This document shows, piece by piece, positions 1-64,000 of a DNA stretch of 64,000 nucleotides. This stretch comes from Polyangiaceae bacterium (lineage in GTDB: Bacteria; Myxococcota_A; Polyangia; Polyangiales; Polyangiaceae): assembly GCA_022842465.1 (NCBI GenBank), contig JALHPN010000009.1, forward strand, positions 1-64,000, read 5' to 3'. The notes below the pieces were generated by a model. The model searched no databases. It was not told where the DNA came from and was given only the letters and a program-made list of their open reading frames with translations. The number at the start of each line of letters is the position of its first letter. Position 1 is the stretch's first letter. The translations under genes and the position numbers were made by a program.

Positions 1-642
1 CCGCGGGATCCGAGCAAGCCGCTCGCGCCCGAGGACGCGCTCGCGTCGCTGGATGCGGGGCCGTCGGCGGCGGAGAAGGCCGCGGCCGAGCGCGCGGCGG
101 CGCTCAAGGCAGCCTCGGAGAAGGCGGCCGCGGACAAGCGCGCCGCGGAGGAGAAGGCGGCGGCCGAGAAGAAGGCGGCGGAAGCACGCGCTGCCGCGGA
201 GAAGGCCGAGGCCGAGAAGGCGGCGGCCGAGAAGGCGGCGGCCGAGAAGGCGGCGGCCGAGAAGGCGGCGGCCGAGGCTGCGGAGAAGGCGGCGGCCGAG
301 AAGGCGGCGGCCGAGGCTGCGGAGAAGGCGGCGGCCGAGGCTGCGGAGAAGGCGGCGGCGGAGAAGGCCGCGGCGGAGAAGGCCGCGGCCGACAAGGCCG
401 AGGCGAAGGCCGCGGCCGACAAGGCCGAGGCGAAGGCCGGCAAAGCCGAGCAGGCCGAGGCGAAGACCTCCGACAAGAAGGCTTCCGAGAAGAAGCCGAC
501 CGAGAAGAAGCCGACCGAGAAGAAGCCGGACGCCGCCCTGGCGAAGCAGGACGAGGCGAAGAGCTCGAACGCGTGGATCGCGTACCTCGTCGCGGCTGTC
601 GTCGCGGCGGGCATCGTCTGGAAGTTCTTCCTCGGGCACTGA
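1..642 (+). CDS. Ala/Lys/Glu-repeat protein with C-terminal membrane anchor (5'-truncated)
   Basis: Frame 1 is open from the window edge to the TGA at 640-642, so the N-terminus lies outside. About 213 residues are visible. Most are [12 protein letters not shown]-type repeats followed by a Lys-rich stretch with repeated KKPTE, which should form a long charged alpha-helix or coiled coil. The last 25 residues hold one hydrophobic segment (nt 571-633, [20 protein letters not shown]) and a short GH tail, as in a tail-anchored protein. The helix recalls TolA domain II, but TolA is anchored at the N-terminus, so no TolA function is claimed. It is convergent with the bactofilin gene 70 bp downstream. 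Function unknown; the reading frame is confident, the role is not. Confidence 0.7.
211..375 (+). repeat. In-frame tandem repeat, 15-bp unit (AEKAA)
   Basis: The unit gccgagaaggcggcg occurs four times in a row from 211 to 270. It then alternates with a variant carrying gaggctgcg up to about 375. All units keep the reading frame of the surrounding gene and encode Ala-Glu-Lys repeats, so copy-number change would alter helix length without a frameshift. Confidence 0.85.
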
Positions 643-712
643 GGCGCCCGCGCGCTCCGCGCCTTCCGGGGCGCGGTACCGCGTCGTCGTGCGTCGCGCG
701 CGCTCGGCCCCG

Positions 713-1372
713 TCAGTCGTCTTCGTTCGCGGCGCGCGGTCGCTCGGGGAGCGGGGGGGCGAGGCGCGCGACCACGTTGCTCACCAGCCGCTCCTCGCTC
801 TCGACGGCGGGTGGGACCGGGGACGCGTGCGACGCCGCCGAGGAGCCGCTCGCCGTCGCCGGAGGAGGGACCGCCCCGCCCGGGGGCGGGAGGGTCCGGC
901 CGCGGACGGCGGCGTCGGGGTCGACCTCCGCGAGGATACCGCGTGGCGCCGCCCCCGCCGTCGCCAGGATCCCGAAGGGCGACGTGGGGGTCAGGTCGTC
1001 GGCGCCCGACATCCGGCTCGTACCGCGGAAGACCCCGCCTTTGTGCACGCGGAGGCTCTCGACCGTGACGTCGCCCACGACTTTGCCGCGCGGGCCGATC
1101 TCGAGGTGCCCGCCCGTCCGCACGTCGCCGCGCACGCGCCCGAGCACGACCACGACGGATCCTCGGACGCTCCCGTCCACCGTCCCGCCCTCGCCGACGA
1201 CGACGGGCCCGTCCGTCTCGACCGAGCCGGTCACGACGCCTTCGATCCGCACGCCCCCTGGTCCGCGGACGTCGCCCCTGACCTCGACGTCCTTGCCGAC
1301 CGTCGTGGCGACGTCGAACGTCGGGATGATGTCGTCGGCCGAGCGGCGGAAGAGTCGAGCGAAAGGCCCCAT
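713..1372 (-). CDS. Bactofilin family cytoskeletal protein
   Basis: 219 residues. The centre (about residues 20-115) is a run of short Gly/Val-rich beta repeats ([42 protein letters not shown]), the right-handed beta-helix pattern of bactofilins (DUF583/PF04519), which polymerise into cytoplasmic filaments. The N-terminus ([10 protein letters not shown]) is a short charged tail. The C-terminal 90 residues are Pro/Ala-rich and probably disordered. The ATG at 1372 was chosen because the core begins about 20 residues after it and the frame upstream is antisense to other genes. It diverges from the MMPL gene across 234 bp. Bactofilins act in cell shape or as scaffolds in myxobacteria; the specific role here is not visible. 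Confidence 0.88.
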
Positions 1373-1606
1373 GACGTTGCTCCGGCGGAGGTGGAGGGTG
1401 GAGGAGTCAAGATAGGGGGAGACCCGACGCGACGCCCGACGCGACGCCGCGTTTCCCTCATTTCGGGGGGTGCGCCGGTCCTGCGCTGCGCGCCGCGCCT
1501 CGCCGCGGATGTAATCCGAGAGGCTCCCGCCGGCTCGTCGCCCGGTTGTGATAAGGAGGAGGGCTGACGTTCGACTTCCTTTCCTCGACGGACGAGAACC
1601 GAGGCG

Positions 1607-4306
1607 ATGTTCAGGCGTTTGGTGGGTTGGCTCGTGGACGCGGCAGGGCGCAGGCCCGAGGTCGTCGTCGCCCTCAGCCTGTGCTTCATCGCAGCCTCCT
1701 GGGCCTATGCGAGGAAGCTGGAGCTGCGGTCGGACTTCCTCGAGCTCCTTCCTCGTGACAGCCCCGGCTTCAAGGCGTTCGAGCACCAGCTCGGACGCGT
1801 AGGCGGCGGCGCGACGTTCCTCGTCGTCGTCGAGTCGCCCGAGCGGAACGCGAACGAGAGGTTCGTCGACGATCTCGGCGGCGCGCTCGAGGCGCAAGCA
1901 ACCAAGCGCGCCGAGTGCGCCAAGGCCTGCGCCGCCGACGAAGCTTGCAAGGCGCGGTGTGGCCCCGACTTCATCGCGTACGTGGAGCACGGGACGAAGG
2001 AGCTCCAGTCCTTCTTCGATCAGCGGAAGTGGATCTACGCCTCGCTCCCCGATCTCGAAGAGGCGGATCAGACGCTCGAGCAGCAGATCGCGCTTCGCTC
2101 GGGGATGGTCACCGACATCAACGCGCCGCCCGAGCCCGAGTCGCCGAAGCCCGCGCTCCAGAAGAAACCCGCGCCCGCGGCTCCGTCCGCGACGCCCCCT
2201 CCCGCGCCCGCGCCGACGGAGAGGAAGACCGCGCTCGGGATGGACAGCTACTACGCGCGCTGGAAGGACGCCTCGCGCAAGTACGACGACTTTCCCACCG
2301 GCTACTTCGCGAACGATTCGGGCAACCTCATGGTCATCCGCATCGTGTCCAACGCGTCGGGCACGGGCGGCTACTCGGGTGATCTCTTCCTCCACGACAT
2401 GGAGGAGCGCATCAAGGCGATGAAGGTCACCGAGACCTACCACCCCAAGATGATCATCGGCTTCGCCGGCGACATCCCGAACGCCGTCGCGGAGAAGGAC
2501 TCGACGCTGAGCGAGGCCGCGTGGGCCTCCGGCATCGCGTTCCTGCTCATCCTCGCCGGCATCGTCGTCTACTTCCGGTCGTTCTGGTCGCTCCTCGTCA
2601 TCGCGCTCCCGACGTTCATGGGCGTTGGCGCCGCGTACGCCTTCGCGACGGCGTACTTCGGCTACGTCAACACGCCAGGCGCGTTCCTCGGCGCGATCAT
2701 CCTCGGCAACGGCATCAACTATCCCATCGTCCTCCTCTCTCGCTACCGCGAGTTCCGCGCGCGAGGCATGGAGGCGGCGGAGGCACGTCGCGAGTCGGTC
2801 CTCAACGCGTTCCGCGCCGAGCTCGTCGGCGCATCGGTCGCGGCGATCGCGTACGGCTCGCTCACCATCACCCAGTTCCGAGGGTTCAGTCAGTTCGGCA
2901 CGATCGGCTTCGTCGGCATGTTGCTCGTCTGGCTCGCGATCGTCCCGGTGGTCCCGGCGCTGATCGTGCTCGCCGAGCGGCTCCACGCCCGCGTCGCGCG
3001 CTTCCTCGATCCGGACGAGGTCGTCGTGAGCCCGTTCAGCGGCGCGTCGGTGGACGGGTCGAGCGGTCCGCTCATGCGCTTCGTGGCGAGGCTCACCGAG
3101 CGCTGGCCGGCGTTCTTCATCCTCGTGCCGCTCGCGATCACGGCGTACGCCGCGATCCACGTCCCCGCGTATCTCGCGGATCCGTGGGAGTACAACTTCT
3201 CCAAGCTCGGGTCGCGCTCGTCGAAGGTCGGCGGCGCCGGCGAGTGGAGCAACAAGGCCGACGAGGTCTTCCGAGGCAAGCAGAACATCTCCGGGACCCT
3301 CATCCTCGCCGACACGCCCGAGCAGGTGCCCATGCTCGAGCAGAAGATTCGCGACAACGACGACGCCGACAAGCAGGGACAGCTGATCGAGGACATCGTC
3401 ACGGTCTGGGATTTTCTCCCCGGTAGCCCCGAGACCCAGTCGAAGAAGCTCGAGATCATCGACCGCATGCGCGAGCGCCTCACCCCGCGTGTCCTCGGCG
3501 AGATGAGCGACGAGGAGCGGAAGCGCATCGAGGAGATGATGCCGCCGGACAGCATGGCGATGGTCGAACCCAAGGAGCTCCCGCCGCTCATCCGTCGCCG
3601 CTTCGAGGAGAACAACGGGCGCCTCGGTACGCTCCTCTACATCAAGTACAAGTTCGGGGTCTCGTTCTCCGACGGGCGCACGCTGCTCCGCATGGCGAAG
3701 ACGACCGACAACGTGCAGCTGCCGGACGGCACGACGGTCCAGACCGCGAGCCGGTCGACCATCTTCGCGGAGATGATCCGCTCGATGGAGCACGACGGTC
3801 CGCTCGCGACCGTCGCGTCGTTCCTCGCGGTCATGGTCGTCGTCATCCTCGCGACGCGATCGAAGATCGGCTCGTTCGGGGTGCTCCTCGCGCTCCTGAT
3901 GGGCGTCACCTGCCTCGTCGGGTTCGCCGCGAAGAACGAGGTGAAGCTGAACTTCTTCAACTTCATCGCACTCCCGATCACCTTCGGCATCGGGTGCGAG
4001 TATCCGTTCAACGTCTTCGACCGCACGCGTCTCTTGAAGGGGGACGTCACGTCCGCCGTCTCGCGCACGGCGGGCGCCGTCGCCCTCTGCAGCTACACGA
4101 CCGTCGTCGGATACGGCTCGATGCTCTTCTCGGACAACCAGGCGCTCCAGTCGTTCGGGCGCCTCGCGATGTGGGGTGAGATCGCGTGCACCGCGATGGC
4201 CCTCTTCTTCCTCCCGTCGCTGCTCCACGTGCTCCTGCGCACGCGTGCGCGCGGGCGCGCGAACGCCGCGGACGTGGAGAAGACCGCGTCCGACCCGACG
4301 CCGTGA
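1607..4306 (+). CDS. MMPL/RND-family transporter (HpnN-like)
   Basis: 899 residues with the RND architecture: an N-terminal membrane helix (about 18-36), a large periplasmic loop, a bundle of membrane helices (about 300-460), a second periplasmic loop (about 510-725) and a second bundle (about 735-885). The IIGFAGDIPNAVAEKD segment before the first bundle and the GNGINYPIVLLSRYREF segment match MMPL-type exporters, which move lipids or hydrophobic molecules using proton motive force; the hopanoid exporter HpnN is the closest type I can name. The first loop carries an unusual four-Cys insert (C104, C108, C114, C118) and a Pro/Ala-rich stretch (about 172-205). The stop overlaps the GTG of the next gene by 4 bp, so the two are co-translated. 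Confidence 0.88.
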   Translation: MFRRLVGWLVDAAGRRPEVVVALSLCFIAASWAYARKLELRSDFLELLPRDSPGFKAFEHQLGRVGGGATFLVVVESPERNANERFVDDLGGALEAQATKRAECAKACAADEACKARCGPDFIAYVEHGTKELQSFFDQRKWIYASLPDLEEADQTLEQQIALRSGMVTDINAPPEPESPKPALQKKPAPAAPSATPPPAPAPTERKTALGMDSYYARWKDASRKYDDFPTGYFANDSGNLMVIRIVSNASGTGGYSGDLFLHDMEERIKAMKVTETYHPKMIIGFAGDIPNAVAEKDSTLSEAAWASGIAFLLILAGIVVYFRSFWSLLVIALPTFMGVGAAYAFATAYFGYVNTPGAFLGAIILGNGINYPIVLLSRYREFRARGMEAAEARRESVLNAFRAELVGASVAAIAYGSLTITQFRGFSQFGTIGFVGMLLVWLAIVPVVPALIVLAERLHARVARFLDPDEVVVSPFSGASVDGSSGPLMRFVARLTERWPAFFILVPLAITAYAAIHVPAYLADPWEYNFSKLGSRSSKVGGAGEWSNKADEVFRGKQNISGTLILADTPEQVPMLEQKIRDNDDADKQGQLIEDIVTVWDFLPGSPETQSKKLEIIDRMRERLTPRVLGEMSDEERKRIEEMMPPDSMAMVEPKELPPLIRRRFEENNGRLGTLLYIKYKFGVSFSDGRTLLRMAKTTDNVQLPDGTTVQTASRSTIFAEMIRSMEHDGPLATVASFLAVMVVVILATRSKIGSFGVLLALLMGVTCLVGFAAKNEVKLNFFNFIALPITFGIGCEYPFNVFDRTRLLKGDVTSAVSRTAGAVALCSYTTVVGYGSMLFSDNQALQSFGRLAMWGEIACTAMALFFLPSLLHVLLRTRARGRANAADVEKTASDPTP

Positions 4307-5850
4307 CCGCGCGCGACTCCTTCGTCCGCGCGCATCTCCTCGCGTCGCTCGTCCTCACGAGCCTCACCGCCGTCGGGAGCTACGCCTACTTCCACATCGA
4401 CGAGTATTTCCAGGTCCTCGAGCTCGCGCGCTTCCGGCTCGGTCTGGTCGACGCGTGGTCACTCCCCTGGGAGCACGCCGAGCGCATGCGCCCGTGGCTC
4501 CAGCCCGGGCTCTACGTGGTCGTGGGCAAGATCCTCGGACCGCTCGCCGGAGACCCCTTCGTGCTCGGGCTCGCTTGCCGGCTCGTCACCGGCCTCCTCT
4601 CGTGGGTGGCCCTCGCGTCGTTCGTCCGCGCCACGATCCCCTTCGTCGAGGCGGACGACGCGAGGCGCCTCCACGTGCGGATCCTCACGCTGGCCGGCTT
4701 CTTGCCCTATCTCTTCGTGCGGACCTCGTCGGAGACCCTCTCGATGGCGGCGCTCGCGGCCGCTGCCGCCGTCCTCTTGGCCGCGTGCGCGCCGAGAGCG
4801 CCGCACGTGTTCGGCGGCACCGTGCGCCGCGTCTTCGCGTCGGGCGTGCTCTTCGGTGTCGCCTTCGAAGCGCGCTTCCAGACGGCGATCGTCGCGATCT
4901 CGGCGTTCGGCTGGCTCGCGGTCGTCGGCCGGGCGCGCGCGCGCGCGCTCGCCGCCTTCGTCCTCGGCGGCGTCATGGTCGTCGGGCTCTCTGCCATCGT
5001 CGACGCATGGGGCTATGGGGCGCCCGCGTTTCCGGCCTTGTCCTACGCACGCACGAACCTCCTCGAGGGCGCTGCGGCGCTCTTCGGCGCCGATCCGCCC
5101 TTCGCCTATCTCTGGCTCTCGCCGGCGAACGTGATGGCACCGCTCGTCGTCGTCATGATCGTCCTCGTCCCGCTGGCGTGGCTCCGGCGCCCGCGCCACC
5201 CGCTGACGTGGATGACGATGCCCTTCGTCCTCGTCCACAACCTGCTGAGTCACAAGGAGGAGCGGTTCCTCTTCCCCGTGGCCGTCCTCGTCACGGGCCT
5301 CGTCGTCCTCGCGATCGCGCCGGAGGGCAGCGAGCGCCTCCGCACCGTCAGCGATCGCATCTGGGCCGAGCGGCGCGGGCTGCTCGCGCGGGGTCTCGCG
5401 ATCTGGAGCTGCGCGGGCGCCGCCCTCCTCGCGCTCTGGCCCGTCGGCTGGCACCACCACGTCCGCTTCACGCGTCACGCCCGGGAGGTCTTCGGCGACG
5501 AGATGCACGTCGCGGCGCTCCCCGACTTCGACCTCGGCCTGCCCGCCTACCATCCGCGCGTGTACGACGTGGAGAAGCTTCCGGCGGAGGAGCTCGCTCG
5601 CCGCCTCGATGCCGGCACCGCGCGCGCCTGGCTCGTGGCGGACAGCCCGCGTCTCGTCACCGCGGTTCCTTCTCTCGACGCGCGCGCAACGCTCGTCTGG
5701 TCCGAGCTCCCGCTCTGGGACGATCCCGTGTGGAACGCACGTTTCTCGGCCCTCGCGTCTGCCTACGATGCCCACGCGAAGCCGCCGCTCCGGCCGCTCC
5801 GGTTCCGCTCTCTCTACCGGCTCGACCCTGCGACACCTCCCGTCCACTGA
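4303..5850 (+). CDS. GT22-family mannosyltransferase, GPI-mannosyltransferase-like
   Basis: 515 residues, polytopic. The first loop has HIDEYFQVLE (residues 31-40), the acidic catalytic-loop motif of ALG9/PIG-B/GPI-mannosyltransferase (GT22) enzymes. A later HKEERFLFP motif (from H317) is the other family hallmark. GT22 enzymes transfer a sugar from a polyprenyl-phosphate donor to a lipid-linked acceptor on the outer face of the membrane. The start is the GTG at 4303, sharing GTGA with the MMPL stop; earlier in-frame starts lie inside that gene. The coupling suggests a glycolipid that is exported and then glycosylated, which is inference. The 3' end overlaps the convergent lipoprotein gene by 37 bp. 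Confidence 0.82.
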   Translation: MTARDSFVRAHLLASLVLTSLTAVGSYAYFHIDEYFQVLELARFRLGLVDAWSLPWEHAERMRPWLQPGLYVVVGKILGPLAGDPFVLGLACRLVTGLLSWVALASFVRATIPFVEADDARRLHVRILTLAGFLPYLFVRTSSETLSMAALAAAAAVLLAACAPRAPHVFGGTVRRVFASGVLFGVAFEARFQTAIVAISAFGWLAVVGRARARALAAFVLGGVMVVGLSAIVDAWGYGAPAFPALSYARTNLLEGAAALFGADPPFAYLWLSPANVMAPLVVVMIVLVPLAWLRRPRHPLTWMTMPFVLVHNLLSHKEERFLFPVAVLVTGLVVLAIAPEGSERLRTVSDRIWAERRGLLARGLAIWSCAGAALLALWPVGWHHHVRFTRHAREVFGDEMHVAALPDFDLGLPAYHPRVYDVEKLPAEELARRLDAGTARAWLVADSPRLVTAVPSLDARATLVWSELPLWDDPVWNARFSALASAYDAHAKPPLRPLRFRSLYRLDPATPPVH

Positions 5851-6164
5851 CCGCCGGCGCCGTCGCACGCGCTCTTCGCCGTGGTCTCTGCGAAGTGGTT
5901 GGGCGGCCCGGCGTAGAGCAGCTCGACGACCGCGCCCCCTTCCTTCGTGCACGTCCCGAGGCGCCCTTCGGTCGGGCACGACCCCGCGCCCTCACGCCAC
6001 GTGAAGCCGGCGCACATGCGCCTGCCGGCCGTCGCGCGGTCGGGCGGGTAGCTCGTGCACGAGCCGTCACGGTCGCGCGTGCACGTGCCGGCCGCGCCGC
6101 CTCCGCCCTTGCAGCCGGCGACGAGCACGAAGAGCGCGACCGCGACGACGTCAGATCGGCGCAT
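5814..6164 (-). CDS. Small Cys-containing lipoprotein
   Basis: 116 residues. The N-terminus (MRRSDVVAVALFVLVAGC) is a lipoprotein signal peptide with lipobox LVAGC, lipidated Cys at residue 18. The mature part has six further Cys (about 28, 36, 51, 63, 72 and 100), enough for disulfides in the periplasm. The ATG at 6164 overlaps the stop of the upstream msrC-like gene by 14 bp, so the two are one transcription unit. No known domain is recognised. The 3' end overlaps the convergent mannosyltransferase gene by 37 bp. Confidence 0.7.
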   Translation of the reverse strand: MRRSDVVAVALFVLVAGCKGGGGAAGTCTRDRDGSCTSYPPDRATAGRRMCAGFTWREGAGSCPTEGRLGTCTKEGGAVVELLYAGPPNHFAETTAKSACDGAGGQWTGGVAGSSR

Positions 6165-6669
6165 CGCGGAACGCCTGCTCCAGGAGCTGCTCGAGCCGCG
6201 CACCCTCCGCCTCGGAGAACGCGCCAGGATGGTGGGAGTCGAGATCGAGCACCGCACGTACCTCTCCGCGCATCACGACGGGGACGACGAGCTCCGAGCG
6301 CGTGTGGGCGTCGCACGCGATGTGGCCGGGGAAGAGGCTCACGTCCGGGACGCACTGTACGGCGCCCGTCCGGGCCGCGGCCCCGCAGACGCCGCGGTCG
6401 ACATCGATCCGGAGACACCCCATCGGTCCCTGGTAGGGCGCGACGGCGAGCGTGCGCAGAGAGACGCGTCGGTAGAACCCGCACCAGCTGGCCTGCGGAC
6501 AGGCCTCCCAGAGCAGCGCCGCGAGCGTGGCCATCACGGCGATCGCGTCCGTCTCCCCGCGGACGGCCGCCAGGATCTGCGGGCTCGCTTCGTGGAGCCG
6601 CGCGAGGCGATCGGCCTGGGGCAGGAGCGTTCCGCGCGCGATAGGCGAGAGGTGGATGCCTTCCGACAC
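6151..6669 (-). CDS. msrC: Free methionine-(R)-sulfoxide reductase (GAF domain)
   Basis: 172 residues, a single GAF domain. The signature is complete: WCGFYR, PYQGPMGC, RGVCGAA, SLFPGHIACDAHTRSELVVPV. The three Cys of the family are at C85, C95 and C119, one residue off the E. coli YebR/MsrC positions (84, 94, 118). The enzyme reduces free methionine-R-sulfoxide through a Cys relay recharged by thioredoxin. It is cytoplasmic. The gene is co-transcribed with a downstream lipoprotein, and its leader holds two inverted repeats (6682-6697 and 6714-6743). Confidence 0.92.
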   Translation of the reverse strand: MSEGIHLSPIARGTLLPQADRLARLHEASPQILAAVRGETDAIAVMATLAALLWEACPQASWCGFYRRVSLRTLAVAPYQGPMGCLRIDVDRGVCGAAARTGAVQCVPDVSLFPGHIACDAHTRSELVVPVVMRGEVRAVLDLDSHHPGAFSEAEGARLEQLLEQAFRDAPI

Positions 6670-6681
6670 GCGGCGGAGGCT

Positions 6682-6697
6682 ACCGCAGGTCTGCGGT
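6682..6697. promoter_or_regulatory. 7-bp inverted repeat just upstream of msrC
   Basis: ACCGCAG-GT-CTGCGGT is a perfect dyad lying 13 bp before the ATG at 6669 on the minus strand. It could be an operator or a start-proximal hairpin covering the ribosome-binding region. No regulator gene is adjacent, so the assignment is tentative. Confidence 0.4.
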
Positions 6698-6713
6698 GGT
6701 GAGCAGCGGCTCT

Positions 6714-6743
6714 CGGCGGCTGTCGCTTAGGCGACAGCCGCCG
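6714..6743. promoter_or_regulatory. 13-bp perfect hairpin in the msrC leader
   Basis: CGGCGGCTGTCGC, a TTAG loop, then GCGACAGCCGCCG: 13 perfect base pairs with a 4-nt loop, 45 bp upstream of msrC. There is no T-run on either side, so it is not a textbook intrinsic terminator. It could be a leader attenuator or a structure isolating msrC from the small gene that starts at 6842. Apart from this and the repeat at 6682-6697, nothing was seen in 6670-6841. Confidence 0.55.
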
Positions 6744-6841
6744 CCCGGGCGACATGCCCTCCGGGCCCCGGCAGCCCGCGGAGATCTCCCATCCCCCTGA
6801 ATCCTCGCGGTTCGCTCGCGCTCCGCGCGTTGGCACGTGGC

Positions 6842-7045
6842 GTGAATGAGCGCCGTCTCGTGAGCATCGAACGACCGACGACGCGTGACCTCTTCGCCCT
6901 CTCCGCCGAGCACGACGAGCTCGAGGTCGAGGAGGAGCGTGCGCGAGAAGCTTCGCGCGCCGCGAACCCGGAGCGGTTCCGGTGGTCGTTCGGGCTGTCG
7001 GGGTGGCTCGCCTCGAGCGCCGAGGACGATTTCGTCCTGGCCTGA
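6842..7045 (+). CDS. Small acidic hypothetical protein
   Basis: 67 residues from a GTG start (MNERRLVSIERPTTRDL...). A TTG at 6830 in the same frame is an alternative. The middle is rich in Glu/Asp and should be helical; the end contains RFRWSFGLSGWLASSAEDDFVLA. Third codon positions are mostly G/C, unlike the opposite-strand frame. No family is recognised and no strong ribosome-binding site is visible, so this is a tentative call. It would fill an otherwise gene-free stretch of about 400 bp between the divergent msrC and the 3' end of the FHA gene. Confidence 0.4.
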   Translation: MNERRLVSIERPTTRDLFALSAEHDELEVEEERAREASRAANPERFRWSFGLSGWLASSAEDDFVLA

Positions 7046-7078
7046 CGTGCCGGCGCGCGAGGCCAGCGAGGCCCGAGG

Positions 7079-8713
7079 TCAGGGGTAGTTCTTCTTCAGG
7101 TCGTCGAGGCAGGCGGCGTCGACCGGCGTGGAGCAGAGCTTCCGGAGCATCCGGACCTCCTCGGTGTTGCCGTGACCCGTGCGGACGCCCTTCTTCTCGA
7201 GGAGCTCGCGCGCCTCCCAGGGGCGACCTTCGATGATCGCGGTGCGGGCGCGCTCCTCCGCGGAGACCTTCGGCACGGCCGGCGGCTTCGGCGCGGTCGT
7301 GGTCGGCGGGCTCGCGGTCCCGCTCGTCAACGTCGGATGCGACGTCGGCTCCGGCGGACGACGGACGGTCGGGGGCGTCGCCGGCGGCGGCACCGGAGGA
7401 GGCGTGACGTTCGTCGTCACCGTCGTCGGGAGCGCCGCTTGCGGCCCGTTCGCGCTCGTGGTGGGCAGCGAGCCGCCCTTCTCGAGCGCCGCCATCTGAT
7501 CGGCAGCCTGCTGGCGTTGCACGGCATCGACCGTCGCCGTCTGGAAGATGCGGTTCAGGATCTTCTTCTTCGCCTCGATGTCCGGCTCGGCCTCGGCCTT
7601 CTTCAACATCGAAGCCGCCCACGTCGACTCGATCTGGCGAAAATCCGGCGAGCTCCGCCAGATCGACGACGTGGGCAGGCCGCTCACGCTGCGGTGCGCC
7701 TCCTCGCAGTCCTCTGGCGTGCACTTCGCCTTCGCCTCGCTGACGATCGCCTGCTCGACGTCGGTCGTCGGGCTCGTGATCGGCTCCGTGCCCGCACCCG
7801 TCGCGGCGCGCGCGCGGAGGACGTAGACGAAGGCCAGGATGATCCCGGCGCCCACGACGCCGGCGCCCACGATGGGCACCGCATAGCCGGCGAGCCCGCG
7901 GCGGGTCGGGGTGGCGAGCTCCGCCTCCCGGTCGCTGATCGCCGTCAGCTGCTGGCTCTCGTTCGGACCGGGGACGAAGATCTGGCCCGCCCCGACGAAC
8001 TTGAAGCGAACGTCACCGAGCTCGATCGTGTCGCCCGCCTCGATGATGCTGCGGCGGAGCTCGACCGCGTTCACGCGAACGCCGTTCGACGAGCCTTTGT
8101 CGACGATCTCGAAGCGTCCGTCTCCGAGCGCGTGCACCTCGCAGTGAAGGCGAGAGACGGAGTTGTGGTTCACGGAGATGGACGCGTCCTCGGCGCGACC
8201 GACCGTGAGGCGCTCGCGATCGAGCGGGTACTCGACGCCGGGGGTGGGCCCGACGAGCATGACGAGCCGGTTGGGCCTTTCGGTGAGCAGCGAGCCGCGG
8301 AACGCGGTCGCCATCGGCACCGTCGCCTTCACGTCGGCGGTCTGCGGGACGGTCGTCGCGGCGCTCACGGAGACGGCGGCCACCTCCTGCGACGCCGCCG
8401 CGTCGTCCTGGAGGACGATCCGGTAGTCGCCGATCTGGATCAGGTCGCCGTGTTGGAGATCCTGCGCCGTGGCGACGCGGAGCCCGTTGACGAAGACGCC
8501 GTTGTAGCTCTGGCAGTCCTCGAGCGCGAAGGTGTCGCGCGCGGCGCCGTTCGTGCCGGCTCGCTTCCGGCGCACGCGCCCGTGGAGGCGCGACACGTTC
8601 CGCTCGGTGAGGCGGATGGTGTTCCCCTCCTGCCGCCCGATCGTGTAGTCGTCGCGCGACAGCGGCACCACGGTGCGTTTGCCTTCGTCGTCCTCGATGA
8701 CCAGCTTCCACAT
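7079..8713 (-). CDS. Twin FHA-domain membrane protein
   Basis: 544 residues. Two forkhead-associated domains, which bind phosphothreonine peptides, lie at about 20-100 (YTIGRQEGNTIRL, VSRLHGRV, SYNGVFVNG) and 148-240 (LTVGRAEDASISV, SVSRLHCEV, SSNGVRVN). Each has the conserved GR, S-R-LH and NG positions. One membrane helix follows (about 274-298, GYAVPIVGAGVVGAGIILAFVYVLRA). The rest is a Pro/Thr-rich tail ending in a short helical segment that may be TPR-like. The FHA domains face the cytoplasm, so it probably reads the output of the abundant Ser/Thr kinases of this lineage, though no kinase is adjacent. The ATG at 8713 was chosen because FHA1 begins directly after MWKLVIEDDEGK. Confidence 0.85.
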   Translation of the reverse strand: MWKLVIEDDEGKRTVVPLSRDDYTIGRQEGNTIRLTERNVSRLHGRVRRKRAGTNGAARDTFALEDCQSYNGVFVNGLRVATAQDLQHGDLIQIGDYRIVLQDDAAASQEVAAVSVSAATTVPQTADVKATVPMATAFRGSLLTERPNRLVMLVGPTPGVEYPLDRERLTVGRAEDASISVNHNSVSRLHCEVHALGDGRFEIVDKGSSNGVRVNAVELRRSIIEAGDTIELGDVRFKFVGAGQIFVPGPNESQQLTAISDREAELATPTRRGLAGYAVPIVGAGVVGAGIILAFVYVLRARAATGAGTEPITSPTTDVEQAIVSEAKAKCTPEDCEEAHRSVSGLPTSSIWRSSPDFRQIESTWAASMLKKAEAEPDIEAKKKILNRIFQTATVDAVQRQQAADQMAALEKGGSLPTTSANGPQAALPTTVTTNVTPPPVPPPATPPTVRRPPEPTSHPTLTSGTASPPTTTAPKPPAVPKVSAEERARTAIIEGRPWEARELLEKKGVRTGHGNTEEVRMLRKLCSTPVDAACLDDLKKNYP

Positions 8714-8730
8714 GGGACGGGCGCGCTTTC

Positions 8731-8755
8731 GAGCGATTCGAGCGATTCGAGCGAC
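8731..8755. repeat. 9-bp direct repeat (gagcgattc) in a divergent promoter region
   Basis: gagcgattc occurs twice back to back (8731-8748) followed by a partial third copy gagcgac. It lies 18 bp upstream of the FHA gene start and 104 bp before the hydrolase start, so it could be a short regulator-binding array or simple replication slippage. Confidence 0.5.
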
Positions 8756-8858
8756 AAAACGGTCGCGAGGTGGTGTCGAACCCGAGCGTAGAGCGATCGA
8801 AGAATAGCGACCGGGCGGGGACGAACGCAACCGCAACCCTGCTACATCTCGAGTTCCG

Positions 8859-9530
8859 ATGTCCAGCGGTCCCATCTTCCTCTACCTGCACGGCTTTGCC
8901 TCGAGCCCGGAGTCGGGAAAGGCCCGCGCCTTCGCGGAGTGGGGCGCCGCGCGTGGATTCCGCGTCGAGCGTCTGGATCTCCGGGTCCCGTCCTTCGAGC
9001 ACCTCCGTCTCTCGGCGATGATGGAGCGGGTCCGGGAGGCCATCGATGCGGCGGGTGGCCCTCGGGCACGGGCGGTGCTCATCGGTTCCAGCCTCGGCGG
9101 CCTCGCCGCCGTCCGTTTCGCCGAGGACGATCCGCGTGTGTGCGCGACCTTCCTCATGGCCCCGGCGTTCCGTCTCGCCGAGCGCTGGCGGGCCCGGATC
9201 GGGGAGCGCGCCTGGCAGAAGTGGCAGACGACCGGCTTCATCGAGGTCGACGACCACGCGACGCGTCGGAAGGGAAAAATCGACTATCGCTTCATCGAAG
9301 AGCTCGCCGAGCTCGACGCGGCGGGGGAAGGCTGGCCCGACGTGCGGGTCCCGACCTGCATCGTCCACGGGATCCGGGACGACGTCGTCGACGTGCGGCT
9401 CTCGCGCGAATGGGCGACCGGCCGCCGGCACGTGCGCCTGGTCGAGGTCGAGGACGGGCACGAGCTCGCCGGCTCGATCGACCGGATCCTGGGCGAGGCC
9501 GGCGACTTCCTGCTCCCGTTCCTCGGATGA
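8859..9530 (+). CDS. YqiA-like alpha/beta-hydrolase
   Basis: 223 residues, a small alpha/beta-hydrolase of the YqiA/UPF0227 type. Visible elements are the oxyanion motif FLYLHGFASSP (7-17), the nucleophile elbow GSSLGG (Ser78), an acid at D174 or D175 (VHGIRDDVVD) and the catalytic His at H201 (EDGHEL). There is no signal peptide, so it acts in the cytoplasm, probably as an esterase on small esters. It diverges from the FHA gene across 145 bp, where TACATC (8843-8848) is a possible -10 element. Confidence 0.83.
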   Translation: MSSGPIFLYLHGFASSPESGKARAFAEWGAARGFRVERLDLRVPSFEHLRLSAMMERVREAIDAAGGPRARAVLIGSSLGGLAAVRFAEDDPRVCATFLMAPAFRLAERWRARIGERAWQKWQTTGFIEVDDHATRRKGKIDYRFIEELAELDAAGEGWPDVRVPTCIVHGIRDDVVDVRLSREWATGRRHVRLVEVEDGHELAGSIDRILGEAGDFLLPFLG

Positions 9531-9569
9531 TCGACGCAAGGGGGCGGGTATGACGCGCCGCGTCGTCGG

Positions 9570-10325
9570 CTAGTCCACGCGCTGGGGCTCGCCCGCCGGG
9601 AGGAGCGCGAGGAAGGCATCCTTCGCCGCGTCGACACGCGCGACGTCGCGGCCGTCGAAGGTGAGCTTCGTGCGGTAGGTCGGGTCCTGCCACTTCGGGT
9701 AGGACCCGACCCCCACGTCGGGGAAGCCCGCGACGACCGCGTCGAGGAGCGGCCGCAGGTCGCCCTCGTCCATCTTCGTGAAGACCGCGCGGGAGACGAA
9801 GGCCACGTCCGCGCCGATGCGCGCGACGGCGACCGGCAGCTTCATCCGGAAAATCTCCGGGACGCCGGGCAGCAGCCAGGTGTTCGCGTACCGGATGGTG
9901 GGCCAGCGCACCTCCGGCGAGACCTCGAGCGCGGCGCCCTCCGGGACGAGCGCCATGCGGAGGTGCCCGTCGGTGCATCGCTCGCCGTAGTGATCGCGCA
10001 GCATCTTCGCGAGCTCGGGGCTCTCCACCACGTTCGTGCCGAACGCCTTCGCGACGCCTTCGACCGTCACGTCGTCGTGGGTCGGACCGACGCCGCCCGA
10101 GGTGAAGAGGAAGTCGAAGCGGCTCGAGAGCTCCTTCACCTCGTGGGCGATGAGGTCGACGTCGTCGGGGACCATCACCACACGCTCCAGCTGGACGCCG
10201 AGGCCACGCAGGGCGCGCGCGAGCACGGCCACGTTCGCCTCTTCCACCTTTCCGGAGAGGAGCTCGTTGCCGATGACGAGCGCCGAAGCCGTACGCGGCG
10301 GCGGCGTGGGACCCGGGGTGGACAC
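9570..10325 (-). CDS. CinA-type MoCF (molybdopterin-binding-like) domain protein
   Basis: 251 residues. The N-terminal 175 residues are a MoCF/CinA domain: ALVIGNELLSGKVEEAN, the FLFTSGGVGPTHDDVTVEGVAKAF motif (nucleotide or molybdopterin loop) and LLPGVPEIFRMKL. The C-terminal part is short, and the CinA nicotinamide-mononucleotide deamidase domain is missing. COG1058 proteins of this size are variously called competence/damage-inducible protein A or ADP-ribose/FAD-synthase-related pyrophosphatase, so the substrate is uncertain. It is divergent from the chemosensory operon, sharing a 101-bp promoter region. Confidence 0.8.
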   Translation of the reverse strand: MSTPGPTPPPRTASALVIGNELLSGKVEEANVAVLARALRGLGVQLERVVMVPDDVDLIAHEVKELSSRFDFLFTSGGVGPTHDDVTVEGVAKAFGTNVVESPELAKMLRDHYGERCTDGHLRMALVPEGAALEVSPEVRWPTIRYANTWLLPGVPEIFRMKLPVAVARIGADVAFVSRAVFTKMDEGDLRPLLDAVVAGFPDVGVGSYPKWQDPTYRTKLTFDGRDVARVDAAKDAFLALLPAGEPQRVD

Positions 10326-10426
10326 CGTCGGATCATACCGGGAGCCGCTCTCCTCACGCGACCGAGAATCTCGCGCGGGCCGCTGGCCTCGCGTCTCGGC
10401 TCGCGTGTAGTCTCGGGGGACGACTC

Positions 10427-10825
10427 ATGCGCCGGATCCTCGTCGTCGAAGACTCCGCGTCGACCCGCGCGCTCGTCCGAGCGATCCTGGAGGATCCGGC
10501 GTTCTCCGCCAGCGTCGGCTCCGTCGAGGTCACCGAGGCCTCGAGCGGCTTCGACGCGATGCGGCTGCTCCCGCGGTCGAGGTTCGACCTCGTCATCACC
10601 GACATCAACATGCCCGACGTGAACGGGCTCGAGCTCATCCACTTCATCCGCCGCTCGCCCCAGTACCGGGCGACCCCGCTCGTCATCATCTCCACCCAGG
10701 CGACGGAGCGCGACGTCGAGCGCGGCAAGAAGCTCGGCGCCGACGCCTACGTCCCCAAGCCCTTCGGACCCGAGGAGCTCCGCTCCGCCTGCGAGAAGCT
10801 CCTCGAAGCGAAGAGCGATGGCTGA
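10427..10825 (+). CDS. CheY-like single-domain response regulator
   Basis: 132 residues, one receiver domain and nothing else. Acidic pocket E8-D9, phospho-acceptor D59 (VITDINMP), S89/T90 switch position and K111 (VPKPF) are all present. It is the first gene of the chemosensory operon and overlaps the cheA start by 8 bp, so it is the likely phosphorylation target of that kinase. A TAGTCT hexamer at 10408-10413 could serve as the -10 box of the operon promoter. Confidence 0.92.
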   Translation: MRRILVVEDSASTRALVRAILEDPAFSASVGSVEVTEASSGFDAMRLLPRSRFDLVITDINMPDVNGLELIHFIRRSPQYRATPLVIISTQATERDVERGKKLGADAYVPKPFGPEELRSACEKLLEAKSDG

Positions 10826-13250
10826 GAACAGCGGCGGCGGGCGCGGCGAGAGCGCGGGCGACAAGGCGCGCGAGGAGTTCTTCTCGGAAGCGCAGGAGAT
10901 CGTCGACGGGCTCTCCCGCGATCTGCTCGCGCTCGACGACGTCTCTCGTCGCGGCGGAAGCGACGCCGAGCTCGTCAACGACGTCTTCCGCGCCGTCCAC
11001 ACGCTGAAGGGCCTCTCGGGCCTCTTCGGCGCCGCGATGATGTCGGGTCTCTCGCACGAGCTCGAGAACCTCCTCGACGACCTGCGCCTCGGCCGGATCG
11101 AGCTCACGCAGCAGGTCCTCGACCTCCTCTTCCAGTCCGTGGAGCTCTACGGACGCATCCTCGCGGCGGCGAAGGGCGACGGCGCCGAGCCCGCGTCGGA
11201 GGTGAAGAGCCTCCTCGCGGCGCTAGGCCAGGTCGCCCAGCAGAAGGGCGGCACGGCCGGGAGCGTCGTCGCGCAGTACGAGCTCGATCCGGGCCTCCTC
11301 GGTGTCCTCACCGAGTACGAGGAGCACCGGCTCCGCACGAACCTGCAGGCAGGGCTCTCGCTCTACCGCATGCGCGTGCAGTTCCAGCTCTCGACGATCG
11401 ACTCGGCCCTCGACGAGCTCAAGGCGAAGACGCGCCCCCACGGTGAGATCATCACGTTTCTCCCGACCGGCGAGGGGGGGGACGCGGAGAGCGTCGAGCT
11501 CGAGATCCTCGTCGCGAGCCGCGCGCCGATCTCCACCCTTCGGGCGGCGATCGCGGGGCCGAACATCGCGATCGACGAGGTGCGGAGGCGCGACGCCGGG
11601 CCGCCCGGGATGGACAGCATGCGCCCGCGCGCGTCCGAGGCGCCCCCGCCCCTCTCGATGACGCCGACGCCGCCCGGGACGGAGCCTCCGCCGGGCGTGA
11701 GCGGGGAGGAGCCGCGACCGCGCACGTCGTTCCCGCCTGCGCCCCTGTCGCCGCAGACGTCGGGGATGACGGGCTTCGGGGTACCGACCCCGTCTGCGGT
11801 CCCGTCGGGCAACGCGCCGGCGTTGCCTCCCTCCCCGCCGCGCGCCGAGGGACAGCGCGGGCCGGCCGGAGCCGGCACGGGAGGCGAGAACCGAGAGCTC
11901 ACCCTGCGCTCGGTCTCGCAGACGGTGCGCGTCGACATCAGGAAGCTCGACCACCTGATGAACATCGTCGGCGAGCTCGCGATCGTGCGCGGGGCAGTCG
12001 CGAAGCTCCAGGAGCGCGTCCGCTCGCAGCCCCATCTTCGCGAGGTCGCGACGGATCTCCAGCGCGTCCAGCGCTCCTTCGAGCGGCACCTCGCGCAGAT
12101 GCAGAACGGCATCCTCGAGGTCCGCATGGTCCCGCTCGGCCAGGTCTTCGACAAGCTGTCCCGCATCGTTCGCCAGCTCTCGCGCGAGCACGACAAGCCG
12201 GTGAACCTCGTCATCACCGGCGCCGAGACGGAGATCGACAAGCTCATCGTCGAGGAGCTCTCCGATCCGCTCATGCACATGATGCGGAACGCGGTCGACC
12301 ACGGGATCGAGGATCGAGACGGTCGCATGCGCGTCGGAAAGCCGCCGGTCGGGACCATCGCGCTCAACGCCTTCCAGAAGGGCAACCACGTCGTCATCGA
12401 GGTGGAAGACGACGGCAAGGGCATGGATCCTGCGCTCATCGTCCAGGCCGCCGTCCGTCGCAACATCGTGACCGAGACCGAGGCGCGCGAGATGAGCGCG
12501 AAGGAGGTCCTCGGGCTGGCGTTCGAGCCGGGGTTCACGACGAAGGACGAGGCGACCGCCCTCTCAGGCCGCGGCGTCGGGATGGATGTCGTGCGGACAA
12601 ACATCGCCAAGCTCGGTGGAGTCGTCGACATCTCGAGCGAGATCGGCATCGGCACGAAGATGACGATCACGCTGCCGATCACGCTCGCGATCATCAGCGT
12701 CCTCGTCGTCGAGGTCTCGGGCCGGACCTTCTGCATGCCCCTCGCGAGCGTCGAGGAGGCCATCGTGTTCGACGACTCGATGATCCGCACGTTCGAGGGC
12801 CGCGAGGTCATGAGCCAGCGCGGGGCGACGCTGCCGATCGCGCGCCTCGCAAAGCTCTTCCAGCTCGAAGGCGTCCGGCCCGGGGTCTGGGTGAACGAGG
12901 AGGCGAAGACGCCGAAGCCGCCCGAGGTGAGGCCCGGTGCGAAGCCGAAGGCGTACGTCGTCGTCGCCACCGTCGCCGAGCGGCGCGTCGGATTCATCGT
13001 CGACCGCCTCGTCGGCCAGCAGGACATCGTCATCAAGGCCCTCGGCAAGTCGCTGAAGAAGGCGCGCGGGTTCGCGGGCGCGACGGAGCTCGGCGATCAG
13101 CGCGTGGGCCTCGTCCTCGACGCGGCCGCGTTGATCCACGAGGTGCTCCAGTCCCAGGACGGTCGCCACGCCGTGCCGCAGCTCGAGGCGCCGCGCCCGC
13201 CGCGCGTCGAGCTCGGCTCGCGGGGAGACGGCGAGGAAGGACTCCTGTGA
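10818..13250 (+). CDS. cheA: CheA chemosensory histidine kinase
   Basis: 810 residues. In order: Hpt domain (about 15-105, phospho-His H61 in FRAVHTLKG); a P2-like ferredoxin-fold segment (about 140-255); a long Pro-rich linker (260-357); the dimerisation helices (362-440); the HATPase (470-622, N-box N491 in MRNAVDHG, DDGKGMD at 531, GRGVGMD at 584); and a CheW-like regulatory domain (625-780). All catalytic boxes are intact. It should autophosphorylate in response to receptor arrays and pass phosphate to the CheY-like protein and to CheB. The stop overlaps the next cheW by 4 bp. Confidence 0.95.
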   Translation: MAENSGGGRGESAGDKAREEFFSEAQEIVDGLSRDLLALDDVSRRGGSDAELVNDVFRAVHTLKGLSGLFGAAMMSGLSHELENLLDDLRLGRIELTQQVLDLLFQSVELYGRILAAAKGDGAEPASEVKSLLAALGQVAQQKGGTAGSVVAQYELDPGLLGVLTEYEEHRLRTNLQAGLSLYRMRVQFQLSTIDSALDELKAKTRPHGEIITFLPTGEGGDAESVELEILVASRAPISTLRAAIAGPNIAIDEVRRRDAGPPGMDSMRPRASEAPPPLSMTPTPPGTEPPPGVSGEEPRPRTSFPPAPLSPQTSGMTGFGVPTPSAVPSGNAPALPPSPPRAEGQRGPAGAGTGGENRELTLRSVSQTVRVDIRKLDHLMNIVGELAIVRGAVAKLQERVRSQPHLREVATDLQRVQRSFERHLAQMQNGILEVRMVPLGQVFDKLSRIVRQLSREHDKPVNLVITGAETEIDKLIVEELSDPLMHMMRNAVDHGIEDRDGRMRVGKPPVGTIALNAFQKGNHVVIEVEDDGKGMDPALIVQAAVRRNIVTETEAREMSAKEVLGLAFEPGFTTKDEATALSGRGVGMDVVRTNIAKLGGVVDISSEIGIGTKMTITLPITLAIISVLVVEVSGRTFCMPLASVEEAIVFDDSMIRTFEGREVMSQRGATLPIARLAKLFQLEGVRPGVWVNEEAKTPKPPEVRPGAKPKAYVVVATVAERRVGFIVDRLVGQQDIVIKALGKSLKKARGFAGATELGDQRVGLVLDAAALIHEVLQSQDGRHAVPQLEAPRPPRVELGSRGDGEEGLL

Positions 13251-13735
13251 GCAACCTCATGAGCCGGAGGGTCGAGGGCCGCAGCGCGATGCAGCGCGCC
13301 GACGAGCTCGGGAAACGCGTCGAGTACCTCGCCTTCCTCCTCGCGACGGAGGCATATGCGATCGAGATCGGCGCGATCGTCGAGATCCTCAAGCCGCTCC
13401 CGATCACCGAGGTGCCGCGGGCGGACCCCGGCGTCGTCGGCGTGATGAGCGTGCGCGGCAGGCTCGTCACGGTCGTCGATCTCAAGCGACGCTTCCGGCT
13501 GACGCGGACGTTCTCGATGAACAAGAAGAGCCGCATCCTCCTCGTCGACGTGGCCGGCGAACAGATCGGCCTCCTCGTCGACGAGGTGATCCAGGTCTAC
13601 CGACTCGCGGAGTCCGACATCGAGCCGCCCGACGTGCTCGGAAGCGAGCAGCCGCCGCACGTCATCGGCATCGGCCGTCCCCACGGGGGCGATGTCCTCC
13701 TCCTGCTCGACCTCGCTCCGATCTTCGTGGAGTGA
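13247..13735 (+). CDS. cheW: CheW-like adaptor protein 1
   Basis: 162 residues, one CheW domain (about 22-160): YLAFLLATEAYAIEIGAIVEILKPLPITEVPRADPGVVGVMSVRGRLVTVVDL is the characteristic entry strand and RG-loop. Translation starts at a GTG sharing four bases with the cheA stop. CheW links CheA to receptor arrays. No receptor is encoded in the operon, so the partner must be elsewhere. Confidence 0.93.
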   Translation: MSNLMSRRVEGRSAMQRADELGKRVEYLAFLLATEAYAIEIGAIVEILKPLPITEVPRADPGVVGVMSVRGRLVTVVDLKRRFRLTRTFSMNKKSRILLVDVAGEQIGLLVDEVIQVYRLAESDIEPPDVLGSEQPPHVIGIGRPHGGDVLLLLDLAPIFVE

Positions 13736-13742
13736 ACTCGCG

Positions 13743-14330
13743 ATGGCCATCAGGCGCACGACCCCCCGTCATCGGCACGACCCGTCGAAGAACTTCGTCG
13801 GCTTCCTCGTGGGCGACGTCATGTACGCGGTCCGCATCGAGGTGGTGCGGGAGATCGTGAATCCCCTCCCGGTGGTCGCCCTCCCGCGCGCGCCGGGGTC
13901 GATCCGCGGTGTGGCGGACTACCGTGGCCTCGTCGTCCCCGTCCTCGACCTCCGCGAGCGGTTCGCGCTGCCGCCGGCCGAGACACGGCGCACGAAGTGG
14001 ATCGTGATCGACCCGACGCGCATCGCGAAGTCGCTCGAGCCGAGCACCCCGGCCCCGCCCACGACCCCTGCGTCGTCCCCCGGCGGCGGGGGCGCCCACG
14101 CGGCGCTCGTCGTCGATTCGGTGACCGATGTCTTCGGAACGGGCGGCGCGGACGTCAAGCCCGCCCCGCCGCTCGGGTCGGGGGACGAGCTCCGTGGAAT
14201 CGAGGGCGTCACGTCGTACGACGGCTCGCTCGTGTTCGTCCTCGACGCGCGCTCCTTCGCCGCTCTCGCGCGGGAGGCGCTCTCGCAGGCGCCGCCGTCG
14301 ATGCCCGGAGCCGCCGGAGCGACGCGATGA
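13743..14330 (+). CDS. cheW: CheW-like adaptor protein 2
   Basis: 195 residues. The CheW fold (FLVGDVMYAVRIEVVREIVNPLPVVALP, then SIRGVADYRGLVVPVLDLRERF) is interrupted at about residues 96-122 by a Pro/Thr/Ser/Gly-rich loop, then resumes (HAALVVDSVTDVF). The ATG at 13743 lies 7 bp after the previous stop; an upstream in-frame ATG lies inside cheW1. Two different CheW proteins in one operon suggest a mixed or specialised array. Its stop overlaps the HEAT gene start (ATGA). Confidence 0.9.
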   Translation: MAIRRTTPRHRHDPSKNFVGFLVGDVMYAVRIEVVREIVNPLPVVALPRAPGSIRGVADYRGLVVPVLDLRERFALPPAETRRTKWIVIDPTRIAKSLEPSTPAPPTTPASSPGGGGAHAALVVDSVTDVFGTGGADVKPAPPLGSGDELRGIEGVTSYDGSLVFVLDARSFAALAREALSQAPPSMPGAAGATR

Positions 14331-16396
14331 CGGATCGTGCTGGTGGCGTCGCCTCGCGTCTCGACGCGGACGACCCCGAGGTCCGTCGACGCGCGACGCA
14401 AGAGATCGCTGCGCTCCCGGCGCCAGAGTCCTGCGACCTCCTCCTCCGCGCGCTCGGCGACGCTGACTGGCGGGTGCGCAAGGAGGCCGCGTCGGTCGCG
14501 CCGCGCGTCGAGCCCCGCACCGCCGTCGTCTTCGCGGTCGCGCGCGCGCTCGGGGAACGTGACGCGGTCGGTCTGCGGAACGCGGCGGTCGAGGCGCTGA
14601 TCACGATCGGTCCGGACGCGGTGCCGGGCGCCGTCGACGCGCTGACGCGCCTCGACGCGGACGGACGGAAGCTCGCCGTCGAGGTCCTCGCCGGCGCTCC
14701 GACGCTCGCGGGGATCCGCGCGCTCGTGCGGACCCTCGACGATCCCGACGAGAACGTCGGGGTCGCCGCTGCGGAGGGGCTCGGCCGAGCGCACCTCGCG
14801 GGTGAGGAGGCGCGAGACATCGCGCGCGCCGCGCTCGAGGGGCTCCTCGCGTCGCCGCACCTCGGCGTGAAGGTCGCCGCCCTCCAGTCGCTCACGAGCC
14901 TCGAGGTCGAGGTGCCCTTCGCGAAGCTCGAGGCGATGTTGACCGACCCGATCCTCCGGAGACCTGCCCTCGTCGCCGCGGGAGGGTCGCGTGCGCCGCG
15001 TGCGATCCGCGCGCTCGCGGAGGCGACCGCGGATGTGCTGCCCTCCGTCTCCAGGGACGCCGTCGTCGCGCTCGGTCGGTCCATCGAGGAGGCGTGGGGT
15101 GAGGACGAGGTCCTCGACGTCGCGGCGAAGACGCTCCGCGTGTCGAGCGCGGCCCGCGCGCGCCTGCGTGCGCTCGCGAGCGACCAAGCGGATCCGGCCG
15201 CCCGCGGGGCGGCGATCCTCGCGCTCGGCCTCGTGCGCGACCCCGACGACGTCTCCCTGATCGCCGACGCCCTCGCGGACGACGCCCTCGCCGATCGCGC
15301 CGAGGCCACGCTCAGGCTCTTCGGGAGCGACGCCGTCGAGCCGCTCCTCGTCGCGGGGCGGACGGCGGCGCCCTCTCTCCGCGGCGCGACGCTCTCGATG
15401 TTGCCCCAGCTCTCGGCCTCGAGCTCGGAGCCGCTCGAGGCCGTGCGCGAGGCCTTGCGCGATCCGTCCCCCGACGTCGTCGCTCCCGCGCTCAAGAGCC
15501 TCGCGATCGTCGGGACGGCTGCCGACCTCGGGCACGTCTCACTCCATGTGGCGTCTCCCGACCCGCGCGTCGCGACGGCTGCGCAGTCGGCGCTCGTGGC
15601 GATCGCGACACGCCATCCCGGCGAGGCGCGCGCCGGCGCGTCGGCGAGTGACCCACGCGGCGAGGACGCGCTCGCGGGGGTCCTCGTCCGCGGCGCCGCC
15701 GCGAGCACGGGTGCGAAAGTGGACGACGACGCGCGGTTCCTCGCGAGCGCGGCGACCCACCGTGAGGCGACCGTGAGGCGCGCGGCCGTCGAGGCGCTCG
15801 CCCACGTCGGCGGTGAGGCCGCGGTCGAGGCCGTGACGCTCTCCCTCGCCGACGAGGAGAACGTCGTCGCCCATGCCGCCATTCGCTCGCTCGGCGGTCT
15901 CGGTCGTGCCGATCAGCTGGCCTCACTCGCCGCGAGCACGCGCGACCCGGTTCGCCTCGGCGTCGTCCTCCGAGCGCTCCGGGACGCCGACGCCGAGCGT
16001 GCGTTCGCAGCCGCCCGTCCCCTCGTGCGCGAGAGGGCGCCTGCCGTCGCGGCGGCCGCGGTGGAGGTGATCGGCTCGTCGACCGTCGCCGGCCGCGTCG
16101 AGGCGCTGCTCGATGCGGCCGAGCACGAGGACCAGGAGGTCGTGAAGCTGGCTCTCTCGCGGCTGGCCCACGCACGTGACGTGCGTGGCCTGGTCGCGAT
16201 GACGCGCGCGCTCGAGCACCAGAACGAGAACGTTCGTCGCTATGCCGCCGAAATCCTGGGGCCCGCGTCGGGGAGCGAAATCGAGTCCATCCTCCGTGCG
16301 CGCCTCGATCGGGAGCCGAGCGCCGACGTGCGGCGCGCGATCATGGAGGCCCTCGCGACCCGCTCTCAGGGAGAGCCTCCGGAGCCCTCTTCGTGA
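14327..16396 (+). CDS. HEAT-repeat protein of the chemosensory operon
   Basis: 689 residues made almost wholly of HEAT/PBS-lyase-type helical repeats of about 30 residues (for example DADWRVRKEAASVAPRVEP, DPDENVGVAAAEGLGRAH, HREATVRRAAVEALAHVGG, HQNENVRRYAAEILG). It forms a long protein-binding solenoid with no catalytic motif. The start overlaps cheW2 and the stop overlaps cheR by 4 bp each, so it is made together with the signalling proteins. From memory, a HEAT-type protein also occurs in a Myxococcus chemosensory cluster. The likely role is a scaffold or receptor-independent input, which is inference. Confidence 0.88.
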   Translation: MTDRAGGVASRLDADDPEVRRRATQEIAALPAPESCDLLLRALGDADWRVRKEAASVAPRVEPRTAVVFAVARALGERDAVGLRNAAVEALITIGPDAVPGAVDALTRLDADGRKLAVEVLAGAPTLAGIRALVRTLDDPDENVGVAAAEGLGRAHLAGEEARDIARAALEGLLASPHLGVKVAALQSLTSLEVEVPFAKLEAMLTDPILRRPALVAAGGSRAPRAIRALAEATADVLPSVSRDAVVALGRSIEEAWGEDEVLDVAAKTLRVSSAARARLRALASDQADPAARGAAILALGLVRDPDDVSLIADALADDALADRAEATLRLFGSDAVEPLLVAGRTAAPSLRGATLSMLPQLSASSSEPLEAVREALRDPSPDVVAPALKSLAIVGTAADLGHVSLHVASPDPRVATAAQSALVAIATRHPGEARAGASASDPRGEDALAGVLVRGAAASTGAKVDDDARFLASAATHREATVRRAAVEALAHVGGEAAVEAVTLSLADEENVVAHAAIRSLGGLGRADQLASLAASTRDPVRLGVVLRALRDADAERAFAAARPLVRERAPAVAAAAVEVIGSSTVAGRVEALLDAAEHEDQEVVKLALSRLAHARDVRGLVAMTRALEHQNENVRRYAAEILGPASGSEIESILRARLDREPSADVRRAIMEALATRSQGEPPEPSS

Positions 16397-17316
16397 CGCG
16401 GCGCCTCTTCGGAGGGGCGAGCGGAGAGCCGCAGCTCCGCGCGGAAGACTACCGGCTCATCCGCGACCTCGTGAGCGAGCGCCTCGGACTGTGGTTCGGG
16501 CCCGAGTCTCGCGGCTCGCTCGAGCGACGGCTGCGCGAGCGGCTCGCCGTGAAGGGGCTGACGAGCTTCGCCGACTACTACCAGCTGCTCCGCTTCGGCC
16601 CCGGTGCGACGGAGGAGTGGGAAGAGGCCGGCGAGCTCCTCACGACCCACGAGACGTACTTCTTTCGCGAGGACTACCAGCTGCGTGCAGCTTCGGGAGA
16701 GCTCTTTCCGATGCTCGCGGAGCGCGGCCGCGCGCGACGCCGTCTCCACGTCTGGAGCGCCGGGTGCTCGACGGGAGAGGAGGCGTACACGATCGCGATC
16801 CTCCTCCTGGAGTCGAAGCTCTTCGAGGGATGGGACGTGCGCGTCTACGGCTCGGACCTCTCCAAGCGGTGCGTCGCCTCTGCCCGGCGTGGCGTCTACG
16901 GACCCACATCGTTCCGCGCCACGCCCGAGGCGTCCAGACGCTCGTGGTTCGTCAAGAGCGACGTCGCCGACACGTGGAGCGTGGCGCCGGAGGTGCGGGC
17001 GCTGTGCCATTTCGGCCAGATGAACCTCCTCGATGGGGAGCGCACGCACCTCGTCGGTAGGTGCGACATGATCTTCTGCCGGAACGTGCTCTTCTACCTC
17101 GACGCAAGCTCGCGAAAGCGGGTGATCGAGACGTTCTACGAACGCCTCGTTCCGGGCGGTGTCCTCTTGCTGGGGCACGCCGAGTCGCTGTTGAATGTCT
17201 CGACGGCGTTCGAGCTGTTACATCTCGAGGAAGATCTCGTGTACCAGAAGCCGATGACGGCAATCGGGGGGGCGGGGGGAGCGGGGGCCCACGGCCTCTC
17301 AGGAGCAAAGGTGTGA
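16393..17316 (+). CDS. cheR: CheR-type protein methyltransferase
   Basis: 307 residues. N-terminal CheR helical domain (about 15-85), then the SAM-binding fold: HVWSAGCSTGEEAYTIA (motif I), VYGSDLS, and MIFCRNVLFYLD. THETYFFR before the fold is also typical. It methylates glutamates on chemoreceptors. The GTG start shares four bases with the HEAT stop. No TPR tail is present. Confidence 0.94.
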   Translation: MTRRLFGGASGEPQLRAEDYRLIRDLVSERLGLWFGPESRGSLERRLRERLAVKGLTSFADYYQLLRFGPGATEEWEEAGELLTTHETYFFREDYQLRAASGELFPMLAERGRARRRLHVWSAGCSTGEEAYTIAILLLESKLFEGWDVRVYGSDLSKRCVASARRGVYGPTSFRATPEASRRSWFVKSDVADTWSVAPEVRALCHFGQMNLLDGERTHLVGRCDMIFCRNVLFYLDASSRKRVIETFYERLVPGGVLLLGHAESLLNVSTAFELLHLEEDLVYQKPMTAIGGAGGAGAHGLSGAKV

Positions 17317-18395
17317 AGGGACCCATTCGCCTCCTCGTCGTCGACGACTCCGCCTACAACCGTCGCAACATCGCCGAGGTGTTCGCCGGCTCTACCGAGG
17401 TCGAGGTCGTCGGCAAGGCGGCGGACGGCGAAGAGGCGCTCCGCCTCGCGTCGCTCCTGAAGCCCGACGTCATCACGCTCGATCTCGAGATGCCGCGGAT
17501 GGACGGGTTCACCTTCCTCCGCATCCTCATGACGAAGCAGCCGACGCCCGTCATCGTGGTCTCCAGCTATTCCCAGAAGGAGAACGTCTTCAAGGCGCTC
17601 GAGCTCGGCGCCCTCGACTTCGTCGCGAAGCCGTCTGCTCAGATCGCGCCCGATGCGACCGACCTTCGCGAGCAGATCTTGGAGAAGGTGCTCCTCGTCC
17701 GCCAGCTACGCGCGTCGTTCGCCCCGCCGCCGCCGATGTCGCGCCGTCAGGTCAGCGGGAGCTTCGGGCCCGACGGTCGTCCCCTGGCGCCCGATGCGCC
17801 GCCCCGTCCGGCGGGGTACCTTGCGCCGAAACACGTCGTCGCCATCGCGAGCTCGACCGGCGGTCCGAGCGCGCTCCTCGAGATCTTCGCCAAGATCCCG
17901 CCGACGAGCGCGGCCGCAGTCGTCGTCGCGCAGCACATGCCGGACAAGTTCACGCGCACGTTCGCCGAACGGCTCGACCGGCGGGGATCCGTGCGGACCG
18001 CGGAGGCCCAGGACGGCGACCGCGTCGCGCGCCTGACGGGGTTCGTCTGTCCGGGGCGCCAGTGCATGGAGATCGTGCAGAACGGCGTCGAGCTCCGCGT
18101 CGTCGTGACCGCGCCTCGCCCGGACGACCGCTACGTTCCGAGTGCGGACCGGCTCCTCAAGAGCGTCGCGCTCGCGGCGGGCTCGAAGGCCGTCGGGGTC
18201 ATCCTCACCGGCATGGGAGACGACGGCGTCGAAGGCGCACGTGCGATCCGCGACGCCGGCGGGCTCGTGGTCGCCGAGTCGCAGGAGACCGCCGTGGTCT
18301 ACGGCATGCCGGGCGCCGCGGTCCGCGCGGGAATCCCGCAGAAGGTGCTCCCGCTGCCCCAGATCGCAGAGCTCATCGCGCAGCTACCGGTCTGA
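17313..18395 (+). CDS. cheB: CheB-type chemoreceptor methylesterase
   Basis: 360 residues. Receiver domain at 7-125 (D11, D12, phospho-Asp D57 in VITLDLEMPRMDG, KPS switch Lys), a Pro-rich linker, then the methylesterase: SSTGGPS nucleophile, AQHMPDKFT His and TGMGDDGV Asp. Phosphorylation by CheA would activate removal of receptor methyl groups placed by CheR. The GTG at 17313 follows an AGGAG at 17301-17305 and overlaps the cheR stop by 4 bp. It is the last gene of the operon. Confidence 0.95.
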   Translation: MKGPIRLLVVDDSAYNRRNIAEVFAGSTEVEVVGKAADGEEALRLASLLKPDVITLDLEMPRMDGFTFLRILMTKQPTPVIVVSSYSQKENVFKALELGALDFVAKPSAQIAPDATDLREQILEKVLLVRQLRASFAPPPPMSRRQVSGSFGPDGRPLAPDAPPRPAGYLAPKHVVAIASSTGGPSALLEIFAKIPPTSAAAVVVAQHMPDKFTRTFAERLDRRGSVRTAEAQDGDRVARLTGFVCPGRQCMEIVQNGVELRVVVTAPRPDDRYVPSADRLLKSVALAAGSKAVGVILTGMGDDGVEGARAIRDAGGLVVAESQETAVVYGMPGAAVRAGIPQKVLPLPQIAELIAQLPV

Positions 18396-18416
18396 GCGCG
18401 TGCTAGGCTCGCCGCG

Positions 18417-19799
18417 ATGACTTCGCGCGCTGACGCCGAGCTGAACGAGCTCGTGGAGCTGGGGGACCGCATCCTCGCGATGGCGACCAAGGGAGGCGCC
18501 ACCGTGGCGGAGTGCTTGCTGCGCTCCGGCGCCGAGCTCTCCGCCCGCGTGCGCCTCGACAAGCCCGAGCTCGTGGAGGAGGCGGCGCATCGCTCCGCTG
18601 GCCTTCGCGTCATGAAGGGCAAGCGCGTCGCGACGACGTCGACGAGCGACCTCACCGAGAGCGGCATCAACCGCTTCGTGAGCGACGCGCTGGAGCTCGT
18701 GGAGCTCTCGCAGGAGGATCCGTTCGCCGGTCCGGCCGACGCGGCGCTCATCGGGGATCCGGCGAAGGCTCCGGACCTCGACCTCTACGATCCGAAGGGC
18801 GGCGGGGTCGACGCCGCGCAGGCGATCGAGATCGCGCGCGCCGGCGAGCGGGCGGCGCGCGGCTTCGACCCGCGCATCTCCAACAGCGAGGGCGCGACGT
18901 TCTCCCGCACGGCCGGCGGCGTCGCGCTGTGCCTCTCGAGCGGCTTCCGTGGTGCGTACAAGGGCTCGTACCAGTCGCTCAGCGTGGTGCCGGTCGCCGA
19001 GGACGACGGCGGGAAGAAGCGACGTGGCTATCACTGGACGGCCAAGCGCTTCCTCGACGAGCTCGACGATCCGAAGGCGGTCGGCGAGGAGGCCGCGCGG
19101 CGCACCCTCCGGAAGCTCGGGGCGAAGCCGGTCGCCACGTGCGAGGTGCCGGTGGTCTTCGACCCCGACAGCGCACGCTCGATCCTCGGCATGCTCGCCG
19201 GCTGCGTCATGGGCAGCTCCATCTGGCGGAAGTCGAGCTATCTCGTCGGCCGCGAGGGGACGCAGGTGGCGAGCTCGCTCGTCACGGTGGTCGACGACCC
19301 GCTCATCCCGCGGGCGCCTGGCTCCCGCCCGTACGACGGCGAAGGGCTCGCGAGCCGCCGGAACGTGGTCGTCGAGAACGGCGTCCTCAGGACGTACCTC
19401 TGCGACAGCTACTCGGCCCGGAAGCTCGGTCGTGAGAGCACGGGGAACGCGGCGCGCGGCGGCTCCGCGGGCGTCTCCTCGAGCACGACGAACTTCATCC
19501 TCCAGCCCGGCACCGACACGAACGCCGCGATCGTGAAGGGCACGAAGCGCGGCCTCTACGTGACCGAGATGATGGGCTTCGGCTTCAACGCGGTCACCGG
19601 CGACTTCTCGCGCGGCGCTTCCGGCTTCTGGATCGAAGACGGCGAGCTCGCCTTCCCGGTGAGCGAGGTCACGATCTCGCTGAACGTCGACGAGCTCTGG
19701 AAGAGCATCGACGCGCTCGGCTCCGATCTCGATCTCCGGACCGCGACGGCCGCGCCGACCCTCCGTGTCGCGAAGATGACGATCGCCGGTTCGGGCTGA
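18417..19799 (+). CDS. pmbA: TldE/PmbA-family protease subunit
   Basis: 460 residues, full length for the TldD/PmbA family. The N-terminal domain is followed by the beta-rich C-terminal domain (VVFDPDSARSILGMLAGCVMGSSIWRKSSYLVG, TYLCDSYSARKLGRESTGNA, GLYVTEMMGFGFNAVTGDFSRGASGFWIEDGELAFPVSEVT). The HExxxH zinc site of TldD is absent, so this is the TldE/PmbA-type partner; no TldD gene is nearby. TldD/E complexes degrade or mature peptides. A TAGGCT hexamer sits only 7 nt before the ATG, hinting at a leaderless transcript. Confidence 0.9.
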   Translation: MTSRADAELNELVELGDRILAMATKGGATVAECLLRSGAELSARVRLDKPELVEEAAHRSAGLRVMKGKRVATTSTSDLTESGINRFVSDALELVELSQEDPFAGPADAALIGDPAKAPDLDLYDPKGGGVDAAQAIEIARAGERAARGFDPRISNSEGATFSRTAGGVALCLSSGFRGAYKGSYQSLSVVPVAEDDGGKKRRGYHWTAKRFLDELDDPKAVGEEAARRTLRKLGAKPVATCEVPVVFDPDSARSILGMLAGCVMGSSIWRKSSYLVGREGTQVASSLVTVVDDPLIPRAPGSRPYDGEGLASRRNVVVENGVLRTYLCDSYSARKLGRESTGNAARGGSAGVSSSTTNFILQPGTDTNAAIVKGTKRGLYVTEMMGFGFNAVTGDFSRGASGFWIEDGELAFPVSEVTISLNVDELWKSIDALGSDLDLRTATAAPTLRVAKMTIAGSG

Positions 19800-19879
19800 C
19801 GGGGCCGCTCGGCGCCGCCGGCGCCGAAAACCGTCGCTCGATCCTTGATTCGGCGTTGGAGCAAGGCGAAGGTCGGACA

Positions 19880-20221
19880 GTGACGCCCGAGGAGCTGAAG
19901 GACCTGCGACGCGAGCTCTCCTGCACGGCGAAGGAGCTCGCGCAGGCGCTAGGAGTCGAGCAAGCGACGGTGCTGGCATGGGAGAAGGGCGATCTCTTCC
20001 CGACGAAGGCATTCGTCGACAAGATGGACCGCCTGCGCGCGAAGGGCCCGAGCGCGATCCCCAGGAAGACCCGCGGAGCGCCGGTGGACCCCATGAAGGT
20101 GCTCGCCGACCCGGCGCTCTGGGAGGTCGTGCGGAAGCTCGCGGCCCACAAGAAGCTACGAGACGACGTGCTCGAGCTCGCGAAGGCCTACCCCGACCCG
20201 GCCGTGGGCGAGAAGGCCTGA
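19880..20221 (+). CDS. Small XRE-like helix-turn-helix protein
   Basis: 113 residues. LSCTAKELAQALGVEQATVLAWEKGDLFPTKAFVDKM (about 13-50) reads as a Cro/XRE-type helix-turn-helix. The rest (DPALWEVVRKLAAHKKLRDDVLELAKAY) is helical and may dimerise. The GTG at 19880 is preferred over the TTG at 19856 because GAAGG at 19868-19872 lies at the right distance. It ends 4 bp before the convergent scpB stop. The regulatory target is unknown. Confidence 0.72.
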   Translation: MTPEELKDLRRELSCTAKELAQALGVEQATVLAWEKGDLFPTKAFVDKMDRLRAKGPSAIPRKTRGAPVDPMKVLADPALWEVVRKLAAHKKLRDDVLELAKAYPDPAVGEKA

Positions 20222-20225
20222 GCCC

Positions 20226-21597
<1,372 letters not shown>

Positions 21598-21611
<14 letters not shown>

Positions 21612-22788
21612 GGTCGTCGTCCTCTTGGCGCGGCCTGCGGTCCGGGGAGCTCTCGGCGTCCGGCGGTCCTTTCGCCTCGGTGTCGCCCTGGCCTTGCGCG
21701 TCCGTCGCTCCCGACGTCGTCATGTCGGGAGCGGCGTGCTCGGGCGCCAGTGTATCGAAACCGGCCGCTCCGGTCTCGGATCCACTTCCGTCGAAGGCCA
21801 GCTCGGAGCGCTCGAACGCGGCGAGTCGCTCCACTTCGCCCAGGTCTCCCTGCACGTCGACCGTGACGTCGGGGAGGCTCTCGCCGTCGCCCTCTGGGAT
21901 CATCGGCGGCGCGTGGTCCGTGGCGCCGGCGGCGGGCGCCTCGGTCGGGCTCTCTCCCGGCCGCGCCGGCCCGTCCGACGTGATCTGCGCGTTGGCGAAG
22001 AGCATGCTGGGGTCCTCGTCGCCCGTCACCTGCGCTGCGAACTCCACGAAGATGGGCGCATGCGGATCGGCCTGGAAGAGGCGCGTCATCCTGAGCTTCG
22101 TCATCTCGAGGAGCGCGAGGAACGTGATCACGAGGTCGAAGCGCGTCGTCTGCCCTTCGAAGAGGTCCTCGAACTGCACGCGCTTCTTCTCTCGGAGGAT
22201 GTCGACGAGCTCGTTGATGCGGTCCGTGAGCGTCATCCGCTCGTGGACGATGTCGTGCGAGAGCTTGACCTTGCTCCGTTCGAGGACGCCCTGGAAGGCC
22301 TCGACGAGGGAGAAGAGGGGGACGTGGGCGAGGGGGGGAAGGCCGGTCTCGACCACCTCCTCGAGCCGCATGCCGCGGAGGAAGACGTCGGCGCCTGCGA
22401 CGCCGCGCGAGACGAGGTCGGCCGCGGCCTGCTTGTACTTCTGGTACTCGAGGAGCCTTCGTATGAGCGCCTCGCGCGGGTCCTCCTCCTCCCCCGTCGC
22501 GTCGTCCTCCTGGCCGGGAGGGGGCGCCGGGAGGAGCTGCTTCGACTTGATGTGGGCCAGGGTGGCGGCCATCACCAGGTACTCGCTCGCGAGGTCGAGG
22601 TCGAGCAGCTGCATCACGGCGAGGTACTCGAGGTATTTCTCGGTGACGAAGGCGATCGGGATGTCGAGGATGTCGAGCTCGTGCTTCTGGCAGAGGTGCA
22701 AGAGCAGGTCGAGCGGCCCCTCGAACGTGGGCAGGCTGACCTTGTAACCGCCTGCGGGCGCGGGCTCGAGGGGTTCGGCTGAAGGCAC
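21598..22788 (-). CDS. scpA: ScpA, segregation and condensation protein A (kleisin)
   Basis: 396 residues. The N-terminal kleisin domain is clear (YKVSLPTFEGPLDLLLHLCQKHELDILDIPIAFVTEKYLEYL, LASEYLVMAATLAHIKSKQLLP), as is the C-terminal winged-helix segment near 215-262 (LVITFLALLEMTKLRMTRLFQ). ScpA bridges the SMC heads. The last 120 residues are a low-complexity acidic extension not found in typical ScpA (about 250 residues). The start is a GTG. It is coupled to scpB. Confidence 0.93.
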
Positions 22789-22928
22789 GACCCCGCCGGC
22801 TTAGAGGAGAGCCAGCGCGGCATCAAGGGTCAGGGGTCGCCGATTTTCTCCACAGGTTTCCACCACTACCCCCACTCTCGGAGATCCCGCTAGGATGGTG
22901 ACGTGGGCCCGCCGGCACCGAGGCTGTC

Positions 22929-25403
22929 GTGAACGAGGCGCAAGCGCTCGTCGCCCGCGTGTGCGCGACGTGTGGCGCGCGCTATCCGGAGGACGCCCTC
23001 TTCTGTCCGAACGACGGCGCCCCGCTCCAGAGCGCCGCGGGCGCCGAGCGCGACGGCAACGACCCTTACCTCGGGCAGGAGATCGCCGGGCACATAGAGA
23101 TACGCCAGCTCGTCGGCATCGGCGCGATGGGCCGCGTCTACCGCGCGTTCCAGCGCGGGATCGATCGCGACGTCGCGGTGAAGATCCTCCACCGCGAGCT
23201 GTCTGCGAACGCCCAGCTCGTCTCGCGTTTCACGAGGGAGGCGAAGGTCGCGTCGCGGCTCCAGCACCCCAACGTCGTGCAGGTGCTCCTCGCCGGCCAG
23301 CTCCCGGACCGTGCTCTCTACATGGTCATGGAGTTCCTGGACGGGCTGTCCCTCCAGAGCGCCATCCTCGCGGCCGGCGGCGCGCTCCCGCTGTCTCGTG
23401 CGCTCCACATCACGCTCCAGCTCTGCGAGGCCGCGGGCGAGGCGCACCAGCAGGGCATCGTCCACAGGGATCTGAAACCCGAGAACGTCATGCTCGTCCG
23501 CCGGGGCTCCGACGACGACTTCGCGAAGGTGCTCGACTTCGGCATCGCGCGCATCAACTGGGGCGAGCAGTCGGTCGCGACCGCCGCGGGGCTCATCTTC
23601 GGCACCGCGCGCTACATCTCTCCGGAGGGCGCGCAGGGACATGCCGTCGGACCGCCCAGCGACGTCTATTCGATCGCCACGCTGCTCTACCAGATGCTCG
23701 GCGGCAGGACGCCGTTCGAGGGCGACCAGGCCGTCGGGCTCCTCGTGCAGCAGATCCACGACGCGCCACCGGCCCTCAAGTCGATCGCTCGTGCGCACTA
23801 CGTGCCCGACGCGCTCGCCGACGTGATCATGGCGAACCTCGTGAAGGATCCGGCGAAGCGGGAGCCGGATGCTCGCGCGCTCGGGCAGTCGATCGTGGAC
23901 GCCGCCAAGCGCGCGGGGCTGTCGGCCGACGAGATCTCGCGTCCCATCCTCCGTCGGCCTGCGAGCGCGATGCAGCTCGCGTCGCTCGAGCGGACGAGAC
24001 AGCACGATCTCACGCCGGAGCTGACCTCGCGCCTGTCACCGACGCCGGGACCGGTGAACGGATCCGCCGCGGTGAACGGCGGCGCCGCGCGGCCGCCGAC
24101 GGGCGCGACGGTGAAGTGGGAGCCGCCGTCCGAGTTCCAGGCGAAGCTCGCGGCGGGGCTCTCTGGCGCCGTCGCGCAGGGGCAGACCTCCGGCGAGGCG
24201 ACGTCCTCGTCACCGGACCTCGCCGCCGTCCGCGGACGCGTGTCGTCGTCCGTCGATGCGACGATGGACGACGCGAGCGCTCCGCCGGCGCCGGCGGGCT
24301 CGGCGCCGAGCTTCCCCGTGCTCCCGTCGTCGTCCGTCTCACGTACCGTCGCCGAAGACCCACGCGCATCCACGCAGTACACGCCGCCGGTCGCCGCCGC
24401 GATGGAGCCCTCCGCGCCCGTCGCCGCGCCGCCGAGCCGTCCGTCGGGTCCCGACACCGCGCGGTCCAATCGCGCGTCGCGTCCTTCCGCCGGTGAGCCA
24501 GAGGAGTCGCGGTCGCGCGGGACGCTCTTCATCGTCGCCCTCTGCTTCGTGGTCGGCGTGCTCGGCGCCGCGCTCATCGCGTGGCGGATGGGCAAGCTCG
24601 GCGGCGACGCCGACGCCGAGCGCTACGTCGCGCGCGCGACCGACGCGATGTACAAGAACCACTTCGGGGCGCCGCCCGGCGAGAACGTCCGCGACCTGAC
24701 CGACGAGGCCCTCCGCCGATGGCCCTCCGATCGACGCTTCGCCGACATCCGCGAGCGCGCCGCGAACGAGCTCGTCGCGCAGGCCGGTAGCCACCGCGCC
24801 CCGGGTGAGGTCCAGGAAGCGCTTCGGCTCGCGAAGCTCGCCCTCGAGCTCGACCCGAAGGACGCGAGCGCGAGGCGCCTGGTCGAGCAGCTCGAGGCAG
24901 AGATCGCGACGGCCCCGACCTCGAGCGCGGCGCCGCTGCCGCCCTCGAGCGCCGGGCCGGCCGTGACCCCTGCGCGTCCGGTGTCGGGAGGCGTGCCTGG
25001 GGCGCGCGTCGTGCTCGAGGTCGCTCCCGACCTGCCGAAGCCGACGCAGCCCGCGGAGCTCACCGCGAAAGTGACCTCGAAGGCGGCGCTCGGGGACGCC
25101 GCATTCGTCGTCGCCGGGCCGGGCCTCGCCACGCCGGCGCGGGTCGCGGCGCAGGGGGACGGCGTCGTGTTCAAGGCGGCGTTCGGCTTCCCGCGCGCCG
25201 GCAGGTACGAGGTCGCGTTCACCGCTTCCGACGCCGGGAAGACGGTGCGCGCGGCGCGAAGCGTGATCGTCGCCGAGCCCGCGAGGACGCCGCCGCCCGC
25301 GGGCACGCAGTCCCCGCCGGCGACGCCGCCGACGCCGACGGCGTCGCCGCCGCCGACCACGCTTCCTCCGCCCGCGTCCTCCGGGAGCGTCAAGTGGCTC
25401 TAG
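22929..25403 (+). CDS. Zinc-ribbon Ser/Thr protein kinase with one membrane helix
   Basis: 824 residues. A CxxC...CPxDG zinc ribbon (CATCGARYPEDALFCPNDG, 12-30) precedes a complete Hanks-type kinase (about 50-325): GIGAMGRVYRA loop, K85 (VAVKIL), HRDLKPEN with D181, and DFG at 203-205. It is therefore predicted active. A Pro/Ser-rich linker, one transmembrane helix (about 531-555) and an extracytoplasmic helical/Pro-rich region follow. The start is a GTG; TAGGAT at 22891-22896 may be its -10 box. The stop overlaps the following outer-membrane protein gene by 10 bp, a coupling that suggests envelope-related signalling. Confidence 0.92.
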   Translation: MNEAQALVARVCATCGARYPEDALFCPNDGAPLQSAAGAERDGNDPYLGQEIAGHIEIRQLVGIGAMGRVYRAFQRGIDRDVAVKILHRELSANAQLVSRFTREAKVASRLQHPNVVQVLLAGQLPDRALYMVMEFLDGLSLQSAILAAGGALPLSRALHITLQLCEAAGEAHQQGIVHRDLKPENVMLVRRGSDDDFAKVLDFGIARINWGEQSVATAAGLIFGTARYISPEGAQGHAVGPPSDVYSIATLLYQMLGGRTPFEGDQAVGLLVQQIHDAPPALKSIARAHYVPDALADVIMANLVKDPAKREPDARALGQSIVDAAKRAGLSADEISRPILRRPASAMQLASLERTRQHDLTPELTSRLSPTPGPVNGSAAVNGGAARPPTGATVKWEPPSEFQAKLAAGLSGAVAQGQTSGEATSSSPDLAAVRGRVSSSVDATMDDASAPPAPAGSAPSFPVLPSSSVSRTVAEDPRASTQYTPPVAAAMEPSAPVAAPPSRPSGPDTARSNRASRPSAGEPEESRSRGTLFIVALCFVVGVLGAALIAWRMGKLGGDADAERYVARATDAMYKNHFGAPPGENVRDLTDEALRRWPSDRRFADIRERAANELVAQAGSHRAPGEVQEALRLAKLALELDPKDASARRLVEQLEAEIATAPTSSAAPLPPSSAGPAVTPARPVSGGVPGARVVLEVAPDLPKPTQPAELTAKVTSKAALGDAAFVVAGPGLATPARVAAQGDGVVFKAAFGFPRAGRYEVAFTASDAGKTVRAARSVIVAEPARTPPPAGTQSPPATPPTPTASPPPTTLPPPASSGSVKWL

Positions 25404-26191
25404 AGCGCAGGCATGTCGCGGCGCTCCTCGCGCTCGTCTCCGCGCTCTCGGCGCCGGCGCCTGCGCTCGCGCAGAAGCGCTCTGCGACGCCCGCGAAGGA
25501 GCCCGCGGCGCCGAGCTCGACGCCCCCCGCGCCGAACGCCGCGCGGGTCCTCGACCGCATCATCGATCGTCCGCATACGGTCGCGGAGATCGAGGCCGGC
25601 ATCGTCGCGCTCCCCGGCGCGCCGGTCTCCCCGGGGCAGCGCGGCGGCGACACGCCGTTCGGCACCATCGGCCGCGGGGACGCGACGCTCCAGACGGGCA
25701 TCCACGTCCTCTACCGCTTCACGCGCGAGCTCGAGATCGGCGCGGGCGCGCTCTTCGCCCCCAGCCCCACGTCCGACAAGGAGTACGGCGGCCTCCGCGG
25801 CCTCCAGCGAACGCACTCGCGAAGTTACTTTTTCCTCGGCGTGGAGGGCCGCTACATCCCGATCCACTACGACTACTTCGAAGCCTGGGTCGGCGTGTCG
25901 GTCGGCGGCGTCGTGGTTGCCGACCGCTTCGTCACGGAGGGAGACTCCGTGCCGACGATCCTCGGTACGCGCGAGGTGACGATCCGCACCGAAGGGCTCG
26001 GCGTCGGCGCGCAGCTCGGCGGGAGCTACTACATCTCCGAGAACTGGATCGCGGGCCTGAACTTCCGCGGCTACACGTGGCTCCTCCCCGACGCGGCGCG
26101 TTGCTCCTCGATCGGGGACTGCGCCACCCTGTCGGGGACGGTGCTCGCCCTCGAGTCGGGCCTCACCATCGGCTACCGCCTCCCGCTCTGA
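25394..26191 (+). CDS. Predicted outer-membrane beta-barrel protein
   Basis: 265 residues. A signal peptide (about 1-26, ending APALAQ) is followed by a Pro-rich stretch. Then come alternating hydrophobic strands with aromatic girdle residues (SYFFLGVEGRYIPIHYDYFEAWVGVSVGG, GAQLGGSYYISENWIAGLNFRGYTWLL) ending in LTIGYRLPL, all typical of a small OmpA/OmpW-like barrel. A terminal aromatic residue is absent. The GTG start lies inside the end of the kinase gene. Specific function unknown. Confidence 0.72.
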   Translation: MALERRHVAALLALVSALSAPAPALAQKRSATPAKEPAAPSSTPPAPNAARVLDRIIDRPHTVAEIEAGIVALPGAPVSPGQRGGDTPFGTIGRGDATLQTGIHVLYRFTRELEIGAGALFAPSPTSDKEYGGLRGLQRTHSRSYFFLGVEGRYIPIHYDYFEAWVGVSVGGVVVADRFVTEGDSVPTILGTREVTIRTEGLGVGAQLGGSYYISENWIAGLNFRGYTWLLPDAARCSSIGDCATLSGTVLALESGLTIGYRLPL

Positions 26192-26203
26192 CGGCGCGCC
26201 TGT

Positions 26204-26219
26204 CTCGGACGACTCCGAG
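26204..26219. terminator. Short hairpin after the barrel-protein gene
   Basis: CTCGGA-CGAC-TCCGAG, 6 bp with a 4-nt loop, 12 bp after the stop. There is no T-run, so its termination strength is doubtful. Confidence 0.3.
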
Positions 26220-26247
26220 GTGTCGTGACCGCGGGCGGGGACGTGCT

Positions 26248-27072
26248 ATGGCCCGCGCCATGGCGCTCGTCCGTCCCACCGCCCTCGTCGTCCTTCCGCT
26301 CCTCCTCGCCGCCGGCGCCTTCGCCGTCGGGGCTTGCTCGTCGTCGGCGTCCACCGCGACGCCGGTGACGCCCGCGACGCCAGAGGAGGACGCGGGAGCG
26401 CAGGTGAGGCCCGTCGTCGACGCCGAAGCACCGGTCGTGGAAGAGGAGCCCGATCCGCTCGCCTCCTGCACGAAGGACCCGGGCGCGACACCGCCGACGT
26501 TCGATCCCGCGTCCGTGGCCGATCCGATCGGCGGCGCGGACAAGTTCACGCTCGCGATGGCGCTCGCGGGCTTCCCGGACGGGGCAGGGAAGCTCACCGC
26601 CCGGATCCGCACGGAGAAGCGCTCCATCGTCTGCACGCTCGACGAGGCCGCGGCGCCGATCTCCGTCGCGAACTTCGTCGGTCTCGCGCGAGGGACGCGC
26701 CCCTACAAGGTCGGGACGAAGTGGGAGGTCGGTCGCTTCTTCGACGGACTCGTCTTCCACCGGGTGATCCCGGACTTCGTCATCCAGGGCGGCGACCCCG
26801 ACGGCATGGGCACCGGCGGCCCGGGGTACGATCTCGTCACGGAGAACCAGGTCGCGGAGCCTCTCGGAACGCTCGCGATGGCGGCGTCGAAGAAGGTGAG
26901 CGGCAGCCAGTTCTACATCGTCGTAGGCCAGGGCCCGGAGGCGAACTACAACGTGTTCGGCTCGTGCACGACGGAGGTCGCGATCGCGATCGCGTCTGTC
27001 CCGCGCGACGAATACGACATGCCGAAGACGCCGGTCCACATGCTCTCGATCGACATCGCGCGCTGTCCCTGA
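26248..27072 (+). CDS. Cyclophilin-type peptidyl-prolyl isomerase lipoprotein
   Basis: 274 residues. The N-terminus is a lipoprotein signal (LLLAAGAFAVGAC) followed by an Asp/Glu/Pro-rich spacer. The cyclophilin domain (about 110-274) contains FFDGLVFHRVIPDFVIQGGD (catalytic Arg in FHRV), GTGGPGY, LGTLAMAASKKVSGSQFYIVV and NYNVFG. It should accelerate proline isomerisation of periplasmic proteins. The ATG at 26248 follows a G-rich element. A second ATG at 26260 fits better if TATGGC (26247-26252) is a -10 box for a leaderless message. Confidence 0.9.
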   Translation: MARAMALVRPTALVVLPLLLAAGAFAVGACSSSASTATPVTPATPEEDAGAQVRPVVDAEAPVVEEEPDPLASCTKDPGATPPTFDPASVADPIGGADKFTLAMALAGFPDGAGKLTARIRTEKRSIVCTLDEAAAPISVANFVGLARGTRPYKVGTKWEVGRFFDGLVFHRVIPDFVIQGGDPDGMGTGGPGYDLVTENQVAEPLGTLAMAASKKVSGSQFYIVVGQGPEANYNVFGSCTTEVAIAIASVPRDEYDMPKTPVHMLSIDIARCP

Positions 27073-27085
27073 GACGAGTCTCGTA

Positions 27086-27102
27086 GCGGCTCCGTCAGCC
27101 GC
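27086..27102. terminator. Hairpin between convergent genes
   Basis: GCGGCT-CCGTC-AGCCGC, a 6-bp stem with a 5-nt loop at the meeting point of the cyclophilin gene and the minus-strand export gene, whose stop lies in the loop and stem. It may act bidirectionally; no T-run. Confidence 0.35.
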
Positions 27103-27841
27103 CCGCGGCGACGACGCCGATCGCGAGGAACGCCGCGAGGCGATCGAGGACGACGGCGGCGATGGCGAGGAGGCCGATCGCGCGGAGCGGCGCGAGCAGC
27201 GAATGGACCTGCGCGGGGGACGCGGCGCGGGCGACGAGCGCGAACGCGAGCTCGAGGACCACCGCCGCGCCGAGGAGCGGGGCGCCTACCGCGAGCGCGA
27301 CGCCGATCCCGGCGGCGAGGTCCGCTGCGACGGCGCGGAAGACCACGGCTGCGCCGCCGACAGCGACGTCCTGCGGCGCTCGGGCGAGGGCGCCTGCCAC
27401 CCGCGACGGGCCGCCCGACGAGAGGAAGATGGTGCTCGCGACGAGCGAGAGAAGGACGCCGAAGGAGCTCGGCCTGTCCTCGACCACCGCCAGCCCCTGT
27501 CCGTCGGCAGAGCCGCGGAGGCCGTCGACGAGCCCGCCCGCCATCGTCGCAGACCAGAGAGGGATCGCTGCGGCGAGGGCCACGGGGATGCCGAGCACGA
27601 TCTCGCCGAGCGCGCGGAGGACCCACGGCAAGGTCGACGAGGCCTCCGCCGCGCCGGCGGGGCTCGCAAGGACGACCACAGGCGCGATCACGGCCGCGAG
27701 GCCGAGGCCGACCACCGCCCGCGCGGAGGCGGGGAGCGCACGGAGCCCGAATGCGGGCACGAGCGTCACCGTCGGCGCCACCCGCGCCCACGCGAGCCCG
27801 ATCGCCTCGAGCTCCCCGATCGTGAACGGCGCGGGCGCCAT
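27095..27841 (-). CDS. FliR/SctT-family export-apparatus protein (orphan)
   Basis: 248 residues, almost wholly hydrophobic with about six membrane helices. LAWARVAPTVTLVPAFGLRALPASARAVVGLGLAAVIAP near the N-terminus matches FliR/SctT, the type III export-gate subunit that packs with FliP and FliQ. The ATG at 27841 is chosen because family similarity starts there; the frame upstream runs into a divergent region. No fliP, fliQ, flhA, flhB or other type III gene is in the window, so it is isolated. Assignment rests on pattern and length (about 250-260 in the family). Confidence 0.68.
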   Translation of the reverse strand: MAPAPFTIGELEAIGLAWARVAPTVTLVPAFGLRALPASARAVVGLGLAAVIAPVVVLASPAGAAEASSTLPWVLRALGEIVLGIPVALAAAIPLWSATMAGGLVDGLRGSADGQGLAVVEDRPSSFGVLLSLVASTIFLSSGGPSRVAGALARAPQDVAVGGAAVVFRAVAADLAAGIGVALAVGAPLLGAAVVLELAFALVARAASPAQVHSLLAPLRAIGLLAIAAVVLDRLAAFLAIGVVAAGG

Positions 27842-27908
27842 GATCTCGATCGGTCTACCAGCGATGACGGTTGACTGTCGACGGTGGTGAAATGACGATG
27901 CGGACCCC

Positions 27909-28760
27909 ATGGCTGCCCTCGACCTCTCCACCGTCGGTAAAGAAGGCTCGCTCTCGACGTTCTCGTACACGTGGAAGGACACTGTCCTCTACGCCCTCGG
28001 GATCGGCGCGAAGAAGGAGGAGCTCGACTACCTCTACGAAGGGCGCGGGCCGAAGGTCATCCCGAGCTTCGCGGTCGTGCCGATGTTCGATCCGATGTTC
28101 CAGCTCGTCGCCAGCACGGGCGGCGACCTGTCGATGGTCGTGCACGGCGCGCAGCGCGTCCGCGTTCACGCCGCGCTGCCGCCGGAAGGGACCGTCACGA
28201 CCTCCGGCCGCATCCGGAAGATCTACGACATGCGGAAGTTCGCGATCGTCCTCGTCGATCTCGAGACCAAGGACGCGTCGGGAAAGCTCCTCTTCGAGAA
28301 CATGACGCAGATCATCTTCCGCGGAGCGGGCGGCTTCGGCGGAGAGCCGCCGGTCAAGGAGGAGAAGGTCGCCGAGGTCCCGAAGGGCCAGGAGCCGGAC
28401 TTCCGGGTCGAGGAGGTGACGACCGCGGAGCAGGCGCTCCTCTACCGCCTCAACGGCGATCGCAACCCGCTCCACGCCGACCCGGCGTTCGCCGCGAACG
28501 TGGGCTTCACCCAGGGGCCCATCCTCCACGGCCTCTGCACCTACGGCTTCATGGTCCGCCACGTCGCGAAGGGCGCCCTCGGCGGTGACGCCACCAAGAT
28601 CACCGGCTTCGAAGCCCAGTTCCGCCGGCCCGTCTGGCCGGGCGACACCCTCGTGACGGAGGGCTGGAAGGTCGCTCCCGGAAAGATCGCCCTCCAGGTG
28701 AGCGTGAAGGAGCGCAGCGAAGTCGTCATCAGCGGCGCGTGGGCCACCACCGTCGAGTGA
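27909..28760 (+). CDS. MaoC-type enoyl-CoA hydratase 2
   Basis: 283 residues, a double hotdog. The C-terminal half carries the hydratase-2 signature with catalytic Asp and His (YRLNGDRNPLHADPAFA) followed by GFTQGPILHGLCTYGF. The N-terminal hotdog is the substrate-side domain, as in the peroxisomal multifunctional enzyme type 2. It hydrates trans-2-enoyl-CoA to the (R)-3-hydroxyacyl-CoA in fatty acid breakdown. It lies 2 kb from a thiolase gene with which it could cooperate. Confidence 0.88.
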   Translation: MAALDLSTVGKEGSLSTFSYTWKDTVLYALGIGAKKEELDYLYEGRGPKVIPSFAVVPMFDPMFQLVASTGGDLSMVVHGAQRVRVHAALPPEGTVTTSGRIRKIYDMRKFAIVLVDLETKDASGKLLFENMTQIIFRGAGGFGGEPPVKEEKVAEVPKGQEPDFRVEEVTTAEQALLYRLNGDRNPLHADPAFAANVGFTQGPILHGLCTYGFMVRHVAKGALGGDATKITGFEAQFRRPVWPGDTLVTEGWKVAPGKIALQVSVKERSEVVISGAWATTVE

Positions 28761-28784
28761 GCGCGCGCCGGTCGGAGTCGGGTC

Positions 28785-30842
28785 TCAGGTCGCGGCGCCG
28801 CGGGGAGCGAGAGGCGCGGCCCAGGTCCGCGTGAGCACGCCTCGGGGATCGGAGAGGCTCCGGGCGAGCATGAACTGCGCGAGGCGGACCTCCCCGAGCT
28901 CCTGCTCCCATGCCCGGTGGCCGTCGGGCATCGCGTCGACGCCCCCGAAGAGGCTCTTCACGCCGAGCATGCGGCCGGCGTTGGCCAATCCGGCGAGCGC
29001 GGCGCGGTCGCCCGGCGCGGAGGTCGCGCTCACGAGGACCGCCATCGCGAGCTGTCCGGCCGGGATGCCCGGCATGGCGACGAGCGAGCCAGGGCGGGTC
29101 GCGCGGGAGCGCACGTTCCGCACCGGGAGCACTTGAACCTCCGCGTTCGGTAGCGCGTCGTGCACACGCCCCAGCCAGGCGTCGAGCGCGCCGCCGTAGA
29201 CGAGCACCTGGAGGAAGGTGGTGCCATGCGGCGGCGGGGGCCGAGCCGCTTCGAGATACGCGGACGTCGGCGTGAGCGCGACGCACCGCGCGCCGCGGAT
29301 CACCGGAGTCGGCGGCTCGGCGCCGGTCGCGATCACCTGCACGACCCGCCATGTCCGCGAGCTCGGCTCGATGAACGCCGTCGCGTGCCACGTCTCTTCG
29401 GCCGAGGCGACGCGAGCCAGGGCATCGCCGAGCTCCGGAACCTCCGCGATGTACACGGCGACCTCGCGCGGCGCCGGCAGAGGGGAGCGCGCGAGCGTCA
29501 CCTCCGTCACGACCCCGACCTGTCCGAGCCCTCCGAGGACCGCATCGTAGAGCCAGGCGGCCTGCGTGCGCGTCGCGGTCACGACGCGACCGTCGCCCGT
29601 CACGACCACGAGCTCCTCGACGTGGTCGACGAGGAGGCCGTTCTTCACCGAGCCCTTCCCGATCCCGCCGGTCGAGAGCGTCCCGCCCACCGACGCGCGC
29701 ATCCAGCCCGGGACGACCGGCGGGAGCGCGCCCTTCCCGAGCGCGCGAACGAGGTCCGACCACGTCGTACCGGCCCGGACGGTCACCGAGGTCTCGTCCT
29801 CGGCGACGATCCCGGTCAGCTTCTCGGTGGAGAGGACGAGACCGCGCTCTGCGGCGGAGAGCCGTGCGGTGCTCTGCTCACGCCCGCGAACGACGACGCC
29901 GACGTCGTGCTCGCTCGCTTCGCGAAGCAGGCTCGCGACGCCGCTCGTCGATTCGGGCACGAGGACGACGGCCTCGCTGTCGACGCGACCTGTTGCGACG
30001 GCGACGGCGACCGCGGTGGCGATCGCGCCCGCGCCGTTCGACGCGCGCGGCCGAGCACGGGCGCTCGCGGCGCGCGTGACGCGGAAGCTGCGGGTGAAGG
30101 AGAGGTACTGGAGCTTCTCGCGTGCCATCCGCTCGGGGCGCCGCGCGAGCGCCTCGGGGTCGAACGGCTCGGTGCCGGGCAGCGGACAGTCGCACGCGTA
30201 GCGGGCGTTGAGCTCGGCGTGGGAGAGGCTCCCGGTCGGCTCGGCGTCCTGCGGCAGGAAGCTGTCGCGCGACGGATCGTGCGTGAACCCGAGCCCGTCG
30301 AGACCGGCGTGCCAGGGAGGGTCTGCGCGGACCCAGAGCCCGTCGCCGTCGAGCTGATCGCGGAAGTGCTGCACGACGCCGTCGAGCATCGCGCTCGCGA
30401 TGCGCGCGCGGCGGAGCTCGTGGAGGACGCTCAGGTTCACCATGTGGTGGAAGCGCTCGGGCTTCCTGCCCGGGAAGTCCGAGGCGGCCACGTTGCACGT
30501 GTTCCGGTCGACGGTGAAGATCGTCTCGTGGGTGCGCGTCACGTGGACCGTGCCGACGATCTCGGAGGCATCTCGCAGCACGCAGAAGCGGAGGCCGAAA
30601 GGCGCCCAGAGAGTCCGGACCTTGTCGGGCGAGATGTAGTTCCGTTCGACGTCGGTGACGAGCCAGTCGGGGAGGTGCCCGCCGGCCGACGCGCGTGCGT
30701 CGGCGATGGATCGGAAGAGGAGCTTCGAGATCCCCTCTGCCACCCCGGGTCGGCTCGGGTCGACCACCCCGAGCTCGAGCCGGAGCCCTGGCACCTCGAG
30801 CGCGACCACCTTGCCGACGAACATGTCCCGCCCCTGGGTCAT
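28785..30842 (-). CDS. GNAT-like domain fused to FAD-linked oxidase
   Basis: 685 residues in one unbroken frame. Residues about 20-240 resemble a GNAT acyltransferase (VVALEVPGLRLELGVVDP; HELRRARIASAMLDGVVQHF as the acyl-CoA-binding helix). Residues about 275-450 are a PCMH FAD-binding domain (VVVRGREQS, VRAGTTWSDLVRALGKGALPP, SVGGTLSTGGIGKGS, VTGDGRV), and the remainder is the substrate-covering part seen in cytokinin dehydrogenase-like oxidases. No His/Cys bicovalent flavin motif is obvious. The ATG at 30842 is the first Met before conserved sequence. The gene diverges from the thiolase across only 78 bp. The fusion is unusual and its reaction cannot be predicted. Confidence 0.8.
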   Translation of the reverse strand: MTQGRDMFVGKVVALEVPGLRLELGVVDPSRPGVAEGISKLLFRSIADARASAGGHLPDWLVTDVERNYISPDKVRTLWAPFGLRFCVLRDASEIVGTVHVTRTHETIFTVDRNTCNVAASDFPGRKPERFHHMVNLSVLHELRRARIASAMLDGVVQHFRDQLDGDGLWVRADPPWHAGLDGLGFTHDPSRDSFLPQDAEPTGSLSHAELNARYACDCPLPGTEPFDPEALARRPERMAREKLQYLSFTRSFRVTRAASARARPRASNGAGAIATAVAVAVATGRVDSEAVVLVPESTSGVASLLREASEHDVGVVVRGREQSTARLSAAERGLVLSTEKLTGIVAEDETSVTVRAGTTWSDLVRALGKGALPPVVPGWMRASVGGTLSTGGIGKGSVKNGLLVDHVEELVVVTGDGRVVTATRTQAAWLYDAVLGGLGQVGVVTEVTLARSPLPAPREVAVYIAEVPELGDALARVASAEETWHATAFIEPSSRTWRVVQVIATGAEPPTPVIRGARCVALTPTSAYLEAARPPPPHGTTFLQVLVYGGALDAWLGRVHDALPNAEVQVLPVRNVRSRATRPGSLVAMPGIPAGQLAMAVLVSATSAPGDRAALAGLANAGRMLGVKSLFGGVDAMPDGHRAWEQELGEVRLAQFMLARSLSDPRGVLTRTWAAPLAPRGAAT

Positions 30843-30847
30843 CGCAA

Positions 30848-30900
30848 GCGAGGGTAGCGCGACCACGGGCTTCGCACTAAGGTCCGTGGCCTCCCCTCGC
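30848..30900. promoter_or_regulatory. Nested inverted repeats in a divergent promoter
   Basis: GCGAGGG (30848-30854) pairs with CCCTCGC (30894-30900), and inside it CCACGG (30863-30868) pairs with CCGTGG (30884-30889). The two dyads share nearly the same centre (about 30875). They occupy the 78-bp gap between the GNAT-FAD oxidase and the thiolase starts, as expected for an operator controlling both. Confidence 0.45.
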
Positions 30901-30920
30901 GGGACTCGGAGGAACTCGTC

Positions 30921-32114
30921 ATGGCCAAGCTTTCGAAGTCGATCGTCATCGTCTCTGCCAAGCGCACGGCGTTCGGGACCATGCAGGGCGCCCTGAAGGG
31001 CTTCAGCGCGAACGATCTCGCCGTGCACGCCGCGAAGGCGGCGCTCGCGCAGTCGGGTGTCCCCGCGGACGCGGTCGGCCATGTCGTCATCGGCAACGTG
31101 ATGCAGACGAGCGCAGACGCGATCTACTGCGCGCGCCACGTCGGCCTCAAGGCGGGCCTCCCGATCACGACGCCCGCCCTCACGGTGAACCGCCTCTGCG
31201 GGTCCGGGTTCCAGGCGATCATCAACGGCGCCGAGCAGCTCCTCCTCGGCGAGACCGAGGCCGTGCTGGTCGGCGGCACGGAGAACATGACCCAGGCGCC
31301 GCACCTGCTCCGCGGCGCGCGCGACGGCTTCGCGTTCGGCAAGGCTCCGGCGGTCGAGGACTCGCTCTGGAGCGCCCTCACGGACAGCTACTGCAACACG
31401 CCGATGGCCGTGACGGCGGAGAACCTCGCCACGAAGTACGGCATCAGCCGCGCAGACTGCGACGCCTACGCTCTCTCCAGCCAGCAGCGCTGGGCGGCGG
31501 CGAACGAGAAGGGGCTCTTCAAGGACGAGATCGCAGCGATCGACATCACCACCAAGAAGGGGACGACGCAGTTCGCGGTCGACGAGCATCCGCGTCCCCA
31601 GACGACGATCGAGATCCTCGCGAAGCTCGCGCCCGTCTTCAAGAAGGACGGCGTCGTGACGGCGGGCAACGCGTCGGGCATCTGCGACGGCGCCGCGTGC
31701 CTCGTCCTCACGACCGAGGACTTCGCGAAGTCGAAGGGGCTCAAGCCCCTCGCGCGCCTCGTGCAGTGGGGCGTCGCGGGCGTCGAGCCGTCCCTGATGG
31801 GGATCGGGCCGGCCCCGGCGATCAAGAGCGCGCTCTCCCGCGCGGCGCTCGAGCAGAAGGACGTCGATCTGTTCGAGGTCAACGAGGCGTTCGCGCCCCA
31901 GTACCTCGCCGTCGAGAAGGAGCTCGGCCTCCCGCGCGACCGCACCAACGTGAACGGCGGCGCGATCGCGCTCGGTCACCCGCTCGGCGCGAGCGGCGCG
32001 CGCATCACGGCCCATCTCGTCTACGAGCTCGCACGACGCAACGGTCGCTACGCCGTCGGCAGCGCGTGCATCGGAGGAGGACAAGGCCTCGCGGTCGTGC
32101 TCGAGCGCGTCTGA
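30921..32114 (+). CDS. Acetyl-CoA C-acyltransferase (thiolase)
   Basis: 397 residues, full length. Catalytic Cys C93 (NRLCGSGFQ), H353 (ALGHPLGASGAR) and C383 (SACIGGGQG) are all present, as is the QDVDLFEVNEAFA-type motif (KDVDLFEVNEAFAPQ). It condenses or cleaves acetoacetyl-CoA or 3-ketoacyl-CoA. GGAGG lies before the ATG. Whether it is biosynthetic (PhaA/AtoB) or degradative (FadA-like) cannot be settled from sequence alone. Confidence 0.93.
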   Translation: MAKLSKSIVIVSAKRTAFGTMQGALKGFSANDLAVHAAKAALAQSGVPADAVGHVVIGNVMQTSADAIYCARHVGLKAGLPITTPALTVNRLCGSGFQAIINGAEQLLLGETEAVLVGGTENMTQAPHLLRGARDGFAFGKAPAVEDSLWSALTDSYCNTPMAVTAENLATKYGISRADCDAYALSSQQRWAAANEKGLFKDEIAAIDITTKKGTTQFAVDEHPRPQTTIEILAKLAPVFKKDGVVTAGNASGICDGAACLVLTTEDFAKSKGLKPLARLVQWGVAGVEPSLMGIGPAPAIKSALSRAALEQKDVDLFEVNEAFAPQYLAVEKELGLPRDRTNVNGGAIALGHPLGASGARITAHLVYELARRNGRYAVGSACIGGGQGLAVVLERV

Positions 32115-32139
32115 GCGAATCGCGAGGAGAAGGACGGCC

Positions 32140-32667
32140 GTGGCGGATTCGGAGGACGGACGGAAGCCGATGGCGGAGGCGCCGAGGCAGGAGGACCTCG
32201 GGAGATACACGGGGCCCCTGCACGCGGCCCCGTACGCCATGTCCCGCATGGCCCCTGCGTTCGACCTCGTGAACGTCGCGGAGGAGATCCAGAAGGCGGA
32301 CGCGATGCTCGCGACGGTGACGGGGGGTAAGCTCGGGGTCATCGCCGAGCAGATGCGCGCGCTGCGAGAGCAGGCGGCGCGCCTCCTCGAGCGCGCGCGT
32401 CGCGACGCCGACCTCCATCGCGCGCGCTGTCGCTTCGAGAAGAAGGCGGGCGGCGTCTACCACCTCTATCGGGCGAACGAGGACGGCGCGCTCTGGTGGT
32501 CTCTGATGGGCCCGACGGAGTGGTCTCGCCCGCAGCCGCAGACGTTCGAGGGGACCTACCGCCTCGAGGCGGACATGGGGTACACGCGTCTCGACGTGCC
32601 CGACCACGATGTCGTCCCGGCGGCGGATGTCGACGCCGTCCGCGCGCTCTTGAGCCCTCGCGCCTGA
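32140..32667 (+). CDS. DUF2452 family protein
   Basis: 175 residues. The conserved core (VNVAEEIQKADAMLATVTGGKLGVIAEQMRALREQAARLLERA, then CRFEKKAGGVYHLYRANEDGALWWSLMGPTEW) matches DUF2452, a family shared by some bacteria and eukaryotes (C1orf50-like). The function is unknown. The GTG at 32140 follows GAGGAGAAGG (32124-32133), 6 nt away. It lies 25 bp after the thiolase and is probably co-transcribed. Confidence 0.82.
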   Translation: MADSEDGRKPMAEAPRQEDLGRYTGPLHAAPYAMSRMAPAFDLVNVAEEIQKADAMLATVTGGKLGVIAEQMRALREQAARLLERARRDADLHRARCRFEKKAGGVYHLYRANEDGALWWSLMGPTEWSRPQPQTFEGTYRLEADMGYTRLDVPDHDVVPAADVDAVRALLSPRA

Positions 32668-32686
32668 CTCGCGAGCCGTCGCGTGT

Positions 32687-33220
32687 CTAGGGGAGCTGCT
32701 CGATCAGCACGGCGCCTTCGGCTCGCGCGCTGTCGACGTCGTCCCAAGACTCGCCCGAGCAGATGCACCACTCGACGGCGTTCCGCATCGTCTTCACGGC
32801 GTCGAGGGCCGTGCGGAGGCTCGGGAAGACCCACGACAGAGGACCGGGCTGGACCTGATCCCACCCGTACACGAAGAGCGTCACCGTCGAGCTGGCCGAC
32901 ACGGGCGCCTCGATCGCCGCGCTGGCCCGGGCCACGAAGACGTCCGAGTCGTCGTCGGCGTCGTACTCCCCGCGGTCGACCCGGGCGTTCACGCCCGTCG
33001 AGGCGAGCTGCGCGTCGGCGAGGCTCAGGGTCTTCGCGCTCGGCAGGCTCGGCGGGCTCGGCAGGCTTGCGAGGGACGGGATCTCGGTCGTGACCTCGTC
33101 GGGGCCAGTCTCGGTGACGAGCGTGATCGGCAGCACGAGCGCATCCTGCACGTCGGCTGCGGCGGCCGTGCGCCGGCCGGCCAACGATTTCGTGTCACGC
33201 GCTCGACGGAAAACCCCCAT
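32687..33220 (-). CDS. Hypothetical protein
   Basis: 177 residues from an ATG at 33220 (MGVFRRARDTKSLAGRR). No signal peptide and no recognised domain. The centre has a short SLPSPPSLPS repeat and an acidic stretch (GEYDADDDSDVF). The C-terminal third (STVTLFVYGWDQVQPGPLSWVFPSLRTALDAVKTMRNAVEWCICSG) looks folded. It is convergent with the DUF2452 gene (19 bp gap) and divergent from the histidine-kinase pair. Confidence 0.65.
   Translation of the reverse strand: MGVFRRARDTKSLAGRRTAAAADVQDALVLPITLVTETGPDEVTTEIPSLASLPSPPSLPSAKTLSLADAQLASTGVNARVDRGEYDADDDSDVFVARASAAIEAPVSASSTVTLFVYGWDQVQPGPLSWVFPSLRTALDAVKTMRNAVEWCICSGESWDDVDSARAEGAVLIEQLP
33038..33064. repeat. 9-bp tandem repeat within a CDS
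   Basis: gctcggcag, gctcggcgg, gctcggcag: three 9-bp units in frame, encoding the Ser/Leu/Pro run of the hypothetical protein. Confidence 0.6.
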
Positions 33221-33405
33221 GACGACCCTCTTCGCTTTTGGACCGGCAGCGCTCGGGGGACAAGGGTGGAAATCCAAAATCGTACGGCGCGACGCGTCGA
33301 GATTCGTTGGAGGTCCAACGACCGGCGCGGACCGTCGCCTCGGGAGGGAGCTCTCACCTCGCAAAGCCACGGCGAAACCGCATGGCTCCGAGGTAGGATG
33401 GCTTC

Positions 33406-35049
33406 GTGGTGGAGGAGGACCTCACGCCGGCGGAGGGGCGCGGGGGCCGAGCGTCTCCGGGGAACGTCGCGCCGGCGGGGGACGATCCGGATGCGACCCG
33501 TCCGCCCGATGCGCCGGCGCTGCCGGGAGCCTCCGCGCCGGCTCCTGGCTACGGATCGATGCGCGCGGCCGGGCTGCCCTTCGTCCTACCGCTCCCGCTG
33601 CTCGTGACGCTCGTGGCGCTCGCGGTCGCTCTCGCGATCGGGCTCGTCGGTCTCGACCACCTCGCACGCGCCGGGGATGATCGGGCCGGGGCGCGGGCCG
33701 ATCTCCTCGCCGCGACCCTCGCCGCGCGCCTCGCCGATCTCCCGGAGGCAGAGCGCCTCGAGGCAACGCAGCTCGCGGCGCGGCGCATGTCCGCGGAGGT
33801 GCTCCTCGTCACGCCCGAGGCGAAGATCATCCATGCGACGTACGGCGCGCCCGATAGCGCGTCGCTCGCTCGCATGCTCGCCACGAGCCGCGGGGTCGCG
33901 TCGATGCGCCTCGGCCGCACGCGCTTCGCCGTCGCTCCTCTCACGAAGCGCGATGACTCTCCACGCGTCGTCGCGATGGTGGTCGAGCCCACGTCCGCTC
34001 GAGGTGCGTCCGCGCTGGTGACGGCGCTCGTCGCCCTCGCGACCCTCCTCCTCGTCACCGCGCTCACGGTGGCGTACGCGGTCGGACGCGACGTGGAGCG
34101 CGACGTCGAGTTCGTCACCGACCGCGTCCGGGCCATGACGCAGGTCCGCTCCGAGCCGACCGGCGAGCTCATCCCCCTCCGGACGATGGACGAGGTCTCT
34201 GTCCTCACCGCTGCGTTCAACAAGCTCGTGGGTCGCTTCGGCAAGGCCGAGCGCGCGTACCGCGAGGACCTCACCCGCGCCAACGCCGCCGACCGCGAGC
34301 GCGCGGCGTTCCTCGCCGCCGTGAGCCACGAGCTCAGGAGCCCCCTCAACGCGATCCTCGGCTTCGCCGACATCCTGATCTCCGAGGTCGACGGCCCGCT
34401 CACGGAGGCTGCCCGCGAAGAGGTGGAGCAGATCCGCGGCTCGGGCCAGCACCTCCTCACGCTCATCAACGACATCCTCGAGCTCTCTGCGCTCGAGAGC
34501 GGGCAGCTCCGGCTGAGCCGCGCCCGCGTCGACCTCGCCACGATCGTGAACGAGGTCGTGCGCGAGGCGCGCGGGCTGTCCATCGGCAAGCCCGTCGTCG
34601 TGCGGGTGGAGGGGGAAGAGCAGGTCCTCGCCCGCGCCGACGGGCGCCGTGTGCGTCAAATCCTCGGCAACCTGGTCAACAACGCGATCAAGTTCACCCA
34701 ATCGGGCGAGGTCGTCGTCGGCGTCGCCCGCGAGGGGGCGTTCGCCACGCTCTGGGTGCGCGACACCGGGCCTGGCATCTCCGCCGCCGAGCGCGCGCTG
34801 ATCTTCCAGGAGTACAAGCAAGCGCGCGGGGAGGTGCGCCGCCGGCGCGGTACGGGGCTCGGTCTCGCGATCACCCGCCGGCTCGTCACGCTCCACCACG
34901 GATCGATCGAGCTCGAGAGCGAGGTCGGCCGCGGCTCGCTGTTCCGCGTGAGGCTGCCCGTCGGACGGATCGACGCGCCGCCGTCGATGCGCCCGGGCAA
35001 AGCGAGACCCGAGGACGTGCAGGCGTCCAAGCGGCACGGGGGTCCGTGA
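33406..35049 (+). CDS. Membrane sensor histidine kinase (catalytically intact)
   Basis: 547 residues. Pro-rich N-terminus, TM1 (58-80), an extracytoplasmic sensing region (about 85-200), TM2 (203-226), a HAMP linker (227-285), HisKA with H308 (AVSHELRSPLNAI) and a complete HATPase (NLVNNAIKF N-box, VRDTGPGIS, GTGLGLAI). It should autophosphorylate at H308. No response regulator is adjacent. GTG start; TAGGAT at 33394-33399 lies 6 nt before it, which would give a leaderless message. The gene is 31 bp upstream of a second kinase gene. Confidence 0.93.
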   Translation: MVEEDLTPAEGRGGRASPGNVAPAGDDPDATRPPDAPALPGASAPAPGYGSMRAAGLPFVLPLPLLVTLVALAVALAIGLVGLDHLARAGDDRAGARADLLAATLAARLADLPEAERLEATQLAARRMSAEVLLVTPEAKIIHATYGAPDSASLARMLATSRGVASMRLGRTRFAVAPLTKRDDSPRVVAMVVEPTSARGASALVTALVALATLLLVTALTVAYAVGRDVERDVEFVTDRVRAMTQVRSEPTGELIPLRTMDEVSVLTAAFNKLVGRFGKAERAYREDLTRANAADRERAAFLAAVSHELRSPLNAILGFADILISEVDGPLTEAAREEVEQIRGSGQHLLTLINDILELSALESGQLRLSRARVDLATIVNEVVREARGLSIGKPVVVRVEGEEQVLARADGRRVRQILGNLVNNAIKFTQSGEVVVGVAREGAFATLWVRDTGPGISAAERALIFQEYKQARGEVRRRRGTGLGLAITRRLVTLHHGSIELESEVGRGSLFRVRLPVGRIDAPPSMRPGKARPEDVQASKRHGGP

Positions 35050-35080
35050 TCCGGCCGTCGCACGACGCGGGAGGGCCGCG

Positions 35081-37000
35081 ATGAACGAAGCCCCCGCGCG
35101 CCTCGTCGCGCGTCTGGTCGCGGTCCAGATCGGCGTCCACGTGGTCGCGTTCGCGATCACGGCCGCCTTCGCGCCGCGCGTGCTCCTCCTCGAGGAGGCG
35201 GGGCAGGCGCCTGCGATCGCGATCTCCCTCGTGCTCGGGCTCTTCGCCGCGTCCTTCTCCACCGCCGCGACGCTCATCGCGACGCGTCCGCTCGAGCCGA
35301 CGCTCCGCCACCTCGCCCTCGGGTCCGAGGCGGCGAGCCCCGAGAGCCTGATCGCGCTCTATGCCCTTCCAGCGCGCCTCGCGATCGGCGGCGTCGCCTT
35401 CGTGCTCGCCGCCTCGATCGTCACCGTGCTCCCCGGCGTCCGCCCCCAGTCGTTCGATACGACGACGGCGATCGCGCTCGTGCTCCTCCTCTTCACGCTC
35501 CTCAGCACGGCAGCGCTCCCGGCGTACGTCCTCATGCGGGCGTCGGTCGCCGCCGTCCTCGAGCGGGTCCCGGTGCCGGTCGCGCAGCCGGCGCTGCGTC
35601 TCCTCGGCCACCGCCTCTTCGGCAAGGTGCGGCAGCGCCTCGTCCTCGCCGTCGCGGCCCCGGTCGCGTTCGTCGCGCTCGGCGCGGCGCTCTTGGTCGA
35701 CGCCCACGCGCGCGCGCGCGATCAGGAGGCGCGCGTCGAGGACGCTCGGGACATCGCCCACGCCGTGTTCGAGCCGTTGACCCGGGACGGTACGCAGCCG
35801 AAGGCGAGCGGGGTGGACGCGCCGGGGTACGCCCACGTGGTCGAGGCTGCGGCGGCGCTCGGGTATCACGTCGGCGTGACGCGAGCGTACACCGGCGACT
35901 TCGCGCTCGTGCGTGGGGACGACGGCACCACCCAGGTCGCCGTACCGCTCGAGGGAGAGACCGCGCTCGTGCGCTTCGGCACGAGCCGGTCGGCGCCTGT
36001 GACGGCGCTCTACGCCCTCCTCGCCATCGCGGCGGTCGCGCTCGCGGGCATCCTCGGCACGAGGATCGCCGCTGCGTTCGAGAAGGACATCGCGCTCGCG
36101 ACGCGCGCCATCCGCCACGCCGGCGTCGACCAGGTCATGCGGGGTACCATCATTTTGCATGATGCACGTTTCGCGATGGTGCGCGAGCTCGTCGACTCGG
36201 TCGACGGCCTCGGCGGCATCTTCCGGGAGTTCGCGTCCGCGCAGCGCCGCTCGATCGAGGCGCGCGAGGCGACCGAGCGCATGCGCGGCCTCCTCCTCGC
36301 GTCGATGAGCCACGATCTGAAGGCGCCGCTCAACGCCGTCCTCGGCTTCGCGGAGCTCGTCGGGCGGAGCGAGCTCACAGACGGCCAGTACGAGAGCCTC
36401 GCGATCATCGAGCAGCGCGGTCGGGAGCTCCTCGTCCTGATCGACACGATCCTCGACAGCGCCCGCGCCGAGGCGGGCGAGCTCGAGGTCTCGCCCGAGC
36501 CCACCCACGTCGGTGACGTGGTCATGAGCGCGGTGCTCGAGGCGCGCGATCTCACCGTCGGGGCAGAAGTCCAGGTCACGGCCGAGATCCAGCCCGGGAT
36601 GCCGCGGCTCTTCGTCGACGGCACGCGCGTCGCGCAGGCGCTGACCGCGATCGTGATGACGGCGGCGCGCTTCAGCCACAAGGGCATCATCCCGATGCGC
36701 GCGACGCTGCCGGGCGACGGAGATCGGCTCCAGCTCGAGGTGGAGACGAGCGGCGAAGGTCTGCCGTTCGCCGAGCGCGAGAAGATCTTCGACGCCTTCA
36801 AGAGCGCCGAGAGCGCGCGCCGGCAGGGAGGGCTCGGCCTTGGACTCCAGCTCGCCCGGTCGATCGTCGCGATCCACGGCGGCTCGATCGAGGTCGAGGC
36901 CACCAACGGCGGCGGCATCGTCTTCCGCGTCTGGCTCCCCGTCGACCAGGACCGCGCGTCGATCCGCGCGCGCGCGAGCAAGCCTCGCCTCGACCCCTGA
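35081..37000 (+). CDS. Membrane histidine-kinase-like protein with degraded ATP site
   Basis: 639 residues with several N-terminal membrane helices (about 12-30, 45-67, 100-120, 129-150 and 187-206), an extracytoplasmic segment (210-303), another helix (308-328) and HisKA with H411 (SMSHDLKAPLNAV). The ATPase fold is recognisable but key residues are lost: the N-box Asn is replaced (IVMTAARF, T526) and the G1-box Asp is T555 (ETSGEGL). The G2 glycines remain (GGLGLGLQL). It probably cannot bind Mg-ATP normally and may act as a partner of the intact kinase just upstream, which is inference. Confidence 0.9.
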   Translation: MNEAPARLVARLVAVQIGVHVVAFAITAAFAPRVLLLEEAGQAPAIAISLVLGLFAASFSTAATLIATRPLEPTLRHLALGSEAASPESLIALYALPARLAIGGVAFVLAASIVTVLPGVRPQSFDTTTAIALVLLLFTLLSTAALPAYVLMRASVAAVLERVPVPVAQPALRLLGHRLFGKVRQRLVLAVAAPVAFVALGAALLVDAHARARDQEARVEDARDIAHAVFEPLTRDGTQPKASGVDAPGYAHVVEAAAALGYHVGVTRAYTGDFALVRGDDGTTQVAVPLEGETALVRFGTSRSAPVTALYALLAIAAVALAGILGTRIAAAFEKDIALATRAIRHAGVDQVMRGTIILHDARFAMVRELVDSVDGLGGIFREFASAQRRSIEAREATERMRGLLLASMSHDLKAPLNAVLGFAELVGRSELTDGQYESLAIIEQRGRELLVLIDTILDSARAEAGELEVSPEPTHVGDVVMSAVLEARDLTVGAEVQVTAEIQPGMPRLFVDGTRVAQALTAIVMTAARFSHKGIIPMRATLPGDGDRLQLEVETSGEGLPFAEREKIFDAFKSAESARRQGGLGLGLQLARSIVAIHGGSIEVEATNGGGIVFRVWLPVDQDRASIRARASKPRLDP

Positions 37001-37076
37001 GCCCACGCCAGAGCCGAGGGCCGCTCGCCCTCGGTCGTGCGCGCCCGCGGGAGTCGAGCTACGCTGGTAAGAGGTC

Positions 37077-37151
37077 ATGGCGCAGCGAGCGGCTCCAGGC
37101 AACGCGACGTACGACGACATCCTCGGTCTCCCCTACCTCTGGGCGCGCTGA
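37077..37151 (+). pseudogene. Possible Uma2-type remnant, 24 codons
   Basis: ATG at 37077 to TGA at 37149-37151 encodes MAQRAAPGNATYDDILGLPY plus LWAR. The ATYDDILGLP start resembles the N-terminus of Uma2-family (PD-(D/E)XK-like) proteins, which otherwise run to about 190 residues. The next gene's ATG follows 2 bp later. It may be the stub of a deleted gene, a short upstream peptide, or chance. TACGCT at 37060-37065 could be a promoter element. Confidence 0.3.
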
Positions 37152-37153
37152 CC

Positions 37154-37555
37154 ATGGGCGTGTGGGACGAGCTCGACAAGCTCAAGAAGCGGGCGCAGAA
37201 AGAGGTCGCCGATCGCGCGGCGAAGGCCGCTGTGGAGAAGAGCAGGGAGGCTGCCGTCTCCGCCTTCGCGAGCGCGAAGAAGAAGATCGGCGATGCGCTC
37301 TTCGGAGAGGAAGACGCGGAGCCATCGTCCGAGCTTCCCGGGGGAGACGAGCGGCGCTCGAAGGAAGACGCGGCGGGGAGGAAGCTGCGCGAGGCCGCGG
37401 CGCGCCAAGCCGATCGCGTCACCACGGACAGGACGCGCGCGGAGCGCGAGGCGCGAGAGGCCGAGGCGCGGGAGGCGCGCGCACGCGCCAGCGCCGAGGC
37501 CGAGCGGCAGATCGATGACGAGCTCGCCGCCCTGAAGAAGAAGATCGGCAAGTGA
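37154..37555 (+). CDS. Short coiled-coil protein
   Basis: 133 residues, highly charged. MGVWDELDKLKKRAQKEVADRAAKAAVEKSREAAVSAFASAKKKIGDALFG is one amphipathic helix, then an acidic/Ser spacer, then a long Arg/Glu/Ala helix (about 75-133) likely to coil. No membrane segment or enzyme motif. The ATG at 37154 is chosen over an upstream frame extension that lacks helix character. The stop overlaps the GNAT gene start (GTGA). Confidence 0.7.
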   Translation: MGVWDELDKLKKRAQKEVADRAAKAAVEKSREAAVSAFASAKKKIGDALFGEEDAEPSSELPGGDERRSKEDAAGRKLREAAARQADRVTTDRTRAEREAREAEAREARARASAEAERQIDDELAALKKKIGK

Positions 37556-38175
37556 GAGGGGAGGGGATCCCCACGGAGATCGTCCTCCGCTCGTGCAGCC
37601 TGCGTCCCTTCGCGGAGGCGGATGCGCCTTCGCTCCAGCGCCACGCCGACGACGAGCAGGTCTGGCTGAACTTGCGCGATCGCTTCCCGCATCCGTACAT
37701 GCTCGAGGACGCGCGGAGCTGGATCGAGATCGTCGCGGAGCTCCCGGAGGGGACACACTTCGCGATTGACGTCGGCGGCGAGTGCGTCGGCACCGTGGGG
37801 ATCGTCCTCCAGACCGACGTCCACCGGCGCTCGGCCGAGATCGGCTACTGGCTGGGCCGCGCTTTCTGGGGCCGGGGCATCGCGACCGACGTCGTGCGTG
37901 CCGTGACGAGCCACGGGTTCTTCTCGTTCGGTCTCGTGCGCGTCTTCGCGAGCGTCTTCGCGACGAATCCGGCCTCGGCGCGCGTGCTCGAGAAGGCGGG
38001 CTACGCGCTCGAGGGGCGAATGCGGAGCGCGGTCGTGAAGGACGGCGTGCTGATGGACGCGCTCCTCTACGCGTGCGTGACGGAGGGAGGCATCCCGACG
38101 AACGTGGTGCCCCCGACGGCGCCGGTCCCCTTCTCCGGTCCGTTCTCGTCCTCGCGCCGCGGTCGTCGACGGTAG
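37552..38175 (+). CDS. RimJ/RimL-type GNAT N-acetyltransferase
   Basis: 207 residues. Classic RimJ/L layout: LRSCSLRPFAEADAPSLQRHADDEQVWLNLRDRFPHPY at the start, AEIGYWLGRAFWGRGIATDVVRAVTSHGF with the acetyl-CoA loop, and VFATNPASARVLEKAGYALEGRMRSAVVKDGVLMDALLY at the end. It acetylates an amino group on a protein or small molecule; the substrate is not predictable. The GTG start shares GTGA with the coiled-coil gene stop. The C-terminal 25 residues are a Pro/Ser/Arg-rich tail. Confidence 0.9.
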   Translation: MRGEGIPTEIVLRSCSLRPFAEADAPSLQRHADDEQVWLNLRDRFPHPYMLEDARSWIEIVAELPEGTHFAIDVGGECVGTVGIVLQTDVHRRSAEIGYWLGRAFWGRGIATDVVRAVTSHGFFSFGLVRVFASVFATNPASARVLEKAGYALEGRMRSAVVKDGVLMDALLYACVTEGGIPTNVVPPTAPVPFSGPFSSSRRGRRR

Positions 38176-38178
38176 CGG

Positions 38179-39654
38179 TCACGCCTTGGTAGGCGCGGCC
38201 TCGATCGCGCAGAGGACGCCGCGAGCCTTGTTCCGGGTCTCCTCCGCCTCGAGCGCGGGGTCGCTCGCCTCGACGATGCCGGCGCCCGCCGTCACCTCGA
38301 AGCGGTCGCCCTTCTCCACGAGCGTACGGATCGCGATCGCGAAGTCGAGGTCGCCCGTGCGCGACGCGTAGCCGATCGCGCCGCCGTAGATCCCGCGCGG
38401 CCTCGCCTCGAGCTCGCGGATGATCTGCATCGCGCGGATCTTCGGAGCTCCGGACAACGTCCCGGCGGGGAAAGCCGAGTGGACGACCTCGAGCGGAGGC
38501 GTCGTCTCCGCGACCTTGCCGCGCACCTCGCTCACGATGTGCATGACGTGCGAGTAGCGCTCGACGGCCATGCGCTTCACGAGCTCGACGGAGCCGATCT
38601 CCGCGACCCGGCCGACGTCGTTGCGGCCGAGGTCGATCAGCATGACGTGCTCGGCGCGCTCCTTCGGATCGGCCAGGAGCTCGGCCTCGAGCGCCGCGTC
38701 CTCGGCCGGCGTCGTGCCACGCGGACGCGTCCCGGCGAGCGGCCGCACCGTCATCACGCCGGCCTCGAGCCGCACCATCGTCTCCGGGCTCGCGCCCGCG
38801 ACCCGAAGGCGGGCGCCGGGCTCCTCGGAGGGACCAGGCGGGAGATCGAGGAAGTACATGTACGGCGACGGGTTGAGGAGCCGCATCGCGCGGTAGACGT
38901 CGAAGGCGTCGCGCCCGTTCCGCGGCGTCGAGAACGTGCGGGCGAGCACGATCTGGAACGCATCACCGGCTGCGATGTACTCCTGCGCGCGCCGCACGCG
39001 GTCTCCGAACGCCGCGTCGTCGAGGTCCGTCTCGACGCCCGACGGGAGGCGCGAGCGATCCGGGAGCGCGATCGCGGACAACCCCGGATCTCTCGCGAGG
39101 TCTGCGTAGGCGCGCTCGACGTCGGCCGCGTCGCGCGCCGCGATCGTCACGGTCTGGGCGAGCGCGTCGAACACGACGACGGTGCACTCGCCGAGGAAGC
39201 GCGCGAGGGGGACGTAGTGCTCGGACCACGTCGCATCACTCCCCGGTGGCACCTTGTCGATGAGGTGCACGATGTCCCAGGCGAGATACCCCACGTGGGC
39301 GGTCGCGAACCGCGCCGCGGTCGCGGCGTGCGGGTCGTCGTGCTCGGGCGCCGCGTGCCGTCCGATGACGGACTCGATCGCCGCGAGCGGATCCTTCCCG
39401 AGGGAAGGCGCGAGCGCGGGAATGTCGTTCGCGCTCTTCGCGCCGGAGCCACCCCGGATCGACCAGCCGTCGCGATCGAGGAGCGCCTCGTACCGCGGCC
39501 GATAGCCCAGGATCGAGTAGCGTCCCCATCGCTCCCCGCCCACCACGCTCTCGAGGAGGAACGAGGCGCCCTCCGCATCGGCCTGCCGGAGCGCGGCGTA
39601 CGCTCGGACCGGGGTGAGCGCGTCCGAGGCGAACGTGCGCGTCGCGACCTTCAC
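38179..39654 (-). CDS. trpE: Anthranilate synthase component I
   Basis: 491 residues. The N-terminal domain has [21 protein letters not shown], the usual site of Trp feedback. The chorismate-binding domain follows: [91 protein letters not shown] and [11 protein letters not shown]. It converts chorismate to anthranilate with a TrpG partner, which is not in the window. It starts at a GTG overlapping the stop of the Kal-Kce gene by 4 bp. It could alternatively supply anthranilate to another pathway. Confidence 0.93.
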
Positions 39655-40991
39655 GGGCGCGCGGCTCCGTCCTTCTGGAGGAGGAGCGCTCGGGCCCGCA
39701 TGGGCTCGACCGGGGTGCGTCCGATGCTCTTCGCGTAGGCTGCCGCGCGGAGGACGAGCGGCGCGCTGCCCTCCGAGAGCACCCCCTTCGAGAGGTAGAT
39801 GTTGTCCTCGAGCCCCACGCGCGCGTGCCCGCCGAGGCGCATCGCGAGCTCCGTCATCGGCTGCTGGAAGCGACCGACGGCGGCGACCGCCCAGGAGGCG
39901 CCGGCCGGGACGCGCGTCATCATGTAGCGGACGTTCGCCTCGTTCGCCCCGATGCCGCCCGGCACGCCCATCACGAACTGGAAGTGGAGGGGCGCGTGGA
40001 GCAGGCCTTTCTCGGCGAGGGCGAGCGCCTCCTCCACGTGACCGACCTCGTAGCACTCGAGCTCCGCGATGGCGCCCGACTCCCGGATGCGGGCGGCGAG
40101 GTCCTTGATCTGCGGACGCGTGTTGACGAACACGTCGTCGCCGAAGTTGAGCGTGCCGCAGTTGAGCGTCGCCATCTCCGGCTTGCAGGCGAGGGGCTGG
40201 GCGCGCTCGTCAATCGACATGCCGATCGCGCCGCCGGTCGACACTTGCACGATGCAGTCGGTCTTCGCGCGGATCCTGTCGATCGTCTCCGCGAAGCGCT
40301 CCTTCGACTGGGTCGGCGACCCGTCGTCGTTGCGCACGTGGAGGTGGATGACGGCGGCGCCGGCCTCGCGGCAGCGCGCGGCCTCGTCGGCGATCTCGTT
40401 CGGGGTGATGGGGAGGTGCGGGGTGCTCGCGCGCGTGACCTCGGCGCCGACGATCGCCGCCGTGAGGACGATCTCGGGCGCGTGGGTCTCCGCGCGGGCG
40501 AGCGTGCGCGGACCGCCGTCCGAAGAGGCCGGCGTCACGATCGGACCCGGCGAAGGTGGCCCTGCGGCCGGAAGCGCCGGCATGTAGAGCTCGCGGGGAC
40601 GCCGTTGGAGGTCCTTCGGCGTCACGCACGTGCCCGTCGCGCGACAGACGACCTCGGGATCGGAGAGCACCTCGGCCGCGCTCGCTGGCCGGCCCGGGCC
40701 CCGGAGGTTCGCGATCACCTTCCGCGCCTCGAACCGCATCTGTCGGCTCGTGTTGCCGATCTTCACGAGCTCGGCCGATGCCTCGATGTAGTCGCCCGCG
40801 AAGACGGGCGCGAGGAACTCCACCGTCTCGTAGGCGCGGAAGAGGCCCTCGTCGCCGTCGAGGCGGATGAGGAGCTCGGTCGCGAGATCCCCGAAGAGGG
40901 CCAGCATGCGAGCGCCGTCGACGAGCTCGCCCGCGTAGTGGGCGTCGTGTGCGCTCATCCGGAGCCGGAGGACGACCTTCATCCCGATCAT
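39651..40991 (-). CDS. Fused 3-aminobutyryl-CoA ammonia-lyase (Kal) and 3-keto-5-aminohexanoate cleavage enzyme (Kce)
   Basis: 446 residues. Residues about 1-130 are a hotdog domain with the Kal signature ([62 protein letters not shown]). After a Pro/Ser linker, residues about 165-446 are a DUF849/BKACE TIM-barrel (VILTAAI-type start, [49 protein letters not shown]). Both act in lysine fermentation: Kce splits 3-keto-5-aminohexanoate with acetyl-CoA to acetoacetate and 3-aminobutyryl-CoA, and Kal removes ammonia. The other kam/kdd genes are not in the window. ATG at 40991 with a second at 40982. Confidence 0.85.
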
Positions 40992-41211
40992 GGCCCGATC
41001 GATACCACGGACCCCTCCGCCCGGGCGATCGGCTCCGGGCGGCCCGCGAGCGGCTCGGCCCGCCTGGCGAGCGGGCGAAGGGGAGAACGGTCTCCGACGT
41101 TGTCTCGAGGAAACCCCGACGGCTCTCCCCGCACCCGTCGTTGCCGCTTCGCGTCGATCATGATAGGTGCGTCGACCGAGCGAGCGCGAAAGGCGAGCCA
41201 GAAAAGCACCC

Positions 41212-42012
41212 ATGGTCTTCGTCGAAGCCCGTAATCTCCCTTCTCACGTCGGCATCATCATGGACGGCAACGGTCGCTGGGCGCAGCTCCGCGGCCAGGA
41301 GCGGGTGGAAGGCCACCGTGAGGGCTCGAAGGCCGTCCGCCGCATCGTCCGCGCGGCGCGTCGCCTCGGCCTCCGCGCCCTGACGCTCTATGCCTTCAGC
41401 GAGCAGAACTGGGCGCGCCCCGAGGACGAGGTGGACACCCTCATGGTCCTCCTCCGCGATTTCCTCCTCTCGGAGCGCGACGAGATCCTCGACCACGGCA
41501 TCCGGCTGAACGCCGTCGGCAACCTGGGGCGCCTCCCGGGGCTCGTGCGCGGCGTGCTCGACCCGCTCCGGAACGACAGCGCGTCGCACCACGAGATGAC
41601 GCTCACCCTCGCGCTCAGCTACGGCGGCCGCGAGGAGATCGCGGCGGTCGCCCGCGAGCTCGCGACCGAGTGCGCGAACGGCCGCATGCGCCCCGAGGAC
41701 GTGACCGCCGAGAGCCTGCGTGGCCGCATGCCGAGCCTCGCCGTCGGCGATCCGGATCTCGTCATCCGCACGGGCGGCGAGCGCCGCATCTCGAACTTCC
41801 TCCTCTACGGGCTCGCGTACGCCGAGCTCCACTTCACGGACGCCCTCTGGCCCGATTTCGCCGAGGCGGATCTCTACGAGGCCATCGAGAGCTACCAGCG
41901 ACGCGAGCGCCGTTTCGGTCTCGTCGGCAAGGGCGCGGTGCCCGTCTCTCCGGAGGCTCCGACGCCGCCGGCGCCGCCGAGCGAGGCGACGCGGCTCCGT
42001 CTCGTGGGGTGA
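41212..42012 (+). CDS. uppS: Isoprenyl (undecaprenyl) diphosphate synthase
   Basis: 266 residues. [13 protein letters not shown] near the start gives the catalytic Asp and diphosphate loop. [19 protein letters not shown] and [24 protein letters not shown] with LWPDF are the remaining cis-prenyltransferase motifs. It makes the C55 lipid carrier for peptidoglycan and polysaccharides. The ATG at 41212 is preferred over the GTG-proximal extension from 41167. A Pro-rich tail of about 20 residues extends the C-terminus. TGATG links it to cdsA. Confidence 0.95.
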
Positions 42013-42869
42013 TGGTGGACCCGGCCGTCGAGAAGGCGAGCGCGAACAAGAACCTCGCGATCCGCGTCGCGACGGCGGCGGTCGGCGCGCCCCTCATCCT
42101 GGCGCTCCTCTACAAGGGGCCCCCGTGGGGCTTCTACCTGCTCGTCCTCCCGGCCGCCCTCATCGGCGCGTGGGAGCTCTTCAACATGACGCACCCGGGG
42201 GATCGCGCGTCCCAGGCGATGGGCGTCGCGATGACGGCGCTGGCTTCGGGCGCGACGTACCTGTCGAACGGCGATCTCCGGATGGTGGTGACGATGGTGA
42301 TCGTCGTACCGCTCGCCGGTCCGCTCCTCACGCTCGTCCGCCTCGGCGACATGAAGACGGCGGCGCTCCGCGCGTGCGCGATGGGCTTCGCGCCGTTCTT
42401 CGTCGGAGTGCCCTTGACGCTCCTCGCGCTCCTCCGCCGCGATCTCGGCGCCGACGGCCCTGGCTACGTCGTGCTCACGATCATGTTCGCGTGGTTCAGC
42501 GACACGGGCGGCTATTTCGCCGGGCGCTTCCTCGGGAAGCGGAAGCTCTACGAGGCCGTGTCGCCGAAGAAGACCGTGGAGGGGGCGATCGGCGGCCTCG
42601 GCGGGAGCGTCGTCGGCGCCCTCCTCGCGCATTTCTGGTTTTTGCCGTCACTGCCGCTCGCGCACGGCGTCCCGCTCGCGATCCTCGCGGGCGCGCTCGG
42701 TCAGGCGGGCGATCTCGGCGAGTCCGTCCTGAAGCGCTCCACGGGCGTCAAGGACTCGGGTGCGATCGTTCCCGGCCACGGCGGCATCCTCGATCGCGTC
42801 GACGCGCTCATTCTCACGAGCGCGGTGACGTACCTCTACACGCTCTGGTTCCTCCGGCCCGGCGCGTAG
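42012..42869 (+). CDS. cdsA: Phosphatidate cytidylyltransferase
   Basis: 285 residues, about eight membrane helices. The C-terminal signature is complete: AWFSDTGGYFAGRFLGKRKLYEAVSPKKTVEGAIGG, then LGQAGDLGESVLKRSTGVKDSGAIVPGHGGILDRVDALI. It makes CDP-diacylglycerol from phosphatidate and CTP for phospholipid synthesis. The uppS-cdsA order is common. A strong inverted repeat with a T-run follows at 42902-42956. Confidence 0.95.
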   Translation: MVDPAVEKASANKNLAIRVATAAVGAPLILALLYKGPPWGFYLLVLPAALIGAWELFNMTHPGDRASQAMGVAMTALASGATYLSNGDLRMVVTMVIVVPLAGPLLTLVRLGDMKTAALRACAMGFAPFFVGVPLTLLALLRRDLGADGPGYVVLTIMFAWFSDTGGYFAGRFLGKRKLYEAVSPKKTVEGAIGGLGGSVVGALLAHFWFLPSLPLAHGVPLAILAGALGQAGDLGESVLKRSTGVKDSGAIVPGHGGILDRVDALILTSAVTYLYTLWFLRPGA

Positions 42870-42901
42870 GCCGGCGCGCCGAGGCGGCCCACGTCACTCA
42901 C

Positions 42902-42956
42902 CTCTGCGTGACGTGCTTCGTTTCGCCTCGATCCCGGCGCCGTCACGCAGAGTTTT
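42902..42956 (+). terminator. Inverted repeat with T-tract after cdsA
   Basis: CTCTGCGTGACG (42902-42913) pairs perfectly with CGTCACGCAGAG (42941-42952), followed by TTTT. The 27-nt loop is longer than usual. It would end the uppS-cdsA transcript, or could attenuate the glutamate dehydrogenase gene 77 bp further on. Confidence 0.62.
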
Positions 42957-43032
42957 CGCGCATGATCTCGACGCGTCGCGGCACGCGGTTTTCGAGCTTG
43001 CAGCTCCCGTGGATGCGCTAAGACGAGCGGCG

Positions 43033-44379
43033 ATGAAACCGTCCGATCCCCCGTCAGAAACGCTGAAGATTGGAACGCCGTCCACCGTCCCGGCGGCGCC
43101 CGGTTCCGCGAGGACGCTCGTGAAGGAGTACGACTTCTTCAAGGTGGTCCAGGACTACCTCGATCGCGCCGCGCGCACGATCAACCTCGCGGACTACGTC
43201 CGCACGATCCTGAGCCAGCCCAAGAACGAGCTCATCATCAACTTCCCGGTGAAGATGGATGACGGGCAGGTCCGGCTCTTCAAGGGCTACCGCGTCCAGC
43301 ACAACAACCTCCTCGGCCCGTTCAAAGGCGGCATGCGCTTCCACCCGAGCGTCACGCTCGACGACGTGAAGGCGCTCGCCGCGATGATGACGTGGAAGTG
43401 CGCGCTCATGCGCGTCCCGTTCGGCGGCGGCAAGGGCGGGATCAAGTTCGACCCGCACGCCGTCTCGAAGGCGGAGCTCCAGCGGATCACGCGTCGCTTC
43501 ACCCACGCGCTCGGGGAGAACATCGGACCCGAGTACGACATCCCCGCGCCCGACGTCGGCACCAACAGCCAGACGATGGCGTGGTTCATGGACACGTACT
43601 CGAACACCGTCAGCGCGGCGTACAAGCAGAGCGTGAAGGGCGTCGTCACGGGCAAGCCCGTCGCGTCCGGCGGCACGCTCGGCCGCGCGAAGGCCACGGG
43701 CCAGGGCATGGTCTACTGCGTGATCGAGTGGTCGAAGGAGAAGGGCTTCGAGCTCGAAGGCTCCACCATGACCGTGCAGGGCTTCGGCAACGTCGGCTCG
43801 CACCTCGCCGTCATCCTCTCGCGTCTCGGCGTGTCGACGGTCGCCGTCGGCGATCACTCGGGGTACATGTACAACCCCGAGGGCTTCAACGCGCACAAGC
43901 TCCAGGACTGGGTCGAGGAGCACGGATCCATCGCTGGCTACCCGGGAGGCAAGGCCATCACGCGCGAGGAGTTCTTCAAGACGAAGTCCGACATCTTCGC
44001 GCCCTGCGCCCTCGAGAACCAGATCGGCGAGACCGAGGCGCGCGCGCTCGAGTGCAAGCTCATCGTCGAGGGCGCGAACGGCCCGACGAACCCCGCCGGC
44101 GAGAAGATCCTCCTCGAGCGTGGCATCGACATCCTCCCGGACGTCCTCGCCAACTCGGGCGGCGTCACCGTCAGCTACTACGAGTGGGTCCAGAACAAGC
44201 GCTCGGAGTCGTGGACGGAAGAAGAGGTCGACGCGAAGCTGGAGCGCGCGATGAGCCGCGCCTACCGAGAGGTCGCCGACTTCGCGCGGCAGAACAAGGT
44301 CGATCGTCGGATCGCGGCGTACGCGCTGGCGCTCCAGCGGATCGAGGCGGTCTACAAGGAGCGCGAGATCTTCCCGTGA
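43033..44379 (+). CDS. gdhA: Glutamate dehydrogenase (Glu/Leu/Phe/Val family)
   Basis: 448 residues. The catalytic domain has GPFKGGMRFHPSV, MTWKCALMRVPFGGGKGGI (active-site Lys) and GPEYDIPAPDVGTN. The Rossmann domain has MTVQGFGNVGSHLA. KLIVEGANGPTNPAGEKIL, DVLANSGGVTVSYYEWVQN and the C-terminal helices are typical. It interconverts glutamate and 2-oxoglutarate with ammonia; length and pattern fit the hexameric NAD(P) type. An N-terminal extension of about 30 residues precedes the family start. TAAGAC at 43019-43024 lies 8 nt before the ATG. Confidence 0.93.
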   Translation: MKPSDPPSETLKIGTPSTVPAAPGSARTLVKEYDFFKVVQDYLDRAARTINLADYVRTILSQPKNELIINFPVKMDDGQVRLFKGYRVQHNNLLGPFKGGMRFHPSVTLDDVKALAAMMTWKCALMRVPFGGGKGGIKFDPHAVSKAELQRITRRFTHALGENIGPEYDIPAPDVGTNSQTMAWFMDTYSNTVSAAYKQSVKGVVTGKPVASGGTLGRAKATGQGMVYCVIEWSKEKGFELEGSTMTVQGFGNVGSHLAVILSRLGVSTVAVGDHSGYMYNPEGFNAHKLQDWVEEHGSIAGYPGGKAITREEFFKTKSDIFAPCALENQIGETEARALECKLIVEGANGPTNPAGEKILLERGIDILPDVLANSGGVTVSYYEWVQNKRSESWTEEEVDAKLERAMSRAYREVADFARQNKVDRRIAAYALALQRIEAVYKEREIFP

Positions 44380-44408
44380 CGTGACGCGACCTACCGCGGC
44401 GCACGTCG

Positions 44409-44441
44409 AGAGCCCCCGCATGTGACTCGTGCGGGGGCTCT
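44409..44441 (+). terminator. Intrinsic terminator after glutamate dehydrogenase
   Basis: AGAGCCCCCGCA, a 9-nt loop, then TGCGGGGGCTCT: 12 perfect pairs 29 bp after the stop, followed by the pyrimidine-rich gtcgtctct. It separates the housekeeping block from the accessory locus. The rest of 44380-44678 shows no gene. Confidence 0.85.
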
Positions 44442-44678
44442 GTCGTCTCTGCACGGCGGTCGGCCCACGCGAGGCCACGCGCCGGTGAGGCCTGCCTCTC
44501 CTCATCGGTGTGGACGCGAGGTCCACCGCGCGGAGGCGGGGTGCACAACGGGCCACGCCGGCCGCTCCGAAGTACCTGGAAGCTGTGCAGACCACCTTCG
44601 AGCTCGGCCGAGCACGCGAGTTGCTCTGCCCTCCGTACCCCACGCCATCGAGCGAGTGAGGGAACGGAGGGAGCCCGA

Positions 44679-46130
44679 ATGCTGAATCGCTGGTCGCTTG
44701 TCGGTACGTTGGGGATGGTGGTCGGCAGCGCCGGCCTCGCCGCTTGTGCAGGGGATCGAATCGAGGCCGACGACGGGACGGCCACCGTCGCCTCGGAGCT
44801 CTCGAAGGATGATCGGCGTGAGGCGAAGGAGGCGTGCCGCACGAGCCGCCGTCTCCAGCGCATGGCCCGCGGGCGCAGCCTCGGCGACGACTACGACGGT
44901 GAAGACGACGCCGACGCCCATGCCACCGACGCGATCCGTCGGGGACGTCACCACTTCAACGACCGCCGTCTGCGAGGCCTCGGAGCCAACGGTCGCGCGT
45001 GCGCCGACTGCCATCAGGCGCACGACGCGTACAGCCTCTCGCCGTCCACCGCGAAGGCGCGCTTCGACGCTCTCCAGAAGTGCCGGTCGATCGAGCCGGA
45101 CGCGGACGACCCGCTCTTCCGCGCGATCGACGCGGACGATTTCCGCGTCAACGGCGCGAACGCGAGCGACTTCTCGAACCTCGTGGAGAACGGCCTCGTC
45201 CGCGTGACCCTCCCGCTTCCCGGCAACGTGAAGCTGCTCGACCCCGTCACGCTGCTGCCGACCGGGGAGACCGAAGCGGACGTCTGGCGCGCCGTTCCCA
45301 CGGTCCACAACGTGGCGATCACGGGCTCGAACGGCATCGCGCCCTTCGGCCCCCGCGGGCCGAACACGAGCGGCGGTTACCAGATCGACGCGCGCTTCGG
45401 CACGCTCCAGGAGCAGGCCCTCGGCGCGCTCACCGCTCACGCGCAGATCACGTCGCAGCCGGCGCCGCGGATGCTCGACGACCTCGCGGCGTTCCAGAAC
45501 GATCTCTTCAGCTCGGCTGGCGTCCGCGCCATCGCCGGCGCGCTCCAGGCGGGCACGACGCCGCCGGACATCGACCCGCCGCTCACGGCGCTGGAGACCG
45601 AGGGCAAGGCCGTCTTCGAGCGCGCGTGCGGCAACTGCCACGGCGGCGCGAGCCAGTCGAACACCATCCAGCAGAACCTCCCGCCGTTCGCGGTGCTCGC
45701 GCGCTTCCACAACCCGCGCGCTGGCTGCCCTCGCAACAAGGACACGGCCGCGACGCCGCGCTGGGCGTTCGACCCCTGTCCCAGCCGCCTCGAGCGCAAC
45801 GCGCGCACGTACGAGGTCACGAACGCAGACGGGTCGAAGTCGCGCATCCGCACGAACGACCCCGGCCGCATGCTCCTCACCGGCAACTTCGCGGACGCGG
45901 AGACGTTCGACGTTCCGCAGCTCCGGAACCTCGCGGCGACCGCGCCGTACTTCCACAACAACAGCGTCGACACCATCGAGGGCGTCGTCATCCTCTACGA
46001 GGAGTTCTACAAGCGCGTGCTCGCCGTGGCTCCGACGTCGGGCACGCTCACGACGGACGGCATCAACAGGGATCGCCCCAACACGGCGGCGGATCGCGAC
46101 GCCCTCGTCGCGTACCTCCGCAAGCTCTGA
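44679..46130 (+). CDS. Di-haem cytochrome-c-peroxidase-like lipoprotein
   Basis: 483 residues. The N-terminus has a lipobox-like LAAC (C23) within a short signal peptide. Two CxxCH haem sites are at C108-H112 (CADCH) and C317-H321 (CGNCH). LRNLAATAPYFHNNSVDTIEGVVILY near the end resembles the C-terminal haem domain of the bacterial cytochrome c peroxidase/MauG superfamily, which uses peroxide or oxidises substrates in the periplasm. An N-terminal acidic spacer of about 50 residues is unusual. ATG with GGAGG at 44666-44670. It is divided from the next gene by a strong hairpin. Confidence 0.85.
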   Translation: MLNRWSLVGTLGMVVGSAGLAACAGDRIEADDGTATVASELSKDDRREAKEACRTSRRLQRMARGRSLGDDYDGEDDADAHATDAIRRGRHHFNDRRLRGLGANGRACADCHQAHDAYSLSPSTAKARFDALQKCRSIEPDADDPLFRAIDADDFRVNGANASDFSNLVENGLVRVTLPLPGNVKLLDPVTLLPTGETEADVWRAVPTVHNVAITGSNGIAPFGPRGPNTSGGYQIDARFGTLQEQALGALTAHAQITSQPAPRMLDDLAAFQNDLFSSAGVRAIAGALQAGTTPPDIDPPLTALETEGKAVFERACGNCHGGASQSNTIQQNLPPFAVLARFHNPRAGCPRNKDTAATPRWAFDPCPSRLERNARTYEVTNADGSKSRIRTNDPGRMLLTGNFADAETFDVPQLRNLAATAPYFHNNSVDTIEGVVILYEEFYKRVLAVAPTSGTLTTDGINRDRPNTAADRDALVAYLRKL

Positions 46131-46153
46131 CCCGACCATCCGTTCGAAACGAC

Positions 46154-46187
46154 CGCCGTGGCGGGCTCCCTGGAGCTCGCCGCGGCG
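46154..46187 (+). terminator. 16-bp hairpin after the cytochrome gene
   Basis: CGCCGTGGCGGGCTCC (46154-46169), loop CT, GGAGCTCGCCGCGGCG (46172-46187): 16 pairs including two G-T wobbles, 23 bp after the stop. There is no T-run, so it may be a processing stop or a Rho-independent terminator of the GC-rich kind. The remaining 46188-46415 holds no gene. Confidence 0.55.
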
Positions 46188-46415
46188 ATCGCGTTCCGCG
46201 AGAGGAAACCCGCGACCAGCCCCGATGACGTCTGCAGCTCCGCGAAAATGAAGTGACAATGAGCTCGAGAAGGTCGGTACCCACATGACGTGACGTCTGC
46301 TTCCTTCTGCGCGTGACTCGCGCGAACACCCCGTCTTCGTCGTTCCGCCCGCATCTTGCGCTGGGCTGGGCGAGTGGCCGTGGGTAACATCGCAGATCGC
46401 TCGGAGGTGAGCGGG

Positions 46416-47648
46416 ATGCGGAAGCGAGTCATCGTCATTGGTGGATCCGTAGGCGGACTGCTCGCCGCGCATCATTTCCTCCAGCTCGGTGACTGGGAGG
46501 TGGAGGTCTACGAGCGCGCCAAGGGCGACCTCGCGGGCCGCGGCGCGGGCATCGGAACGCACGACGCGCTGTACGACGTGATGGGGCGGCTCGAGATGCC
46601 GCTCGACGCTTCCGTGGGCGTCTCGACCCGCTCGTACCTCTGCGTCGACCGAGAGCCGACCTTCCGTCACGAGATCGAGCTCGGCCGTGAGCGGGTGATG
46701 GCGTCTTGGACGCGCATCTACAGGCTCCTGCGCGATCGCTTTCCGACGTCGAAGTATCACGCAGGCGTCCCGTTGACGCGTCTCGAGAGCGCCGAGGACG
46801 GCGTCGTCGCGACCTTCGCGGACGGGACGTCACGCGAGGCGGACCTGCTCGTCGGTGCGGACGGCCTCCGGTCCACGGTCCGGGAGCGGCTCCTCCCTGG
46901 CGTGGACCCCGTCTATGCGGGATGCGTCGCCTGGCGGGCGACCGTCCCCGAGCGCGACGTGCCCGTGCACCTCCGCGGGAGCTACGCGTTCTGCGTCGCG
47001 GAGAACGAGCTCGCGCTCGCGTATCCGATCGCGTCCGCCGAGGGCCAGACGGGCCCGGGCGAGCGCCTCAGCAACCTCGTCTGGTACCGCGTCGTCGACC
47101 CGGCGAAGCTCGCCGAGCTCCTGACGGACCGTCATGGCACGCGCCACGACCTCAGCATCCCGCCACCGCTCGTCCGGCCGGCGGTCATCGAGGAGGCGTC
47201 CGCCGCCGCGCGCGAGCTGCTCGCGCCCGAGCTCGCCGAGATCTTCACGCGCTCGGCCCAGCCGTTCCTCCAGGCGATCTACGACCTGACGGTCCCGCGC
47301 ATGACGGTCGGACGCGCCGTGCTCCTCGGTGACGCGGCGTTCGTCGCTCGTCCGCACGTCGGCGCCGGCGTGACGAAGGCCGCGCTGGATGCCGTCTGCC
47401 TCGCGGAGAGCGTGCGCACGCACGCGCCCGACATGCCGCGCGCGCTCGCCGCATACGACGAGGAGCGCTCCCTGTTCGGCAAGCAGATCGTCGCGCGCGC
47501 GCGCCGGATGGGACAGATGTCGCTCGACGGTCGGACACGAACGAACGAAGAGCGCGCCGTCCACTGTGAACGCGTCGTTCGCGACTACATCAGCTCGTAC
47601 AAGGACCTGATGAGTCTCTCGGCGACCAACCGCACGTCGCCCGCTTGA
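46416..47648 (+). CDS. FAD-dependent aromatic-type monooxygenase
   Basis: 410 residues. Rossmann FAD motif GGSVGG (9-14), then VYERAKGDLAGRGAGIG, the DG motif GADGLRSTVRE and the GD motif LLGDAAFVARPHVGAGVTKAALDA. This matches class A flavin monooxygenases, closest in pattern to 2,6-dihydroxypyridine 3-monooxygenase-like members. It hydroxylates an electron-rich ring or similar substrate with NAD(P)H. The ATG has a good GGAGGTGA at 46403-46410. It lies 22 bp before the megasynthase gene and is almost certainly co-transcribed, so it is a likely tailoring or precursor enzyme of the cluster. Confidence 0.88.
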   Translation: MRKRVIVIGGSVGGLLAAHHFLQLGDWEVEVYERAKGDLAGRGAGIGTHDALYDVMGRLEMPLDASVGVSTRSYLCVDREPTFRHEIELGRERVMASWTRIYRLLRDRFPTSKYHAGVPLTRLESAEDGVVATFADGTSREADLLVGADGLRSTVRERLLPGVDPVYAGCVAWRATVPERDVPVHLRGSYAFCVAENELALAYPIASAEGQTGPGERLSNLVWYRVVDPAKLAELLTDRHGTRHDLSIPPPLVRPAVIEEASAAARELLAPELAEIFTRSAQPFLQAIYDLTVPRMTVGRAVLLGDAAFVARPHVGAGVTKAALDAVCLAESVRTHAPDMPRALAAYDEERSLFGKQIVARARRMGQMSLDGRTRTNEERAVHCERVVRDYISSYKDLMSLSATNRTSPA

Positions 47649-47658
47649 ACCGGTGAAC

Positions 47659-47663
47659 CGAGG
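47659..47663 (+). promoter_or_regulatory. Ribosome-binding site deciding the megasynthase start
   Basis: GAGGA lies 7 nt before the ATG at 47671. The in-frame GTG at 47653 has no such element, so the ATG is preferred. Confidence 0.55.
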
Positions 47664-47670
47664 ACCGAAG

Positions 47671-54165
<6,495 letters not shown>

Positions 54166-54221
54166 CTCTGGAGCACGGGGACCGCGACACGAGAAGAGCG
54201 GCATGATACGAATGCTCGAAG

Positions 54222-54518
54222 ATGGCGAGGCTCAGGTCTTCCGATCGAAACGTTCGCCACCAGCGTCGACGGCGACTCGTGGTGGGCGGCGGACTGTCAG
54301 CCGGCATCCTCCTCGCGGCCTGTCAGCTCATCGTGGATCCGGACCCTTCTCTCGTGCCCGATCCCGATAGCGCAGCTCCGCAGCAGAACCTCATCCCGGA
54401 CGGCACGACCTTCGACCCCAGCCGTCTCTCCGAATCCGATGCGCAGACCGACGCGGCCGACGCCGCACCGAGCGACGCCGCTGCCGACGGAGACGTGACC
54501 GCCGCCAACGACACCTGA
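54222..54518 (+). CDS. Small acidic lipoprotein
   Basis: 98 residues. An Arg-rich N-region (RHQRRRR), a hydrophobic segment and lipobox LLAAC give a lipoprotein signal. The mature part is Asp/Ala/Pro-rich, low complexity and probably disordered (SDAQTDAADAAPSDAAADGD). No family is recognised. It lies 56 bp after the megasynthase and is followed by a hairpin at 54561-54582. Confidence 0.65.
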   Translation: MARLRSSDRNVRHQRRRRLVVGGGLSAGILLAACQLIVDPDPSLVPDPDSAAPQQNLIPDGTTFDPSRLSESDAQTDAADAAPSDAAADGDVTAANDT

Positions 54519-54560
54519 GAATCGAGAGCCGAGGAGCCGCCCAGCGAGCTCCGGAGCGAC

Positions 54561-54582
54561 GCGCAGACCCGACGGGCTGCGC
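54561..54582 (+). terminator. Hairpin after the small lipoprotein gene
   Basis: GCGCAG...CTGCGC with additional inner CC/GG pairing, 42 bp after the stop. Moderate stem, no T-run. Confidence 0.4.
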
Positions 54583-54604
54583 CTACAGAGGATTACCGAG
54601 TCGC

Positions 54605-54621
54605 TCGCGCATCATGCGCGA
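54605..54621. promoter_or_regulatory. 17-bp perfect palindrome upstream of the Cys-rich lipoprotein gene
   Basis: TCGCGCAT-C-ATGCGCGA, 8-bp arms about one central base, 60 bp before the ATG at 54681. A TATTAT element at 54642-54647 is a candidate -10 box in unusually AT-rich DNA for this window. The palindrome is placed as an operator would be. Confidence 0.45.
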
Positions 54622-54680
54622 CGCTCACGAGACGAGCCGATTATTATCGCGGTCGAGGTGACCATGATACTGGTGAGGGC

Positions 54681-56120
54681 ATGATGAAGGGGCTTACGCT
54701 AAAGCGTTCTCTGCTCGCGGTCAGCGCGGTGTGCGTCGCAGGGATCGGGGGTTTGGTGAACTGCGCCAGCGACGAGGACACGTCGGTGGTGATCGTCACG
54801 AATTGCAACCTCGCGTCGCTTCGCGCGACCGACGTGAGCGAAGCAACCGTGAAGACCTATCACGACACTGCTTCCGAGTTCCTCCGGGAAACCGAGCAGC
54901 TCATCGAGGCGATCAAGACGGAGTGCAACACCATGAACGCCGCGCTCGGTCTGCCGACCGGCGCGACCATGAAGGCCGCGTGCAACACCATCGCGGCCCG
55001 GGTGAAGGCGGCGAACGACCTCATCCCCGTCCCTGACGGTGGGTTCCCGGTCGGGACCGTTCCGGCACCGTGGGTCAGCGTGCGGTTCGCGGACGACTGC
55101 ATCCCGGACCCGAACGCCGAGCGCACGTGCATCGACGGCTGCTCGGGCAAGCCGGCCTGCGATCAGGCCGCGGCATGTCCCCCGGATCAGCGCGTAGGTA
55201 CGTGCAGCGGTGAGTGCACGGGCCTCTGCTTCGAGCAAGGGGTCGCGGCCGGCAGCTGCGTCGGCGCGTGCGAAGGCCGGACGGAGATGGGCTTCACGGA
55301 TGCGGGGGCGCCCCCGCAGTGCGCCGGCGTCTGCGAAGGCACCTGCGCCGCCAACGCGTGGACGGGCAACTGCGCCGCGGGCTGCACTGCCGGCTTCGTC
55401 GGCCTCTGTGCCGGGACCTGTACGGGCGTCTGCGAGGGCGCTCCGATCAACGTCCAGGACAACGACGCCGGCGCCGACGCCGGTCCGATGCCCCCGCCGA
55501 CGAACGCGGACGGCAACTGCAAGGGCGTCTGCCGCGGCCAGTGCAGCTCGAACGCGAGCGGCTCGTGCACGGCACGATGCCAGGGAGCCTTCGCGGGCGG
55601 TGCTTGTGGCAACTGCGTCGGCACGTGCATCTCCACGTCGCAGGCGTCGGTCCAGGACCTGACGCGCTGCACCGGCTCCTGTACCTCGTCGAAGGCGACC
55701 TGCCCTGGAACGTGCACGGGAGCGTGCTCGAACTCGGCGCCGGGCTTCGCCTGCAAGGTCGGCCTGAACTGCGATGCGAACGATCAGTGCAAGCGGGCCT
55801 GCCGCCTGAAGGGGCTCTTCGCGTCCAAGTGCGACGCGCCTCCCTCGGTCGAGGTCCGGGCCGCGGGCGACGCGCTCCTGCTCGACGTCTTCACGAAGCA
55901 CGGTCCTGCCTTCGCGAAGCTCGTGAAGGAAGTCTCCCAGCTCCGCTTCGCGGTGCTCGATCTCGCGGACCGCACCACGGGTGACTTCGAGAAGATCGGC
56001 GTCGTTCGTCTCGCAGCGTTCAAGTGCGTGGACGAGGGCAAGGACGTCTACCGTCGAGCGCAGGCGAACTACAACGAGCTCGTAAGCGTATCGAAGACCA
56101 TCCAGGGTACGGCGTACTGA
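54681..56120 (+). CDS. Cysteine-rich lipoprotein with C-x3-C-x3-C repeats
   Basis: 479 residues. A signal peptide ends in a lipobox-like LVNC (C28). Residues 30-135 are helical with few Cys. Residues 140-384 hold 36 Cys, mostly in triplets spaced C-x3-C-x3-C with Gly and Thr between (CSGECTGLC, CAGVCEGTC, CAGTCTGVC, CKGVCRGQC, CPGTCTGAC). The last 95 residues are again helical (FAKLVKEVSQLRFAVLDLAD). No known domain fits. It must be exported and could form a disulfide rod or bind metal; a multicopper oxidase is encoded 4 kb downstream. No CxxCH haem motif is present. Confidence 0.8.
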   Translation: MMKGLTLKRSLLAVSAVCVAGIGGLVNCASDEDTSVVIVTNCNLASLRATDVSEATVKTYHDTASEFLRETEQLIEAIKTECNTMNAALGLPTGATMKAACNTIAARVKAANDLIPVPDGGFPVGTVPAPWVSVRFADDCIPDPNAERTCIDGCSGKPACDQAAACPPDQRVGTCSGECTGLCFEQGVAAGSCVGACEGRTEMGFTDAGAPPQCAGVCEGTCAANAWTGNCAAGCTAGFVGLCAGTCTGVCEGAPINVQDNDAGADAGPMPPPTNADGNCKGVCRGQCSSNASGSCTARCQGAFAGGACGNCVGTCISTSQASVQDLTRCTGSCTSSKATCPGTCTGACSNSAPGFACKVGLNCDANDQCKRACRLKGLFASKCDAPPSVEVRAAGDALLLDVFTKHGPAFAKLVKEVSQLRFAVLDLADRTTGDFEKIGVVRLAAFKCVDEGKDVYRRAQANYNELVSVSKTIQGTAY

Positions 56121-56140
56121 GCCACCTTTCCTATCTCCTG

Positions 56141-56146
56141 AAGGAG
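56141..56146 (+). promoter_or_regulatory. Ribosome-binding site deciding the GTG start at 56153
   Basis: AAGGAG lies 6 nt before the GTG at 56153 and fixes the start just ahead of the signal peptide. Confidence 0.7.
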
Positions 56147-56152
56147 CGGCAA

Positions 56153-57853
56153 GTGTTGAAGAATTTCTTGCGTTACGGTTCGGCGCTCGTCCTGAGCAGT
56201 CTCGCGGTCGCGTGTGTGGCGTTGACAGATGGGACCTCTTCCCAGTGTCGCTCCCAAGAGGACTGCCTCGCACGCGGGCCGGAGTTCGCGAATACGACCT
56301 GCACAACGGCTCGCGTATGCGAGAAGATCCAGGTCGAGTCCCAGAGCTGTTCGACCAATCGAGAATGTCTCGAACGGAACAACGGGGTCCCGTCTCTCTG
56401 CCGGAAGAGTGACGGCAAGTGCACGCAGCTCCTCTCGGCGGAGTGCGGGACCTTCCTTGGAGATCAGTCCGTTCTCACGGACGACAATACGATCTTCTTC
56501 GGGATGACGACGCTCACGAACCTCAACGGCGTCTTCAACATCAACGGCGTCGCGCTCGCCGTCGACGAGATCACGAGGACGACGGGCGGCCTGCCGCCGG
56601 TGCAGCCAGGCGGCCCCCGTCGCCCGATCGTCACCGTCGTCTGCACGTCCGACGCGGCGCAGAACGGCGCCACGCTCAACGACGCGATCCGTCAGACGCA
56701 GCACCTCGCGAGCATCCCGGTCACCGGGCTGTTCGGTCCGCTGTCGTCGGCGAGCATCCTCGAGCAGCTCACGCAGGTCGTGATCCCTGCCGGGATCCCG
56801 ACGATGACGACGGGCGTGCAGGTCGGCGTCTCGAACCTCGCCGACAACGATCTCGTCTTCCGCACGGTCATGAACGAGGACTCGAGCGTCGGGCTCCTCG
56901 CGTCGTGGATCACGAACCACGCGCAGCCGGCAGCGCTCGCGGCGGGCGTGCTCCTCGACGGTGAGCCGATGCGCGTCGCGATGGCCCTGTCGAACGACAA
57001 CTTCGGCATCGGCTACAACGGCCTCTTCACGCGCTCTGGCGTGACCTTCAACGGCAAGGACCTCCAGACGAACCTCGCCGAGGGCACGTTCAAGCTCGTC
57101 GACGTCGGTGACATCCAGGACGTCATCCGTCAGCCCGACGCGTACCAGAAGACGGCGTCGGCCATCCGGCAGCTCCAGGAGTACAAGCCGCACGTCATCA
57201 TCTGGGCGGTGCCGCCCCAGAGCGCGGGCGCCCTCTTCGGGCCCGCGAACCGCACCTGGCCGGTCGGCACCGAAGTGCCTGTCCAGTTCTGGGGCAGCTC
57301 GGGCGGCAACGCCCTCGCGCAGGCCGCGATGTTCGCGCTCCCGGCGGCGGTGGCGGAGAAGCTACGCACGCGCTTCTTCGTCCCCTTCAACCTCCCGGTG
57401 GGCTTCGTCCAGGAGGACGCGAACACGTTCGACGCGACGCTCAAGCTCTTCAGGCCCGAGCTCGCGACGTCGGTCATCGGCGACAAGGCTTGGGCCGCGT
57501 ACGATGCGATGTACCTGTTCGCGTACGCGATCGCATCCCTCGGGCCGGAGCCGCTCACGGGCGCGAACATCTCGAAGGCCGTTCGGAAGCTCGGCGTCGG
57601 AGAGGTCGTCAAGTGGGGGCCCACCGATCTCGCGCGCGGCATGGCGCTCGTGACCTCGGGCCAGACGATCGACTACCACGGCGTCTTCGGCACCTATCAC
57701 TTCGACGCGAACGGCGACCACCCGGGGTCGGCAGAGCTGTCCTGCTTCAACGCGACCACGGCCACGCCGCCGCGCACGCTGAAGCGTCTCGGCTACGCCT
57801 ACAACGACGCGTCGAAGTCGACGACCGGCGCCCCGCCGACGGCGTGCCCGTGA
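56153..57853 (+). CDS. Cys-rich lipoprotein with periplasmic-binding-protein (type 1) fold
   Basis: 566 residues from a GTG with AAGGAG ahead of it. Lipobox SLAVAC (C21). Residues 30-100 carry nine Cys in a compact disulfide module (CRSQEDC, CTTARVC, CSTNREC, SLCRKSDGKC). From about 115 the sequence follows a branched-chain amino-acid-type ligand-binding protein: an amino-terminal lobe with IVTVVCTSDAAQNG, ASIPVTGLFGPLSSASILEQL, VAMALSNDNFGIGYNGLF and PVQFWGSSGGNALAQAAMFALP, and KAWAAYDAMYLFAYAIASLG in the second lobe. No permease or ATPase gene is near, so uptake is unproven; it may be a ligand sensor or scavenger. Confidence 0.8.
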   Translation: MLKNFLRYGSALVLSSLAVACVALTDGTSSQCRSQEDCLARGPEFANTTCTTARVCEKIQVESQSCSTNRECLERNNGVPSLCRKSDGKCTQLLSAECGTFLGDQSVLTDDNTIFFGMTTLTNLNGVFNINGVALAVDEITRTTGGLPPVQPGGPRRPIVTVVCTSDAAQNGATLNDAIRQTQHLASIPVTGLFGPLSSASILEQLTQVVIPAGIPTMTTGVQVGVSNLADNDLVFRTVMNEDSSVGLLASWITNHAQPAALAAGVLLDGEPMRVAMALSNDNFGIGYNGLFTRSGVTFNGKDLQTNLAEGTFKLVDVGDIQDVIRQPDAYQKTASAIRQLQEYKPHVIIWAVPPQSAGALFGPANRTWPVGTEVPVQFWGSSGGNALAQAAMFALPAAVAEKLRTRFFVPFNLPVGFVQEDANTFDATLKLFRPELATSVIGDKAWAAYDAMYLFAYAIASLGPEPLTGANISKAVRKLGVGEVVKWGPTDLARGMALVTSGQTIDYHGVFGTYHFDANGDHPGSAELSCFNATTATPPRTLKRLGYAYNDASKSTTGAPPTACP

Positions 57854-57866
57854 CCGACTCCGCCGC

Positions 57867-59099
57867 GTGAGCTCGGGGACGGCCGACGCGGCCAGTGGGC
57901 GGCGTCACGCGATCGTGAGCGTGACGCTGCTCATCGTCTGTCAGAGCTTCCAGTCCCTCGCGGTCGGCGGCATCGCGCTCTTCCTGCCGCTCATCCGCTC
58001 GGATCTCTCGATCACGTTCGCGCAGGGCGGCATGCTGTCGGGCGCTGCCACGCTGACCTACGGCGCAGGTCAGATCCCCGCGGGGCTGCTCTGCCAGAAG
58101 TACGGCGCGAAGAACCTCTTCGCGATTGGCCTCGCGGGCGCTCTCGCGCTCTCGTTCAACCTCGCCCGCATCACGACGTTCGAGGGCGCGCTCCTCAACC
58201 AGCTCCTCTCAGGGGCCTTTCGCGCTCTCCTCTTTTCCCCCGGCGTCGTGCTCATCACGTCCTGGTTTCCGCCCAACCGGCGGGCGACGGCGATGGGCCT
58301 CTTCGTCATCGGCGGGATGTCGGGGAATCTGTTCCTGTCGCTCGGCGGGCCGGCCCTCATCGGGCCGTTCGGCTGGCGTAAGCTCTTCATGGGCTTCGCC
58401 GTCGCCGGGTTCGTGATGGCGGCGCTGTTCCAGGTCTTCGGCAGCGAGCGTCGAGACGGGCTCGTCCGGCAGGATCTCTCCTTCCGGCAAGCGGTCATCC
58501 TGATGACCCACCGGATCATGTGGTTGTGCGGCGGCCTCCAGTTCCTCCGCTTCGGCGTCGTGACGGCCTTCAACTTCTGGCTCCCGTCGTTCCTCGTCGC
58601 CGATCGCGGACTGACCATCGCGCAGGCGGGCTGGATCACGGCGATGAGCGCGGCCTTGACGGCGGGGTCGAACGCGCTCGGCGGCTACGTCTCGGACCGC
58701 CTCCGGAACCCGCCTCTCGTCATCGGCGTCTCCATCGCCGCGCTCGGCTGTACGGCAGCCATCCTACCGGCGACGACCTCCATGGCCGGCCTCCTCGTGG
58801 TCGTCGCCGTGAATGCCGTGTTCCTGCAATTCTACTTCGGACCGCTCTTCCACGTCCCTGTCGAGGTGTTGGGAGTCCGGACGGTGGGCGTGTCGACGGG
58901 CGTGAGCAACGTGTTCGCGAACGTCGGGGCGCTCGTCTTCGCGCTCCTCCTCGGCATCGTGCGGGACAAGTCGGGCTCGTTCACGCTCGGGTTCGCGAGC
59001 ATCACGGTCACGTGTGTGTTGGGTGTCCTCTTGACGGTCGCGATGGCGCGCACACGTGCGCGAGCGCTCGCCGGCCTGCGCGTCGAAGACGAGACGTAG
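57867..59099 (+). CDS. MFS transporter
   Basis: 410 residues with twelve predicted membrane helices. The N-terminal half shows the major-facilitator pattern (YGAGQIPAGLLCQKYGAKNLFAIGL between helices 2 and 3; SWFPPNRRATAMGLFVIGGMSGN). The second half mirrors it (GGYVSDRLRNPPLVIG). GTG start, 13 bp after the previous stop. In the cluster it is the likely exporter of the metabolite, though substrate class cannot be read from sequence. Confidence 0.9.
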   Translation: MSSGTADAASGRRHAIVSVTLLIVCQSFQSLAVGGIALFLPLIRSDLSITFAQGGMLSGAATLTYGAGQIPAGLLCQKYGAKNLFAIGLAGALALSFNLARITTFEGALLNQLLSGAFRALLFSPGVVLITSWFPPNRRATAMGLFVIGGMSGNLFLSLGGPALIGPFGWRKLFMGFAVAGFVMAALFQVFGSERRDGLVRQDLSFRQAVILMTHRIMWLCGGLQFLRFGVVTAFNFWLPSFLVADRGLTIAQAGWITAMSAALTAGSNALGGYVSDRLRNPPLVIGVSIAALGCTAAILPATTSMAGLLVVVAVNAVFLQFYFGPLFHVPVEVLGVRTVGVSTGVSNVFANVGALVFALLLGIVRDKSGSFTLGFASITVTCVLGVLLTVAMARTRARALAGLRVEDET

Positions 59100-59130
59100 A
59101 GACCACCGAGAAGGGGCTGTTGCTCTGTTG

Positions 59131-59161
59131 GTGGCAATCCCCTAGCGTCAGAGGTTGCCAC
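59131..59161. promoter_or_regulatory. Inverted repeat between the MFS and hydroxylase genes
   Basis: GTGGCAA (59131-59137) and TTGCCAC (59155-59161) form a 7-bp perfect dyad, extendable with mismatches into the flanking C-rich/G-rich bases. It lies 40 bp before the next ATG and may be an operator or weak terminator. Confidence 0.4.
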
Positions 59162-59200
59162 TTCTCTGCGTTCTCCTCCGTCGCCGCAAAGAGGAAGTCC

Positions 59201-60145
59201 ATGAAGACCTCGCGTCTGACAGCCGACGAATCCCTGCCGCTCCTCGTGACGCCCGCTGCGCCGGACGAGGACATCATGAGCCTCGACGTGAGCGAGCTCC
59301 GACGCTTGCTGCGTGAGAACGGTGCGCTGCTCTTCCGCGGATACGGCATCGATTCGCCGGCGCGGTTCTCCGCGTTCTGCGCGCGCATCTCGGACAAGCT
59401 GCTCGACTACACCGAGCGCTCGACGCCGCGCAGCGTGGTCGAGGGCCAAGTCTACACGTCGACGGACTACCCGGCCGACCAGCACATCCCTATGCACTGC
59501 GAGATGGCGTACTCGCGAAAGTGGCCTCGCATCGTCTGGTTCTACTCGCATGTCGCGGCGACCGAGGGAGGCGAGACTCCCCTCTGCGACGCTCGCAAGG
59601 TGTACGCGCGCGTCCCGCAGTCGATTCGCGAGCGCTTCGAGAAGGACGGCGTCATGTACGTACGCAACTTCCGCAAGGGCATCGGACTCCCCTGGCAAGA
59701 GGTCTACGGGGTGAAGACGCAGGCGGAGCTCGAGCGCTACTGCACGGCGCACGAGATCGACTTCGAGTGGAAGCCCGACGGCGTCCTCCAGACACGCGCG
59801 CGCGCGCAGGCGACCATCCGCCACCCCGAGACGGGGGAGGCGGTCTGGTTCAATCAGGCCCATCTCTTCCATTTCACGAGCCTGCCCGGTCCGACGCGTC
59901 AGGCGCTGCTCTCGGCCTTCGGCGAGCAGGGCATGCCGCGCAACGCTCTCTACGGCGACGGCACGCCGATCGAGGCTTCCACCATCGACGAGATCCATCG
60001 CGTGTACCGCGAGGTGGAGGTCGCGTTTCCCTGGGAGCGCGGCGACGTCGCCATGGTGGAGAACATGCTCGTCTCCCACGGCCGCCGGCCGTTCAAGGGC
60101 GAGCGCAAGACGCTGGTGGCGATGGCGGAGTCCTATCCGAGCTGA
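59201..60145 (+). CDS. SyrP-like Fe(II)/2-oxoglutarate hydroxylase (TauD family)
   Basis: 314 residues. ENGALLFRGYGI opens the jelly-roll fold. The metal site is H99-x-E101 (PMHCEMAYSRKWP) and H293 (LVSHGRRPF), with R302 for 2-oxoglutarate. The His-x-Glu form with MAYS and the following GGETPLCDARKVY are typical of SyrP-type enzymes, which hydroxylate carrier-bound amino acids in NRPS pathways. Halogenases of this fold have Ala/Gly instead of Glu, so hydroxylation is expected. ATG with GAGGAAG at 59191-59197. It is the probable tailoring enzyme for the megasynthase product. Confidence 0.88.
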   Translation: MKTSRLTADESLPLLVTPAAPDEDIMSLDVSELRRLLRENGALLFRGYGIDSPARFSAFCARISDKLLDYTERSTPRSVVEGQVYTSTDYPADQHIPMHCEMAYSRKWPRIVWFYSHVAATEGGETPLCDARKVYARVPQSIRERFEKDGVMYVRNFRKGIGLPWQEVYGVKTQAELERYCTAHEIDFEWKPDGVLQTRARAQATIRHPETGEAVWFNQAHLFHFTSLPGPTRQALLSAFGEQGMPRNALYGDGTPIEASTIDEIHRVYREVEVAFPWERGDVAMVENMLVSHGRRPFKGERKTLVAMAESYPS

Positions 60146-60151
60146 ACCAGT

Positions 60152-60201
60152 GCCGCACCGTAGCGTGCGCGAGAACCCGTGACGGGTGATGTCGGTGCGG
60201 C
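60152..60201. promoter_or_regulatory. Nested hairpin between hydroxylase and multicopper oxidase genes
   Basis: GCCGCACCG (60152-60160) pairs with CGGTGCGGC (60193-60201), enclosing ACCCGT-G-ACGGGT (60175-60187). The outer stem is nine perfect pairs. It starts 6 bp after the hydroxylase stop and could terminate that transcript or regulate the oxidase. Confidence 0.5.
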
Positions 60202-60217
60202 CGACGGCAACAGGGAT

Positions 60218-60223
60218 GTGAGG
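60218..60223 (+). promoter_or_regulatory. Ribosome-binding site deciding the oxidase start
   Basis: GTGAGG is 8 nt before the ATG at 60232 and only 2 nt before the in-frame GTG at 60226, so the ATG is preferred. Confidence 0.45.
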
Positions 60224-60231
60224 TCGTGGAC

Positions 60232-61794
60232 ATGTTCGAGAATCGTTCGACGCTGACTCGATTCTTCGCGACGGCAGGTGTGGCTGCGCTCATCGCGACC
60301 GCGTGCATCGTTCCGGAGGACGCAAGCCCCCGCGAAGAGTTCGAGATCCCGATCCCCGAGGTGCTCGAGCCGAAGCGCGACGCGGACGGCGACCATTACG
60401 ACCTGCGCCAGCAGGAGGGGCTGCAGACGCTGCTCCCGAACCGGCCGCCGTCGCGCATCCTCGGGTACAACGCCAAGTGGCCCGGTCCGACGATCGTCGC
60501 GCGCGCGAACCGTCCGACGTACGTCACGATACACAACGACCTCAACCGTCGCCTCACGACCCACAACCACGGTCTCACGGTCGAGGCGCGTTGGGACGGC
60601 CACCCGGCGGACTTCGTCATGCCGAAGACGGCGAAGACGTACCGCTATCCGAACGCCCAGCACGCGTCCACGTACTGGTACCACGACCACACGTGGCTCT
60701 CGACCGCCCGAAACGTCTGGTGGGGGCTCGCGGGGCTCTACATCATCAAGGACGATCTCTGGGACTCCCTGAACCTGCCTTCGGGCAAGTACGACGTCCC
60801 GCTGCTACTGCAGGATCGGATGTTCGAGGGGCCGGAGGGCGTCGGATACCTCGAGTCCCCGCGCAAGAGCGCGGAGGACGAGCTCGACCTCTTCTACCCC
60901 GCCGTCGGCGGCGGCGCGTACGGCGACGTCACCTGCGTGAACGGCGTGTGCAGCCACCCTGCGCCGTCGACGTACGGTCCGTTCGGCCCTCGGATGAACG
61001 TCGAGGCACGGAAGTACCTCTTCCGCCTCGTCAACGGATCGGACCACCGCATCTACCGCCTCGCCCTCCGGGAGTACAACCCGGAGCTGGTGCGCGACGT
61101 CTTCTTCACGAATTTCACGATCGTCGCGGGTGACGGGAGCTTGCTCGAGGCGCCCGTTCCCAAGAACACGCTCATGATCGGTCCGGCGGAGCGCTACGCG
61201 ATGATCGTCGACTTCTCGCGGTTCAAGGTCGGCTCGACCGTGATCATGGAGAATCTCGACCCGCCGATCGTCGGCCGGCCCATGCCCTTCGTCATGTCGT
61301 TCCACGTCACCGAGCCCGCGAAGGAGCCGGACACCTCGGTCATCCCGACGAAGATGCTGACGATCCCGCGGTTCGACCCGGCGAAGGCCGACGTGAAGCG
61401 GACGATCGTCCTCGGCAAGAGCGACGGCGACGCCGTCACGTTCCGCCAGGGCTTCGGCGGCAACAACTGGACGATCAACGAGCGGATGTACGACCCTGGC
61501 CGTATCGACTTCCAGGGCAAGCTCGGACAGACGGAGGTCTGGGACATCCTGAATCCGACGAACAACGACCACAACATCCACCTCCACCTCGTCCAGTTCC
61601 AGATCATCTCGACGAACGGAGCGATGCCTCCGCCGGAGGCCACTGGGTGGAAGGACACCGTCACGGTGCGCGCCCGCGAGAACGCGCAGATCATGCTGAA
61701 GTGGGAAGGCTACCCAGGCGTCTTCGTCTTCCACTGCCACGTCATCGGGCACGAGGACAACGCGATGATGGCCCAATACGAGATCCTGCCATGA
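60232..61794 (+). CDS. Multicopper oxidase lipoprotein (CotA/laccase-like)
   Basis: 520 residues. The signal ends in LIATAC (C25). All four copper-ligand clusters are present: H111-N-H113, H151-D-H153 (WYHDH), the HNIHLHLVQF motif, and H501-C502-H503 with H507 and M512 as type 1 copper ligands. Three cupredoxin domains are indicated. Pattern and spacing resemble CotA, bilirubin oxidase and PhsA-type enzymes, which oxidise phenols or similar donors while reducing O2 to water. It is exported and overlaps the next gene by 4 bp. In this locus it could oxidatively couple or cyclise the product, or protect against copper; this is inference. Confidence 0.92.
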   Translation: MFENRSTLTRFFATAGVAALIATACIVPEDASPREEFEIPIPEVLEPKRDADGDHYDLRQQEGLQTLLPNRPPSRILGYNAKWPGPTIVARANRPTYVTIHNDLNRRLTTHNHGLTVEARWDGHPADFVMPKTAKTYRYPNAQHASTYWYHDHTWLSTARNVWWGLAGLYIIKDDLWDSLNLPSGKYDVPLLLQDRMFEGPEGVGYLESPRKSAEDELDLFYPAVGGGAYGDVTCVNGVCSHPAPSTYGPFGPRMNVEARKYLFRLVNGSDHRIYRLALREYNPELVRDVFFTNFTIVAGDGSLLEAPVPKNTLMIGPAERYAMIVDFSRFKVGSTVIMENLDPPIVGRPMPFVMSFHVTEPAKEPDTSVIPTKMLTIPRFDPAKADVKRTIVLGKSDGDAVTFRQGFGGNNWTINERMYDPGRIDFQGKLGQTEVWDILNPTNNDHNIHLHLVQFQIISTNGAMPPPEATGWKDTVTVRARENAQIMLKWEGYPGVFVFHCHVIGHEDNAMMAQYEILP

Positions 61795-63080
61795 GCCGCG
61801 TCATCCAGGCAGCGTACGTGGCGGTCGCCGCGTCCACGATCCTCCTCGTCGCGTGCAGCAAGGAGCGCCCCGAGGGTGGCGCGACGCTCGCCGCGACGGC
61901 CGAGAAGGCGCCGCCGGCGCCGGCGACGAACGCGGCCGTCCGGCCGAATTACTGGCAGGACATCGGCCCCCTCTTCCGAGACAAGTGCATCGACTGCCAC
62001 GGCGACGCGACCGCGGCCGGGTTCGTGTTGAGCTCGTACGACCACGTCCTCGCGCGCGCGTCGATGGTGCGCCACGCCGTCGCCGGGAGGCACATGCCTC
62101 CGTGGGGCATCGAGAGCGGCTGCGGGACGTTCGACCACGACCCGGGGCTCGCAGCCGATCAAGTCGCGCTCGTGACGACGTGGATCGACAACGGGATGCC
62201 CGAGGGGGACCCGCGGTCCGCGCCTCCGCCGACGCCGCGCAAGGAGCTCGTCCAGCCGCTCGCGGGGCCGCTGACGACCCTCTCGTTCGGGCAGGGCTAC
62301 GAGCCCGGACCCGGCGATGCCATCGACCGATGCTTCCTCGTCGAGGGCGCAGACGTCGCCGCGGGCTTCGTGACCGGTCTCTCGCTCCCGCGCGACGCGG
62401 GGCTGCGTCAGGTCACGCTGTTCGCCGTCGACACGGACTCTGCGGCCGATGCCGCTCGTGCGCTCGACGCCGCGGACGCCGAGCCGGGCTTCCGCTGCCC
62501 GACCCAGCGGCTCGCCAACACGCGCGTCCTCGCGTCGGTCACGTCCGGCGAGCCGGTTCTCCGTCTCCCCTCGGGGACGGGCTTCGCGCTCACCGCGAAG
62601 CAGCGGTTCATCGCTCAGACGCAGTTCGAGATCCTCTTCAGCGATCGCTCCATTCGACGGGGCGAGATCTCGCTCCTCGTCGAGGCGAACGCGCGGCCGG
62701 CCCGCTGGGTCGAGGTCCGAGCCGATGCCTCGAAGGTGAAGACGAACGAACGGGCCGCGACGATCGAGGAGTGGTCGGTCATCCAGGGGGCGGGGCAGGT
62801 CTACGGCGTGTACCCGTTCATGCGACGTCTCGCGACGAGCCTCCAGCTGCGGATCGACCGTCCGGAGGGGCGCGGAAGACGCTGCATGATCCAGCAGACT
62901 TCGTGGCAATATCCGATGCTCCGCGTGCCTCGCTTCTACACGAGCCCGATTCCTCTCGAGGCTGGGTCACTCGGTGTCCTCAGCTGTCGTTACAACACGC
63001 TGGAGTTTTCGGCGGTGGCTGCGGGCGTGAGCCGTGCCGTCGACGAGGAGTGCGCAGCGCTGCTTTACCTAGTCGACTGA
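61791..63080 (+). CDS. Mono-haem cytochrome c lipoprotein
   Basis: 429 residues. Lipobox LLVAC (C22), an Ala/Pro linker, then a cytochrome c domain with C66-x2-C69-H70 (CIDCH) and GRHMPPW, which probably supplies the axial Met. The remaining 290 residues are beta-rich, with FLVEGADVAAGFVTGLSLP; the pattern recalls the PHM-like monooxygenase domains that often follow such cytochromes, but His/Met copper ligands are not obvious. The ATG shares ATGA with the oxidase stop, so the oxidase and cytochrome are co-made and may form an electron-transfer pair. Confidence 0.8.
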   Translation: MSRVIQAAYVAVAASTILLVACSKERPEGGATLAATAEKAPPAPATNAAVRPNYWQDIGPLFRDKCIDCHGDATAAGFVLSSYDHVLARASMVRHAVAGRHMPPWGIESGCGTFDHDPGLAADQVALVTTWIDNGMPEGDPRSAPPPTPRKELVQPLAGPLTTLSFGQGYEPGPGDAIDRCFLVEGADVAAGFVTGLSLPRDAGLRQVTLFAVDTDSAADAARALDAADAEPGFRCPTQRLANTRVLASVTSGEPVLRLPSGTGFALTAKQRFIAQTQFEILFSDRSIRRGEISLLVEANARPARWVEVRADASKVKTNERAATIEEWSVIQGAGQVYGVYPFMRRLATSLQLRIDRPEGRGRRCMIQQTSWQYPMLRVPRFYTSPIPLEAGSLGVLSCRYNTLEFSAVAAGVSRAVDEECAALLYLVD

Positions 63081-63100
63081 GGCCGACCCTCGGGACCCTG

Positions 63101-64000
63101 ATGAGCCAACGGACCATCGCGATACTCGCAGCACTCTTGACGTTGCTCCTGCGGTCGTCGCGAGCGCTCGCGCAGCCGGCCGGCGACGTCCCGAAGCCCG
63201 CGCCCGCGGTGAACGGGGATCCCGCGAAGGCGGGGGCTCCGGCCGCCGGCGCCGCGAAGGCGGATCAGGGGAAGGGCAACGACGGGAGCGCCTCGTCGAT
63301 CTCGCCGACGGACGCGCCGAAGCCGGGCTACTCGGACGTCGGCGGCTGGGTCGTCGACGAGAAGGACCAGAAAGCCTGGCTCGTACCGTTCACGAACATC
63401 AGCCTCGACGCGCAGGGCTTCGCCGGCCCCGGCGTGTCCCGCTACATGCGCAACGACGGCACCGGCCTGCAGCCGGGCTTCGTCGCCTCGACGCTCCGCC
63501 TAGGTCTTCGCGGAAAGGTCGTGAAGAACTACTCGTACTTCCTGCTCTTCGACATGGGGAGCTCGAACGCGCAGGGGCCGCTCCAGACGCCGGTGTTCCG
63601 CGGCGGCTTCATCGATGCGTTCATCGGCTATCGCGTCAACGACTTGCTCCAGTTCCGCCTCGGCCACTACACGCCGCCCTTCGGCATCGAGGGAACGCGC
63701 GGACTGCCGGCCTACGACTTCATCCGGCAGAGCCGCACGAGCGCCCTCGCCACGGGCAAGGACACGGGCCTCACGGTGTTCGGCTACCCGGGGCCCTTCT
63801 TCTACGCGATCTCGCTGCTGAACGGTGAGGGCAACACCCTCCCTTCGGTCGACGGGCGCTTCGGCACGTTCGGTCGACTCGTGTATCGCGTCAATCCGAA
63901 CGGGACGAATCGCGCGCAGCTCGGCGTGTCCGGATCGCTCTCGGGGGGCGAGCCTTCCACGACGTTCCGCGCCGCGCCCCTCGCTGGCCTCAGTACGGAG
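63101..64000 (+). CDS. OprP/OprO-type porin (3'-truncated)
   Basis: The frame is open from the ATG at 63101 to the window edge (300 codons, no stop), so the C-terminus is missing. A signal peptide ends RALAQ (about residue 25). A Pro/Ala/Lys-rich spacer (26-75) is followed by beta-strands with phosphate-selective-porin features: LRLGLRGKVVKNYSYFLLFDMG, FIDAFIGYRVNDLLQFRLGHYTPPFGIE, YDFIRQSRTSALATGKDTGLTVFG. It would form an outer-membrane channel. It starts 20 bp after the cytochrome gene and is probably in the same operon. Confidence 0.82.
   Translation, partial: MSQRTIAILAALLTLLLRSSRALAQPAGDVPKPAPAVNGDPAKAGAPAAGAAKADQGKGNDGSASSISPTDAPKPGYSDVGGWVVDEKDQKAWLVPFTNISLDAQGFAGPGVSRYMRNDGTGLQPGFVASTLRLGLRGKVVKNYSYFLLFDMGSSNAQGPLQTPVFRGGFIDAFIGYRVNDLLQFRLGHYTPPFGIEGTRGLPAYDFIRQSRTSALATGKDTGLTVFGYPGPFFYAISLLNGEGNTLPSVDGRFGTFGRLVYRVNPNGTNRAQLGVSGSLSGGEPSTTFRAAPLAGLSTE

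What the first reader, a model, noticed from the sequence alone, without database searches (positions are those of the whole stretch)
46416..60145. Candidate undescribed biosynthetic gene cluster around a compact A-PCP-KS-AT-ACP-TE enzyme
A flavin monooxygenase, a single-protein NRPS-PKS, an MFS exporter and a SyrP-like hydroxylase lie together and share direction with short gaps. The megasynthase has one loading A domain, one malonyl extension and a TE, with no C or KR domain, so the predicted core is a beta-keto acid or its cyclised form, built from one adenylated acid plus C2. I do not recognise a known cluster with this domain order and these partners.
Basis: partly seen in the sequence, partly recalled or inferred. 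Interest (0 to 1): 0.78.

Follow-up and report, generated by a model that had tools for sequence, protein, structure and literature searches.

The report
Small hybrid enzyme with odd loader
A bacterium with a large genome carries a compact assembly-line enzyme that seems to join one unusual acid to a two-carbon unit; its overall layout has precedents, but the domain that chooses the acid belongs to a rare, uncharacterised type.

Summary
The megasynthase at 47653-54165 is real. It reads A-PCP-KS-AT-(dead DH)-ACP-TE, with intact A, PCP, KS, AT (malonyl-type HAFH), ACP and TE motifs. An aromatic-type flavin monooxygenase gene ends 4 nt upstream and very probably belongs with it. MFS, TauD and a laccase-type copper oxidase follow on the same strand, but after 515 bp and two lipoprotein-like genes; their link is plausible, not shown. 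No equivalent was seen in 95 related genomes (at most four candidates scored in each). The layout is not new in kind: myxobacterial CorA ends in A-T-KS-AT-ACP-TE, and fungal FnsA is A-T-KS-AT-DH-KR-ACP-TE. The unusual part is the loading A domain. Its code (THYLVMVSSK) lacks the amino-binding Asp and was found in only two other proteins, both A-PCP-TE enzymes from the Gemmatimonadota searches. This clade scores nearest to V-D-code domains, which I recall as beta-alanine type. I predict a small acid that is not an alpha-amino acid, extended once by malonate. New variant of a known kind; product unknown.

The parts
46416..47648 (+). FAD-dependent aromatic-type monooxygenase (PRK07236 subfamily; best solved relative 2,6-dihydroxypyridine hydroxylase 2vou)
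   Evidence: stop codon 4 nt before the synthase frame
47653..54165 (+). hybrid NRPS-PKS megasynthase, 2170 aa (GTG 47653, or ATG 47671)
47686..49167 (+). A (adenylation) domain, code THYLVMVSSK
49270..49470 (+). PCP carrier domain (LGLNS)
49543..50985 (+). KS domain with C-terminal extension (Cys and both His motifs present)
   Evidence: CurL best PDB match
51130..51984 (+). AT domain, GHSIG and HAFHS (malonyl type)
52213..52992 (+). degenerate dehydratase-like region, catalytic motifs lost
53128..53337 (+). ACP carrier domain (IGLDS)
53434..54120 (+). TE (thioesterase) domain, GYSMG
57867..59099 (+). MFS transporter, organic-anion (DgoT) type; direction unknown; membership of the cluster inferred
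59201..60145 (+). TauD-family Fe(II)/2-oxoglutarate oxygenase; membership inferred
60226..61794 (+). multicopper oxidase (bilirubin oxidase/CotA laccase type) with lipoprotein-like start, possible cluster member

Best explanation
A single-module hybrid NRPS-PKS. The A domain activates a small acid without an alpha-amino group (inferred from its code) and loads it on the PCP. KS and the malonyl-type AT add one C2 unit. With no KR and a dead DH the chain stays a beta-keto thioester, and the TE releases it as a beta-keto acid (which would readily lose CO2 to a methyl ketone) or as a ring. The FMO encoded 4 nt upstream then hydroxylates an electron-rich ring or enol. TauD, MFS and the copper oxidase may tailor, move or oxidatively couple the product, but this is less certain. 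Shown here: domain order, intact and lost motifs, gene order, and the scarcity of the A-domain type in the searches made. Inferred: substrate class, single use of the module, fate of the product, cluster borders.
For: Domains and motifs. A code without Asp at position 235: T235 H236 Y239 L278 V299 M301 V322 S330 S331 K517. Two A-PCP-TE proteins from the Gemmatimonadota searches share it (THYIIMISTK, THYIVMISTK; 45% identity over the A domain for the first; 100/100 support for the clade of three in a tree of 24). Next by score to the window's A domain are V235-D236 domains: 306, 302, 288 and 284 bits. CorA has the same six terminal domains, and a beta-keto acid intermediate is proposed there (PMC10979478, passages). 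The FMO's best solved relative is 2,6-dihydroxypyridine hydroxylase, E 1.2e-42. In genome G029 the TauD homologue (52%) ends 9 bp before a large NRPS frame.
Against: The starter acid is unknown. A fifth V-D domain scored only 256 bits, below several ordinary D235 domains, so kinship to the V-D type rests on four of five. The enzyme could act iteratively, as FnsA does. The three FMO relatives on plasmids whose surroundings I read (42-45% identity) lie in operons that look catabolic, not biosynthetic. Two lipoprotein-like genes interrupt the proposed cluster and the MFS gene starts 13 bp after one of them. Lack of close relatives in the genus does not single out cluster genes: the neighbouring receptor-like gene and the copper oxidase lack them too.
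Confidence: 0.5

Rival explanations
1. Iterative enzyme: the A-PCP loads an acid, the KS-AT-ACP adds two or more malonyl units and the product closes to an alpha-pyrone or aromatic ring, as fungal FnsA does (and, as I recall, HispS, AnATPKS and HppS).
For: Loading and terminal logic like FnsA, which uses three or four malonyl units (PMC9606254). No second module was seen in the genes scanned around the synthase. A ring product would suit the aromatic-type FMO and the laccase-type oxidase.
Against: KS-AT is closest to the modular CurL among solved structures and to modules in other large PKS frames of related genomes, which normally act once. The fungal enzymes were not compared by sequence.
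Confidence: 0.25
2. The A domain loads a beta-amino acid (beta-alanine type) and the TE closes a lactam such as piperidine-2,4-dione.
For: Outside its own clade the A domain scores best with V235-D236 domains, a code I recall as that of beta-alanine.
Against: Both acidic residues of the recalled code are replaced (D236 by H, D331 by S) in the window protein, and likewise (H; T at 331) in both relatives.
Confidence: 0.12
3. FMO plus synthase is the whole pathway; MFS, TauD and the copper oxidase are an unrelated neighbouring unit.
For: 515-bp gap and two other genes between them; the MFS gene starts 13 bp after the receptor-like gene; the protein of 56024-57853 has a 71% identical inverted copy 13.4 kb downstream, so the stretch has been rearranged.
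Against: All three lie on the same strand with gaps of 101 and 80 bp; TauD homologues in two other genomes sit beside NRPS frames. FMO, synthase, MFS and TauD all lack close relatives in the 11 other same-genus genomes searched, but so do the two genes tested beside them, so this is weak.
Confidence: 0.4
4. The synthase is a non-functional remnant of a longer assembly line.
For: Dead DH; no second module seen nearby; KS-AT related to modules of long frames.
Against: The other catalytic motifs are intact, the frame is uninterrupted, GC3 is normal for the window (0.90), and loading and release ends are complete.
Confidence: 0.06

Closest known systems
CorA, coralinone synthetase of Corallococcus exiguus (PMC10979478; abstract and passages seen)
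   Same: Ends in A-T-KS-AT-ACP-TE with no KR; a beta-keto acid that decarboxylates is the proposed intermediate; a single gene makes the core; myxobacterium.
   Different: CorA has an extra A-T-C in front and joins two amino acids into pyrazinones; its partner gene corB encodes a peptidase. The window enzyme has no C domain, carries a dead DH and has an A domain without Asp235. Whether CorA has a vestigial DH was not checked.
Fungal NRPS-PKS FnsA (PMC9606254; passages of abstract and introduction, and section 6, seen)
   Same: A-T loading of one acid, then KS-AT-...-ACP-TE; no C domain.
   Different: FnsA has DH and KR domains and adds three or four malonyl units; fungal; its A domain takes p-coumaric or p-hydroxybenzoic acid. 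Sequences not compared here.
   Same: Same A-domain clade and nearly the same code.
   Different: No KS, AT or second carrier found; longer TE region; no FMO or TauD among the neighbours scanned, though L103 has a POT/MFS transporter gene two genes upstream.
V235-D236 A domains (beta-alanine type as recalled), e.g. Gloeocapsopsis dulcis plasmid protein WP_323713224.1
   Same: CCQK-type motif and xSxxE; four of five score best outside the clade.
   Different: V-D replaced by T-H; D331 (where present) by S or T.
2,6-dihydroxypyridine hydroxylase (2vou)
   Same: Best solved relative of the FMO, over residues 22-386 of 430.
   Different: Recalled as a catabolic enzyme; here next to a megasynthase gene.

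Membership tests
Hybrid NRPS-PKS megasynthase | A and PCP fused to KS, AT and ACP in one frame with active motifs | tested here: met
Hybrid NRPS-PKS megasynthase | makes a product from an adenylated acid plus malonyl units | not testable with these tools
   needs enzyme assay
CorA-type pyrazinone synthetase | A-T-C-A-T-KS-AT-ACP-TE, two amino acids joined | tested here: not met
   one A domain, no C domain
CorA-type pyrazinone synthetase | terminal KS-AT-ACP-TE without KR | tested here: met
   a dead DH lies inside it
Fungal A-T-KS-AT-DH-KR-ACP-TE (FnsA) enzymes | KR present | tested here: not met
   no KR hit
alpha-amino-acid A domain | Asp at position 235 | tested here: not met
   Thr208 there
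beta-amino-acid (V-D code) A domain | Asp at position 236 | tested here: not met
   His209 there
SyrP-like beta-hydroxylase | direct similarity to SyrP and action on a PCP-bound amino acid | not tested
   SyrP sequence not at hand; only TauD family and 1y0z/9yut shown
Active PKS dehydratase | catalytic His and Asp of the double hotdog | tested here: not met

The most novel reading that the evidence does not exclude
The THY A domains are an undescribed loader for a neutral isostere of beta-alanine such as malonamate (the ammonium-binding acids are exchanged for His and Ser). Malonamate plus one malonyl unit gives 3-oxoglutaramoyl-ACP, which the TE closes to 2,4,6-trihydroxypyridine. The FMO, a relative of 2,6-dihydroxypyridine hydroxylase, hydroxylates it, and the laccase-type oxidase turns it into an azaquinone pigment. 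This would be a new assembly-line route to hydroxypyridines.
Probability: 0.06. Interest if true: 0.8.

Novelty: new variant of a known kind. Interest (0 to 1): 0.45.

Why it matters
It adds a minimal one-module loader-extender-releaser enzyme, small enough to express whole, and points to a scarce A-domain subfamily seen in two phyla whose substrate I could not predict from its code. Finding that substrate would fill a hole in the A-domain specificity rules and could reveal a new starter unit for hybrid assembly lines.

Tried and rejected
Known-cluster match: no MIBiG or antiSMASH here. Paper searches by domain string and by topic found CorA and fungal relatives but no A-PCP-KS-AT-ACP-TE enzyme of this exact order; the library holds open-licence papers only. 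Search for A-domain motif strings in papers: nothing relevant among 5 listed. The beta-alanine code VDWVISLADK is recalled; searches did not confirm it in print, and PARAS (PMC13126170), AFC-BC11 (PMC12186527) and the foxicin paper (PMC5318452) were seen only in passages. AlphaFold2 of the DH-like region (mean pLDDT 49.6) and of the A domain (47.7) were too poor to use; no fold search was run. KS-type matches elsewhere in the genome (14 besides the window's) were not followed. The first genome-contig scan found nothing; the second, an exact motif scan, found one locus. The DH fragment against 10 related loci by phmmer gave no hit, so the alignment was used. A tRNA call inside TauD (59943-60041) was judged spurious. 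The BKACE/4HBT gene 39654-41213 was considered as a partner and rejected: opposite strand, 6.4 kb from the synthase, other genes between. Repeats within 53.9-64 kb showed nothing of note.

Limits and dropped rows: only A-domain matches spanning more than 350 query positions were kept; repeated sequences were dropped. The tree used chosen loci (L077, L078, L080-L082, L088-L101, L103, L104); the myxobacterial-type relatives are in the separate tree. At most four candidates per genome were scored and at most three, so a relative could have been missed; the listing was cut short. The genome is given as 6% contaminated.

Full report
What is there. The window is bases 1-64000 of an 83.5-kb contig of a 9.57-Mb, 431-contig genome. 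A GC3 gene scan supports these + strand genes: Glu/Leu dehydrogenase 42913-44379, cytochrome-c-type protein 44508-46130, FMO 46416-47648 (ATG at 46416 after GGAGG), synthase 47653-54165, Cys-rich lipoprotein-like protein 54681-56120, ligand-binding-receptor-like protein 56024-57853, MFS 57867-59099, multicopper oxidase 60226-61794. The TauD gene (ATG at 59201) was not on that filtered list; its open frame starts far upstream of the true gene. It is supported by Pfam at 167.5 bits. Ten further genes upstream were scanned by Pfam and gave no NRPS, PKS or carrier gene.

The megasynthase. Pfam: AMP-binding 18-370 with C-terminal part 427-497, PP-binding 540-606, KS 631-1001 with extension to 1111, AT 1160-1444, second carrier 1826-1895, TE 1928-2156. 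Catalytic motifs are present in each. The AT carries GHSIG and HAFH, which I know as malonyl-type signs (recalled). In alignment with seven modules from related genomes, the His of the DHR-type motif is present in five (L011, L012, L014, L023, L025), while L013 lacks the region and L022 is divergent; the window protein has ESR there and lacks about five residues after it. The second motif, HPxLxD, is present in three of seven (L011, L014, L025) and absent in the window protein. No KR matches. The expected chain is therefore a beta-ketoacyl thioester.

The loading domain. Against the second A domain of LgrA and by script the ten code positions are T208 H209 Y212 L252 V277 M279 V304 S312 S313 K497. 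Numbering by GrsA and its meaning are recalled. Asp235, which holds the alpha-amino group in ordinary A domains, is absent. Among 95 other genomes searched with the whole protein, the listed matches that run from A through AT come from six genomes (G003, G013, G042, G054, G057, G065; 36-39% identity; listing cut short, at most four candidates scored per genome). All six have D235. In 317 genomes of the class, the window's own included, only the window's A domain passed 1e-90. In 377 of the phylum, 5 passed 1e-75, the window's own included; the eight matches of the other four have two V-D and six D235 codes. An exact motif scan of genome contigs found one locus, L077, a Gemmatimonadota MAG: an A-PCP-TE protein, 45% identical over the A domain. 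A search of 395 genomes drawn from that phylum with the L077 A domain found 36 with a match at 1e-60, its own included; one, G513, was close (53%) and the next best was 40%. The G513 protein is also A-PCP-TE. The codes of the matches for which no locus was returned were not read. The three THY domains form a clade with 100/100 support (the two-member version), with codes THYLVMVSSK, THYIIMISTK, THYIVMISTK. The best-scoring outsiders to the window domain are V235-D236 domains (306, 302, 288, 284 bits), but one V-D domain scored 256, below several D235 domains. That the clade arose from V-D-type loaders is thus likely, not proven; the trees were rooted at midpoint only.

What the substrate may be. 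The V-D code is, from memory, that of beta-alanine. In the clade both acids of the recalled code are gone while small polar residues remain (H, Y, S, S/T). I infer a small acid with a neutral or acidic polar group instead of an ammonium group. No call shows the substrate.

The partners. The FMO's best solved relative is 2,6-dihydroxypyridine hydroxylase over residues 22-386 of 430. In 57 other related genomes its best match by score is 38% identical over residues 140-390. On plasmids 50 records match, and the 12 listed are 41.5-45.5% identical; the three regions read all hold amidohydrolase and ActP-type symporter genes, two of them also aldehyde dehydrogenase and ABC transporter genes, which looks catabolic. 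The MFS protein is nearest to organic-anion carriers, below NCBIfam cut-offs; its best match in relatives by score is 29% identical, and none listed exceeds 33%. TauD has matches in 11 of 58 genomes including its own, best 52% in G029 and 51% in G030, none in the 11 other same-genus genomes. In G029 the homologue's frame ends 9 bp before an NRPS frame of at least 3500 aa; in G030 the match (L069:10554-11465, -) runs into an NRPS frame called at 2170-10998 (-), whose start is only roughly placed. The copper oxidase has a lipoprotein-like start and is of the bilirubin oxidase/CotA kind; its best match in 37 other genomes by score is 34% identical. An acetyl-CoA carboxylase carboxyltransferase-like gene lies at about 64.9-67.5 kb of the contig on the other strand and is probably housekeeping.

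Is it one cluster? FMO and synthase are 4 nt apart. Then come 515 bp and two genes that do not look biosynthetic. The second of these ends 13 bp before the MFS gene and has a 71% identical inverted copy at 71270-72931 of the contig. No terminator-like or promoter-like site was found at 54100-54720, which says little. The MFS-TauD-oxidase group follows with gaps of 101 and 80 bp. FMO, synthase, MFS and TauD have no close relatives in the genus, but neither do the receptor-like gene and the copper oxidase, so this does not mark the borders. I give about even odds that the two groups make one pathway.

Known kinds. CorA of Corallococcus (PMC10979478) is A-T-C-A-T-KS-AT-ACP-TE; the abstract says corA was shown genetically and biochemically to make coralinone, and the passages propose a dipeptidyl beta-keto acid that decarboxylates. 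Its last six domains are the window's order without the dead DH. Fungal FnsA is A-T-KS-AT-DH-KR-ACP-TE and adds three or four malonyl units (passages and section 6). What I could not match to anything described is the A-domain type; this rests only.

Verdict. A genuine small hybrid assembly line with an uncommon loader; product unknown; new variant of a known kind.

Noticed in passing
window 56024-57853 and C9:71270-72931 (L009:11270-12967, -): Receptor-like lipoprotein gene with an inverted copy 13.4 kb away (71% identical protein; 75.7% identical DNA over 1663 bp). Searched with the first copy, the best match by score in 37 other genomes is 31% identical.
   Followed up: partly
window 39654-41213 (-): 4HBT thioesterase fused to a beta-keto acid cleavage enzyme (BKACE), 6.4 kb upstream of a synthase predicted to make a beta-keto acid; probably unrelated (carnitine-type metabolism recalled).
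   Followed up: no
L077:2171-5005 (-) and L103:8409-11360 (+): Two A-PCP-TE proteins from the Gemmatimonadota searches, 50% identical to each other over 942 positions, with the same unusual A-domain code; one has a PPTase and a fatty-acid desaturase gene next to it, the other has no obvious biosynthetic neighbour among the nine genes scanned (itself included).
   Followed up: partly
L009:4860-7472 (-), contig about 64.9-67.5 kb: Single gene matching both ACCA and Carboxyl_trans, an acetyl-CoA carboxylase carboxyltransferase-like fusion.
   Followed up: no
window 54681-56120: Cys-rich protein with repeated CxGxC-type motifs and a lipoprotein-like start; no Pfam, NCBIfam or PHROG match at E 0.001.
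   Followed up: partly
window 59943-60041: ARAGORN tRNA-Gly call inside the TauD coding frame, probably spurious.
   Followed up: no
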